Assembly: GCF_036711975.1 (NCBI RefSeq)
Contig: NC_091970.1
Location: forward strand, 4,595,501-4,659,500
Source: Onthophagus taurus
Taxonomy: Eukaryota; Arthropoda; Insecta; Coleoptera; Scarabaeidae
Direction: 5' to 3'
Length of the DNA stretch: 64,000 nt
Of the stretch, positions 1 to 64,000 are shown piece after piece (position 1 is the first letter of the stretch; each line of letters opens with the position of its first letter). A model generated the notes under the pieces. The model did no database searches. It was not told where the DNA came from and saw only the letters and a program-made list of their open reading frames with translations. The translations under genes and the position numbers were made by a program.

Positions 1-1978
1 TTTATCGCTTTTACCGTGATTAGGGATTTAATGCATCGATTGTGCCCCAAAAACTACAAAAAAACATCAACCGCTTATAACTGTCGGTTAAGAAAATTTT
101 ATAAATTTAACGCCTCCGAAAATGATTCCAACATCGTGAACTTAGAAGCGGACCATTTCGTTCGAAAATACTTTTCTAAATTAAAAGAGAAAATAATGAA
201 ATCGAAATCAGAAATGATTCCTCAAGAACATTTACACATCGCTTTAATCTATTTGGTGGCTTATTGCGTCGATTCGTTTGAGAAAAAAAACATTGAGAGT
301 AAAAAGATTTTGGATGATATAGGTTATGTTGATTACTTGGAGGATTTCGATTTGAATAGGACTGTTTTTTTTGAGCCCAAATTGGGGCAATCCGCTTTGT
401 ACGATGAAGTTAATAATAAAGATGATGTTCTTATTGATACGGTTAAATCGGTGATACACGCTTCAATAGGAATTAAAGTGGATAATACAATAAAAATAAT
501 TCGCGACGATTTAGATAAGGTTTATCAAAATTATTCGGAAGAAATTCTAAGGAAGGCTGTTTCAAGCTTGCGCGAACACAACTTAATCAAAACATCAATT
601 TCATTTTCGAGAAAAACCAAATTATTTAACACAGAAACTATCCTGCAAAGTTCTTATTTATACTCATACAAACAAGTCACGAAATTTAACGAAAAAATCT
701 ATTTAGAAGCGTACTCAGTGTTGGATTCGTTGATTAAATCGGCAAACAATCGAAAATTCGACTTAAATTCGTACCAAGAAGGATTCGGTATCGGATTTAG
801 CGAACTCCAAACGCTAACAACCACCAAAGTCAACATAAAAATCGACGACAAACAGTTCATTTTAGACCCGGGGATAACAAACCACGATTACTTAATCAAA
901 GAGTTATATTCACGCTACAAAAGATTAATTTCAAAAAAACACGTCGAAAACGATCTTAATAAAACCGACGAAACCAATTTATCTTTATTAAAAGAAGACG
1001 ATAACACGCTAATTAATTTAGACCAACTCTCCAAGTCGATTAAAAACGACGATTTTGACAAGGTAAATGAGAAAATGTCAGATTTAACCTTCTTATTGAC
1101 AAAGGGGTTATTTCCCGAACTCGAAGATGAGGACGATCGCTTAGAACGGCTTAGTAAACACTTTTTAACGATGAATCCCCAAATTTCATTCGATTTTTGT
1201 TTCAAAAATCGCGAAAAAATCGATTCTATCCAACATAACCTCAATCAACTTGTCAAAATCGAAAAAATCGCCCAAAAAGAATGCGTTTTAACTCAATTTG
1301 ATCAAAATGAATTTGAAAATTATAAGATTATAAATTTTATTGAGTCGAAAGAATGTTTAGGAGTAACTGGGGAGGAATTAAAAGCGAATTTCGGCGAAAA
1401 TGTATCAAAAATTATTGATCGATTAATGAATTTAGGAGTTATTCATAGATTTGGTGTTAAATCGTTTCGATTCGTTCATGATAAATATAAAAATGATTGG
1501 ACGATTGATCTGCAAGGGGATAACCCACAAAAAAATAAATTGAAATTATTTCCTTGGTTAAAACTGAATGGGGCTCTAAACACCCAAGTTTTAATCGACT
1601 GGTTATTAGCGATTTGTTCGTTTTGCATCTCAAACCCCGTCGTTACTTTTCCATCGTTATGTAAGCGATTTAATTTCTTAAAACCCGTTGATATCTACGT
1701 TTTGTTGGAGTATTTAGAGATTTTTGATTGTTTGGAAATAAAGTGTTACGAAAATGTTAAAAAGGTTGTTACGTTGGATTCGAATCCTTATGAAGTTAAT
1801 TCAGGTAAAAGATTTCTTCTTAAACGTTTATTCTAATTAAAATTTCATTTTTTTAGTGAGGGCGAATTGTTTGGATCATTTTGATGATGTTTACATCGAA
1901 ATGAACGTTTTGGCCGTCACAAAACTAGGCGCTTTTACTTCGAATCAAGATTTAAAAGAACCTTTTGAGACTTATTAA
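1..1978 (+). CDS. GTF3C1: General transcription factor 3C polypeptide 1-like (TFIIIC-220), C-terminal part
   Basis: The reading frame is open from base 1, so the gene begins upstream of the window. Exon 1-1804 ends at CAG|GTAAAAG in phase 1. A 52 bp intron leads to TTTTAG|TG at 1857, and the last exon ends at TAA 1976-1978, its protein ending in FETY. About 640 residues are visible. They are charged, Lys/Asn-rich and contain helical blocks resembling winged helices (for example KSVIHASI...VSSLREHNLIK), which fits the large B-box-binding TFIIIC subunit that recruits RNA polymerase III to tRNA genes in the nucleus. No catalytic motif is seen. The family assignment rests on remembered resemblance of the C-terminal winged-helix region and is less sure than the coding call itself. 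A frame upstream of a GTG at position 16 shows that codon is not the start. Confidence 0.7.
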
Positions 1979-3140
1979 TAAGATATAGTAATAAGTTATT
2001 TAAATTTTTTTAATTAAATACTTTTATTTATCCCAAAATAATATTGAATGTAATTTTGACATAATTTCCAACCTAAAAAAAAGTTCAATTTCAAAATGAC
2101 ACTATAAATAGTGAGGTTATGTTCTCGATGCTTCTTTGACTAATTTCGATGGAAAAAATCACTTCTTTCGACCTAAAATCAATTGAAATAAGTAATTTTT
2201 AAAACGTATTTTGATGGGATTCAATAACACTTATTTTTTTGTAAAATTTGATTGACTTAGAAAGTAAGTAACTGACAAATTTATTTAATTAAGTGGTTAC
2301 CACTAGATGGGGTAAATAGTTTATAACTACTAAAATTTATTAATTTTCCCATTTTTTTAAATTGATTTAACGTTTTATTACCTAATTAAAAAGAAAAGTT
2401 TAAAATGATATTTAATTAGAATCTTCAATAACTTCTTTACACCCGAACGTTTTATAACATTATAACTTCCAATTATAAACGTCAAATTTGACAGATTCAT
2501 CTTAACCTCATTTTCATGGTTATTTACAGCATTTGAATAAGAAATCGTTTATTTACACTTCGCCGAGGTCGCTTACGGGCGAGGCGTTGGTACTGATACA
2601 TTATGAATTAGGTTTGTACCTCAATCAGGTTTGCTTTTGGAAGCTACTCCACTGCCTCGCCCGCAAGCGACCTCGGCGTTATTAGATAATATCGTTCATT
2701 TGACTCTTGGAAAGTAAACTAACCACACAACACTTGAATAAAAAATCGTTATTTTACATCAAAAATACTGCAAACAAACATGAACAACGTTCCAATTTAC
2801 CAACCTCAAAAATAAAAGCACCCGATCTATTCAATTTTATTCCGGTAGCAAGCCCCGCATTGTATTGTGAACATTTCTCTAACAATATCCCCTTTCAGAC
2901 GTTAAAACTATTGTTAAAGTTCCCCGAAGTCAACTCACAATTGCACATGGAGAAGAATAAGATCGTTTCGAGGTACACAAGAAAATCCCCGGTGGTCTTC
3001 GTTTAACCACAATTTTTTTTCGTTTTTATTTTTTTACGGTTACCATACATGTTCTAAATTTAAATTTTTAAAATTTAAAATTTCAAAATCATTTTTTATA
3101 AACGAATATCTTAAATATATTTTCCGAGAAATACGTCGAG
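1979..3140. other. Intergenic spacer with one inverted repeat pair
   Basis: AT-rich sequence follows the TFIIIC-like gene. It holds the GC-rich repeat pair at 2561-2678. A 99-codon open frame at 2707-3006 starts only with TTG and is not supported as a gene. Several copies of the common AGGTTATG/ATAACCT motif occur. Nothing else is recognised. Confidence 0.6.
2561..2678. repeat. Inverted pair of GC-rich dispersed repeat modules
   Basis: Two copies of the GC-rich module with core AGGTCGCTTGCGGGCGAGGC (one base differs in the left copy) face each other at 2561-2586 and, in reverse, at 2654-2678. About 67 bp of AT-rich DNA separates them, giving a foldback structure. The same module recurs near 15.5, 33, 46, 49 and 62 kb. 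Confidence 0.8.
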
Positions 3141-3249
3141 ATGTCAGACGGTGTTGTCTCGGGGGCCGTTAAATTCTACGAAAATCTTTCTACCAAGATC
3201 ATCAATCATCTTGAGCAAAGACGACGAGTTACAGATAAAATAATGGCAG
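3141..3249 (+). CDS. Possible first coding exon, unknown protein
   Basis: ATG at 3141 opens 36 codons of mixed composition, beginning MSDGVVSG and ending DKIMA. It is followed by a plausible donor CAG|GTGAATAC, leaving phase 1. GC content and codon use are more gene-like than the flanks. No family was recognised. The next exon is uncertain: the open segment at 4837-5000 is phase-compatible, but the join is only an inference. It could also be chance or part of a 5' region. Confidence 0.3.
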
Positions 3250-4836
3250 GTGAATACGTATACATAACGTACGATGCGCGTTCTTCCTTCTCCGACACCA
3301 ACACCGTGGTGTAAAAGCCATCCTTTTTTAAACCAAACGAAAAATGAGATCGAACTCGAGGAGGTGAAAAAGGATTTCTCGGAAGGATCCGGTACAACAA
3401 AACGGTGCTAATTAATGCGAACGGTGACATTTTTCGAATTCGGCTCTTTCTTACTGTTTAAAATACCGAGAAATGAAAAGAACTTGATTTAAAAAAAATT
3501 TAAATAAAAAAGCGCCATTTTTGGGGGAAATTTTAGTTTTTTTTCTGTGATTTTATTTCTTATTTTAAATTTTAAAAATAATAATTAACTTTATTTATTA
3601 ACTAATTTTATTGAAACGATCTCAACATGATATCAAAAGCTTCACAGCACAAAGATATCGAACCTTTCCTTTTTTCTCCAACAAAAGCTGTCTTATTACG
3701 TTACACAAAGGACTCCGCAACGGAAAGTCTAAAAAGGATTTTAAAGGAGCTTAAAAAAACGTAAACAATTTCGCTATTATGTTGCGAAAATGATTACTTG
3801 AACGAGTTCCTAAAGAAATCTCCCTCCGAGACATCCATTACACGTTACTTGATAAATTGAAAACGAGTGATTTCAAACTTATATAAGTAGAAATAATTTT
3901 TGGATTTTCTAAAAAAAAAGAATCAATAAAAGAGTTTTGAGAGGTTCCGAGAAAAACGGTTTCACGTTTATAAATCAAAAGCAATTACAATTCGTTCTCG
4001 ACGGGACGGCGGCCCCAAAAAGGATTGCTTTGCGAGGTGGTAACCTTTTTTTGTTGCCGTTGCGTGTGTCGTCGCTTCGTTGTTGCGTTATTTACCGATT
4101 CTCTTCTCGAAAATAAACCGTTTCCGAGTAGTACTTGAATCCTTTCAGATTAACATTTTCTTAGAATTAATTTCGACGGGTATTAACTATATCAACAATA
4201 AATTGATAATAAAGTAGATCCTTTGTCGGCTATGAGATCTTTTGTTAATTTAAATCGATATTATTTTAATAAATAAACATAACTTAAAAAAAATTGTTTT
4301 ATTTGGTACCTAATTAAATGAAGTTTTGATACTTACGTGTATTAATTTAACGGGAAATTACGATTGTAATCGCTGAAATAAGTTATAAATAATTAAGAAA
4401 AATAAATGTTTATAAAATTAGGTTGACTAAAATGTGTCAACCTTATGCAAATATGCGACATAAAAAATAATAACATTAAAATTAAGTGTAAAGTTATGAT
4501 TTAATGTATGATTATTATAAATAAATTAATGAGTGTGATTTAAATGTGTATTATAATTAAAATAACAAAATAAAATAAATTAATAAATTAAAATATTTCT
4601 TTTAGTTTTATTAATTTTATCGTTTTAATGTTAGTAATTATAAAAAAAGAATGACAAGTAACCTCATAATTCCTCCAATCAAATAATATTTAATAAAAAT
4701 AAGTTTTTTTTGTGAATGAATTGGAATTAATTAATATTTCATAGAACCACAACAATGAGTGAAATTGAAGTTAATGAATGAGGAAAAGCACGAAACGCCC
4801 ACACGTAACCGTACACCACGTTTAAAACCAATTTAG

Positions 4837-5000
4837 ATCGTCCGATTATAAAACTGGACTTCGTGAAATTCTCTTCCTATTACCGACACAACTACAACGG
4901 CAGCTGGGTTGTTTTACAACTAGATCTCCAGGAAGTGCGCTATATTCGTGAATTGGTTGGCGTTAAATTTACCGAGAACGCCGTTGAGAATTTTAAATGA
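4837..5000 (+). CDS. Possible terminal exon, unknown protein
   Basis: After a plausible acceptor (AATTTAG|ATCG) the sequence is open for 53 codons to TGA 4998-5000. Residues include KLDFVKFSSYY, SWVVLQLDLQEV and ELVGVKFTENAVE, with CTG/GTG/AAC/GGC codons unlike the AT-rich surroundings. There is no ATG in the frame, so it would need an upstream exon in phase 1, which the exon at 3141-3249 provides. No domain was recognised. Confidence 0.25.
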
Positions 5001-6020
5001 AAATGCCAACGCGATTCGTTCATTCATTGAGGAAATCGAACGCAAAAAGAATTCTTCGAATCGAATTAAGTCGGAAAAATGGAATTAATATAATTAATAA
5101 TGTGTTAAATATCTTGGACGCATCTTGATTGTAGCCCAGGTGTTGAAACGTTTCCCTTTAAATATGGTGGAAATGAATTCCCGGAAGGTTTACTCCCCGT
5201 CGATTTGAGTTAACGTTAACGCCCCTTTCAAAACTAAGTTTCAAAACCGGAGAATTGAATCTCTCGGAAATTTACATAGAATTAAATAAGAATTAATGAT
5301 CCTTAACTAATTATTGAAGTAAATATAAAAATAAGGCGAATTTGGAATCTAGTTAATTAATAATACGTGGAAATTTGATTAAAAGCGATTATTGTAAGGG
5401 TTGGGTTGTTTTTTTAAAACTTAACCGGTTGTTAGATGGAGGTAGAAACGCTGACTCAATGTCTGGTAATCTCACCTTCTAAGAAAAGATCTCGATTAAG
5501 ATATAGGAGAAGAAAAAAGCAATTAAAAAGAGTTAATAATGAATAATTAAAGATTATTTTTAATTTTTTTTTTTAATTAACCCCAATATTAAATAATAAA
5601 ATCTAAATAATAAAGCGCCATCTATCATTTAATAGCTGAATTAAAATAATTTTTACGGAATATTTTTAGGTTATATTTATTCCAAATAAAATTTTATTTA
5701 AATATTAATACGAATAATTACATTATTTATATTTAATTAACTCCAAAAATTCGTTTTAATTTATTTTATTATTTTTAGGTTAAGTAATTATTGATTTGCC
5801 TCCCCCCTCAAAATTGATTTTTTCCAATGACTCGCCTGTTTTCTCAATAACTCCTTCAAAACCATATTTATCTAACGATTAACACCATCTCCTAAGCCTA
5901 TTCGTGTCTCCAAACCATTTTACGCTCCCCCACAATCATAGTATTAAGTAAAAACTTACATTTGAGTCACACCAACTATATTGACCACTTCTTCAAGTTT
6001 TCCATCTAAAAGTGATTAAA
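5001..6020. other. Spacer upstream of the amidase gene
   Basis: AT-rich. It contains a 36-residue ATG-started ORF at 5436-5546 (ends in a run rich in Lys/Arg, SKKRSRLRYRRRKKQLKR), which has no other support, and a CTCF-like core at 5615-5624. The amidase promoter should lie in the last few hundred bases; no clear TATA box was found. Confidence 0.5.
5615..5625 (-). promoter_or_regulatory. CTCF-like core (AGATGGCGC)
   Basis: GCGCCATCTAT here reads ATAGATGGCGC on the minus strand, the core shared by about ten sites in the window. Confidence 0.4.
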
Positions 6021-7614
6021 ATGGGTTTAATTTATCGTGTTTACGCCTTGATTTGCACAATAATCGATCATTTAATCTATTGCGGATTTGGATTATACTT
6101 TAATTCAAAAAGAAAGTATATACCGAGTGTAAGCAATAAAATTTTATTGGAAAGTGCCACATCATTAGCTTTGAAAATAAGAAATAAAGAAATTAAATCG
6201 TTTTACGTCGTAGAATCGTTTATAAATCGAATTAAAGAGGTTAATCCAATCTTAAACGCGGTTGTAGATGAGCGATTTAATGAAGCTTTGAAGGAAGCGA
6301 AAAGAATCGATGAGAATATAGCTAATGGGGCCATTTCCCAAGAAGAATTTAATAAAAAACCTTTTTTGGGGGTCCCTTTTACGACAAAAGAAACGACTGC
6401 TTGTGAAGGATTGAGTTGGAGCTTTGGAATTATTTGCCGGAGACATATTAAATCAACTTTTGATGCAACAATTATAGAATTGATTAAAAATTCCGGTGGG
6501 ATTCTATTGGCAGTTACAAATGTGCCCCAATTAAATTTATGGACCGAAACTTACAATCCCATTTACGGAGTTACAAATAACCCGTATAACACAACCAAAA
6601 ACGTCGGTGGTTCCTCTGGAGGTGAAGCGAGCTTAATCGCAGCTTGTGGATCACCTTTCGGGTTAGGAACGGATATCGCGGGGTCAATTAGAATCCCGTG
6701 TTTTAGATGTGGCATTTTTGGGCATAAAACTTCCTCAGATATCATCACAACGAAAGGATTAACGTTTCGGGAAGGAACGGAAGGTCCCACAATGGTTGTA
6801 TCTGGCCCAATGACGAAACACGCGCAAGATTTACTTCCTTTATTAAAAGTTTTAGTTGGAAAAAGCGATAAACTCTCGTTAGACGTTAAGGTTGAGATGA
6901 AAAAAATTAAAATTTTTTATATTAGTGAAATCGAAAGTTTTCTTTCGAGCCCAATCGGCCTCGAAATTAAATATGCTATTAAAAGGTACGTTTTCGATTA
7001 ATTTAATTAAATAATTATGTAATTTTTGTTATAGGTGTGTGCAACATTTTGAGGAAATTTGTGAAAAGAAACCGGAAGAGATCGAGTTAAAAAATTTAGA
7101 ATGTGGCTTTAAATTGTGGTCGTATATGATGACGAAAGAAAAATCTGACTTTAAATCGGATATAATGAACCGTAAAGACGAAGCGTTTTGGTTAGGCGAA
7201 CTTTTCAAATACTTTTTGGGCAAATCGAAATTTAATTTTTACACGATTATGAATTTAATCAACGGGAAATTACCAAAACCTAAACCAGAATGGGGCGAAA
7301 AAGTTTTAAACGATTTAAAACAAAATCTTATCGCTCTATTAGGGACTAATAGCGTCCTTTTATTTCCTTCGGAAGCCTTTGCTGCGAATTATCATTACAC
7401 TTCAACATTGAGGCCGTACAACATAACCCATTATGCTCTTTGGAGCGCGTTGAAATTCCCTGTGACTCAAGTACCATTAGGATTAAACGCGGAAGGGATG
7501 CCAATTGGGGTTCAAGTTGTTGGGGCACCATATCAAGATCATTTAACGATTGCGGTTGCTGTCGAATTAGAAAAAGTTTTTGGAGGTTATGTGGCGCCAT
7601 TTCAAATAAATTAA
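6021..7614 (+). CDS. FAAH2: Fatty-acid amide hydrolase 2-like amidase
   Basis: Two exons, 6021-6985 and 7035-7614, are split by a 49 bp intron (AAAAG|GTACGT ... TTATAG|G, phase 2) and encode about 514 residues, the usual family length. ATG 6021 is preferred to GTG 6012. An N-terminal hydrophobic stretch (about residues 5-25) suggests a membrane anchor. The amidase-signature Ser-Ser-Lys triad is intact: Lys123 in PFTTKET, Ser198 in VGGSSGGEAS and nucleophile Ser222 in GTDIAGSIRIP, with the family's typical spacing of 75 and 24 residues. Such enzymes hydrolyse fatty-acid amides such as anandamide-type lipids. The C-terminal PxGLNAEGMPIGVQVVG motif is typical. The stop codon is 18 bp from the stop of the convergent receptor gene, so the 3' UTRs must overlap. 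Confidence 0.93.
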
Positions 7615-7632
7615 ATTGTTTTTATTACTATT

Positions 7633-9696
7633 TTATTTATTATAAGTTTTTAATTCATAAATAAAAATAATTGTTGCTAAAATTATTCCGACGAGCCAAA
7701 GTGCGAAAGCTCCTTCTAAGTGGGTTAACCCCAATTTAGTTTTAACATGTTTTGGGGTGTGTAGGGTTAAGCGTACCATGTTTTGGAGGTTCATATCAGA
7801 AGTTCTTACGGTGACCTGAAAGAAGTTTGGGTTTAATTAATTAAGTGATTGAAATTTTTAGGTTAACTTTGTATTCCCAGATATAAAACAACCCCGCTTG
7901 GGCTATCTCCAATATTAATCGATCGATTTTCGGCAATAAGATGGAATTTTTCCTCAGAATCATCGCGCAATGCTCCCAATCAACATCTTCTTCCATTAAG
8001 CGACGTTTTTGGATACCTTCCTTCGTGATGTATTTCCCAATTGCTAAACAACCTTAAAAGTTAACGGAGAAATTTTTATTTTTAGACTAAATTATTGAAT
8101 TATACCCCCGTATAATCGTTCAACGGCAAATCCGTAATTTTCATCGTTGCTTTTAACTAACTCTTCATGATTTAGAGCTAGAAAGTTGTTCACTAATTTT
8201 TTGTAGGTTGGCTAAAAAGTAATTAATTAATTAAGGGGATGAATAAAACTTGGTTAAGTTACGTTTGGGTCATCGAATAATGCAGAAACCCACGCGATTG
8301 AGGTTGCGCCCCATTTTAAATCACGATTTGCTAAATCTTCAGCGTTTTGGATTAACCCTTTGTATCTACAACACAAATGTCAATTTTACGTTTAGTTTTT
8401 GTTGCGAACTTAATTTTTTTTTAATTAATTTATTTATTGAAATAATTAACTGATTAATTTACCTAGGAACAGTCATATTACTAGCTAATTCAGTGCTATA
8501 TAAAAGCGCCACATAAAAACTTAATAATAACACTAAAACGAAGATACTTCTTGCTTTAATCGGAACCTTCGAAAGACCTTGCAACAAGAAAACTGCTTGA
8601 GTTAACATGAATGATTGGATTAAGTATTCTCTTTTATCTAATTTAGTTAAATCTTCTTTTCTAGAATAAAAATTTGTTATGGTGTTTGAGAAAAAGTTTA
8701 TTTTTACAGTTTGTCGAAGATGATTGCGATGAAAATTGCTAAAATTGAGACTAAAAATGAAAAGAAAGTGATGATCCACATTTCGAAGGAGAAAGAGATG
8801 AAGGGGGTTATCCACCCCCCAATTTCACTCGGGGCTGGGGCTAAACATGTAATTCCTGACCGTAAAGCTGGTTTGGTGATGTCAAAGAAGTAATATGAAC
8901 GCTCCCAAATGTATAAAGCCCCTAATCCGATGTCTCCTCGATCAATCGCAAGGTTTCCCAGCACCCCAAACCCCGTCCAATTATCGTAAACTTCCCCCCA
9001 TTCCCCTTTCTCATCCACAATAAAAATTGGGGTTAAATTATATCTTTTAGCGAATTCTAAGCAAAATAAAACTTCTGTTCCATCATAATTAGCTAAAAAC
9101 TAATTATGTATTAATTTCTAATTTAAAAATAAGACTAAACCTGGTATTGAGTATGGGGCGTAAGTAAAAGTAGCCAATTTAAGGTGTTTCCCCATTTGAT
9201 TCGCTAATTTATCCCAAAACAAAAGATTTTGGTGCAAAAACGAATTGTTTCCTCCAAACCATCGATCGATTTCGATTATTTCTTTGCTACTGTTCCCAAA
9301 TCCCACAAATTGATGGGTGTAAACCCCGAAAACATCCTCCAATTCCAATTTTTTAATAAAAACGACATCGGTCACAAAATCCAAACACTCCGACTCGAAA
9401 AAATCGCCAAATTCCTCCGATACGATTAAATATCGCCTCGAATTGAATCGATCCAAATTTAAACGGATCAAGAATTCTAAGTTTTCAAACGCTGTGCGGG
9501 GGGATTCGCTAAAAATTAAGATTCCCTGGCATCCGAAATGATTAAAAATTATTTCCTCTTCACCAATTGTTACGGTTACAACCGGTAAAGTTCCGTTATA
9601 AACGAATTCGGTGTTATTTAAGATTATTAAACAATTTGTGTTGGTAAAATAAGTTTTTAAAATAATGTTAAGCAATAAATTTAAATTGAAAAACAT
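7633..9696 (-). CDS. Divergent ionotropic chemoreceptor (IR family)
   Basis: Seven exons (9141-9696, 8708-9092, 8463-8660, 8263-8365, 8106-8211, 7868-8052, 7633-7815) join in frame to 571 residues. An N-terminal signal-like hydrophobic segment precedes a ligand-binding lobe containing TYAPYSIPANYDGTEV, WGEVYDNWTGFGVLG and ITKPALRSGITCL. Next come TM1 (WIITFFSFLVSILAIFIAIIF), a pore region (LTQAVFLLQGLSKVP), TM2 with STELASNMTVP (counterpart of the SYTAxLAxxLT motif), the second ligand lobe, TM3 (ALWLVGIILATIIFIYEL) and a short tail. This is the ionotropic glutamate receptor fold as used by insect chemosensory, thermo- and hygrosensory IRs. The subfamily was not assigned with confidence. AATAAA overlaps the stop codon on this strand. 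Introns are 46-60 bp apart from a few about 100 bp. Confidence 0.88.
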
Positions 9697-9966
9697 TTTT
9701 ATTTAACTTAAGATGATCAGAGGCTTATATATCTTTATTTCCCTTACAAATTTGTTTGTATTTGCTCTACAACATTAAAATGATCAAAGAATTTTCCGCT
9801 TTTAATAAAAATTTAAAAAGTAATTTGAGATTGTAAACGTCAAAAATGACGTTTAATCGAGTTAACCTCAAATATGACATTTAATTAATTTAACCTAAAA
9901 AAAAAATAATTTTTAATAAACTCAAAATAATTTATTAAAAAATTCACAAAAAAAAATGTTATTTGA
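9697..9966. other. Spacer between receptor promoter and PSMD6 3' end
   Basis: This short AT-rich stretch serves as the promoter side of the receptor (minus strand) and the 3' flank of PSMD6. It contains the near-palindrome ACGTCAAAAATGACGTTT at 9837-9854. Confidence 0.5.
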
Positions 9967-11295
9967 TTAAATATTAATAACTCGCGATAATTTTTGGACG
10001 CGCTGTAATAATAAATCGCCTTGTTTTATTACAGAATTGAATTGGGCGTTCTTTAAATCGGGCCGATTAGTTTCAACGATGCCTCCGACGCGATCAATTT
10101 TGCAGTGTAATCTTCCTGAGGCGATAAATGTTGATAATTCCCTGAAAATAAATTAGAATAACGAAAAGTTTTGAGATATTTATGATATAGTTACTGATCG
10201 ACGAAATCTTGTGATACATCGAAAGCTTCTGCCATGTATTGGAGAGTTAATGATCGATATGATTCTAAAAGTTGGGTGTAGGCTAAAATGCGCATCTCTC
10301 GGACGTAATAACGGTAATGGGGGTGAAGTAGATAATCTTTACGGAGAATTTCTTCAACTTTAGCTGAAAAAAATTAATTCAATTAATAAATTACTTAAAT
10401 AAATTAAAATTAGTTACCTAAATTAATAAAGAATTCAGCATATTGGCAATTATACAAAGAAAAAAGGTAATCTTTAACAAATGGCTCTGAATGCAACACT
10501 TCCAAAATTTCCGATCCTTTTACAACCTTATCTCTCAATTGATTCCTTGGTAAGCTAATAATGCAGACGTAAACGGTGTACCTCACAAATGCTTTATAAT
10601 CCATCAACTCGTACGAAGTAAATGTACTGACAGTCTCCAAAAATAAATTCGCAGCGTTTTTAAAGTCCCTCACCGACATGCAATAAACTCCTTGATAAAC
10701 TTTTAATCGATTTCTACGATCCCAATCGCCCCCCTCCTCGATTAAAGCCTTCGCTTTATCGATATTCCTAGTAATGATGTCATGGTCCATAAAGAACAAC
10801 CCAATTCGTATCATATAAAAAATAATATCAAGCCGGTGTCCCAAAGAAACCGTTTTATCATAAGCTTGACGAAACGTTGATATCGCATTCTCTTTGTCGC
10901 CGATTTTGCAGTAATACTCAGCTTTGCGTAGATACGCGTCTCTCACTTCCATTTCAGAGAGATTTTTTTCGGCGTCCTCAATCGTTTCGTTTAGCTTTAC
11001 AATTTGTTCTTCATTACGGGTTTGCATTTGCTTTAGAAATGCTTGATCTAATTTCCAACCCGCGTCTTTGCAAACTAGTTCGTACCAAGGTGCCATATCT
11101 ATAAGAATTAAATTAATAAGTGATTAACTAATTAAAATGAAGGGACTCACCGTCCTTTTTGATGGCTTCGGAGATTTTTGTGTGAACATTTCTATCGGAG
11201 CGATATTCCGGGAGAGTTAAAAGAAATTTGTATTGGGCCAGCTCCAAATTTGGGGTCTTTTCTAACCCTTGGTCTTCTAAATTTTCTAGCGGCAT
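9967..11295 (-). CDS. PSMD6: 26S proteasome non-ATPase regulatory subunit 6 (Rpn7)
   Basis: Four exons (11151-11295, 10418-11098, 10195-10363, 9967-10141) give exactly 389 residues, the standard length for this subunit. The protein starts MPLENLEDQ, followed by [16 protein letters not shown] and [14 protein letters not shown], all hallmarks of Rpn7. A TPR-like helical array fills the middle and a PCI domain the last third (from about residue 230, including [13 protein letters not shown] and [14 protein letters not shown]). Rpn7 is a lid subunit of the 19S regulatory particle, acting in nucleus and cytosol. Introns are 52-55 bp. All phases close, and no residue or exon appears to be missing. 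Confidence 0.97.
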
Positions 11296-14200
11296 TCTTA
11301 TTTGTGTTTTGATGCGAAATAAACCGACAAAGCAAACGAATTTGACGATTCACTCTTAGTTACAAAACTGTCAATCTAGGGGAAAATTAAGATTCTTTTT
11401 TTTTTGGTTGTTTATTAATAATTCGATTTTCGTTAATTCTAATTTAAATTAATTAATTTATTCAAATAAATAGTAATTTTATCATTAAAATGTGGATTTA
11501 GTAATAACTACAAACAAAGATTTAAATTGTTATTTAAAACTGAAGTTGGTTACGGATTTGAGACAAACAAATTTAAACATAACCTCAATTTTTATTTATT
11601 AATTTCAATATAACAATAAACGTTTTTTTAAAAACTTAATTTTAATTATTTATATTTTGGGTTTAAAATAACAATCAAAATCGTAACTTAATTCAAATTT
11701 AGACGAAATAAGTGAGAAAATTTTTATTTTTATAGTTGGTGTTAAAGAAGTTGCCTACATCTTACATCAACAATAAAATAGTTAAATATAGACTTAAATA
11801 ATAAAATAGTAATAATTAATGCTGTTTTGATAGATAACGTCGTTTCAAAACAGGAAATCGATTCAAACTCATCTCCTAAAAAACGTTGTTTATTTAAACA
11901 CAAAGTATTATTATCACAATGAGTTGTTTTTCGATTATGGTAATTTATTTTTAGCACTTTATATCTAAAAAAAAGATCAAACGATACTCGGGGACGTTGT
12001 TGTAGGTTAGGCTAAAGATAAAATTCGTCAAAGTAAGCATGAAGAGATTAATCTCAATTAATTTTTTGTATCAATTCGTTTTTGAGTGTATAGATATTCA
12101 AGAGGTGTGTGAGAGTGACGTTATTCCATTAATGCTTATTTTTCGTCTGGAGATTAAAAAAATTAATCGAAAACACGCTTCAAAAATAAAATCGGCGATT
12201 CAAAGAGGGTTGAATAATTTAAATTTAAGGCGATGACTCACCAAGCTGCTTTTGCTATTTTAGAAAAGTCTCTGACCTCTCCTTTCCGATTCAAGGCGCT
12301 TACCAAGCGACGCAGAGATAATTGTGTGCAAAATACTACACACACAAAGTAGTTGTACATTTTTATTTCATTTTAATTTCAAGGTGAACCCAGAAAACGA
12401 TTATTTTAATACAATGGGTTCAATTTTTATTGATATTCAAGAGGGTTACACCGGAAAAGCATTTTAAACCGAATTCAAGGTGAAACTTAATAATTAAATC
12501 ATCAAACGTTAACGTTTCACAAACGTCAAATTTGTTTGTACCGAAACCCTGTGATTGGTCGAATTAAACAAAGCGTCAATTTAATTTAAAAATTATTTTA
12601 ATATTATTTAATTTAAATAAAGTGTTAATGAAAGTCGTTGGGGATTAAAATTAAGGTGTGACGCGCAATAAAAAATATTACGTTCGATTCGATTACGTAA
12701 ATTGAATTTCATTTTCATTTTTAATTACCCGCGCGTAATATTATTTCTACGATTGCGTCTAATGATTGTATTTAATCGATATATTTAATAACTGCACTTA
12801 ATTAATCGTGTATTAATAACAATTATTTAAATGTTTATTAAATTTAAAAAGCGGAAGTCGAATCACAAGGAGTTTCGATACAAACAAATCTGACGTTTAT
12901 GTCAATTTTTAGCTTTCATAAAAATCATTTACAATTTTTACCCAATTAATGCGTTAAATGGTTTTAAACTAAAAACGTTGAAATTTATACATTATTTTGA
13001 AAAATCTAACAAATCAAAATCGGGTAAGCATTAAATTAAATTAATAACCGGAAGTTGATGTCCATCTTTTTAATTCGACCAATCACGGAGAGTCTTGATA
13101 CAAACAAATTTGACGTTTATAAAACGTCAAACTTTTTAAGCGTCCTCGCAAATAATTTAATTTCTTTAATTTTTAGCCGATATATGAAGTTATTTGGTTA
13201 TATTTTTCACATTACTCGGGGTTTTAACGATAAATCTAATCTAAAAATTGTGTTAGTATTAAATTAAATATTATTTTTTTTCCGTCATAATTTTTCCAGG
13301 AGAATTTAAAACATTTATTAAAAATAAACTTCGTCCCCGGATGCTTGGGATTATTACTGCAAAAAAGGAGATGTTTACGTAATAGAAAATACCGTTTTAA
13401 GAAAATAAACGGGTTCGCGACGAACCTATTTTCTTTTACAACGTGGATGATTACGTGACTTAAACAAACAACGTTATAGTTGTTGTCGTCGCCATCGAAG
13501 ACGTTTCGAAAACGAAATCGAAACCGCTCTTGGATAATTTTGCGTAACGCAGGATGTTCCATTCTTTTTAAGGCTTAAAACCGTTCTAAACCGAAATTGA
13601 ACCAAGAAAAGGTATCCTTTTTTGTTTAATTTAGTTTCTAAATCACGCAAAAAACGGTTTGAAGGTCGAAGAAAGTAAATTTTAGGTCCCGTTTTCACCT
13701 CTCAAGAGAAAGAGAGATAAAATCTCCTTTCACATAAGCATATTTTTTTTTGAATAAAAGTAGTTTGGCGAAATTATATCGCGAACTTTCTCCGGAGCCC
13801 AAGAAAGACTTGAAATCGACTCGTTTACGCAACGTTTTTTTTTCTTTGAGGGGAATTTCTTGACCTCAGCCTTATTTCGAACTTTCTTTAGAAATAACCA
13901 AGAAATGACGTCATTTTTAAAGTGATTCATGGAGAGTTATTTATAATTTTAATCTAATTTAACCTAATTTTTCTGCTTTAATTAGGTGATTAAAGAATCG
14001 TTAGAAGATGAGTTCGATTAGGCCGTTTTTGGGGCGTTTTTGTTGGGTTAACCTTGAAGAAATGCAAACTCGGCTATCTACTCGGTGTTATCATTGCGAA
14101 AAAAAGAGTCAAAGCAAAACAATAACAAAGAACGCCTCTTCTTTTGTGCGTTTTTTCATGGACGAACTTAAATAAAAAGAAAGAGTAAAAAAGAATCAGT

Positions 14201-17200
14201 TGTGTGAACAAAACTGGTCGAGGAGATTCGTTTTAGTTAATATTAAACGAATCTTGTTGAGTTTAGTTTTTTTTGGTAAGTTGGAAGCGTTACGCAATAT
14301 TTATTGTGTATTACCACGTTTTGAAGTTTGATTCGCCTTTTTCGCAACTCAATCGATAAATTAACGACACGCGGCGTTTCTATAGAGTTTTTCTGATAGC
14401 GCAATCACAAGATGCGTCACAAGTTGTTGTTTTGACTACTATACCTCGGTTAATTAATTAAATAAAAATTGGAACGGAATTAACACAAAAAAGAGAATTA
14501 AATTTGAAACCTTTTTCTTATCTTTTAAATAAACCCGTTTTATTGTTTGTTTTGTATAAGATACAGTGAACTGGCGGTATGTTTTATTCATTTATTCCTT
14601 TATAAATAATAGTAAATAAGAATTAGTAGGAAATTGAGAAAAACATGTTGCTCGTGGCTTATGTTGAAAAACAAACCAATAAATAAAAAATTTTTGCAAC
14701 ATTTTCAGACAAAGAAATGTTTTATTTCGTTATTTTTTTAAAAATTATTTGAAATATTAGATAACGACATAAAGAACAATAGGAATTACTTGATACCAAT
14801 AGGTTTTTTTCAACAATTGTTTAAAAACGACACAATGTGATAATTTGAAGGATATCAAAAAAAAAAAACTTATCGAAAATGTAATCAATAAAATCGATTC
14901 CTATTTAACGCTTTTAAAAAAATATTGAAATCTCGTTTTGTGGGCAGACGACAAAAACAATTTTAAAATACCTTAATATTTGGTTATTTTATAGGGGTAT
15001 TGTTTCTCGGATTGCATCATTCTTATTTTTCTGAAGTTATTTTTAAATAATTTAAAATTTGATAAAAATAAATGTTAAAAACATTAACGTCAAATGAAAC
15101 GTCAAAAATGAAATGTGTCTGTTGCTAATTTCATGCTATTTACATCGAAATCGACGCCAATGTGAAGTAGTGACATAACTTCAAAAAAAATTATAAATAG
15201 TTTTAAATAAAATGTGAATTTAAAAATGGGTGTGGTTAATACGAAAATTATTAGAATTGATGGGATTATTTCGGAAAAAATTAAATTAATTATGAAGTTG
15301 ATAAGATTGGATGAAAAAATTAAATGTGAATGATTTTTTGGATGGAAAAAATCCAAAACTATTGAGATAATTACTAAAATAATCAATTGAAAGTCGCGAA
15401 ATAATCAGTTAAAAAATGAAATTGAGGTTAAAAAGCCATCAAGATCTAATTAGAAACATTGAAATAGTATCGTCAAAAATCTATTAATAGAGATATCAAG
15501 AATAATTAAGGTACCAATTCTAACGCCTCGGCCGCAAGCAACCTCTGTTTAATTAAATGATATGATACTCTTTTTTAATTCTTTTTTTTTTAAACATTTA
15601 TATAATTATACTATTTTAAACATTTTAACGAAATAAAAATTAATTTATAAAGAAAATTTTCATACAAAAAAAATATTTACGCGTTTAATTAAAAACAACA
15701 AACCTCAAGGTGAAAAAAAATCACCCATCATCAATTCAAAGTGTTTTAAAATAAAAAAAAATACGTTTTAAATTAACTATAATTAGAACCGGTGATATTC
15801 GAAACTATTTTAAGTAATAATCAATTCAGATAGTTGTTTTCGTAGACTGTTTTCTTGTTAAATACGGTTACTGAATAATAAGTTAAAACATTTTTGAGAT
15901 AACACTTTTTCAGTAAACACTTTTAAAATAACTTTTTTTTCGAATTGCTGCGTGATTCAAGGAGGGTTAAAAAACTGACATTGTAACACTTTAAAGACTT
16001 GAACTAACGGTCTACAAACTGGTCAACGACATGCACAATTCCGCATTTACGCGGAAACCGTTCGACCTTCTTTCAAATCGAGACAAGAAAGTCAAGCTTA
16101 AAATCACCTTCCTGGTTGTTCACGGGATTTATTTAAACTATAAAAATTGCATTTCCGTTATTTCTCGTTTCAAATAAATAAATAACGCGTTAATAATAAG
16201 TGGTTTTTTTAATTAAAAAATTATAACCTAAAAATAATTTCATGTTAAATTGTAAACGTCAAAATTTTGAGGTTATAAATTTTTTTTCTTTAACTAAATA
16301 AAACTATGTTGCTTCTTTATCTTTTACTTACTTTTTGGCGTTAGTTCAAGTTGTCTTCAGTCCAAGAAAAACTAAATGTGTCCCGTTTCAAAATTAGAAC
16401 GACGTTGACGTTAAACGAAAATTCGTTTCAATGCACTTTTAATTCTGAAAGTTAAAAAAATTAAATTAATTTTTTCGCATTTAATTAATTTAGTCATTTA
16501 AAATTGCAAAATGTACTTTTTTAAATCCACTTTGTAAAAGATTAGATATCAAATATTGGTAAATAACGTTATTTACATAAATAATTCAATCCAGTACATA
16601 TAAAGACCAGGGAACAAAACAATTAATCAATCATTCCTCGATACACCTTTAAGAAATAATTTTGTGTTTTACGTAGTGATTAAATTGTGATTATTATAAA
16701 CGGAATTCCACAAAGAATTATTGTCGTTTCCTTTTTAATATAATTCCAAGAAAACCCGATGATTCAACGGCTGATAAACCCCGTTAATGATTCCGGGAGT
16801 TTTAACACACGATAATATAACCAATATGATTTCATCAATCGTGTTCAAACCGTTTTCGTCCGCGACAAGTGATATACAAGGTAAATTTTTATTATTTAAG
16901 TTAAATCTAAAAAAAATTAATAAAAACATAACCTCAATTAAAAAGGAAAAAACATAAATACATTTAAATTTAAACTTAATTGTTTTAACCTCGATGATGG
17001 GATTTTCGAAAATCTAATTAGAAGCATCCTCTTGGTTCTTTTCGTCTTGATTTCGTAAGAAAAGTGGGGAAATTATCTCCTTTTCGAGGATTCCACATTA
17101 AACGTCATTTTCACATTTTTAACTGTCACGTATAGGTGGCGTTTAAAACGTTATTCTAACCTTTATAACTTGGCCGGATTTTGCCTTGGAGAAACAGTTC

Positions 17201-17539
17201 GAAAATAACTTCTAAACGTTAAACAAGTAGGAATTCTTTTTTGATTTATTTTCGTAAATTCATTCGCGTTCTTCGCTTTAAATAAGAAAGGAGAAACGCG
17301 TCTTAATAGGATGAATTTAATCGATAAAAATTCAAAAAAACAAATTGTCATTTGTATTTCGCGCCAAATCGAGCCGCCGACAGCACTTTTCGACGAATCG
17401 CGTGCTTTTCAAGAATTAGCGGTGTTGTTCAGAGCGCGATTCGGTTACAGTGTTTACGGTTGATGGGGTGATTCGTTTTTTTTTAGAATTCATCAATTTT
17501 TTCACTTATTAAAGAGAAAAAATATATTTAATAAAAAAG
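11296..17539. other. 6.2 kb gene-poor spacer
   Basis: The promoter of PSMD6 lies at the left edge and that of TBL2 at the right. No recognisable protein family was found on either strand. Notable contents: ACGTCAAA-type palindromes (13105-13130, 15090, 16255); a 55-residue ATG ORF at 14008-14175; TCAGTTGTG, an initiator-like sequence, near 14197, followed by a strong donor (TTTG|GTAAGTTGG) after 14275, which together look like an untranslated first exon; one degraded copy of the GC-rich repeat module near 15534; and CTAGGTGGCG-like motifs further right (17133, 18180). Confidence 0.5.
14008..14175 (+). CDS. Small ORF, unknown
   Basis: ATG in an acceptable context (GAAGATGAGT) opens 55 codons starting MSSIRPFLGRFCW and ending FFMDELK. 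It has two Cys close together (RCYHCEK) and no signal peptide. It lies just upstream of a possible untranslated exon ending at 14275. Without homology support it may be a chance frame. Confidence 0.2.
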   Translation: MSSIRPFLGRFCWVNLEEMQTRLSTRCYHCEKKSQSKTITKNASSFVRFFMDELK

Positions 17540-20500
17540 ATGAGTGAGAACGGTTCGGTCGAGCTGTTATTGCCGTCGTTGGTGGTCGCTGTCGTCGTCG
17601 GGGCCGCGTTTCTTCTATTACGGTACGTTTTAAGTGTCGTGCAAAACGCGAATCCGGACGAGGTACCGAGAAAAATCGAGAAAAGTAAGTTGTCAATTAG
17701 AATTTGACGCGAAATTTAATTAATCGGTCACGTGGCGAACACCTTTTTATTTTAATGTCAATTACAACAGCACACGTGCGAATTGAAGGTTATGTTAATA
17801 ACATAACCTTCAAAAAATTAACCTCCAATTTTGACGTTTTTGACGTTTAATTATAATCTTTTTAATTTTTGATTTACAGATGCTAAGGAAGTTTCTGACC
17901 AAAAGAGACAGTCGCAAACGCATATTGTGTCTAATAAAAAAAAGAAAACCATCGATAATCGTTTGGGGAGGAACGATAAAACTTTTACTGATAAATGGTT
18001 AAAAACTTCCATGAAAGGACACACTGGACAAGTTTTAGATATGGATTATTCCAGCAATGGGAGATTGTTGGCATCGTGTTCAGACGGTTAGTATTAATTA
18101 AATTAATAAAAACAGGGAGGGTTAATTTCGTCCAGGTTAAAATTACAGATTTCTGTAAATAAATTAGAAATTAATCGCTAGGTGGCGAAATATCTTCAAT
18201 TATTCATAATTACATCAGAAAATGTCGTTTAAGATAACGAAATATCTTAGGAATAATTAATAATGACACGAAATAAAAATAAAATGTGGTTAAGTAGCGG
18301 GTTTCTTATCTTATTTTTCTAATAAAACTAGGTTATAAACACTTACACGCAAAAAAACTAAGTAAAAAGATTAAAGGAGAGACTAAAAGTTTCTATTTTT
18401 TAATTCAGAAGATGACTCCGCATCGAAAACTTCAATTTCCACTGACGGAGACAGCAACCTCTCGTCAGAATACCTCGAGGAAGAGGAGGATCAAGAAAAA
18501 AAGCAAGACGTGAAGCCGCAATTAAGTAGAAGACAAAGGAAGAATCGGAAACGCGACGAAAACGCATCCCCGGTCTTGAAGAGCAATAAAGCGAGGGGAA
18601 AAAAGTCGATAGAAAAGAATTTTAAGCACGAACCATCCCTTTTTTATGAAAAACTTGGTGTTCCCGACGTTGATTTGACCTCATTTCTTCATTCATACCT
18701 TTTAAGTACCGAGCAAATGTTAGCGTTGGGTTATCCGATGGATAGTAGCCAAGATCCCGGGAAAGTAATTATTTTTAAGGGGAATATGGGGGGATTTTGG
18801 GGGAAAAACGATAACAATAAAAAGAAAAAAACATTTTTTGATGTTAACGCCAAGGAATTTTACCCGAGGAGTTACACAAAAAAAGAGATCAACGAAGATA
18901 GCGGAAGAGACTCGGGAAATTCGTCCGAGTGCGAAGAAGATGTCAAGAGCAACCCCAAAATCGAAGAAAATTACATTTATAACTCGATTTTAGAGCGGAG
19001 CGAATTAATTTCTATTTATAACAAAAAGGAAGTGAGAAATAACAAAAAAAATTGTTGCCGATGCGGGGACGATTTTTATTTGAACCCGGAAGACTCCGGG
19101 TACATCACCCAAGAGCCTTGCACGTATCATTGGGGAAAATTAACGATGTTTCACCCAACGTCGTTGGGTGTTTTAAAGTATCAGTGTTGCGGCGGTTTCG
19201 AAGGGAGTCAAGGGTGCACGCAGGGTAAATTACACGTTTGGACCGGAATTAATGCGGGTGTAAACGGACCTTTCGATAACTATGTTAAAACGAAACCTCG
19301 AAAAACGACCCCACCCGGTGGGAACACCGGCGCATACGCGATTGATTGCGAAATGTGCTTCACCGTAAAAGGGATGGAGCTGGTTAAAGTGACGGTAATC
19401 GGTTGTGATGGACGTTTAGTGTACGATACATTTGTTAAACCTGAAATGAATGTTGTTGATTATAACAGTCGATTTTCCGGAATTACAGCGAAGGATTTAA
19501 ATAAGAAAAAAAATCCGAAAAGTTTACGGGAAGTCCAAAATGATTTGATGGGGTTTATATTTTCAGATACGATTCTTATCGGGCATGGATTAGAAAATGA
19601 TTTGAGGGTGTTGAAGATTTTGCACCCGACGGTTGTTGATACAGCCGTTGCATTCCCACATCGAAACGGGTTGCCTTATCGTAGATCATTGAAACAGTTA
19701 GCCTCGTGCTTTTTAAAACGAGACATCCAAACTAATTCGGAAGGCCACGATAGCTTCGAGGATGCGAGGGCTTGCATCGATTTGATGTTGATGAGGATCG
19801 GAAGGGATTTCCAATCAATTCTCCAACATTCTTATCAACTCTAATAAAATAAAAAAAGGAAAAAAATGATCTTATTAAAAAAAAGAGTTCCTCATTATCA
19901 ATAGGATTATTTTTTTTATATTTAATCTTAAGAGTGCGTTATTTAAACGGTGGGGTAAACAGCTAAGAATCGAATCTCTCCGGGTTTATTCCTGTTTGCG
20001 TCCGCTTTAAAATAGACTGATGTAGTACAAAATAAAAATACACTTTTGTTACTAGTATTAAAGAAACTTAATTTAATTTGTATCGTTTTTTTATTCGTGA
20101 TACTCTCGAAACGAAGTGCCTTAAATAAAACTCGTTGTAAACTTAAATAAATTGGTTTCTCTTAAATTAATAACCTTGGTTTCAAAATAAAATTGTGTTA
20201 ATCAGAAAAAATTAACACCTCAAAAAGAAAGTTTTTTTGAATAAAATTGGCGCTAATTACTTAAATATAGAGGGAATCGAAGGACTTTTTGATACTAAAG
20301 AGGTGAAGTTTGATGAAGCAAATACATAAAAAACCAAAAACGAAGAGAAAGTAGAAAGTAGAAATTGTTAGATTAAACTTTTTTGTGAAAGCTGATTTAA
20401 AAATTAAGAAACGTCAAAATTGACGTTTAAATTAATTATAACCTCAATCTTTCAAATCGACTAAATAATCCCTTATGATTAATTAAAACGATATTTTAAA

Positions 20501-21753
20501 ACAAATTTGATCTAATCAATTAATTTAATTTTAAATAAATCATTATTTAAATTTTTTAAAAATCTAAATATCAAAAAAATATTTGTTAGAGGTTATATAA
20601 ATCGTGACACAATTAATTTGATTAATTTATTTATTTGTTTCAGATCGAACGGTTATTTTATGGGACATCAAAGATATTAACCAAAAAGACCGAAAATCTC
20701 TCCGAGTCAACATCGAGTTTGATTACCCCACCTTCGTTAAATGGAGCCCCGATAACAAGGCGTTCTTAATAACGAAATACAACGAAAACACAGTTGAGGT
20801 TTATAAATTAGAGAAGAAAAAGGATGGCTGGTTGTCCCAACCGAGTAAAGCGGCGACTTTCGATAAAAATCACAATGAGGACATCATTGCGATGGATATA
20901 GCCCAAAACGGAAAATTCATCATGACGTGCTCCAAAAAGAATCAATTAATAGTTTGGAATTTAAAGGGGCAAATCATGGGGCAAGTCGATACTTATTTAA
21001 TGTACACGAATCAAGCCAAAATCACACCTTGCTCGAAATTTATTGTTTCTTGCGGTAAATTTAAATTTTATGTATGCAACCCAATATACGCCAAGACAAT
21101 TTATTTTTTTTTTTTAGGTTTTGCCCCCGATGTAAAAGTTTGGGAGGTAATTTGTAATAAATCGGGTGAAGTGCAAGATGTGCAAAGAGTTTTTGAGCTT
21201 TGCGGGCATAAATCGGAAGTTTACGACGTTTCTTTCGATACGGATACTTCCCACATAACCTCTATCTCGAAAGATGGAACTTGGAAATTATTCGATACGA
21301 AAAGTAAATGTTGAAGCAATTAAACACCAATTTAATAAATTTATTTATTTTCAAGTTGATTATAAAAAAGGAGAAGATCCCCATTTGAAATCAACGGGGC
21401 AACACAACCATAATGGACCGTCAAAAATAACTTTATCTCCCGATGCCGAGGTCGTTGTGGTCAGCTCGATGAGTTCCTTATATTTTTATTCGAGTAAATC
21501 GGGTGTTTTGGATCGATTGATTGAGAATGTTTACGCTGGTGATGTGACGAATATGTTCTTTGAGCCGGCCGGGAAATTCTTATTTACTTCTGGCGATAAA
21601 CAAGTTAGGGTTTTTCATAACGTTACAGGTTACAAACAAGGAATTTTGACAGCAAAAGAGAAATTAAAAAGCAACCAAACTTCCGCAACCAAAGAACGCT
21701 TGGAAAAATTAATCCAAGATAATCAAAGGATCATCAATGAAATTGAAAATTAA
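17540..21753 (+). CDS. TBL2: Transducin beta-like protein 2 (ER-anchored WD40 protein)
   Basis: Five exons (17540-17684, 17880-18086, 20644-21054, 21118-21303, 21356-21753), all separated by phase-1 introns, encode 448 residues; the human protein is about the same length. An N-terminal segment (about residues 8-30, SVELLLPSLVVAVVVGAAFL) is a signal anchor. A basic linker follows, then WD40 repeats beginning KGHTGQVLDMDYSSNGRLLAS and including LCGHKSEVYDVSF with DGTWKLFD. The C-terminus is a charged helix (TKERLEKLIQDNQRIINEIEN). TBL2 is an ER-membrane protein linked to PERK signalling and the unfolded protein response. Intron 2 is 2557 bp, far longer than the others, and contains the REXO1-like exon in the same orientation. 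Confidence 0.93.
18409..19844 (+). CDS. REXO1: REXO1-like DEDDh 3'-5' RNA exonuclease, exon inside TBL2 intron 2
   Basis: An uninterrupted frame follows an acceptor (TTTAATTCAG|AA) and runs 477 codons to TAA. The order is an acidic Ser-rich start, a basic segment (LSRRQRKNRKR), LTSFLHSYLLSTEQMLALGYP, a Cys/His cluster (CCRCG...CTYHWGK...YQCCGG...GC) and the exonuclease domain. The catalytic residues are present: Asp/Glu in AIDCEM, Asp in GHGLENDL, His/Asp in EGHDSFEDA. RSLKQLA and YDTFVKP are typical of REXO1/GOR. The first in-frame ATG is at 18717, inside the conserved region, so translation must begin in an upstream exon ending in phase 1. Both TBL2 exons 1 and 2 end in phase 1. AATAAA right after the stop suggests its own poly(A) site. 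The nuclease call is firm; the 5' end is inferred. Confidence 0.9.
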
Positions 21754-22475
21754 AAATAAATTTTTTAATACTAATTTTTTGTTGTTGGTTATGCAACCCA
21801 ATTTACACCTTTCTAATTTTAATTTAATTCAATAATATTTTTTTATGATTTCAAATTAATTTCTAATTCATTCTGATAAATAACAATAAAATCATTTGAT
21901 AACAAAATGATAAATAAATTGCTTCGTTTTCTTTTTAGGTCAAAGAAACCAATAATTATTTTTTATTAAATTTATGAATCGATTTATTGTTTTCGCAAGT
22001 GAATGACTCATTTATTCGATTCCGATTAATCGAAACGAACTTGAATCGTTTTTAGTTCTCTTTTTATCGATTGAATGAACGGGTTTCATTATAACGGGAT
22101 TATTTTTAAATTTCCCGCTCGATACGGCGCTGACAACCTAAAGAAAAAGATTAAAGATGGTGCCCAAACCCACTTGATGCTATAATCAAATCGAAAGATT
22201 TTAATTCTTAACCAACTAAAAGTATCAAATACCACCAAATGTGATAAAATCCGTCTTAAATAGCTCATTAATTAGATAACGGGGAAGAGGATGTGCATAT
22301 TTGCGTGGTTTTTGTGACCCCATGAGGAATATATGGATAGAAAATAGTAAACATAGGACCAGGAATCGCAGAATGTGAAAAGAAACTCGGTAATGATTAT
22401 GATTTAACACTAAAACATTTTAATTTAGATTGATTTATGAGGCAAATACTTTTATTTGAAATTTTAGGTTATGCC
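21754..22475. other. Spacer between TBL2 and Ptpmeg
   Basis: AT-rich, with the TBL2 3' UTR on the left. An acceptor-like TTTTAG|GTTATGCC lies just before the Ptpmeg start, so a non-coding upstream exon is possible. Confidence 0.5.
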
Positions 22476-25400
22476 ATGATCGAAAGTGTGTCTCGTAGGG
22501 CGCTTTCAGGGTCTAGTGGAACTTACCACGTGCAAGCTTTAGAACTGGCAGCCGCTAGGGATCGAAAACAGGACGGTTTCGGCGTCGTAGTCCATTTTTT
22601 AGACGACACGGAGCATTGTTTTAACGTCAGCAAACGTTCGAAGGGTTCCGCTTTACTAGACCAAGTTTATCAACATCTCGAATTAATCGAAAAAGATTAT
22701 TTCGGATTAAATTATTACGAAAATGGGGGTTCTAGCAATAATAAACCCGAATATGCTGTAAGTAATTTACTTATTTATTAGATTAAGTAACATAACATTA
22801 AAAATTTCATAAATGTCATTTTTAACATTTCAATTAATGTAAATTTTTTATTAATTATTAAAAAGAAATGGTTAGATCCGTCCAAATCAGTTAAAAAACA
22901 GCTTGGAAATAACCAAACTCATCTATTTTTTCGAGTGAAATTTTATGTATCCGATCCGAGTAAATTACAAGAAGAATATACGAGGTATCAATTTTATCTT
23001 CAAATACGAAGGGATATTTTGGAGGGGCGTCTTCAATTACCGCCGAGTACTGCCATTTTATTAGCTAGTTATATTGTACAATGTAAGTTGAGTCATTCGC
23101 TTATTAAGCAAATTTATTTTTTTTTGTTAATTCATCGAAAAAAATTTTTATAGCTGAATTAGGTGATTATCAACCTGACGAGCATGGCCCCAATTACTTG
23201 TCTAATATGCAATTGGCGCCCAATCAAACGGAAGAGATGGAACGGAGAATATCGGAGCTACATAAACTGTTAAAGTGAGTTGCAAATAATTCTTTTTTTA
23301 ATTTTTAATGTATCGTTTTACTTTTTAGGGGTCAATTACCGGCTGATGCGGAGTTTAATTTCTTGGATCATGCGAAACGATTAGAGATGTATGGAGTTGA
23401 ATTATACAAAGCGAAAGTAATTAATTTAATTAATTCCCTTGCAAATTTTCATTCATTATATTTTTTAAATAGGATAATAGCAGTAAAGATATTCAATTGG
23501 GGGTAACATCGCTTGGATTAGTTGTTTTTCAAAATAATGTACGAATCAACACCTTCTCTTGGTCCAAAATCATGAAAATATCCTTTAAAAGGAAACAATT
23601 TTTCATACAACTTTTACGAGAACTCTCCGAAAATTACGACACCCTCCTCGGGTTTAACATGGAGACTTATCGGGCTTCGAAAACTTTATGGAAATCATGC
23701 GTAGAGCACCACACCTTTTTTAGGTTACATTCTCCTAAAGTTCGGAGAAGATTTCCGTTCTCTCTTGGCTCTAAATTCACTTACTCTGGAAGAACTGAGT
23801 TTCAAACCGTCGAAGATGTTAAGCAGCGGGGAAAACTGGAAAGGAAATTTGTTCGATCCCCCAGCAAAATTTTAGTAAGGATTAAAAATAATTTGTTTGG
23901 TTACTTTTAATAAAAAATTGATTTAGATTAAATCACCCCCACCTCCGATATTAGAAGAAAAGGGGAAAATAGTTCCAGCTCCGGCGCGACCACCACGACT
24001 TTATAACGATAAAATCACCTCAACGGGGCCGAAAGAACCTAGAAAAGCTTGGGAGGATGAATCTTTAATCACTGATGAGTAAGTTTTAAACAAATTAAAG
24101 TATAATGTCAAGAAAATTTGTAACCTCAAAAAGTTTTAAAATTTTAATCTTATCGCAAAAAATAAAGAGCTAACTTTAATATTGTAATGAAAACCTCACC
24201 TTAATGGGGCCGAAACAACACAAAAACGCTTTGTGGTCACTGATGAATAATTTAAATAAAAAGAATTTATAACCTTAAAAAAAGGAATCTATTTTATCGG
24301 CTTTATTGACATTTAATATTTAATTAAAAAAAATTTATTTTTGATGAAAATTTTAATCTTATCTCAAGAAATAAGGAAACTAATTTTAATATTATAATGA
24401 TAACCGTTATCAGAATTAATCTTGCTAAAACACCTGATAAAACATCGATTATAACCGTGTTTTATCACTTTATGACTAAAAAGCTATTCGAATCAACTTC
24501 CTTAATTTCCGAAGGACACAAATGGTGTCACCAATGATTCTAAAATGAGTTTAAAATGTACCACTTATTACGTTCCCAAACGTAAATCTAAAAAGTAAGT
24601 TATTTTTAATTAACTTGAATTAATTTGAGTTAAATTGAATTGAATCGAGCGATTAAAACGTAAGATAAAGTAATGTAATTAGTTATTAGATTGTTGTTGA
24701 GAGTATTGTTCGGAAACGATAACAGATCCAGTAGCTAATGTCGAAAAATTTAATTAGGAATGGTACAACACCTTTTACACCCGGGTTAGCAGCGAAAGTT
24801 TTGAGTTACGTTGATGAGGAGCCCCCTTCTCCCACCCAAAACGGCCTTTACGACACCCCTCCGTACAGTGCAAGTCACTCACCCACTTTACGACCTGAAG
24901 ATGATGATGGCTTAGTTAACGTGGTGTTGTACCCCGATTCAGATGGAAAATATGGGTTTAACGTTAAAGGTAACCTTCAAATAATTTAAATTAACTTTAA
25001 TAAAAATCATCATTGTAGGCGGCGCTACGAAAGACGTCCCAATTTTAATATCAAGAGTTGGTCTAAATACCCCAGCCGATAGATGTAATCCCCGATTAAA
25101 CGAAGGGGATCAACTCCTACAAATAAATGGGCAAGATGTTTCGAATGCTTTACACAGTGTGGTCGTTCAATTAATTCATGAAGCTAGAAATACTGATTCC
25201 GGGAAGTTAGTTTTGACGTTAAAACCGAACGTTCTTTATAATCGCGATGATTACGATGAGAGTTTGCAATATTACATGCCAATTGGGGACATTTTATCTG
25301 GCGAAAACGTTATTTTAACACCGTTAGAACAAAGCATGGTTGAGTTATCCGAGGGGTTAATCACCGGAAGTTTATTAATGGAATACGAGATTTTATACAG

Positions 25401-26400
25401 GAAGCACCCGGATATGACGTGTGATGAAGCAGAAAAGGCTAATAATATCACAAAAAATCGATATCGAGACATATCACCTTGTAAGTATAAAAAAACCTCA
25501 TTTTTTTAAAAAATTTGACACAGAAATACATAAACATAACCTATAAACTAAATTAATTTTTTTTTATTAATGATTTAGATGATGCAACGAGAGTTATATT
25601 AAAAAATACGACTGAAAATGATTATATTAATGCGAATTACGTTAATATGAAGATAAATGGGACTGAAATTATTAATAAATACATTGCGACTCAAGGTCCG
25701 CTTCAATCAACAACGGAAGATTTCTGGAACATGATTTACGAGCAAGATTGCAATTTAATCGTAATGTTAACGACATTAACAGAAAGGGGGCGTCCTAAGT
25801 GCCACAAATATTGGCCTTGTACTGGGGAAAGTATCGGGTTTGAGAATATCTCGATTAAATGTCTTCATGAACAAGAAGATTCAAGCGGAAGTTTTATTTT
25901 TAGAGATTTTATTTTAACAGAAAATATAGTTAGTACTAAAATTAATTTTTTAATGAATTGATTAATTAATAATCAATTTTTAGAGTAAATCGGAGAGGCA
26001 AATTCGTCACATGCAATATGTAGCTTGGCCAGATCATGGAGTCCCAGATTCTCCGATTCAATTCCTCGATTTTACAAACCGCGTGCGAGACGTGCGAAAA
26101 ATTAGCCCCGAATCGGTGATTGTCGTGCATTGTAGCGCGGGAATTGGACGAACGGGGGTTTTGGTTTTGATGGAGACCGCTTTGTGTTTGATGGAAGCGA
26201 GCCAGCCGGTTTTTCCTTTCGAAATTGTTCGGACAATGCGACAGCAACGTGCCATGATGATACAAAATGCTGTAAATTGTAATGTTAGTTTATTAATCCC
26301 TAAATTAACTCGTTAATTGATTTTTTAGAGTCAATATAAATTTGTGTGCGAAAGTGTACGGATGGCTTTTAATCAAAGGGGCTCGGAGGAGACGAAATAA
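22476..26400 (+). CDS. Ptpmeg: Tyrosine-protein phosphatase non-receptor type 4-like (Ptpmeg; FERM-PDZ-PTP)
   Basis: Eleven exons (22476-22757, 22866-23082, 23154-23274, 23329-23416, 23473-23874, 23927-24078, 24758-24969, 25019-25480, 25579-25928, 25984-26271, 26329-26400) give 881 residues. The FERM domain covers about residues 15-330 ([49 protein letters not shown]) with the FERM-adjacent [17 protein letters not shown] domain ([18 protein letters not shown]) follows at about 450-545, then the PTP domain with general acid Asp779 in WPDHGVP, nucleophile Cys812 in [10 protein letters not shown] and the Q-loop region QRAMMIQ. The phosphatase should be active. It acts at the membrane-cytoskeleton cortex; the fly orthologue functions in neurons. 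The exon 7 acceptor was set at 24757|24758 because nearer upstream choices hit stops. Confidence 0.95.
24133..24405 (+). pseudogene. Decayed duplicate of Ptpmeg exon 6 inside intron 6, with duplicated flank
   Basis: Bases 24193-24250 resemble the 3' half of exon 6 and its splice site (ACCTTAATGGGGCCGAAA against ACCTCAACGGGGCCGAAA; GTCACTGATGAATAA against ATCACTGATGAGTAA). The donor is lost and the frame is shortened. The segment just before it (24133-24196) is itself repeated at 24347-24405 (both contain TTTTAATCTTATC and CTAA.TTTAATATT). This is a local duplication that has decayed. Confidence 0.6.
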
Positions 26401-27234
26401 TTTTTTATTGGCCTTAAATACGCCTTAAAAGAAGTTAAAGAAGCAGCTAAACGGTGGCTTAAGAAGTATAAATCCAGTAATCCTGATTAAAATGATAATA
26501 CTCAGATTAATTATTTTTTTTTTTTTGCAAAATTAATATTAGATAGCTACATTTTATTTTTTGTCCTATTTTTACTGCTTAAGGAATGTTTATTTTACAT
26601 AAACCACCCTGTACGATGATTCAATTATTTTTTAACTTCATTTTAATTTTTCAATTTATAAATAGTGTATATTACTAAGATATAAATGAAAAAAAATCTT
26701 ATTACTATTGTAATATCATTATTATTATTAGTTTTAACGTTAATTTATTTTTTGTTAATCTCTAATCAAAGTTTATTTTACCCGTGAACTATTATAACTT
26801 ATTTTACTTTTTAAATTTACTTAAATATAATTATCTTAATTATTATTATTATTTTGTTTACGATTATTAACGATTTTTGGTCCAAAACGTAGCACTTATC
26901 CTGCCATATACATTAAATAAAATTATTTTAGATTATAAGAAAAAATATGAAAATAATTGTATAATTCTGATAAAAAAAAACGAAAAAGTGTGTAAAGTTA
27001 ATCACAACTTGTTAAAAAGAAAAAATTTTGTGCCAACTATCTCCGATCATATTTTTAACGTCATCGTAACTAGCTTTCTTAATTTTTTCTATTTAATAGG
27101 TCGTGTAATAATTAATGTAGTGCTAAAACTAAAAAAAAGTACAAAAAATTAGTGACGTTTTCAGCACTTAAATTGAATCCATGTATATTTTGTATTATAT
27201 GTGTTGATAAAAACATTTTATTAATACAAATTAA
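26401..27234. other. Convergent 3' spacer (Ptpmeg / METTL2)
   Basis: AT-rich. Expected to hold the 3' UTRs of the two convergent genes. AATAAA is present near 26914 (plus). A 91-codon frame at 26877 is AT-rich and lacks features of a gene. Confidence 0.5.
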
Positions 27235-28347
27235 TTAATTAATTTTCTTCCGATACTTCCCCTGAATCCAAATTCGATACATTTTCATAAATTTACCCCG
27301 ATTAACTTGTAACCGCCTATCAACGTGGTTTTGTACCTCCTCGAATCCTTCATTTTCAAACATACTTTTAATCTCACCTTAAAAATTGAATAGTTAATTA
27401 ATAACCACAAAAAAATAACTAAATATTAACCCGCATCGAAGAAATAAACCATCGTTCCATCCCCTCGCACATAAAAATTATCCCCGATACACCTCCCTTG
27501 CTTAAATCGTAATTGAGCCAAATCATATCTTCCATAATCCCTAAATAAAACTAATCCCCCAGGTTTTAAGTAACGATAAATCTCTTTAATGATATTCCCA
27601 AACTTCTCGGGTTTAATTGCTGATAGAACAAAAATCATTATAACAACATCAACACTATTCTCTTCAAACGGCATTTCCCACTTTTCTTCTGTTGCATCGA
27701 ACACAAAAGGATTACACCGAGATGGGTCATACTCCGGATTTTCTTTCAAAATATTAATTGCAGTCTCGGAAAAATCGCAACAATGCATAAGAAGCTTTTT
27801 TCCCTTTGAATATCGAAGTATCGGAAAAACCGTGTTTCCAACGCCACACCCCAACTCGAAAAACACCTTATCTAACCCTTCGTCAGTATCACCAAGCTCG
27901 GGAAACTCCGTCATCAACCAATGTCGATCCTTAAAGAACCGATTCGAATGCACCGAATAAAAAGAATCCCAAAATTTGTCCGCCTCATTTTCATGCTTTG
28001 CAATATCGTCTTTTGATAACTTTATTACTCCGTTTAATTCGACTTTTCGTTTGGCTTCTAATTCTTGATTTTCGTCCCATTCAACGTTATCCCTATTTTA
28101 AGAGAAAAATTTATTATAAATTAATAAGTGATTTTAATTGAATTACCAAGCGTTAAATTGATAAATCTTATTTAAATCCGTTAAAAACCTGGAACCTAAC
28201 CTAGGTTTTTTTCTGAATTGAGTGTGGCAATTTCGAAATTTTGTAAATATCATTTTCGTACCATGCGTTATGTTGGAAAACATCTTCTTCGTTAATTAGA
28301 AATCTATTTCCGAATTGGGGGCGAATATCTTCGAGGTTTTCACCCAT
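27235..28347 (-). CDS. METTL2: tRNA N3-methylcytidine methyltransferase METTL2
   Basis: Three exons (28262-28347, 27431-28092, 27235-27377) encode 296 residues. The protein starts [17 protein letters not shown], continues NAWDNVEWDE, then [21 protein letters not shown]. The SAM-binding motif I is [17 protein letters not shown], with post-motifs [16 protein letters not shown] and [16 protein letters not shown], and the family-diagnostic [20 protein letters not shown]. The C-terminus [20 protein letters not shown] is conserved. The enzyme forms m3C at position 32 of certain cytosolic tRNAs (threonine and arginine), usually with DALRD3 as partner for the arginine tRNAs. Both introns join in phase. 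It is divergent from the shep transcription unit. Confidence 0.95.
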
Positions 28348-28588
28348 TATAATTAATTAATATTTTGGAGACTCAATTTTTAGGTTATATTTGAGATTGG
28401 CAAAAATTACAAAAGATGTCGCTTTTAGATTATTTGATTTTATTAACTTTTAATGAACTAAATTTATTCTTTTGTGATTAAATGATAAATCTTAAATTAA
28501 TTTGATTAATTATTGATAATATTGTATTATTTTAGCTTTATCTTATGTTTTATATTAGATTTATTTAGATTCACGATAAATGTATACT

Positions 28589-28598
28589 AGATGGCGCT
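28589..28598 (+). promoter_or_regulatory. CTCF-like site
   Basis: ATACTAGATGGCGCT matches most of the CTCF core consensus. The same 14-mer ATACTAGATGGCGC recurs at 61335. It lies between METTL2 and the shep promoter. Confidence 0.5.
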
Positions 28599-28788
28599 GC
28601 TTAGAGAGAGTTTTGCTGAAAGAAATAAAATTCTTATTTAAGAATAAATAAGTTGAGATATAACTAATGAAGTTAAAATAATAAAATCGTATTGATTTAG
28701 AGTTGTTTTAATTAATATTTAAAGTTTAATTAATAAAATTTGGGTTGGGTTCAGCGTATTGCGTTGAGATGGTAAGACTGTCTTAACG

Positions 28789-28798
28789 TGACGTCACG
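28789..28798. promoter_or_regulatory. CRE palindrome GTGACGTCAC
   Basis: A perfect cAMP-response element just upstream of the inferred shep first exon. Identical palindromes lie at 31523 and 44886. Confidence 0.45.
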
Positions 28799-30119
28799 CA
28801 AAGTGACATTCAGTACGTACTTCAATACAATTCAATGCAAAGTTGAGAAGTAGGGCCGACGTCCCCGAGGGTATTTTTTTTTCGATAATTGAAAGAGTTT
28901 TGAACGGCTACCGGAGATTTTTTATAAAAATTTACACAGTGCAAATAAGTACAAACGCGACGCGAAGACTGACGCAACGTGATTGGCCGCTTTTGAGGCA
29001 TTTTAGAGCAATTTTTGACATCTGTCACCGGAGGGCGTAGACGGTAGGAATTTCCACACACACCGGAATCATCGTTTCAACGACGACTTTTCCAACAAAA
29101 TAACCCGACCGGCCGGTTTTAAGTGCCTTCAAGAGACTCAAATGAGCCGGACCTCGTAAATTCACCCCCCAAGACAAGTGTTTTGAGCAGGTGAGGAAAA
29201 AATTTATTTTTTTAGTTCTTAGCCGGCTACGAGTCCTGTCAAAAAATGATTCCTGTCAAAAGTGACAGCTCAATTTCGAAAAAAAGTTTATTGATTTTGT
29301 TCGGTTTATTTTTTATATTTGCGAGTTCTATTTTTGGATGTGAAATTTAAAAAGACGTGACGTGAAACGTTTCGCGATTTCTTTGATTATTTAGTAAAAA
29401 GTGATGGTGATTCATTTATATCGAAATCAATTCCGGGTAAATACGTTTTATTTATTAATTAATTCGTTAATTATTAAGTTTTGAAGCGATTAAGAAATTA
29501 TTATCAAATAATTACAGTTGGCATTAAATTTCGGTTTTGAAGGAAATTTTTTGAAAATCTAACCTCACTTTAATAAATGTCAATTTAAAAACAATGTAAT
29601 GACCTTGAAATATTATTTTTTTTTTTTATGGTTATAATTAAATGAGATATTTATAAATTTGTTTAGTTAATTCGCTTTAGATAAATATTTATCTCGGTAC
29701 GAAACGTAATAATTTTTTGTGTTAAAATTTTGTGTTAGAACCAAAAGGGGTCGATGACCACGGCGCCACCACCAGACGAAACCCCCTCCCCCGTTTCTCT
29801 ATAAACCCACCCCCACCGAAAAAGCCCCGTCTACGACCCGAACGAACCCGTCCAAAAATTTGCCCCCCAAAGTTTGAACCCCTCCCAAGAAATTTTTTTA
29901 AGTCGCGTAAACACCTGGGAAATTTTTTTTGGCATCGATTATTAAGGGATGTGAACCACATTTAATAAAGATTAATTAAATAAAATTATTTTATAAAAAT
30001 AATTAAAAAATTTTGATTTAAAATTAAACAATTAAAAAAATAACTAATAATCTTTAGATATCTGTAAATTAATAGTGATTTAGCGCCATCTATCGAGGAA
30101 TCGTGCAATAAGAAATGTC

Positions 30120-30350
30120 TCTCCCACTCCTTCGCGTTTTCAAGATGGTGTCCGCCGGCGTAGAACGGCACCGTCCTCGCCGCCGTTAAGACTACCGCCG
30201 TAGCCGCGCCCCCTTCCCCCAACCGGAAAAAAGGGGCCCCCGTCGGGTTATTTAGTGGTGTACGGTGAATAAGTAGGGCGAAATCCGCCATGTGACCCCC
30301 CAATTAATACGTGCGCGGTTCGTGTCACACCCCGCGAAGGGGCGCCGGCC
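30120..30350. promoter_or_regulatory. GC-rich island upstream of shep first coding exon
   Basis: A sharply GC-rich stretch in AT-rich DNA with many CpG dinucleotides, containing a CTCF-like core on the minus strand at 30082-30092 nearby. It probably marks a promoter or untranslated exon. Open frames across it differ by strand and do not look conserved. Confidence 0.35.
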
Positions 30351-30474
30351 CTTGCAACTTAAAAATTATATTAATCAAGATCTGTGATAACTAGGTTAGA
30401 ATTTTATAAATTTAGTGAAAATTCAGAAAAAAATTGTTTAGTGGTCACTTTTACTTTGCGCTTTAACCCCGATT

Positions 30475-33400
30475 ATGGCCGTCAGGATGGAGGTGGCCCC
30501 CGCAACCGCCCGGAAAATCAACTATAAACTCGCGGTAGGTGTCGCCCCCTTAATTCGATTTTAATTATAATTCTCGATTTGTTTTTAATTTTATTTTGCT
30601 ATTTTTGACAGTCCAGGGTGCGTTGACCCCCCTCGATTTCTACACAGATCGGTCGATAATGTAGTTATTTTTTTATTTTTTTTTTTTCATATGTTTTGAC
30701 AAATTACTTTTTATTCGTTCAAAAAGGGGTTATTTTAAAAAATATTAATAATAATTATTGGGGATTTTTTTTCTATAATAAGATAAAAAATCGAAATCTG
30801 TCAAATCTAATTCCTGTCTTGCGCAATAGATGCCGTAAGCACGCCCATCTGATCTCAACTGTAAACGTGTGACTTCCGTTTTTTTATTTTATTTTATTTT
30901 TTTTTTATTGTTTTTAATGAAAATATTTAAAAAATTAATGTTATTTTAAATTTGAATTGATTTCGTGCAAAAAATCTCGAATTTAGTGACCTTGAACATA
31001 AAACGGGTATCATTGAACTTGGAGTATTAAAATAAACTTTATTTTTAGAACCCCTAAAATTTTCACCGGACGTTTTTCTCCCCTCGTTTTAAACTCAAAA
31101 TAAATCTTAAAATCAATACAAAAAAATTCTTCAATTCAACGTTTCAAATATGACGTTTAAGTTGACGTTTCAGATTTGGCATTTAAAATTTGACGTATTA
31201 ATTTTAATTTCTTTTGACGTTTATTTTGACATTTAAAATTAAATTTTTTTTTGTTTTAATGAAATATTTGGTGTAAAAATAAAAAGTGGGCGTAGAAAGA
31301 CGCGCTAGAAACCCCAAGAATCCCGTTGGCCTTGAGCCGGAGGATCGCGACGTCGACATCTGGCGGTGCTTTCGCGAAAAGCGGCGCGCATGTCCTTCGG
31401 AATCCGCCGTGTTTAGTCTGCGAGGGCGGAATCGTAAATCCGTCGACGTTGATTCTAAAGGGTGACCTTCCGGAAACCGTAGTCCGATGCACTTCCGCCA
31501 TGCTTTCGGGGCGGGGGTTTTGGTGACGTCACGAGAACGTATTTGACATTCCAAGTCAAGAATGCAACGGTTAATTTAAAAAAAATTGTTTTTAATTAAT
31601 TTGATTTAAATGATTTTCTAATTTATTTAATTTTAAAATGAATTATTTTATTATTTGATTTTTAATTTATGACGACCTCTTCCTCCCACTCCCGACTTCC
31701 TTCTGCAACAGGAAGCAACGTTCTTGTGAATCAGTTATCACCGGAGTGTTGACCGAGTTGTCCGCGAGTGCATCTCACAATTTCTTTATCCCCTTTCCCC
31801 ACTCATATCAATGCCTTATTAATTAATTATTTTTGTGTTAATTATAATTTAGTGATTGGTGAAATTAAAAAAAAAAAAAAAAAATGAAATGAATTGACTT
31901 TTTGGTTAGGTAAGAAATTGTTTTTATTAAAATTAAAATCGTTTTCGTTCCGGAAATCCTTTTAAAGATTAAATTCATGTTTGGACATAGTTTACGATAA
32001 GGCTTTAATAGATAAGATCCTTCGTAATGGGGTTTTAAATATGTTTACTTTTAAAGGTTTGTTTTTAAAATTTTTTGAATTTTTGTAATTTTTAAAATGG
32101 CTTTTTAAAATTTAATAAGATTGAAATTTGCAATGTGAAGTGCACCATGTCAATGTGTCAATAGCCGAAATGTCGTCATCGAAAGAGGTCGCCACCGGAG
32201 GCCATCTGTCCGCGCGAGTAGAAAGCTGCGGCCGTCTCTTTTTCTCATTGGCGTGCACGTTCTTCTTTTCACGTAGTTGTACGGGGTTATAGCGGTAAAT
32301 CCGGGAGATCCGGGATCACCGACCAAATTCTTACACATAACCTCTAAAAGAAATTTATTGATACGCAAAAGAAATTCTCGCTCTTATTAACATTAATTAT
32401 TTTTTTACATGTTTTCTTTTATTACATTAATTTTTGTTAATTAAATTATTTTCTTTTAATTTTTTTGAAAATTAAACTTTTTTTTAATGGAATAAAAAAA
32501 TTAGACATTCGGTGTCCTTGCGAGGTCATCGTCCTGAAAGTAGGCGACTACTCTGTATGTATGTGTGTTGGTCGTCGCCGTCTGCTGTTGGTGGTGCTGC
32601 TTTTACCGCGCCGCAGAAGGCCGCGATCCTCACCTTGAGAATCTCTTTCCGCAAAACCGTCACACATCCGGGAACCGGAAGAAAATTCCAATCGCAAAAG
32701 TAATAATTTCACTAACAAAATAATTACATTTCTATTTAATCTAATCATTTGACAGCTCAATTTGAATGTAACATTAAGGTTATGTTACATTACTTTTTAT
32801 TAATTTTATATTTCATTTTAAATTTCAAAATTATTTTATTTTTATTACCTAAATATTTTATTTGATCCTCTAACGTAATTTTGCATTAACATAATATCAA
32901 ATATAGCGCCTTGCCCGCAAGCGACTATACATTTTATCTTAGTTTAAGCCTAATTTTGAGTTATACAGTGAATTTCACTTAAAGATGCAATATACAATAA
33001 TCTAGTGCTGAATAATAAAGAAAACTAGATTAACACTTGCACTAATATTAACACTAGCACTAGAAACATTTATGACATTTCATTCACAACATATATTGCG
33101 AGTTATATGAAATTCTATGTATGATATCAAATAAAGCGCCTCGCCCGCAATCGCCCTCATCGTTTAATTAAGCGTAATCGTGTATTGTTGATTAGTGTGT
33201 CAATTTGGTGTAAACTCTACTGTCTCGGCCGCAAGCGACCTCTGCGTTTTATAAAGCGCAATCGTGTGTTATTGAATATTGTGTCAATTTAGCATAAATT
33301 GTACTGCCTCGGCCGCAAGCGACCTCGACTTAAACGTAACTATGCATTGTATCTTGGGTTAAGCCTAATTTGGCATTACTATTATATCAAATATAGCGCC

Positions 33401-36400
33401 TCGCCCGCAATCGACTTCGGCGTCTAAAAAAGCATAATCGTGTCTTGTGGATTACTGTATCAATTTGGTATAAACTCTACTGCCTCGGCTTAAATGGAAT
33501 CATTAATTTAACTTTGTGGATTTCATCACAATTATTTTAAAATTTTTGGTTTAAAGAAATCATGTTTTAACACGTTAATTGCGAGACACTCGATATCGCG
33601 CGATGCAAGTTCTCACGAAACGGCCGATCACGCGATATCGTATGGAAGAAACTATGGAAAAAAATGACTTGGCCATCACACGAAACTTCAATTTTTAGCT
33701 TGGTAATGAACGTGTTAAGAAGTAATTTTTATTTTTTATTCCCTAATTGCGATCTCTATTGACAACTACCTTAAATATTAATATATTATTAGTTCCACTA
33801 CTCGCCGAACAGAAGCGCTACGGTCATTTTTTGAATTACATTTATTTATTGTTTTCTTTTCCCTCATTTTACGTTCGCTGGTTCGCAATATTTAAATAAT
33901 ATTCATATCGGTGATTAATGTTAAAAATTGTTAATCGTTTTTGAATTAAATGTTACAAGGTTGGTATTTCTGCTTCTTATACTCATATGTCACAAGTAAT
34001 AGGATGCTTTAAGAATTCGATTTTAGCGAATACAGGTTAGAAACATCCTTTTTGATTTGACAGTTCAATTACAATGTAACATAACCTAACTTTTTATTAG
34101 TTTCATATTTCTTTTTAAATTTTAATTTTTTTTTGTTTTACAGAGTGGTAACGGCGATTTAAGAACGCCGTGTCCAGCAGGAGTATCTTCTCCGATGGCC
34201 ACTCAACATCATACAGGTTATAGGGCGCAGGGTTGGGCCGCGCCTCCGTTTTACCAGGCCCGTTACCCACCCCAAGGAAACCCACCTTATTTGCAGAACT
34301 CGAACAGCGCCAACAATTCCTACTCATCGGCCAATAATACAACGGTAACAAAAAAATACTATAAAAAAAAGCTATTTTGATTCACACTCCATATCATTCG
34401 TCAATTATTACTCACTAAATTCACGTTCTTAAGTTCTTATCACACTTAGAATGTCATTCTAAACCACGACCGATAACAAAAAAGAAACGTTTACGATTCA
34501 GTTGTATTTTGGATAGTTAACAGTCATGTATGATGATTATTATTTTAAACTTGTTGATGATATACTTAGTTATGTTATTGGTGGTGATAATGGAAGTGAT
34601 CAGGTTATTTTCTTTTAACATAACCTTTTTTTAATTGATAATAAAAACTTTTTTCGATTTATGGGTTTTAGTATGCGAATAATCAGAGGGTTGCAACTTC
34701 CCCGAGCAACACCAGTAGCTCGAGTAGTCATACAGGCAGCCAAAGTGGCACAGTCTCCAATGTGAGCACGTCGAATATGCCCTCGACGTCTTCGAATTCA
34801 AATTCGGGCTCGGAGACCCTATCAAAGACCAATTTGTACATAAGAGGATTATCGGCTAATACAACTGATAAAGATTTGGAAAATATGTGTAAAAAGTAAG
34901 AAAAATTGTTTTAATTTATTCAAATTTTTAATTATTAATTTAATTTTAGGTTTGGAACGATTATTTCGACTAAAGCCATTTTGGATAAAAATACTAACAA
35001 GTGTAAAGGTAATTAAAAATTATATTAGAATAATTTTATAGGCTAGTTTTATTTCGTTGCTAATAGCAACAGTTTGTATTACTGTCAAAATCTAAATTAA
35101 TTTTTTTTTTTATTTAAGGTTATGGTTTCGTAGATTTTGAACACCCGACGTCAGCGGAGGGTGCCGTTAAGGCACTCACAGCGGCAAATGTTCAGGCTCA
35201 AATGGCCAAAGTGGGTAACAGCCCCCATTATAGACTGCCCACTGTACGTTTGCATGAAAGTAATTGCTTATTACCTTTCTTGGAGCGATTTTATTCGAAA
35301 CTCAAAAAACTTATTACGTTAATTTTTAATAATATTACTTAATAATATATATATAATAATATATATTAATATATTACTTAATTTAATTTTTGATGGGGCG
35401 TTAATAAATATTTTTGGCTTTCGAGTAAATTGTCGCCTCGTCTCTCTAAATTCAAGTCTAGCAAATTTTTATTTCAATTCCCGAGTAGCGCACTCTACTG
35501 ATAATTTGATATAACAGCTTGCCTACTTAACTATTTTACTACCGTAATACTACTTTATTTTTATTACTAAGTACTAACTAAAATTCGAAGTCGTGCGGAT
35601 AGATTTGAATTTGGTCGGATAATTTGTAGGTTAGAAATCGATATGTTTTAATTTTTTTTTTTGGTTAAATTTTTATTTTCTCGGAGCCCGTCCACTAGCT
35701 GTGCATGACTCGATATGATTAAACTAAGAAAAAAGATAAAAATTAACAAAAAACAAATTTTGAAACGATTTATTACAATTAGAGTTAATTAATTGTGTCG
35801 AGATGACCGAACGTGGTGCTTAGGCCTTCGATGTGTATATTTGTTTTTTTTTTTTAACTTTTATTTCATTCTTTATTTCATTATAAAAGAGAAATGGGTC
35901 AAATTTGGATTTTTAGGATGTTCTTTTTTAATTATCTAGCTGGTTAGTTTTACCCTAGTACTCAATAATTAAATTAATCATTATTAATTAGTACAGCCCC
36001 CCCAAGGAACTTTCTATACTTTGCTTTTGCTTTGCGATAACATGAATACTTTTAAAATTTAAAATAATTTCTTCAAAAAAATCGTTCAACCTAACCTCTC
36101 CTTTTTTGACATAAAAATACAAAGAATATAGTATAACTCGAAGAGTTCTAGATCAACTCCTCACTCACATCTTAACTTAATTGGTTTTAAATTCCTTATA
36201 ATCTCAATAAATCAGAGAGGGATACGCTTAATTTCCTTTATCAGAAGATTTAGAAGGGGTTAATTTAGAACTCTCTTTTAGTGTCCCAACGAAAATTTAT
36301 ATACATAACCTAAAATAATTTTTTCACTTCATTTTTAATTATGAGTATCATTATTTGAAGTGAAATTGATATTTGCACTTTAAAAACTTTGATATTAAAT

Positions 36401-38101
36401 CTTAATTATGATTTGAAGCAATAAATTTAAAAATACTTTAATAAATTTAGATTCATTAATAATTTGAGTTTAGGTTGTCCTTTAAAATAAAAATGAATTC
36501 GTACTACATCGATCGTAATTATAAATTAATATTTTAAAAGGAAGTTTTTTTTAAACGGCTTGAAATTAATTTTTGAAAATTTTAAATTATTAATAATTAA
36601 TTAATTTAAAGTTACATGTTATTATTTTTTACAATTAATCTAATGAGATAAAGTAAAAATGGATTGGTGTCCCTGCTAAAAACTGTCGATAACAAATGTC
36701 AACTTGTTTATTTTAATTGTGATAAATTGGGAAGAAAATAAAAATTTTTCGTTCAGACACTAAATGTTTATACTGTAATAACATCACAGAAGAAATAACA
36801 AAGCAAATTGCATGCTGTACAGGCATTAATTAAAGTAATAATAACATAAAGAAAATCACAACAATACTAACAATGAATTTAAAAGGAAAAAAGCAAGAAT
36901 CGTATCGAGCAAGAAACTGTAACCTTTCGAAATTAATTTAAAAAGTGTTTAAAATTTTAATTTTTTTTCTCCATTTTTCTTTTTATTTTTATTCTTGGTA
37001 CTACCGATAAGCAGCAACAGGAACAAGATCCTACGAACCTCTACATCGCAAATCTTCCGTTAAATTATAAAGAGAGCGACGTGGATAAGTTACTTTGCCA
37101 GCATGGTCAGGTGATTTCGACGAGAATTTTGCGCGATTCAACGGGAACGTCGAAGGGAGTCGGGTTTGCTCGCATGGAAACCCGCGAAAAATGCGAACAA
37201 ATCATCCAAATGTATAACGGGATGAAGATATCCGGATCGAAAGAGGGCTTGCTAGTCAAATTCGCGGACGGCGGTAATAAGAAAAAGAACGTTTACAAGA
37301 ATAACGAGAATAACAAGTGGCGGGACGGCACCGATTCTTGCATACCAGCTGTTTCTTACGATCCGAGCGCTTTGGCACAAAACGGTGTACCCGCAGCTCA
37401 TATGGTGCCCACTATTACCGGATTTAGACCTTATAGTCAAGTTAGTATTTATTTTTTTATTTTAAATGAACGTTTTAAAATCATTTTGGTTTTGAGGATT
37501 GCGTGTTTGTAGTTGACCGAAAAAAATAGGGCTTATCTTCTAGTATTTTCAGGTTCAAAATTATCCAATTCCCGCTGGGACCCAATGGGTGCCTCCTTAT
37601 ATTATGTCCGCAGCTCCGATTGCCTCAATGGATGATAGTTATAATATTCCGAGTCATATGGGACCTTATAAAAATGATGGTCAAGCTCCAAGGGGTATTT
37701 CTGTTATGATGCCTTCCTCAGAGTATATGCCACAGGTTAGTTTTTTTTTTAATTTAAAATCGTAATATTGAGGTTATGTAGTAAAAGAAATTGGTTGGTA
37801 ACGTGATTTAAATAAAATAAAATTTGGTTGGTAACTATGTTTGTCATTATTAATCAGTGGTAATCTAACCTCAAAAGAATATTTGTATTGATTTTAATTG
37901 ATTTTGTGTTTTTAGCTTACTGCGCAAATGGGTGCGGTTCAATTAGGTTCAGGTTCGTACATTTCTCAACCTTACCACCCCGCTTATTATCAACCGCAAT
38001 TTATTTCGATGCCGGTCGCTGACTCGGAACATACTTCGAATGCGGCAAGTCCCGAAGATCCGTACCCAGCGGCGGCGTATCAACAGCAACCCCAAAAATA
38101 A
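30475..38101 (+). CDS. shep: Alan shepard / RBMS-like RNA-binding protein (two RRMs)
   Basis: Eight exons (30475-30534, 34144-34344, 34672-34895, 34950-35008, 35119-35210, 37015-37440, 37553-37735, 37916-38101) join to 476 residues. The N-terminal Tyr/Pro/Asn-rich segment ([20 protein letters not shown]) is followed by a Ser/Thr tract, RRM1 at about 140-211 ([21 protein letters not shown]), the linker KQQEQDP, and RRM2 at about 219-300 ([23 protein letters not shown]). The C-terminus is Gln/Pro/Tyr-rich. Orthologues bind AU-rich single-stranded RNA and regulate neuronal remodelling and behaviour. The short first exon ([20 protein letters not shown]) is phase-compatible but less certain; other start isoforms may exist. 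Its exon 5 to exon 6 junction used the second AG (CAG|CAACAG), which restores the conserved KQQEQDP. Confidence 0.93.
31285..31535. promoter_or_regulatory. GC-rich island in shep intron 1 ending in a CRE
   Basis: CpG-dense stretch with several overlapping open frames on both strands, as expected from base composition alone. It ends with GTGACGTCAC at 31523-31532. Alternative shep promoter or enhancer is the likeliest reading; a coding role is not shown. Confidence 0.35.
32150..32700. promoter_or_regulatory. Two further GC-rich islands in shep intron 1
   Basis: Segments at 32150-32330 and 32510-32700 are GC-rich and CpG-dense against the AT-rich intron. Neither shows a credible ORF with ATG and domain. 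They may be enhancers or alternative first exons. Confidence 0.3.
32885..33495. repeat. Array of GC-rich repeat modules in shep intron 1
   Basis: At least six copies of the dispersed module occur in one orientation: near 32906, 33136, 33222, 33305, 33396 and a truncated one at 33480. They alternate between a GCGCCTCGCCCGCAA form and an ACTGCCTCGGCCGCAAGCG form. Linkers also repeat (TGTGTCAATTT..G..TAAA and AATCGTGT.TTGT), so a composite unit has been tandemly duplicated. Confidence 0.75.
33567..33718. mobile_element. piggyBac-like MITE with TTAA target duplication
   Basis: TTAA at 33567-33570 and 33715-33718 flank a 144 bp body whose ends are imperfect inverted repeats (CACGTTAATTGCGA and, reversed, CACGTTCATTACCA). 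Inside is a second inverted pair (CGATATCGCG...CGCGATATCG). TTAA duplication plus CACGTT ends is the pattern of piggyBac-family elements. There is no transposase, so it would be non-autonomous. Confidence 0.7.
35211..37014 (+). other. 1.8 kb shep intron 5
   Basis: AT-rich intron with an (AT)n tract at about 35343-35378. No supported exon was seen; the 61-codon frame at 35137 is read-through of exon 5. Confidence 0.6.
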
Positions 38102-41100
38102 ATTGATGACAGTATAAAAACCCACTTCCCGTCGACGACAGCTTATAAAAAAAAAATTAGGAACATCACTGATTTATATGGAACAATAACGAGGATAAGG
38201 ATGAGCCCCTGATTTAGTTTTCGGCGTCCCAAAACATTCCATCCTAAAAGAAAAAAAAATGCAAGAAAAAGATTAATCCTTTTAAATGATTTGATTTGAG
38301 GGGCTCATTATTTTAAACCTTTTTTGAGGTTAGTTTAAAAAAAAAGGTTTCGGAAACTTTTTTCCCCTTATACTTTTAATTTAAAAGGTAGTTTGTTAGT
38401 TAGTTGTTAGTTGTATTTAGATTATCGTAAAAGAATTTAATGGTAACTTTAATTGCGCGGAATCGATGGTAAAAAAAAATTAACTTGATAACGATTAAAT
38501 TAAATTAAAACGTGAAATATATACAATTTTTGTTACTTCTCGATTTATTTGATTTTATAGAGATTTTTTTATTTCAATCTTGTTTATATATTTTTGTGTC
38601 TTTAAAGAACTAGTCGCTGATTGTTTTTTTTTTTTTTTTTTTTTTTTAATTAAGAATATATATACTTTAATATATGAAAGATTGTTAATGTAAATATTTT
38701 GAGGAGTATCAAAAATCGTAATTATTGTAATTATGACGATCTTCCTGAATCGAAATGAATTAAATTAGGGAGGAGGAAACCCGATTATTTAATTAAAACA
38801 AAGAGAAATAGAGGTTATTTTTGATGCCGATAATTATACATACACTCTTTAAAGATCGAGTGGGGAATAAAATAATTAATAGGGTTTTTTTGATAACACA
38901 AAATTAAGTTGGGCTTTTATTTTCGATTTAGATCCAGCTTTTATTGTGTTATGATTGAAACGGTTAGCGAAGGATTTTTTATGGAATCAAATCTTCCCTT
39001 TTACTACTAATTAGACTCTAAAGATTTAAATAACCGATTAAGAGAGGTAATACAAAGTAAAATGGACTGACTTCCAAGAAAATGATTAAAACGATTTGAT
39101 TTGTTTGTTACGGAGGACTTTTTGAGGTTAATTTTTTTTGGGTTGGAGTTGAATTGTAGTAGAGGTTTTCTATTGTAAATATTTATGGATATATATTTTC
39201 GTTAGGTGATTTTTGTAGGATTTGTAACAAAAAGAAGGAAAAAAAAAAAAGGAGTAGACCCCCCGGAAATGATGATTTTTCTCCGATTAGTTTCCGATTT
39301 AACAGAAATAAATAAACAGCATAATGAAATAATAAGCGATGATAAGACTGATGTTTTAAAAACCGCGTCACAAAATTATGTAATGCAAAAACACTGCGGC
39401 TTCAAAATGAGTGCGGAAGAAAAAATGGTTAAAGCGAAATGATGAAAAATGAAAAACAGTTTTAAGTAGATATATTTTTTATTATTTATTATTATTTAAA
39501 AAGAAATTCTATTGAAATATTTATAGTATTTATCAAATTAGAGAAAAATACTCTTCTTTTTTCTTTTTCGTTTTGATTTTAAATTTTATGTAAAAAGAGC
39601 GACATTTTTTTTGTTTTAATTTAATTAAATTAAAATTAAGGGAAACATTCCACGATTTTTTGCAGCAATAATTTCGACGTGCAATTTAATGTTTTATTTA
39701 AAATCAAGCGAAAATCAAAAAAATTTCTTTTAAAATTGTTTTTTTCGAAAACTCTTCGAAAATGAATTTATTAGAGAGAGCGTGGCAAAGTCGAAAAATA
39801 AAAATAAACTCAAAAAAATAAAAAAACTTAGCCAAAAAAACGAGAGAGATGATTAAAAAATAAAGCATAAAACACGTTATATAGTTATATCGTGCCTTTT
39901 TCAGCAAAACCCACCGACAGGGATCTACTGAAAAAAATATTTTCATATATTTTTTTAAAATTGATGTTTTTCTTACAACTTGTAAAACCAAGTAATAAAA
40001 AAATTAAAATAATCGAAAAAAAATTAAATAATCACGACGAATCGCACGGATCGTGTACGATTACTTTTGACGCCCCCGCTATGTAAGAATCTCCATCTTA
40101 AAAATTTTAAAATCTTATATACAGGTGCGGGCAAAAGTTTTTTTTAATAATTTTTTTTTAAGTTTATTTTTTGTGTGGAAGAAGAAAAAATGATTTATAA
40201 TTTGCCAAGTCGCTACATCACATCAAATTAATTATAAACAAAAAAGGATTTATGATGATTAATTTCAAATTTAATCATCAATTTATATTTTAAATCATCG
40301 TTCTTTGCTCACTTGAATTAGAAAAAAAAAATATTATTAAGATACGTCCAAATTAAACGCCATTTAATATGAATGTATCTTCTTTTCTACAAACGAACAA
40401 GAGACGTTTGCTGCTTCCTTCGAAATCGAGAGGAAATTTGTATAGAGTGTATAAATAATAATTAAACAAAAAAAAACGCGTAAGGAATAATAATATTTTG
40501 TAAGATTCTAGTCGTATATATTTTTTTTGTGTTGAATTAGATATTTGGGGTCTCGCGTTATAATTATTATAATTTAAATTAGGGCGTCGATTTTTTTTTG
40601 GGAAAAGAAATTAAGCGAGATAAGACTTGGATTATAATGGTTTATAATAAGATGATGTAGTTAAAAAAAAACAGTTTATTTTGTAATACACGATACACTC
40701 GGCGAGGACGGGGTGTGTTTTGAACAAAAACCTATTTTTTAGACGTGCGTGTATTTCAATGCGTTAAAAATACGAAGACGAAGATGTTCGATGAGTTACT
40801 TATATAATAATATTAAAAACTCGCGCCCTCCGAATCGACGACAAGGCAGTTTGTAAAATATAGGTGTCCCAAGAGAGAGGTCACAAAAATAAAATAAAAA
40901 AAATTAAAAAAATCTTTTTAGAAACTAAGTCTAGAGTTAGCAAAAAAAAAAAAAATCGAAGAGGAAGAAAAACCGTAGCTTGTAGATGATTTATTTCGTT
41001 TTTCTTTATCACTTTTTTTTCTTTTTTAGTTGATAGCCGTTTTATAGCTTTGTTAGTTAGGATGTAAGAGTAAAGTTTAAGAAGAAAAATGGTGTGATGA

Positions 41101-41520
41101 TTTAAAAAAGATTTGTAACGATATAAAAGGAAAGGAAATGAGTGAAAGAAAAATTTAGCGTAGAGAAACTCTCTTTTTAGGATAATAGGTGGTAAGATAT
41201 AAAATAATATAAAAAAAAACTTAAATAAAAAAACAGCCGAGATTGGTTATAACTTGCAAATTTCGAAAAAGTTTATATTATTTTTTTTTTTGCAAACTTT
41301 TTCCTCGAGGTGCAAAGATTTAATTTGCAAGTTACGAACAATTTGCAAAAAAAATTTAATGATTAAATCTAAACGATAAACGTAAGGATTAAATTAAGGT
41401 ACTACTATAGTATGTGTTTTTTATTGTTGAATTTCAAAATGCGAACGTGAACCCTTCTAAACTTTCTGTTCATTTTGTACCGTAGGCAGTTGTGTTAATA
41501 AATAAATTGTAAATTGTCTA
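38102..41520 (+). other. Long shep 3' UTR
   Basis: AT-rich, same-strand sequence without other gene signals runs to clustered AATAAA signals at 41497-41506, followed by GT/T-rich DNA. It contains a poly(T) tract near 38627-38647 and two UGUAAAUA Pumilio-type elements at 38689-38696 and 39174-39181. Long 3' UTRs are characteristic of neuronal genes. Short frames at 39206 and 39892 are not supported. Confidence 0.6.
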
Positions 41521-41605
41521 CTGTAAAATGTTAATGTTTTTTAAACTCCTATTTAGTTATTAAGATTATTTTATTTAGGTCTATTTGATGATAAAAAGTA
41601 ATAGT

Positions 41606-42472
41606 GCGCCATCTATGACAGGTGTGCAGAACTTACATAAAATCGGTTGCTAAACAACTAAGTTACCTTCATTAAAGCGGCGTCATGTTTGTTTTATAAA
41701 AATTAAAGAGCAAATTTTATTTAAATTAATATATTCATATAAACGAATAATTAATAAATAATTGAGTTAACACGCTACGTGGTGAGTAGATACAAGAATA
41801 GACACAACAATTTTTTTTTTAGGTTATGATGGTTATTTTTGTTAATTATAAAGGTTAAATCTTAAGCAACCCTAATTATTTTATTTTGGTTTACGAAGAA
41901 TTAATATTTGTACAATGATATCTTTATGAGAAGAATTTGATGTTTTTGAGGTAAATACTTTTTATTAAAAAATCCTTATTTTTAAGTAAAGTAATTATTT
42001 AAGTTAAGTGTTGAATAAATTGTTATTAAACAAAATATTTAAAAATGAAGCGACATCTGTGAAAGATGTGAAGAAACGCAACGGTTTGCTAGGCAACCAA
42101 ATAACCTAAAATCGAAGCAAATAAGATGCTTCTTATTTGGTTTTAAATAATTTATTTTTTACTTAACTTAATTAAAAATAGATGACAAATTAATAACAAA
42201 TAATTAAGTTAAAACTCAACTTGGTGAGTTTATTGGAAATGTGTTTATTATTAACCTTTTCTTGTTAAATCAAACAATTTTTTTAGGTTATGCCAACACT
42301 TTTTTTGTTATTTATATTTTAAGTTATAAAAAGTGTTCAATAATTATTCTGTGTCAAAGAAGATACATTATGTTAAGGTAAGAATATTATTGCAAATGTA
42401 AATTTATTAATATTAAAAAATTAAGCGCCATCTATGGAAGGTGAGTGATACCGCGTCGGTTGCTAAGCAATT
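41606..42472. repeat. Three diverged tandem modules: CTCF-like core plus X-box-like motif
   Basis: Each module has a GCGCCATCT-type core (41606, 42050 as GCGACATCT, 42425), then 33-39 bp later an X-box-like near-palindrome (GGTTGCTAAACAAC 41645, GGTTTGCTAGGCAAC 42083, GGTTGCTAAGCAAT 42459), then AT-rich DNA and, about 200-220 bp on, TTTTTAGGTTA. Module spacing is about 444 and 375 bp. Confidence 0.6.
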
Positions 42473-42781
42473 TGTGAAATTCCAATTGTTTCCAAACAAA
42501 CAGATATATTTATTTTATAAAAAAATTTTTCTAATTATCTTTAATTAACAATAATTATATTATATAGAAATGTTGTTTCCCAATTAATAAATTATAAATA
42601 ATTTGTCGTAAAGTAAGTCTATTTAAAAATATTATAGGATGAAGATATCCTTGAATTATGTTTTTTTCAATTCTTTTTAGGTTAGAAAACAAATTTTCGA
42701 CGAAACTGTAAACTTTTACATTTAATAGACAACCTAAGCCTTGACATCACAGTGATGGGCGAAGCTTATATAAAATATAAT

Positions 42782-42816
42782 AAAATTGCATATGTTAAAT
42801 CACCATATGCAATTTT
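42782..42816. repeat. Perfect 13 bp inverted repeat
   Basis: AAAATTGCATATG and its exact reverse complement are separated by 9 bp. It is a hairpin or small palindrome of unknown function in the spacer. Confidence 0.6.
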
Positions 42817-43222
42817 CCATTAGTGTTAAAATAAAATAAGTGACGAGATTTCAAATGACATTTTTTGGATTTATCTTAGCAACTGTGGTTAGCAACGAAA
42901 TTGTTTGGAGTCAGTATAAGCTCCGCCCACCTCTGTGACGCCAGACTGCGCCAGACTATTAACTTTAAACGTTTAATTCAAACGTGTGGATGGATATTCT
43001 TTTATAGAAAGTGTTCCAACTTGATGTACAAGACAATTTTGGTCAATTTTGGTGATATCAAAGGTATCACCGGTTTAACCATGAAGATGTTTTTGGCTAA
43101 AATTCTTAGGTTATTAATATAAAGTTAACTTTTTAAAATTAAAGTACAACTTTAAATTAAGTAAAAAACTTTGTCCAAAATATGTAGGTTATGATTGATT
43201 TTTATTACGGTTATTGAACAGT

Positions 43223-43232
43223 AGATGGCGCT
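43223..43232 (+). promoter_or_regulatory. Strong CTCF-like site
   Basis: ACAGTAGATGGCGCT is the closest match in the window to the CTCF core (CCASYAGRKGGCRS). It lies between the convergent shep and pinocchio 3' ends. Confidence 0.55.
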
Positions 43233-43607
43233 AATATCAGTTAACCTAGTCATGAAATTTTGACATTTTATTACTAAAAGTTAATTAATAAAAACTAAAT
43301 TTATTATTTAATTAAGTATATTTTTAGATTACATCTTAAAAATAATTCCTATTACACAATTTTCATTACTCTTTTATAATAATGTTTAATTAATTAATTT
43401 TACTTTAAATACTCTCATTGTACAAAAGAAAATCGTACATATAATTATTTATTTATTTTTTTAAGTCCACTTTCGCGGGATCCAATTTCTTTTTTTAAAT
43501 CGCAACAGTCTTTCAGATCGAATGTGGGGGTTGACAATAATGTTTTTTAAGAGAAAAAGAAAAACCAAAAATTTTAAGCGTCCAATTCCGTTGATTTTCC
43601 TTCATCA

Positions 43608-46600
43608 TCACGAATTGGCCGACAACTTTTCTAACCTCGAGCACAACTCTTGAGCCACCAAAGTGTTAGCTTGATCTTTCGTCGTTTGAGAACGAGCCTG
43701 CTCGCATTCACCTTGCCAACGTGCTTTACTACATGCGTGTGACTTAGAATAAATTAATTTATTAATTTTAAGGTTATGTTGAGGAATTTTTTGTTACCTC
43801 GGATAAATCTCTTTTCCATTGGGCACCACATATTCCCTCGCAAATAGGGCACGGTCTCTCCAAGGCGTAACCACCACATTCGGAACAATCTAACGATACA
43901 TGATGATCAGCCCAGGATACTCCGCAAGTGAAGCAGCTTGTTAATTGGTTACGAAGTTCTTCGATTGTGAGGACGTGCTCTGAATTTACTTGGGGGCTCC
44001 AACTTAACCCGGCTGTGATGTCGTCCAAACTATGACTTAATGTCGTTAGAGAACTAAAATTAAAATTATTTTAATTAATTTATTTTTTTATAGGTTATGT
44101 TGTGGTACCTGTGACTCGAATGTAACTCGGCTGGGTGTACGCTGGCCAAAGACATCTTGGAGGAAACTGGAAATAAAAAAAATTAAATGTAGGTAATTAA
44201 AACATAACCTAAAATACAACATAACCTCAATTTTTTAACCATGATTTTATAAGAAAAACAAGATTTGAAGTGGGATTTCTGGTTAAAACGGTTATATCAT
44301 CAAGTTTATAGCGAAACTTCTTTATAAATGAATTATGTAAAATGAAGAAAAAAATACTTCTTGGAATTTATTGATATTGGAAAATGTGATAAGAAAAATA
44401 TTTAGACACGAGCCAAAACACGGCTTGATAAAATCAACTACCTTGAAGTGAAAACACGTGAAAAATATTCGAAAAGCGATTACATCGGTTCAATTTAGCA
44501 CTTGTAGTTTTTAACATTTCAAGGTAGGAGTTACATCAGTTGAGTAAATTGACTTTTGATGAATTTAAAAATAACACCACAATAAAATTATTTTTGTATT
44601 ATGCATGTGACCGTTTCCGGAAAAGATTTTGACGCAGTTTGACGTTTTTAATGACGTAGAAACTTCTACTTAATAAAGGAAAAAAGGGAAAAATAAAGAA
44701 AACTTACTTGTTGATCGATATAAACCGCTCAATTTCGCGAGAATTTTTCACCGCGTTATTTATTCAAATCTCAATTATTTTATAATAAAATTTAAATAAA
44801 ACCTTTAAACTGGTCGCTGCACAAAAGTTAAACGCCTACTAAAAAAAATATTGACTCGGGTGCTGTATAAATAGAAACGGACTCCGTGACGTCACACATT
44901 TCTAAACGTAACAGGAGCGGGGGGCGATTTAATCGATATACAGACACAACCAGACGTAAAAGGGGGTTGAGGGGGTAAGGGGCCTTTACAGACAGGCGTA
45001 GTTACGGCAGGTTCTAACTGGTTCAATAATACTATTGTTTTAAAGAAAAATCCCAAATCTAAACATAACCTAATATCGAAATAGAAATAAGAGTAAATCG
45101 ATAATTGTAACGTCTGTTCTTTTCCATAATGCGTTATAAAGTTCCCCATTGTGTATTGTTAGAAAGAAAGAAAAGAATACGTATAAATATAGACGGTTAT
45201 TTCGTAAACACGCGGTAAATATTTATTACCACCGAGTCGTGATGCTTATTTTTGTACAGATAAGTCACTGTGCTCGCTTAATCTAGAAAATACTATCATC
45301 CGTAGGATCATTTTCTGAGTCAGATTTTTATTTTCTTTTAAATTAATACTTTAAGAATCTGTTTCTATAACTTAAAGGAAAAATATTAAAAATTTTATTA
45401 ACTGTCAATTACTATTGACAGATGACGTTGATAGTTGTCGATAAAGTAGAAATTTTTTTGTTTCATATCAAAATGATTTATTTTTTTAATAATTAACGAT
45501 AAAATAAATAAAAAGTAATTAATTTAATCTTAAATAAAATAATGTTTTTAAATAAACTTATTTTTTAAAAATCAATACCAACTTAAATTAAGGGTGAATT
45601 AAAAATTACTATTATTGACAACTTAACCTTAAATAACTGTCAACTTTGAAAGTAATATTGAGTTATTTTTAGACTAGTTTCCAAATCCCATATCCAAGCC
45701 CATTATAGAAGAAGAAGTTATTTTTAAGATTTTTTTTTATTAATAACTGATTATTTGCAGTTAATCAACACGAATCAAATCAATTTTGAGGTTTTTCGAT
45801 ATGATGTGGATATGATGCTGAACGATTTTCAAGGAGGTTCCAAATTGAAAAGGTTAGTTCGTAACACTTTACCCGAAAGAAATCGTTTATTCTCACTCCG
45901 TCGAGGTTACTTGCGGGCGAAGCGGTAGAGCTATATATACAAAATTGAACTCAATGAGATTTTTATTATTAGGGTGAAACGCTGGATTTTGATATATTAA
46001 TTCAAAATTGTCAGTTTTGGGGCATTCTAGCGCCTTGCCCGGTTGCTTGAGGGCGAGGCCATAGATCTGATATGTTATAAAAACAAACATGAACTCAATG
46101 AGGTTTTTATACCTAGAGAGGGAGATTCGTCCATTTTAGAAAATTCTAGCGCCTCGCCCGCAAGCGACCTCGGCGATGTGAAGATAAACGATTTCTTATT
46201 TAAGAATATGTTTGGTCCAGTTTCCAAGACATTAACTGAGCGATATCAAACAACATCGTCGAGGTCGCTTTACGGGCGAGGCACTTAGGCAATTAGTTCT
46301 AATGTCACTTCATTCTAATGACGTTGATTTTGTAAATAACCAATTTTTGGTTAGATGCAATTTAAAAAATGATCTAAAATCACTTCGCCGAAGTCGCTTG
46401 CGGGCGAGGCGGAAGTTAAAGAAAATCTCGGCGAATTTTATCAACACAAATAAATACAAAATCAACTAAAACACATGTTGAGTTAGGTTAGTTTTGTTTA
46501 CAAATGATAATCATCCAGGTAACGTTGGGTATGGTTAGTTTTTTTTGAAATGCCAATTATACCTTGAAGGAATGTTAGGTTAGGTTAGTTATGTTTATTA

Positions 46601-49600
46601 GGATGCTCGTTGCACAATGCGAATTACATTTTGACAATGGGGTCATACACACTTATTAAATTTAGAGAAAATTTTTACGTAAAACGATACATGCAGGTAT
46701 ATATATGAACACAAAGTATAAGATATGTTTTAGAAAATATTGACGTGACATTAGAATCTATGACATTTAGACATTTTGAAATTCTTAACTTACATAATAT
46801 TCATTGACAGTGACGTTTAATATCGAAATCGAATCGAGAAACTTTTTCAAATTTTAACTTATTAATATTAGAGGCACCGCCTTACCCGCAAACGACCTCG
46901 GCGGAGTGAGAATAAAGATTTCTGATTAAAGTGGACTTTTATTATTATTAAAATTTAAAATTGGTGTTAACATTAAACCAAATTAACGCATTAGATCGTT
47001 TAGATAATTTAGTGTCATTAAAATTGAGGTGTCGTCCAATCACGTTTTTATTGAGATATCAAAAGTATTTCCAGGTGCATTAAATCAATTAGAACACTTT
47101 TTTTAAAATTCCTTGCTCAATTATTTTGCGAAATTATATATTAATTAGCGTTGTTTACCCACTTATTTTTTTTCTTTCGACGATAAACAAAAAGAAATAA
47201 CGAGGGGTTTGATAAAAAATTAAACGTTATTATTTTCCCATTAATTAGCATTACAAATATATGTATTTTAACAAGTAAACACAATTAAATAGATTTTTTG
47301 ATATTTTTTGGCGAGATTAAAATTAGTTCAAATGACGTTTAGGAATTTTGAAAAATATAATTATAACCCTAATTTTGATTAAATTGACATTGACGTTTAA
47401 CATTTTTAATCAAAATATTTAAATTAAAAATAATCTTGATAAATTATTTTATTAATAAATAAACATAATCTTTTTAAAACGATAAAATATTTGAGATAAT
47501 TTTTTTATTAAAAAGTACAATAAATACATGTATGTGTAAATTAATCGGTTACATTTGATCTGTAAAATTAGGAAAATCGTAAAAAATACTTTCGCTGGCT
47601 AAATCGTATTTATCCAATTGTATAACTAGCGATTTTGATTTTCGGGCACATTTCTCCTCGTAATCGGTCCTCGGCGGTAAAAAAGCGGCGTATTGCAAAT
47701 AATATCTCGCGCGATAAAAGTGTCCCAATTTAATGCACGTTTTCCCCAAAATATAAAACGTAGGTATATAATATTCGTTGGTTTGCAACTCTGCGGATCT
47801 CATTAAAAATTCGTAAGCATCCCGATAATGCGACATCGGCGGATCGTGATGATAAAAAACTTTCGCTATCCAACGTTGGAACCGCGTCAAACGGCTCATT
47901 TCGTAATTCCATTTACCTAGCATATACAAAACGACCATATCGTTGGGATTTAATTCAATGGCTCGTTCCATGTGGAATCGAATCGTTTCGTAAGACTTGA
48001 TCTTTTCAATTACACCGTCATAACCCGTTTTCGCATCGATTATAATCGCCATCCATTTATGAATGTTCGCGTTCGAGTCATCTGAATCATCAAATTAAAA
48101 TTAAAATGAAATTAAAGTAAATTTCGTTACCTAAAGATAACGCCATGTTAATTAAGATGTAAGCCTCGGAAATCATTTCTTCCCGCATATTCGAACTGAA
48201 TTTCTCATCTCCGGACATTTTGAACAAAACGCGACAAATTCTCCATTGCACTTCGGGGTTTCCGTTGTATCTCATCCGATTTAAAATCTCGTAAACTTGG
48301 AGATATTCGCCGCGGGAGTACAATTTATCCGCTTCGTCGACCAATTGATCCGGAGTCATTTTTTGCCAGTACATATTTCCTTTCGGCGACTTCTCATTGT
48401 CTAGGGAACTTGTTAATTTCTCGTAAATCCCGAACGGGTCCAACCATAACAATGAAAACGCGAATAAAACCACTTTCGGTGGCGATGAGAACTTTTTCTT
48501 TAACGTTAACTTGTATAAATTGATTAAAAAACGCCAAGATGATTTATAACGCGACATAATATAACATTTTGATTAAAATTTTTTTTTGACAATTTTGACG
48601 TGGGGATAACCTCAAATTTTTTTTTGTATAAGCATGATCGCCATTTTTTTCTATTCTTCCATCTTTGTTCCGGTACGGGTCATTAATTGAATCCAAGATG
48701 TATTTGGTCTACCTCTTAACAAGCAATTAAATGCCATAACTAATAAGTTTTTTAAATTTCAGCGCCTCGCCCGCAAGCGACCTCGGCGAAGTGAGAACAA
48801 AGATTTCTTTCAAAGGGTGACGTTTAAAAATATTAAATGTCACCGTCAATCTAATCGAAAAACAGGTTACAATTTTTTTATAAAATTTCTAAATGTCGTT
48901 AGAAGTAATTCTAATGTCACGTCGTTGTCAAAAAATATAATGTCAAAATCTACTTGGCATTCGTCGAGATTTTCTTAAACTTTCGCCGCACCCGCAAACG
49001 ACCTCGGCGAAGTGATCATTTTTTAAATTGCTTTTAATTAAAAATATTATATATATAAACGTCACTGTCAATCTAATCAAAAATAGGTTATTTACAAAAT
49101 TTCCAAATATCATTAAAGCGAAGTGACAGAACTAATTCTAACTGTCACTAAACTATCACTGAATGTCATTGTCAAAAAAAAACTTTTTACACCCTTTAAT
49201 AAGAAATTTTTATTCTCACTCTGCCGAGGTCGCTTGCGGACGAGGCAGTAGAATTTCCCAGAATTTACACTAACTTTTACATTTCTGTAAAGACACAAAA
49301 CTCCAATAAGAAACGATTTCACCTCAAATCGCCGTGCTCGCTTGCAGGCGAGGCGCTGGTTTTGATACGTCAACACAAAGTGTTCAGTTTTACAAAATCG
49401 TTCCTTATTCGTCTTTGTAAAGATACCGAGGTCATTTGCGAGCGAGACGCTAGTACTTCCAAAGTTGAATGTTTCGTGTTGATTCCAGTGATAGTGTTAG
49501 TTGTATTTTTAGTTGTTATTCAACGCTAAGTTGTTGTATATTTTCAGTAAACTAAAACTAGAACTAACACTAGACCTAGAAATTTAAAGTTTCGGGTTTA

Positions 49601-50970
49601 GCCGTGCGCCTTAAAACGCAATTTTCTAGTTCTAGGTCTAGTGTTAGTTCTAGTTTTAATTGCTATTCGGCACCAGATTGTTGTATATTTTTATTGAACT
49701 CTAACACTACACCTAGAATAATTAGAAACATTCAGGTTTAGAATTTTATTAATTAAGGTTAATAATTTTTTTAAGTCAATTCACCTAATTTACAAAATCG
49801 CAATGTGTCAACGCAACTGTCAATGTCAAACGTCAGAAATGTAATATTGACACAGCTTTGGATTCTAAGCACTGTCTAAATAATGTATAAAGCCTCAACA
49901 TTTTTAAACAAATTTAATAATTAGAAAATAATTTAATTTTAATTCTAGCGCCTCGGCCGCAAGCGACCTCGGCGAAGTGTTTTTTTTGATACATATAACA
50001 TTTTTTTTCAAATTCGAAATAATGCTAATTAAATTAGATGGATTTTACTAAATAGAAACTCACCCAATGACTTGACTTGCTAAAAGATAGTTTTTTAAAA
50101 ACAAATCAAAGTCTAAATCTTATCTCGCCATTCTACTTCATTAAATTATTTATTATAAGCTCACTTTTAATTTTTTAATTTTCAATTCACGGCGATTAAT
50201 TCTCCTCGTAATGGTTCTCATTGCAAATAAATTAACACTGTGCAAATTTAGTTTGTTTAATTGAAGCGAATTTAAGCCAAGTTGTATTTTAAGTAGATTT
50301 AAAAATAGACTTTTGACAAACAATGAAAGTTCAAGATGTTGCAACGATTATAATTTGACGTTAAGATGTAAACAAAGAGGGAAATAATTGGAAAGAGATG
50401 GCGCGATTAAAAAGAGAATGTTCCCTTTTGTTGCTAAGGCAACCAGTAAACGTTAAATAACCGCATTTTAATTTAATTTTTATTTTTACGTTAAAGGTTA
50501 TGTCGAACAATGCGATTATAAAACGAGGAAATTGTATTCGTTTTTCGATATCCCTAATGCATTATTTAACAGAGCCGGATAATAACCGCAACTTTTTTTT
50601 TCAAGCATTAACCTTCAAAACCGTTGTTGCTAAGAATCTATTTGCGTTAAAACTTAAATTTCAAAACCGGTCGATTAGAAATCGCCTTTTTTAACGGAGA
50701 TAACGAAAATATTTCGACTTAATCATTTTTTAGGTATTTAAAGCGATAAATTAAATCAAAAAATAATTTGGGGTACGTTCATAATTAGAAACGTCAAATT
50801 GACGTTTAATTTTAGGTTATTCACATTTGTCGAATCTTACCTTTAAACACGAAGGGAACGCTAATTGATGGGATATTATGGTCAAAATCGGGATCGTCCG
50901 CATCGAAAAGAATGTCCTCTTCGAATTCAGTGAATCCTACGATGTCGGTATTGCTTTGTACTCGCAACAT
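43608..50970 (-). CDS. pino: Protein pinocchio (Cys-rich), long form with distant first coding exon
   Basis: Firm exons: 44109-44166 (ATG of the short form at 44153-44155), 43798-44053 and 43608-43742, giving 145 residues from MSLASVH. The core is very typical: [18 protein letters not shown], then [38 protein letters not shown] and [16 protein letters not shown], with many Cys pairs likely binding metal. The family was named in flies for a smell-impaired phenotype. A further exon, 50841-50970 (begins [13 protein letters not shown], acidic, ends VPFVFK), ends in phase 1. It joins in frame to a good acceptor (TTTATTTCCAG|TT) immediately before the short-form start, giving 192 residues. That join is inferred. 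RMDN lies within the resulting 6.7 kb intron. Confidence 0.9.
44708..44895 (-). promoter_or_regulatory. Probable internal promoter and 5' UTR exon of short pinocchio form
   Basis: On the minus strand a CRE (44886-44895), a TATTTATA box (44866-44873) and then a stretch ending in a strong donor (ATCAACAA|GTAAGT, exon edge 44708) occur in the order expected for a promoter and untranslated first exon that splices to 44166. The TATA reads better on the plus strand, so orientation is inferred from the donor. Confidence 0.4.
45896..46903. repeat. Cluster of GC-rich repeat modules in the pinocchio intron
   Basis: Copies lie near 45896, 46030, 46149, 46257, 46381 and 46875, in both orientations. Neighbouring copies form inverted pairs. 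Flanks share TTCTCACTTCGCCG on one side and GGCGCTAGAATT on the other, so the repeat unit is wider than the GC core. An 81-codon frame at 46043 is made of these repeats. Confidence 0.75.
47549..48557 (-). CDS. RMDN1: Regulator of microtubule dynamics protein (RMDN-like, TPR)
   Basis: Two exons (48131-48557, 47549-48081) with a 49 bp intron (phase 1) encode 319 residues. An N-terminal basic/hydrophobic region ([23 protein letters not shown]) could be a membrane or mitochondrial-targeting segment. It is followed by TPR-like helices with family motifs: [62 protein letters not shown] and [15 protein letters not shown] proteins associate with microtubules or sit at ER-mitochondria contacts. The paralogue (RMDN1, 2 or 3) cannot be fixed by eye; RMDN1 is the closest by length. 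It has its own ATG and no acceptor just before it, so it is an independent gene inside the inferred pinocchio intron, on the same strand. Confidence 0.88.
48762..49460. repeat. Second cluster of GC-rich repeat modules
   Basis: Copies near 48762, 48984, 49217, 49331 and 49425 are increasingly diverged, in both orientations, with the same AAGAAAT/TTCTCAC flanks. One more intact copy lies at 49947-49979. Confidence 0.7.
49554..49657. repeat. Foldback repeat with 28 bp perfect arms
   Basis: The arms (49554-49581 and 49630-49657) begin AAAACTAGAACTAACACTAG and are exact reverse complements with a 48 bp loop. Related arms and the adjacent TTATTCA.CGCTA.GTTGTTGTATATTTT sequence recur at 52310-52390, 61940-62510 and, degraded, near 33000-33070. 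Confidence 0.75.
50396..50445 (+). promoter_or_regulatory. CTCF-like core paired with X-box-like motif
   Basis: AGATGGCGC (50396-50404) is followed after about 30 bp by GTTGCTAAGGCAAC, the same pairing as in the 41.6-42.5 kb modules but with the first motif reversed. Confidence 0.45.
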
Positions 50971-51028
50971 CTATTTAATAAAAAAAAATAAATTTTATTT
51001 TTAAATTAAACTTTAATAAATAATCAAT

Positions 51029-51037
51029 AGATGGCGC
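51029..51037 (+). promoter_or_regulatory. CTCF-like core in first intron upstream of pinocchio long exon
   Basis: ATAGATGGCGC lies in the 267 bp interval between the coding exon 50841-50970 and the inferred 5' UTR exon. Confidence 0.35.
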
Positions 51038-51237
51038 GATTTGATCTTTTATGAATCAAATCGAAACAGATGTTTTCATGCCAACACGAAAAATTAAAAA
51101 TTAAAATCAACTTATTTTTTTAAATAAACACTACGACGTACAACGTCCCTAACCTAGAAAAAAAAATTGAGGTTTTCTCTCCGTATCGAAAGAAGAAGGG
51201 GGGCTTTTGACCCGATTAATAATAAAATAAAACTTAC

Positions 51238-51495
51238 CTCTTTCTAAATTATTTTTAAAGTCTCCCCTTTAAAGCGAAACTTTGCAAACTATTAATTATT
51301 AATCACTTTGTTCGTAAGTGTAACTATTACTTGACACGAGATGTAATTTATTTTTTGTTTCATCACAACGTGTTCGAAGCGGTTGAACGGCCGTCGTCGA
51401 CGCTTTCGAGCGAATACTGACGACGACAACGTTCCATAGCGGTCAGAGACTCCGCGAGCGAGTATAAGAGAGATAATGGACTGTTTGTCCTCTTT
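51238..51495 (-). other. pino: Probable 5' UTR exon of the pinocchio long transcript
   Basis: On the minus strand a GC-richer stretch ends at a strong donor (AAAGAG|GTAAGT) at 51238 and faces an acceptor-like AAATAG|ATG directly at the start of exon 50970. The right edge is approximate. Confidence 0.45.
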
Positions 51496-51810
51496 CACAC
51501 TTTAGATTAATTATAAAAATTGGGATTGATAAAAAAAATTGATAAATTTTATTCGAAACTAACCTTTTCTTTTTGGCGTCACAAACTCTAAATCGAAATG
51601 GATTTGATTTTTTTAGGTTAGTTTCAAATCAGTGGTGACATCTATTATTGAAACGTCTAAGTTAATACAATTTTCTTAAAAAAATTTTTATTGCATTTTC
51701 AAAATATCTTATTAATTAATTTCCTTATTTTATTTATATTTTATTTTTACTCTTATCAAATACTTTAATTACCATTATGACAAATTATATAGTTGACGCT
51801 TGTATTAAAA

Positions 51811-51820
51811 GATGGCGCTA
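51811..51820 (+). promoter_or_regulatory. CTCF-like core
   Basis: AAGATGGCGCTAA in the spacer right of the pinocchio promoter. A further copy is at 54974-54982. Confidence 0.35.
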
Positions 51821-52061
51821 ATCACTAATATGTCAAAATTAATTTTATAATTAATCTAAAAATTTTTGAAAATTGCTAATAACTCTTCAAAATTGATTAA
51901 TTTTGTATTAATATGATAACGATTGTATAAATATACATTTTTCATATGGAATTATATCAATTATATCAAAAACATTCGGGTTCAAAAAATTGTACCCACA
52001 CTTTAACTGTGGTTAGCATGCTGCCTTTTTTATATTGTAGGTATAATTAATTAATCACAGC

Positions 52062-52310
52062 ATGGCAGGAAATCAACTTAGTTTGGAAGAGAGGAAGTTT
52101 GTCCTGACATTTTATTGGAACACCGAAAACGCAATTGACGTGCAAAGACGATTCTGAAGGGAATTCGCAAAACCGCTACCAACGCGACGGACTATTGCTC
52201 GCATCAGAGACAAATTTGAAACATATGGCCGTCCGGAACGTCAATAAGAAACGTTCTGGACGACCACGGACATCCACAACCCCTGGAAAAGAAGAGCAGG
52301 TGTAGGAAAC
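52062..52310 (+). pseudogene. Degraded transposon-associated helix-turn-helix (DUF4817-type) fragment
   Basis: ATG 52062 opens LSLEERKFVLTFYWNTENA, then VQRRF, an in-frame TGA (from an Arg codon), REFAKPLPTRRTIARIRDKF and a frameshift before SGRPRTSTTP in another frame. This is the pattern of the HTH domain at the start of Tc/mariner-related transposase fragments common in arthropod genomes. It ends abruptly at a foldback-family repeat. Confidence 0.7.
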
Positions 52311-52657
52311 ACTCTCAATAGTTTTAATTGTTATTCAGCGCTAGGTTGTAGTATATTTTAATTAAACTATAACTAAATCTAGAACCAGTAACATTGTTAA
52401 ATTTATTTTTTTAGTTTTGTATTTACTATTTTGACAATTACCAATTACAGGAAACTGATATGGAAATAGATATCTGTACGAATGCTAATTTATGTTAATA
52501 AATAATAAAATTGTTACACAAAAAAGCGTTTTTTATTTTTTCCTACCTAATAAACAATTATTTTTACATTTAAATTAACTCAAATTATTATTAAAAATAT
52601 ATTGCGGAAAAGAAAGGATTGAAAAAAATTATGTATACACTTTTCGTATTCATATTT

Positions 52658-52990
52658 CCTGCCAAATTACTCCTGGTATTTTAATTTACCTCCTCGCTTT
52701 GATGTGCTCCTAATACGAAATCTAACTTTTCGTAACGGTAAAATTACTATTTATATCAGGATCGCACAATAACGAGGAGGTATTTCTCAAAGTATTAGGA
52801 GGTATACATTTTTGGCGAGAAACTTTCGTTTACCTCCTAGATTTCAAATTTCCCGCCAAAAGCTCCTGATATTCTTGGTTTACCTCCTCGATTTGATGTA
52901 CTACAAAATCCATCTTTTCGTTTGCGAGGAGGTAAAACTACGATTTGTATCAGGATCGCATAATACCGAGGAGGTATTTCTCAAAGTATA
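52658..52990. repeat. Two direct copies of a 140 bp repeat
   Basis: Copies at 52658-52797 and 52848-52990 share TTTACCTCCTCG near the left end and CGAGGAGGTATTTCTCAAAG at the right, with TATCAGGATCGCA between. Each copy therefore also contains an inverted ACCTCCTCG/CGAGGAGGT pair. Confidence 0.75.
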
Positions 52991-55115
52991 ATCAAAATAA
53001 CAATTTTTTATTAAAAGGTGCATAAAATTATTTTTTTTTACAATGACGTTTAGTGATTTTTAAAAATACTTATTTAAATTAGTTCTAATGTCGTTTAGAG
53101 ATTTTGAAAATTATATTGACAGTGAGTTTAATATTTTTAATCAAAATATTTAAATTCAATCTTTGTTGCAACTTCGCCAAAGTAAGAATATATAAACAAA
53201 TAAATAAATAAACACTTTGATGGAATTAAATACCATATTTATTATGTCATTTTTGCAAAGAGATATATAACATATTCGTTTACTTAAATTACACTTGAAC
53301 TAATTTTAATTGTTTATCAATTAATTTATTAATTAATTATATACACGAATATAGTTTTCTTTTTAATTGTTTAAATAGTACGTAAAAGAAGACTAATATA
53401 CCTCGTCTCGCCATCAATTAATTCTTTTTTATAATAATAAACGCACATGCATTATTTTGACGATATATAGACTTTTAATTTTAATTAATTCTTTTTTAAC
53501 AGATACTTTTTAGAGATAAAAATTTCCTACATCCAGTAAATATAATTTTTATTCATAGCTTAATTCATTTTATGAATAAATGCAAATTTCAATTAATTAA
53601 TGCAATTTTAACATAAATTAATTTGGATATAGCTGTAAATATAGTTTTTTTTTAATTTTAAGTTTAGGTTATGATATAATTTTAAACATTCGAAGGCAAT
53701 TTATAATCTCTTTATGTATTTATATTTAATTAAATAACTTTCCAAAATTAATTTCTTTTACTTTACCCTGTATAATTCGCCTTTTTTTGCCTTTCTTTCA
53801 TTACTTCTTTCTTTATTAATTAAAGTAACGGAAAAATTTTAATTAATTAATCAATAATATGTAAAAAAGGCACTTTTAGATGGTTTACAATAAATATAAA
53901 AAACTGTATTAATTATTCACTCTAATATGTAGTTGTATACATATATTAAATTTCTTTTATACAATTTCTTTTAATTTTATTTTGTTTAAACTTTACGTCT
54001 TACTTAGTTTTTTTCACTGAGTCAACCTGTATTTCGAAATTCGTGACGTATACTGCGTTTTTCTTTGTTAATAATAATAATAAATAAGAAAAAAACAAAA
54101 AAAAATTGTTTTTATGACGTGCTTATTATATTTAATAGGAATCAGAAAAAAATTAACGAATTCATCTAATTAATTTAAAAAGAAAAAAAAAATACAGTGA
54201 GAATCAAAACTTTATTGAATTCATTTGATTATCAGTGTATTTATTTCATTTAGTTGTAAACATAAATAATAAATTAGTTTCAAAAAATTGAAATGGTTTT
54301 ACAATGAAATTAATTAATTTAACAAATAAAATAATTATTGAACGCGGCAATAATAGTAAAAATAACAAATAAAATTAGTTAAAAAATCGAAACTCAATCA
54401 GGAACTTTCATTTCTACATATCGTCGATTTTTTAGGTTTAGTGGATTTTTGCATTGATATGTTTTTCTCCATTTCATTATTTCCTAAGTTTTTTTTTATT
54501 TTTATTCTTATTAACTAATTTATAATTTTGATATATATTTATAAACAATTTAAATTTGTTTATTTTATAAAAAAAATTAAAAATCTTTTCAATAAAAATT
54601 TGCAGGGTATGTTTATTTGACATTTCACTTAACCCCAAAAAAAAATTTTTTTCAACCAATTCAATTTTAAATAAATTTAGCGAATTTCACTTTTAATACC
54701 AATCAAAACAAAAATATCTTTAATTTTCCTTATTTTATTTTAAATTAATTAATATTAATTTACTTAGGTACTTAGTGGAACCGAAAAAGAAAATAACAAC
54801 AAGAAAAACTATTTACAACATTATTATGATTAATTAATGAATTCTTTTACTTAAAAACAAATTAATCCAGTATATTTTTTTGTAAATAATCTTTTAAATA
54901 CACTAAAATTTTAATAACAAATTTTTAATTTAAAATTTAGTGACAAATCATATTAATTGAACTACTCGTTAAAAGATGGCGCATCAAATTAAAAACGTCA
55001 AAATAAATGCAAATAATTTACAAAAAAATATACTTTAAAATTAAAAGTTGCTATTTTAAATAAATAATTACTATTTACAAAAAAAAAATAAGTTTCTTTA
55101 AAAACTTTCTCCCCC
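52991..55115. other. AT-rich spacer 3' of chico
   Basis: Very AT-rich. It includes a short (AAAT)n tract near 53196 and a CTCF-like core at 54974. The right part probably contains the chico 3' UTR (minus strand). No gene is supported. Confidence 0.5.
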
Positions 55116-58100
55116 TTAATGTTTAACCCGATTACTAACCATCGTAGGATGATTAACCACATTAAAATCAATCTTCGCATACTGAAACCCACCCGTACTA
55201 TTTTGCACCGCCAAATCCTGATTATTCTCTTTCCCAACGCCTCCAACCCCTGCAAGCGATTTCAAACTATTCCTCTCCTCGTCATCGGAAGCCGAAGACC
55301 CCTTCAACTCCAAACTCGCGTACAACAACTGCTCACTATTCACAGACGCCGGTCGTGAAGCAACCAAAGTCGAAGTGGAAGAAGACGGCCTCGATTTATC
55401 CTCCTTCGGAGACGAATCATTAACAATCGGACGAAAACAAGTTGACATTAACGTGTAATCCCCTTCATCTTTTAAACTATTTTTTGAAGATTTCGGGTTA
55501 TAATCCATGATAGTGTAATCGCCTTCGTTGGTGGGCGAAATCGGGCTGCTCAAGTTAAACGGAAACAAAATCGACGAACTAGAATCTTTGGGTTCTTTCT
55601 TCCGGGGTAAACTGGAATAATTCGAGTTAATCGATAAATTTAAATGGCTCTTATTTGGTGGGGTTTCTTGTTTTTTCTGCCAAAAGTGATACGGATTTGG
55701 TGACGATTTCGTTTGATTTTGAATTTGAATAGGTTGTGATTTCTTTTCCGGTTTGTTAATAAAAGACATATTTGCGTAATCGGTTTCCGAATCGATCGAC
55801 GATTGCCGTTGGTGTTGATTATTTGAAATCCCTTTTCCGGGGGTCATCTCAACGTACCCTTCATTAACCGATTTCGGTTCACTATCAATAAATTCAATGG
55901 AATTAGGGGAACATTCAAAAATATTCGGCGAAATCGATTCATTCTTATTTTTATTATAATTCATATCCATGTAATCACTCGGAGTTGTTGTTGTTGTGGT
56001 AATCGGAGAAATTGGAGACCTACTCAACGGGGAGGAATATTTTTTTGAGTTATTTTCTTTCTTATTTTTACTTAAATCCATAACCATGTAACCACTCGAA
56101 TTTTGGGGGTTATTAGTTATTTTAGGCGAAGTTCCCGCTCGCATATCAACGTAATCTTGAGTCGAGCTCCTAATTTCGTGCCCCTTTATAATGGTACGAT
56201 TTCGATTCGCATAAAGTGAATCGGTCGAGGATTGTTGCGATCTCCTTTTATCGTGGTTGTGATTTAAATCGGGTAAAACTCCCGGTTTCATCGGAACATA
56301 ACCACTATTTTTGTTATTTTTCGGAGCCATATTCGAAGAAAAATCCAACAACATCAAATCGCTTTTAGGATCACCATGCGATTGCAATAAAGGTGCCGAA
56401 TTCGATTTTGGGTTACTATAAGACGAGGGGTGAGGGTGAAAAAACCTCTCCGGAAACTTTTTGGTTTTAGCGCCGCAACTAAACGCCCTCTCCCGGGCTA
56501 ATTTCATTTTAGAATCGGTCGATCCCACAGATTTCGTTCTTTCCGGCCTTAAATCGTCCTCTTCGGACCTTAAAACATGCGGAAACGATTTATCAACGTT
56601 GTACTCATTAAATTTGTAATCGGTCGATGGAGTCCCGGAGGTGATACTCGATAAACTAGTCGTCGGGGAGGTTATGTGTTTATTTCCAGGGCTCATATCA
56701 ACATAACCCGGCTCGGAATTCGAATTTAAGCGTGGTTTACACAATTTATCGCATAAAAAGAAATCATCCCCGCAATTATCTTCCTCTGCGATCGGCTCAT
56801 CCGGAGTTAAAGAGTGTGTGTAGCCCCCAATTACAATTGGGAGGGCCCCACCACAACGATGTGATGATTCCTCGTGAACCCAACCATCGCAATCATCAAC
56901 ACTATTCGAGGAACCCGTTGAATCCGTTGATCCGGCGGCTGAAGGAGGTGTTATGGGGCTTCCGGAAGGTGATAAATGTGGGTAATACGAGTGAGGGCGT
57001 TGCATGCATCCCCGAGGGATGTTCCCACACATATTATTATGAGTTCCTTCGCTTTTCGTTCGAGATCTACTTGGCATGCTATCGCAACGCTCTCTCCCTG
57101 AAGTCGTTGTATAACCTAAAAATAAAAACATTTATTTTATAATTAAATAAACAAAAATTATTTAAATAAATAAGCAACGAAACATTTAAATTAACAAAAA
57201 TTAACGAAAACATGTTTAGTAAAGGAGGATAATCTTTAGTAATTTTAGTAAAACTTTTTTTTTGATGATTATGATACATACATTTGGACTGCGCATGTCT
57301 CTTAGCGGTCCGTTGATGATGGGGTGGTATCTCGGAGGCGGGCTGCGCGAGGGGGAGAGATCGAGTACGCTGATGGTTCACCTTCACCGCGAAAGCGGCT
57401 TATTTTTTTGAAAAATTAATTTTTTATAAAAACGGACCGACCAAAAAACAAATCGTTAATAACATAAATAAACAACACAAACGTAAACAAAAAGCACCAA
57501 AAGCAAAAATTAAATGTGAAATCGTGTTAAAACAATATTTACCGGAAGTGTACCCGGAAGTGGTGGGAGTTGGCACCTCTGGGCTTGTGTTTTGATGAGC
57601 ATCTGCAAGGATAACTACGATTCTATTCTATTCTAACCAAAAAAACTTGCTTTTTTATTTATTTAAAGGGAGTTAAGAAGCGAGTTTTATTTATGTTTCT
57701 AGTTGAAAAAGTGGTTAATGAAGTTTATTAATAAAACATACCAAAGTAATGTTAAGGTAACGGAAATTACCTGTTTGAGACGGAACCTTTCCAGGTAAAA
57801 AGGTCCTCTTTGAATTATTTGATTTCGTCGATTCTGTCGCTGAAGACGATCTTATCCTTCGTTTCGGATCCAATTCATCTTCATCATCTTTTTTTGATAT
57901 CATCGCACTAAAAATAAAAGAAAATGACAACTTAAAACGGACGTTTAACTTTTGACATTTGATACATCAACTCAAACTAACGCCGTCTTCACGTCAAAAA
58001 TGTAATTATAATAAATTGGGTGCGAAATATCTTAAAATAAAGGTAAATTAATAACAATTAATGAATTACAATTATTATGAATTACAACAATTAATGAAAA

Positions 58101-60203
58101 TTGTTTAAATTATTTTAAATAATAAAATAGTTAATTGTTATTAATTTACCTTTATTTTAAGATATTTCGCACCCAATTTTTTTTAAATTTTAATTTGCCA
58201 CTTAAAAGAAAATTAAATAAAATTACAATTTTTTTTCTTTACACAGTTCATTCCCATTAGTTAACAACAAATTCATCTAATTTTTAATTATTAACCCAAT
58301 TTAATCGGCGTCTAAACGCTTCTCTTCCTCATTTTTTTTAACTCTTGATTGTAAGGAAATCTCCATGGTAACGAATTAATTCTTTCATCTCATTGGTTAA
58401 TTTAGTGGGGTGATTACGCATTAATATACAGGGAGAAATAAAAAAGGAGATGTGCCGAAAATTAAAATTAATTTTTTTTAATTAAAAAAAATGTTTTTTC
58501 GCCATAACAGTCAATAACCTTGAGCCTGGTGAACTTTACCTCAATGCACGAACAAAACGACATCGCCGCGTTTTATTTTTTATTTTTTACTTTTTATTTT
58601 TTTTTTAATTCTCAGAATCGACTTGTTTACAACAAAACGAAGCACGAAACGACGCCTCTTATCAGTTTTAAAAAAAATATATTCCAAGTATTTTTTTTTT
58701 GACGTTTTATTTATTTTTTTTTTTATAATAATTCAGGCGCCACTCTGGCAAGATGATAAAATAGATTATGCAGTCAAAAGATAATAACTTAACAACACAT
58801 TTATTTTTTAAACATTTCAGGTATTCTTTCGATTTTTATTGTTTTTTTATTGACGTCACAATGCATAATAAAAAAAACCAATAAGTATTAAAAAGTATTG
58901 ACGTAATTGTTTTTATACTCACTGGTAAACGGTGTGGTGAATATTTTGGGCGATATTTTGATCTTCAGTTTCCATCCATAACTCCCCAGCTCCTATTTCG
59001 CTATTTCTACCAACCTAAAATAATTAAAAACACAACAAAATTAACGTTTAAACAGAATAACAATCATTCTAGGAAAAAATAATCCTTGAACTTTATTTTT
59101 ACACATAAAATTAAATTAATAAATATAAATAATTGAACGATAACGTCACAGTTTTCGCTCAAAAACAACTTTAATCTAGCGATTTGTTTAAGTTATCGTT
59201 CTAACTCGAGATTTATCACCAAATTGTTTTAAATTATTCGGTTTAATTCAATTTTTTAATAAAAAAGAAATAAAAATATTTTTTTTTTTTTACCAAAAAT
59301 TGTATTTTTGTTGGTTTTAAACGATTAGGCATCAAAAAATCGATTCATTTGAGTCCAAACACTAGGACGCTAGTTTTGGTTAAAAATTCAACAAGTTATC
59401 AAAGAAATTAAGAAAAAATTAAAATAAAGATGGCGGATTTTGACGTATTTGAGGTTATGATAATAATTTTTACTAAAATATGGGTATCAAATTGAAGGAT
59501 TTTAAGTTCTTATTATGATTTTTTTTAATTTGAATGCCGTTATAATAATAAAAATTATTTTTTATAAAAAATAATGAATGAATTATTAATTTTATGGTAA
59601 ATACTTAAAAATGATACGAAATGAGTCCAAACACGACATATCTGAATATTATAACAACCGAGCTATCATTGTTGTTATAAATTCAAGATGGCCGAAAACA
59701 AAACACTAATATTTTTAAGTTGCTATTTAAAAATGATGGAAATGAGTACAAACACGGCATATCGAAGTATTAAAACAACCGAGTTATCATTGTTGTTATA
59801 AATTCAAGATGGCCGAAAACAAAACACTGTTTAATTAATAATAAATTTAAATTTTATGGTGGATATGGAGTGTGATACATCAAATAAGGTTAAAATTTGC
59901 TGATCTTTACGAAAATTATATTATTTGAGATGATTTTCAAAATTTGTAAAAATTTGAAAACAAAATTATTTTAAAATTGTTGATAATAATATTTTGAATT
60001 TACCTCCATAAAAAAATAAGTCTTGAGGTTACCACAACTTCTTATACTCGACAAATCCAGTTCAATCTTCATATCCAACGTATCTTTCTTAACAAGACTA
60101 AGAATTTTATCCGTTAGACATAGCCTATACGCCGTTTTGGCTTCTTTTCCGGAATAATTAGTACCCAAGCCCCTCTTTAAAACGTTCACCTGCCAAACAT
60201 GCT
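55116..60203 (-). CDS. chico: Insulin receptor substrate (chico), PTB domain and C-terminal tail
   Basis: Six exons (60004-60203, 58923-59014, 57771-57907, 57543-57602, 57282-57398, 55116-57115) join in frame. The first two and a half encode the phosphotyrosine-binding domain: EHVWQVNVLKRGLG, AYRLCLTDKILSLV, IRSCGNLKTYFFMEVGRNS and ELWMETEDQNIAQNIHHTVYHAM. The tail holds nine YxxM PI3-kinase-binding motifs (YVDM twice, YVPM, YMVM, YMDM, YVEM, YANM, YTIM, YTLM) and a YANR that could bind Grb2. Chico couples the insulin receptor to PI3K. The exon at 60203 begins in phase 1, so upstream coding exons exist. The usual N-terminal PH domain was not found anywhere up to 64000; it may lie beyond the window or be skipped (see 61051-61072). 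Confidence 0.95.
57931..58922 (-). other. chico intron with MITE
   Basis: AT-rich intron holding the palindromic element at 58013-58179 and poly(T) tracts. A TGACGTCA palindrome occurs at 58851-58858. Confidence 0.5.
58013..58179. mobile_element. Palindromic MITE with 49 bp perfect terminal inverted repeats
   Basis: Arms 58013-58061 and 58131-58179 are exact reverse complements, starting AAATTGGGTGCGAAATATCT, around a 69 bp AT-rich centre. Perfect arms imply a recent insertion or strong hairpin. No clear target-site duplication was identified and no coding capacity is present. Confidence 0.8.
59608..59828. repeat. Two tandem copies of a 121 bp repeat
   Basis: Copies start near 59608 and 59729. 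Shared segments include ATTGTTGTTATAAATTCAAG and ATGGCCGAAAACAAAACACT, plus GAGT.CAAACACG.CATAT. Each copy also contains an AACAAC...GTTGTT hairpin. A partial third copy (GAGTCCAAACAC) is near 59351. Confidence 0.75.
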
Positions 60204-61050
60204 CTGAAATCACAACAAAATTGAACAAAATTAGTGAATTCAAAAAAAATTAAAAGTTAGAGTTAAAAATGAAAAACACACGGTCAGTGTTGGTGGCGGT
60301 GGAGAGGCCCCAGACACAAAACGAGTAAAAGGGTCGCGAAAATCGATACTCTCAGCGTAACCTGGTCGCGGGGATTTAGGTCACCATGTCGTGTGCCATC
60401 CGACTGCGGGGAGCAGCGTCGCCGATATTTAGACGACCAAATGGCGGCGGTGGCGGCGGCAACGGGTCGATTGTGCCCCAATTTCCACAAACTACGTCGC
60501 AATATCAAAACGAAACATGTTTTCACTCAAAACAAGGTTAAAAAAATTGACGTTTAAATATTATGAAAGTAGTCAAAAAAAATTTTGTAATAAAAAAACT
60601 TAAAAACATAAAAATCACCAAAGGAATTATATTCACTAAAAAATTTATTTAAGAATACAAAATAAATTCGGACGTACATTTAAAAGATTATTACGAATCA
60701 ATTTGGTGAACGCGCGTTTTGGAAGCACCTTCTTATCTCTCCCTATTAAATAAATATTGCGTTTTGTACACACACACTCTCTCTTTTTTTTATTCGAGGA
60801 TAACACGAGGAGGTTCACCTGTAAACACGAAGCATCCCATTCATAACATTGACGCGTGAATTTTCGAGCACGTGTCTCCACTTTCACTTCAAAATCAAAT
60901 TGAAACTAAATTACACAAAAAATTAATTTATATAGTTGACGTTTTCAAAGATAACATAACCTTAAACTATTATTTTTTCTATTAATAGTTCGGATTAGAC
61001 GTTTCCTGCGAGTTTATTTTGAATTTAAGAGAGGCAAACAAGTTGTTTAC
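60204..61050. other. Region upstream of chico PTB exons, with a GC-rich block
   Basis: Bases 60284-60540 are GC-rich with a (GGC)n-like tract. On the plus strand ATG 60441 opens 38 codons (MAAVAAATGRLCPN..., Ala/Arg-rich, resembling a mitochondrial presequence) to 60557. It may be a chance product of the GC tract, or the block may be an untranslated exon or promoter on the minus strand. An 80-codon frame at 60645-60887 is unsupported. Confidence 0.35.
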
Positions 61051-61072
61051 CTGGGACGTAACGGGGCCGCAT
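61051..61072 (-). CDS. chico: Possible alternative first coding exon of chico
   Basis: On the minus strand ATG 61072-61070 reads MRPRYVP and stops at a donor (CCCAG|GTAAAC) in phase 1, exactly what the exon at 60203 needs. The join gives MRPRYVP-EHVWQVN and an 875-residue IRS without a PH domain. The leader before the ATG is GC-richer than its surroundings. This is inference from splice phase only. Confidence 0.35.
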
Positions 61073-61338
61073 CGTTGTTGTTGCCGATATCCTAATGAAA
61101 ACCGCTGAGAATGTTTTGCCAGCACCGAGGCGTTCAAAAATGAGAGGATTGAACAAATAATAACAGATTTTCGTTATATGTGACGGCTAGTTGAGTTGTT
61201 TACGACTCACGGTGTTTTCGCCTTTCTCATTTACAAAAACAACTCGTGGATAATAATTATTAATTAATTAAAATTAAATTGGAGGATATTGAGGTTATGT
61301 TAATGTTACGAAGTGATTCAGTTTACGAAAATAATACT

Positions 61339-61348
61339 AGATGGCGCT
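61339..61348 (+). promoter_or_regulatory. CTCF-like site
   Basis: ATACTAGATGGCGCT, with the 14-mer shared with 28585. It lies upstream of the inferred chico alternative first exon. Confidence 0.5.
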
Positions 61349-61939
61349 ATGAAAAAAATTTATTTCTTAAACTTATTTTTAAGGTAAAGAATAGATGGTG
61401 TCGATGGCGATAATTAATAAATTATTATTTCTTTTAGTTTGGGAGTATTAACCCGATTGAATCTTGAGTAAGCAAAAAAATAATGATATTAAATGAGTAT
61501 GTGTTTTTTCCAGACGTTTAGAGTCAGCATTTGGGTTCGCGACAGAAAGAAAAATCATCATAACACGTGGACAACATCTACAGTTACTTTACACGGTCAA
61601 TGAATTCTAAAGTGAACGATTATTATGAAGCGAAACAAATTGTTATAAAGAAAAGGGGTCAACTTACATTTTTTTGTCATCAAAAATATACAATTTTGGG
61701 GTTATTTTTAGATGATAGTTTTAAGGATTCATTCCAAATATCGCGACAATAACGAATTATATACAAAAATGATTTAAATTTAAGTAAATTTACATAAAAT
61801 AAGGTAAAAATGAATTGAAGTAAATTGTGAATGTTTGTGTTGTCAAAAAAATTTAAACTTAAGAAATGAAAAATCACTAAAAAATTTTTTTTTTAGTAAT
61901 TAATTAAAGTACGGTGAAATTAATTCCGTAATTCGAACT

Positions 61940-62510
61940 CTTTAGTGATAGTGCAAGTGTAAAACTAGAACTAACATTAGATCTTAGCAACGTTCGGGTT
62001 TAGACGGTTTATTTACAAAATCCCTAAACGTTGTTCGTATTTCGTAAAAAAAGTAAAGACACAAAACTCCTATAAGAAACGGTCGCTTGCGGGCAAGGCA
62101 CTGGTTTTGATGTAATAACACGAAATAACACTAATATTAGAACTAACATTACAGCGCTAAGTTGTTGTATATTTTCATTGAACTAAAACTACAACTAACA
62201 CTAGACCTACAACGAGCAAATTAGTTCTAGTTTTATGTAATTGTTATTAAGCGCTAATTTGTTGTCTATACAGTGCTATACAGTGCAAATGTAAAACTAG
62301 AACTAACACTATGAAATAAAACCCAAATGATTTCAATTCTCGGTATAGTGTTAGTTCAATATAGCAACAGTGCTAGTGTAAAACTAGAATTAACACTAGA
62401 CGTAGAACTAGAAAATATCGCTAAAGAAAGCTTCTAGTTCTAGGTCTAGTGTTAGTTCTAGTTTTAATTGTTATTCAGCTCTAGATTGTTAAATGTTTTT
62501 ATTGAAGTAG
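61940..62510. repeat. Foldback-repeat cluster
   Basis: Multiple direct and inverted copies of the AAAACTAGAACTAACACTAG family, with inverted arms at 62380-62413 and 62432-62465, and one GC-rich module copy near 62082. Linkers contain the GCGCTAAGTTGTTGTATATT sequence seen with the same repeats at 49.5 kb. Confidence 0.7.
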
Positions 62511-63568
62511 TTGAAAGGTACTTTTCTAATATGTATATTTAGTATTAGAAAAGTACATTTCTAACTTATCTCTAACTGGAAGTTTTCTTTCACTACCTTA
62601 GTGCTTCGAGTTAGGGGAATTTCAGTGTAATTCAAAGTTAACACCGGAAGAATAAAAATTTTTACTATAAATAATCCAGACGGTGATTAAGAAAAAATAA
62701 GGGTAATTATAAAGTATTTCTACCTCCCAATTAGGAATTAATTGTTCCGGATGGAGACCCTCCGTAATGAGACATTCAAAAAATATGCAATAAGATTATT
62801 AATAAGATGTTGAATATAAATTAAAAATAATACGTTACGGTGCTTTAATTACATTTTAAATAGGAAAATAATGAATATTTAAAAAAAAATTTTTGAGGTT
62901 ATGCAGAATGTCAGATTAAAAAAAAATACCGTAATGACGTGAACATAGACGTAAACGTCTACGTAAAAAATGCGTGGAGTGCCAACTTATTTCATTATTA
63001 TTTTTTTTGCAATTTAAGTTATTTAAAAAAATTTCCGGTTTTACAACAAATAAATCCCCAATAAGTTTATAATTAATTCAACAAAAATAAATAAATAAAA
63101 AGAAATCATATTATTTTCAAATCGTTCTTCTCTTAATTAAGGAAATTTGTTTTTGAAGCACTTAACCTTCGTGACGAAAATATCTCCGCGTTATCTAATT
63201 TATTTATAACTGGTCGGTTTCTATGTTGCAAAACGCGAAAGTATTAAAGTTGTTTTTTTCGATTTTTGTTTTTATTAAAACTTATTTTTTCAAATTTCGT
63301 TTATTTCGCCCAGATTTTTAAATCGAAATAAAAAGATTAAACTTTTCCGTTGGTTAAAAAATTATTACCTCCCGCTTGTAAATGTCACACGTAAAGTTGT
63401 GTTCGAGCCAAAAATTTAGTCTAGTGACATAACAAACGCTACCTAGCAACGAAAATATGCATAATAAAAAATTTGACAGTTAATAAACGTCAAATGTGAT
63501 TTTATTTGGATTTGGGTATACATAAATTTTTGTGGAGAAAACGAATAGTGAAAGTAAGTGGTTAGTTT
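62511..63568. other. AT-rich spacer
   Basis: No gene or strong repeat recognised. An inverted GAAAAGTAC/TTCTAA stretch near 62518-62562 and some T-rich tracts occur. Confidence 0.4.
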
Positions 63569-63790
63569 TCATTCATTGGGGGGGCCCCACAACGACGAAT
63601 GCCGCCCGAACGACCTTCTCTCCAAGTCCGCATGCGTTTCCGCCCGTTTAAAGAGAACTTCGACGTCGTCTATAACGACGACGCCGTTCTTCTTGCGCAC
63701 GTGGGAGTTGTTTTCGACGCTAAAAATAGAAGGTGCGTCGTTTTTTTTTAAGGCGCCGATTTCGAGGAATATCCATTTTCCCCTCGCCAT
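63569..63790. other. GC-rich ORF block, strand undecided
   Basis: Two gene-like frames overlap. On plus, ATG 63599 opens MPPERPSLQVRMRFRPF...VVFDAKNRR, stops at TAA 63749-63751 inside a T-run, and continues in the same frame as GADFEEYPFSPRHNSEDNDD. On minus, ATG 63790 opens 73 codons to 63569 (VRKKNGVVVIDDVEVLFKRA). Codon use is good in both. Neither matches a family known to me. It may be the first exon of a gene running off the window. Confidence 0.3.
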
Positions 63791-64000
63791 AATTCCGAGG
63801 ACAACGACGACGTGGTAAACATGTTTGTGACAGTATAATTTCCTTTTTCATTTCGTCACCATAATACAAAAAAAAAACCAGAAGAAAATTAAAATCGTAC
63901 AAACGGACGCGAAAAGAAAGTAATTATTTTAAAAATGTTTTTGTTCGTTGCAAAGCGAGGGAATAAAGTTGCAAAAGCCCCCCGCCGTCGTCGCATTCCA

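Follow-up and report, generated by a model that had tools for sequence, protein, structure and literature searches.

How a nuclease exon with no start codon ahead of its 104th codon comes to be translated is the question raised by the 64,000-nt stretch of Onthophagus taurus DNA analysed here (the window). The exon lies within the 2,557-nt second intron of a WD40-repeat gene, on the same strand, and we take this host to be TBL2 from its resemblance to human TBL2 (Table 1). The sequence-only reading had proposed that the two coding units share their 5′ exons. Among several models, the best supported has the nuclease exon serving as an alternative 3′-terminal exon of the TBL2 unit, a reading towards which the sequence inclines us, short of confidence.

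Table 1 Features of the TBL2/nuclease locus (window coordinates) and genomic matches to the nuclease
Feature	Position	Strand	Description
Candidate alternative first exon	16633-16880	+	TATA 16599, Inr-like A 16633, ATGs 16787/16826, phase-1 donor 16880
TBL2 exon 1, coding part	17540-17684	+	145 nt; phase-1 end; donor AAA/GTAAGT; N-terminal membrane anchor
TBL2 exon 2	17880-18086	+	207 nt; phase-1 end; donor ACG/GTTAGT; basic linker and start of first WD repeat
Pyrimidine-rich acceptor tract of nuclease exon	18387-18408	+	AG at 18407-18408
Nuclease exon	18409-19844	+	1,436 nt; 478 codons including split first codon; stop 19842-19844
Two AATAAA, overlapping/after stop	19843-19853 (motifs 19843, 19848)	+	Possible poly(A) signal, weak evidence
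TBL2 exon 3	20644-21054	+	Frame and exon reconstruction
TBL2 exon 4	21118-21303	+	Alternative end 21309 also keeps frame open
TBL2 exon 5 with stop	21356-21753	+	Frame and exon reconstruction
REXO1-like paralogue	C1:25.2 Mb		40% identity in genome search; 949-codon open frame
REXO5-like paralogue	C1:8.75 Mb		38% identity; 632-codon open frame
Weak fourth match	C5		E 6e-5

Host gene and nested nuclease exon

Reconstruction of the host gene from the sequence yields five exons and a 448-aa product. Its first exon encodes a hydrophobic segment (best 19-residue Kyte-Doolittle mean 2.79, from residue 9), and WD40 repeats follow (Pfam 1.4e-28, best stretch from residue 90), so that the model displays the two features looked for in TBL2, an N-terminal membrane segment and then WD40 repeats. 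The introns measure 195, 2557, 63, and 52 nt. All four are in phase 1, and any intron between 17540 and 21753 could therefore accept a phase-1 exon in frame. The gene directly 3′ of TBL2 and on its strand (22434-26316) is Ptpmeg-like by its FERM, PDZ, and tyrosine-phosphatase exons, recognized by eye, and upstream (5985-11123) lie amidase-like (+), ionotropic-receptor-like (-), and proteasome PSMD6-like (-) genes, likewise assigned by eye. Repeats at the locus amount to short matches with no clear meaning.

Read from 18387, the frame of the nuclease stays open up to its stop. The acceptor, TTTTTTAATTCAG followed by AAGATG, sets the exon start at 18409 and gives a phase-1 entry in which one base is owed by the upstream exon. 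In an approximate splice model this site scores 6.28 bits, which places it in the top 0.34% of the window's 2,658 AGs, and no other AG from 18100 to 18716 exceeds 2 bits; the TBL2 acceptors at 17880 and 20644 score 4.93 bits each in the same approximate model. The first in-frame ATG lies at 18717. The sequence-only reading had given this position and phase for the nuclease exon, phase-1 ends for TBL2 exons 1 (17684) and 2 (18086), and no in-frame ATG before 18717, all of which the reading frames bear out.

Codon usage was scored as log-odds trained on this genome's other coding stretches, one TBL2 exon among them, with stops set to -8. Over 18408-18716 the nuclease frame totals +18.7 bits, versus -48.5 and -63.0 in the other two frames. 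The mean per codon in this segment is 0.18 (bins ranging from -0.07 to 0.46), versus 0.16 after 18717, and five 20-codon bins upstream of 18387 fall between -0.56 and -1.81 bits per codon. Because the bias rises near the 18409 acceptor, the codons upstream of the first ATG look translated. Openness by itself is weak proof of coding, since the longest open frames on the two strands of the non-coding interval 11200-16500 reach 76 and 112 codons.

Identity of the nuclease and its relatives

The product of the nuclease exon matches the RNase_T family (Pfam 9e-10), and the solved structure closest to it by sequence is that of Small RNA degrading nuclease 1 (5z9x, 4e-27). The DEDDh catalytic residues are intact: D313/E315 within YAIDCEMCF (310-318), D398 within GHGLENDL (392-399), and H447/D452 in an H447-x4-D452 motif preceded by IQ at 440-441. 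Marks of the Rex3/REXO1 clade, as summarized in PMC12129344, are an Exo I DCEM with Tyr/Phe, an Exo II DL, and an Exo III H-x4-D with an upstream IQ. All are present here, and by these motifs the protein belongs to that clade. Ten Cys/His residues at 216-276, nine of which are identical in the REXO1-like paralogue described below, follow an order judged CHORD-like by eye; the CHORD family is absent from the Pfam matches of both proteins (five at E 1 for the nuclease, one at E 0.1 for the paralogue). In canonical REXO1 the EloA-BP1 Pfam domain spans the KIX region (PMC12129344). Pfam aligns EloA-BP1 with nuclease residues 48-125 at 20.6 bits, below the cut-off of 27, over profile positions 91-163 of 165. 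No match covers the N-terminal half of the EloA-BP1/KIX region, and at profile level the nuclease departs from canonical REXO1 in this respect. The protein thus looks Prage-type, with a DEDDh domain and a CHORD-like pattern and without the N-terminal EloA-BP1 half, a call made from architecture, with CHORD by pattern, rather than from a tree or a comparison with the fly sequence. A basic run at residues 41-45, RRQRK, resembles a nuclear-localization signal.

A search of the genome with the nuclease (290.8 Mb in 33 contigs, the window lying on contig C5) returned four matches, including the nuclease exon itself. The weakest, also on C5, we take by eye for PAN2. The eighth codon of the 949-codon frame is an ATG (MLPTTGFF...), and the frame carries EloA-BP1 in full, scoring 93.1 bits over two stretches of which the best covers profile positions 2-76; because the whole region is present we take this gene for REXO1 itself. 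RNase_T is not among its Pfam matches at E 0.1, so its nuclease part rests on an alignment with the nested nuclease, which gives 38% identity over 258 residues. The label REXO1-like in the sequence-only reading therefore holds at the level of the clade and is here refined to Prage-type, the gene with the full EloA-BP1 region being on another contig. The 632-codon frame, with RNase_T in mid-protein, is labelled REXO5-like. Both paralogues have an ATG within their long open frame, which makes the missing ATG a particular of the nested gene. Origin of the nested exon as a retrocopy of REXO1 found no support: the paralogues are also long single open frames, so that absence of introns does not point to retrocopying, and the nested nuclease is only 38% identical to REXO1. 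Beside the REXO5-like gene, on the minus strand of locus L006 (2601-4004), lie three similar 104-codon open frames with starts 726 and 363 nt apart, probably a tandem repeat. The same locus contains open frames at 8070-9746 that by eye resemble those of a retroelement (gag, protease, and reverse transcriptase).

A conserved region had been claimed to begin before the first ATG. Coding bias suggests translation of that segment; its homology is weak. When nuclease residues 1-103 are aligned with the REXO1-like paralogue, the score is reached by 224 of 500 shuffles. The corresponding counts are 451 for residues 1-75 and 103 for residues 75-103, and only the interval 75-128, which includes residues beyond the ATG, gives a score that few shuffles reach (7/500). 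The sole alignment to this paralogue in the pre-ATG region is the short stretch YLLSTEQMLALGYP, and a motif common to the two proteins, YLLSTEQ/MLALGYP, spans the ATG at 18717.

Where the start codon could come from

As read from the sequence, the nuclease exon needs an upstream, ATG-bearing exon with a phase-1 end. Between 11,200 and 18,408, ATG-opened phase-1 donors of at least 6.7 bits occur at 16880 (7.35), 17684 (8.13), and 18086 (6.72), the last two being those of TBL2 exons 1 and 2. For the donor at 18086 the ATGs lie inside exon 2, which the TBL2 frame opened at 17540 reads through as well. Both joins anticipated by the sequence-only reading are in frame and free of stops, giving 526 aa from exon 1 and 595 aa from exons 1 and 2. 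Its argument from matching phases holds in that both exons fit, but it adds no extra coincidence: all four TBL2 introns are in phase 1, and by our estimate the match raises the odds only about threefold. Retention of intron 2 as a route into the nuclease was rejected, the TBL2 frame stopping at 18089.

A coding first exon within 18087-18408, the arrangement that the sequence-only reading had named as contradicting its proposal, finds no support. The one ATG-opened phase-1 donor there, at 18293 (ATGs 18263 and 18284), is the best available at -0.35 bits, which is not a usable score. Among 100 non-coding control windows of 322 nt, such a donor exceeded 3 bits in 12 and 6.7 bits in none; with 88 of the 100 windows containing no donor above 3 bits, its absence from 18087-18408 is an ordinary non-coding outcome.

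In favor of shared exons, both joins are open, and the codon bias starts at about 18409 although an ATG appears only at codon 104. Polymerase starting at the TBL2 promoter would transcribe exons 1 and 2 and meet the acceptor at 18409 before the exon-3 acceptor at 20644, and the two would compete for the exon-2 donor. Since the nuclease acceptor is the nearer and the stronger (6.28 versus 4.93 bits), some joins of exon 2 to 18409 are expected, and, barring repression of the nuclease exon, some TBL2 transcripts should terminate there. Commitment to this exon and to a poly(A) site behind its stop would produce the 595-aa or 526-aa chimera, in which the N-terminal membrane anchor of TBL2 is joined to a predicted DEDDh 3′-5′ RNA exonuclease; skipping of the exon would produce TBL2. 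The AATAAA noted earlier is present twice and could terminate nuclease-ending transcripts, but it carries little weight where the motif occurs 3.42 times per kb on the + strand and, by our arithmetic, falls within 30 nt of a stop about one time in ten. As a rough prior for sharing we used human same-strand nested genes: of 53 that were re-checked, 22 were classed as alternative exons, 5′ or 3′, belonging to the host (PMC3192792). Fly prage transcripts, as described in PMC4889664, differ at their 5′ ends and have the nuclease end in common, which suggests that in the fly this enzyme tolerates a variable N-terminus.

Because human TBL2 faces the cytosol after its membrane segment, the chimera would be expected on the cytosolic side of the ER: in the human protein the segment is predicted at residues 9-31, residues 32-447 are cytosolic, and PERK binding needs residues 32-74 (PMC4231078). 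Several points count against sharing, among them that the RRQRK run fits membrane tethering oddly and could instead mean nuclear use, and that residues 1-103 on their own show no significant homology to the REXO1-like paralogue. A membrane-tethered enzyme and regulated switching between the two products are plausible, no further. Unlikely, in our judgement, is an extended picture in which one gene makes either TBL2 or, by terminal-exon choice, an ER-anchored exonuclease with the TBL2 membrane segment, the exon-2 form carrying as well the linker that human TBL2 needs for PERK binding; the enzyme could then dock at activated PERK and link stress or egg activation to the removal of nearby mRNAs.

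The proposal of shared 5′ exons thus stands as regards frame and splice compatibility, but the donor at 16880 fits the nuclease exon too. Here the two genes would be interleaved and share no exons: the nuclease would have its own promoter and a first exon at about 16633-16880, TBL2 exons 1 and 2 would lie in its 1,528-nt first intron, and the product would start MIPGVLTHDNITNMISSIV... or MISSIVFK... and have no TBL2 membrane anchor. We consider this arrangement unlikely, and its candidate first exon a serious rival on the sequence. The donor is in phase 1, the two ATGs listed in Table 1 open a frame that continues into the nuclease exon (509 aa from ATG 16787), and the only other such donors of at least 6.7 bits between 11,200 and 18,408 belong to TBL2. 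The TATA/Inr pair ahead of it is the only one found on the window's + strand, and CpG dinucleotides number 10 in 16750-16899 versus 4 and 3 in the neighboring bins. Against these points, 60 Markov sequences contain such pairs at a mean of 0.68 per window and a spacing of 34 nt is the largest that was allowed, the usable ATGs come after one at 16759 that is out of frame, donors of this kind number 21 on the window's + strand, and the donor at 16880 could serve TBL2 exon 2 instead, to which it joins in frame. The interval 16599-16880 could accordingly start either the nuclease or an anchor-less TBL2.

More unlikely still is a longer, separate gene that ends in the nuclease exon and has unrecognized 5′ exons further upstream. 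Fly prage offers the precedent: the gene spans 79.2 kb, of which 96.3% is intron, produces 11 transcripts, and has four other genes in the introns of one of them (PMC7230524). Transcripts of such a gene would need to skip TBL2 exons 1 and 2, and no ATG-opened phase-1 donor of at least 6.7 bits was found in 11.2-16.8 kb.

Transcription from within intron 2, with translation from the ATG at 18717 or from a non-ATG codon and no upstream exon, would dispense with the donor altogether, and we judge it improbable. The ATG at 18717 has an A at -3, and in-frame near-cognate codons precede it at 18510 (GTG) and at 18576 and 18675 (both TTG). However, neither an Inr (TCAKTY) nor a full TATA box was found in 18087-18408, where there is only a loose TATAAA at 18334; out-of-frame ATGs lie ahead at 18412 (33 codons) and 18646 (10 codons); the codons before 18717 carry the same mean bias as those after it; and a start there would cut the YLLS..GYP motif. 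Least probable, and very much so, is that chimeric junctions are splicing noise or premature TBL2 polyadenylation caused by the nested exon, with no functional chimera: human same-strand nested genes do cause exonization and cryptic polyadenylation in their hosts (PMC3192792), but noise alone would not preserve an intact nuclease frame, catalytic residues, and coding bias, so some transcript must make the nuclease.

Comparison with known systems

If TBL2 exons 1 and 2 do feed the nuclease exon, a relative of Prage, which in the fly is needed for maternal mRNA removal, would be tethered to the ER through the anchor of another protein, and nuclease output would depend on the TBL2 promoter and on which terminal exon is chosen. 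Sharing would also explain the start-codon-less exon, which an annotation pipeline could mistake for a TBL2 isoform or a truncated gene. The kind of arrangement is already known. In the open-access literature searched, a locus that pairs a WD40 ER protein with a Prage-type nuclease did not appear among the matches listed, ‘transducin beta-like protein 2’ did not occur together with ‘exonuclease’, and papers naming both TBL2 and REXO1 concern, by their titles, expression profiles. Viral and prokaryote contig collections gave 4 and 121 pattern matches to the nuclease, none confirmed as relatives, and are not informative on insects.

The host gene product matches the layout of human TBL2 as given in PMC4231078, both having a short N-terminus, a membrane segment, a linker, and a WD40 domain. 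Intron 2 of the beetle gene holds a second coding exon on the same strand. With REXO1 and yeast Rex3 the nuclease shares the clade motifs and, through the REXO1-like paralogue, the identity reported above; it differs in that the paralogue has a full EloA-BP1 region and its own ATG and lies on another contig.

Drosophila Prage (prg, CG42666) is a Rex3 variant with CHORD and DEDDh and without KIX, according to PMC12129344. As in the nested nuclease, the DEDDh domain is C-terminal; the CHORD region before it has as its counterpart in the beetle protein a Cys/His pattern judged CHORD-like by eye. The N-terminal EloA-BP1/KIX half was not found in the beetle protein, and another gene of the same genome has EloA-BP1 in full. 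The difference lies in the locus, the fly gene being the 79.2-kb unit with other genes in its introns described above, and the portion of PMC7230524 drawn on mentions no link to TBL2.

For the gene arrangement, IFRG15 lies in intron 2 of TOR1AIP2 on the same strand (PMC3192792). The two loci are alike in having a coding unit on the host strand in intron 2, with host transcripts reaching its neighborhood. That paper lists IFRG15 and TOR1AIP2 as nested gene and host with upstream exonization, not as genes with shared coding exons; the nested nuclease exon lacks a start codon and would be translated as part of a chimera. In the cholinergic locus (ChAT/VAChT), one gene is nested in another and the common 5′ exon is non-coding. 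The TBL2/nuclease locus would share with it a gene within a gene and a common 5′ exon, but here the shared exon would encode a membrane anchor.
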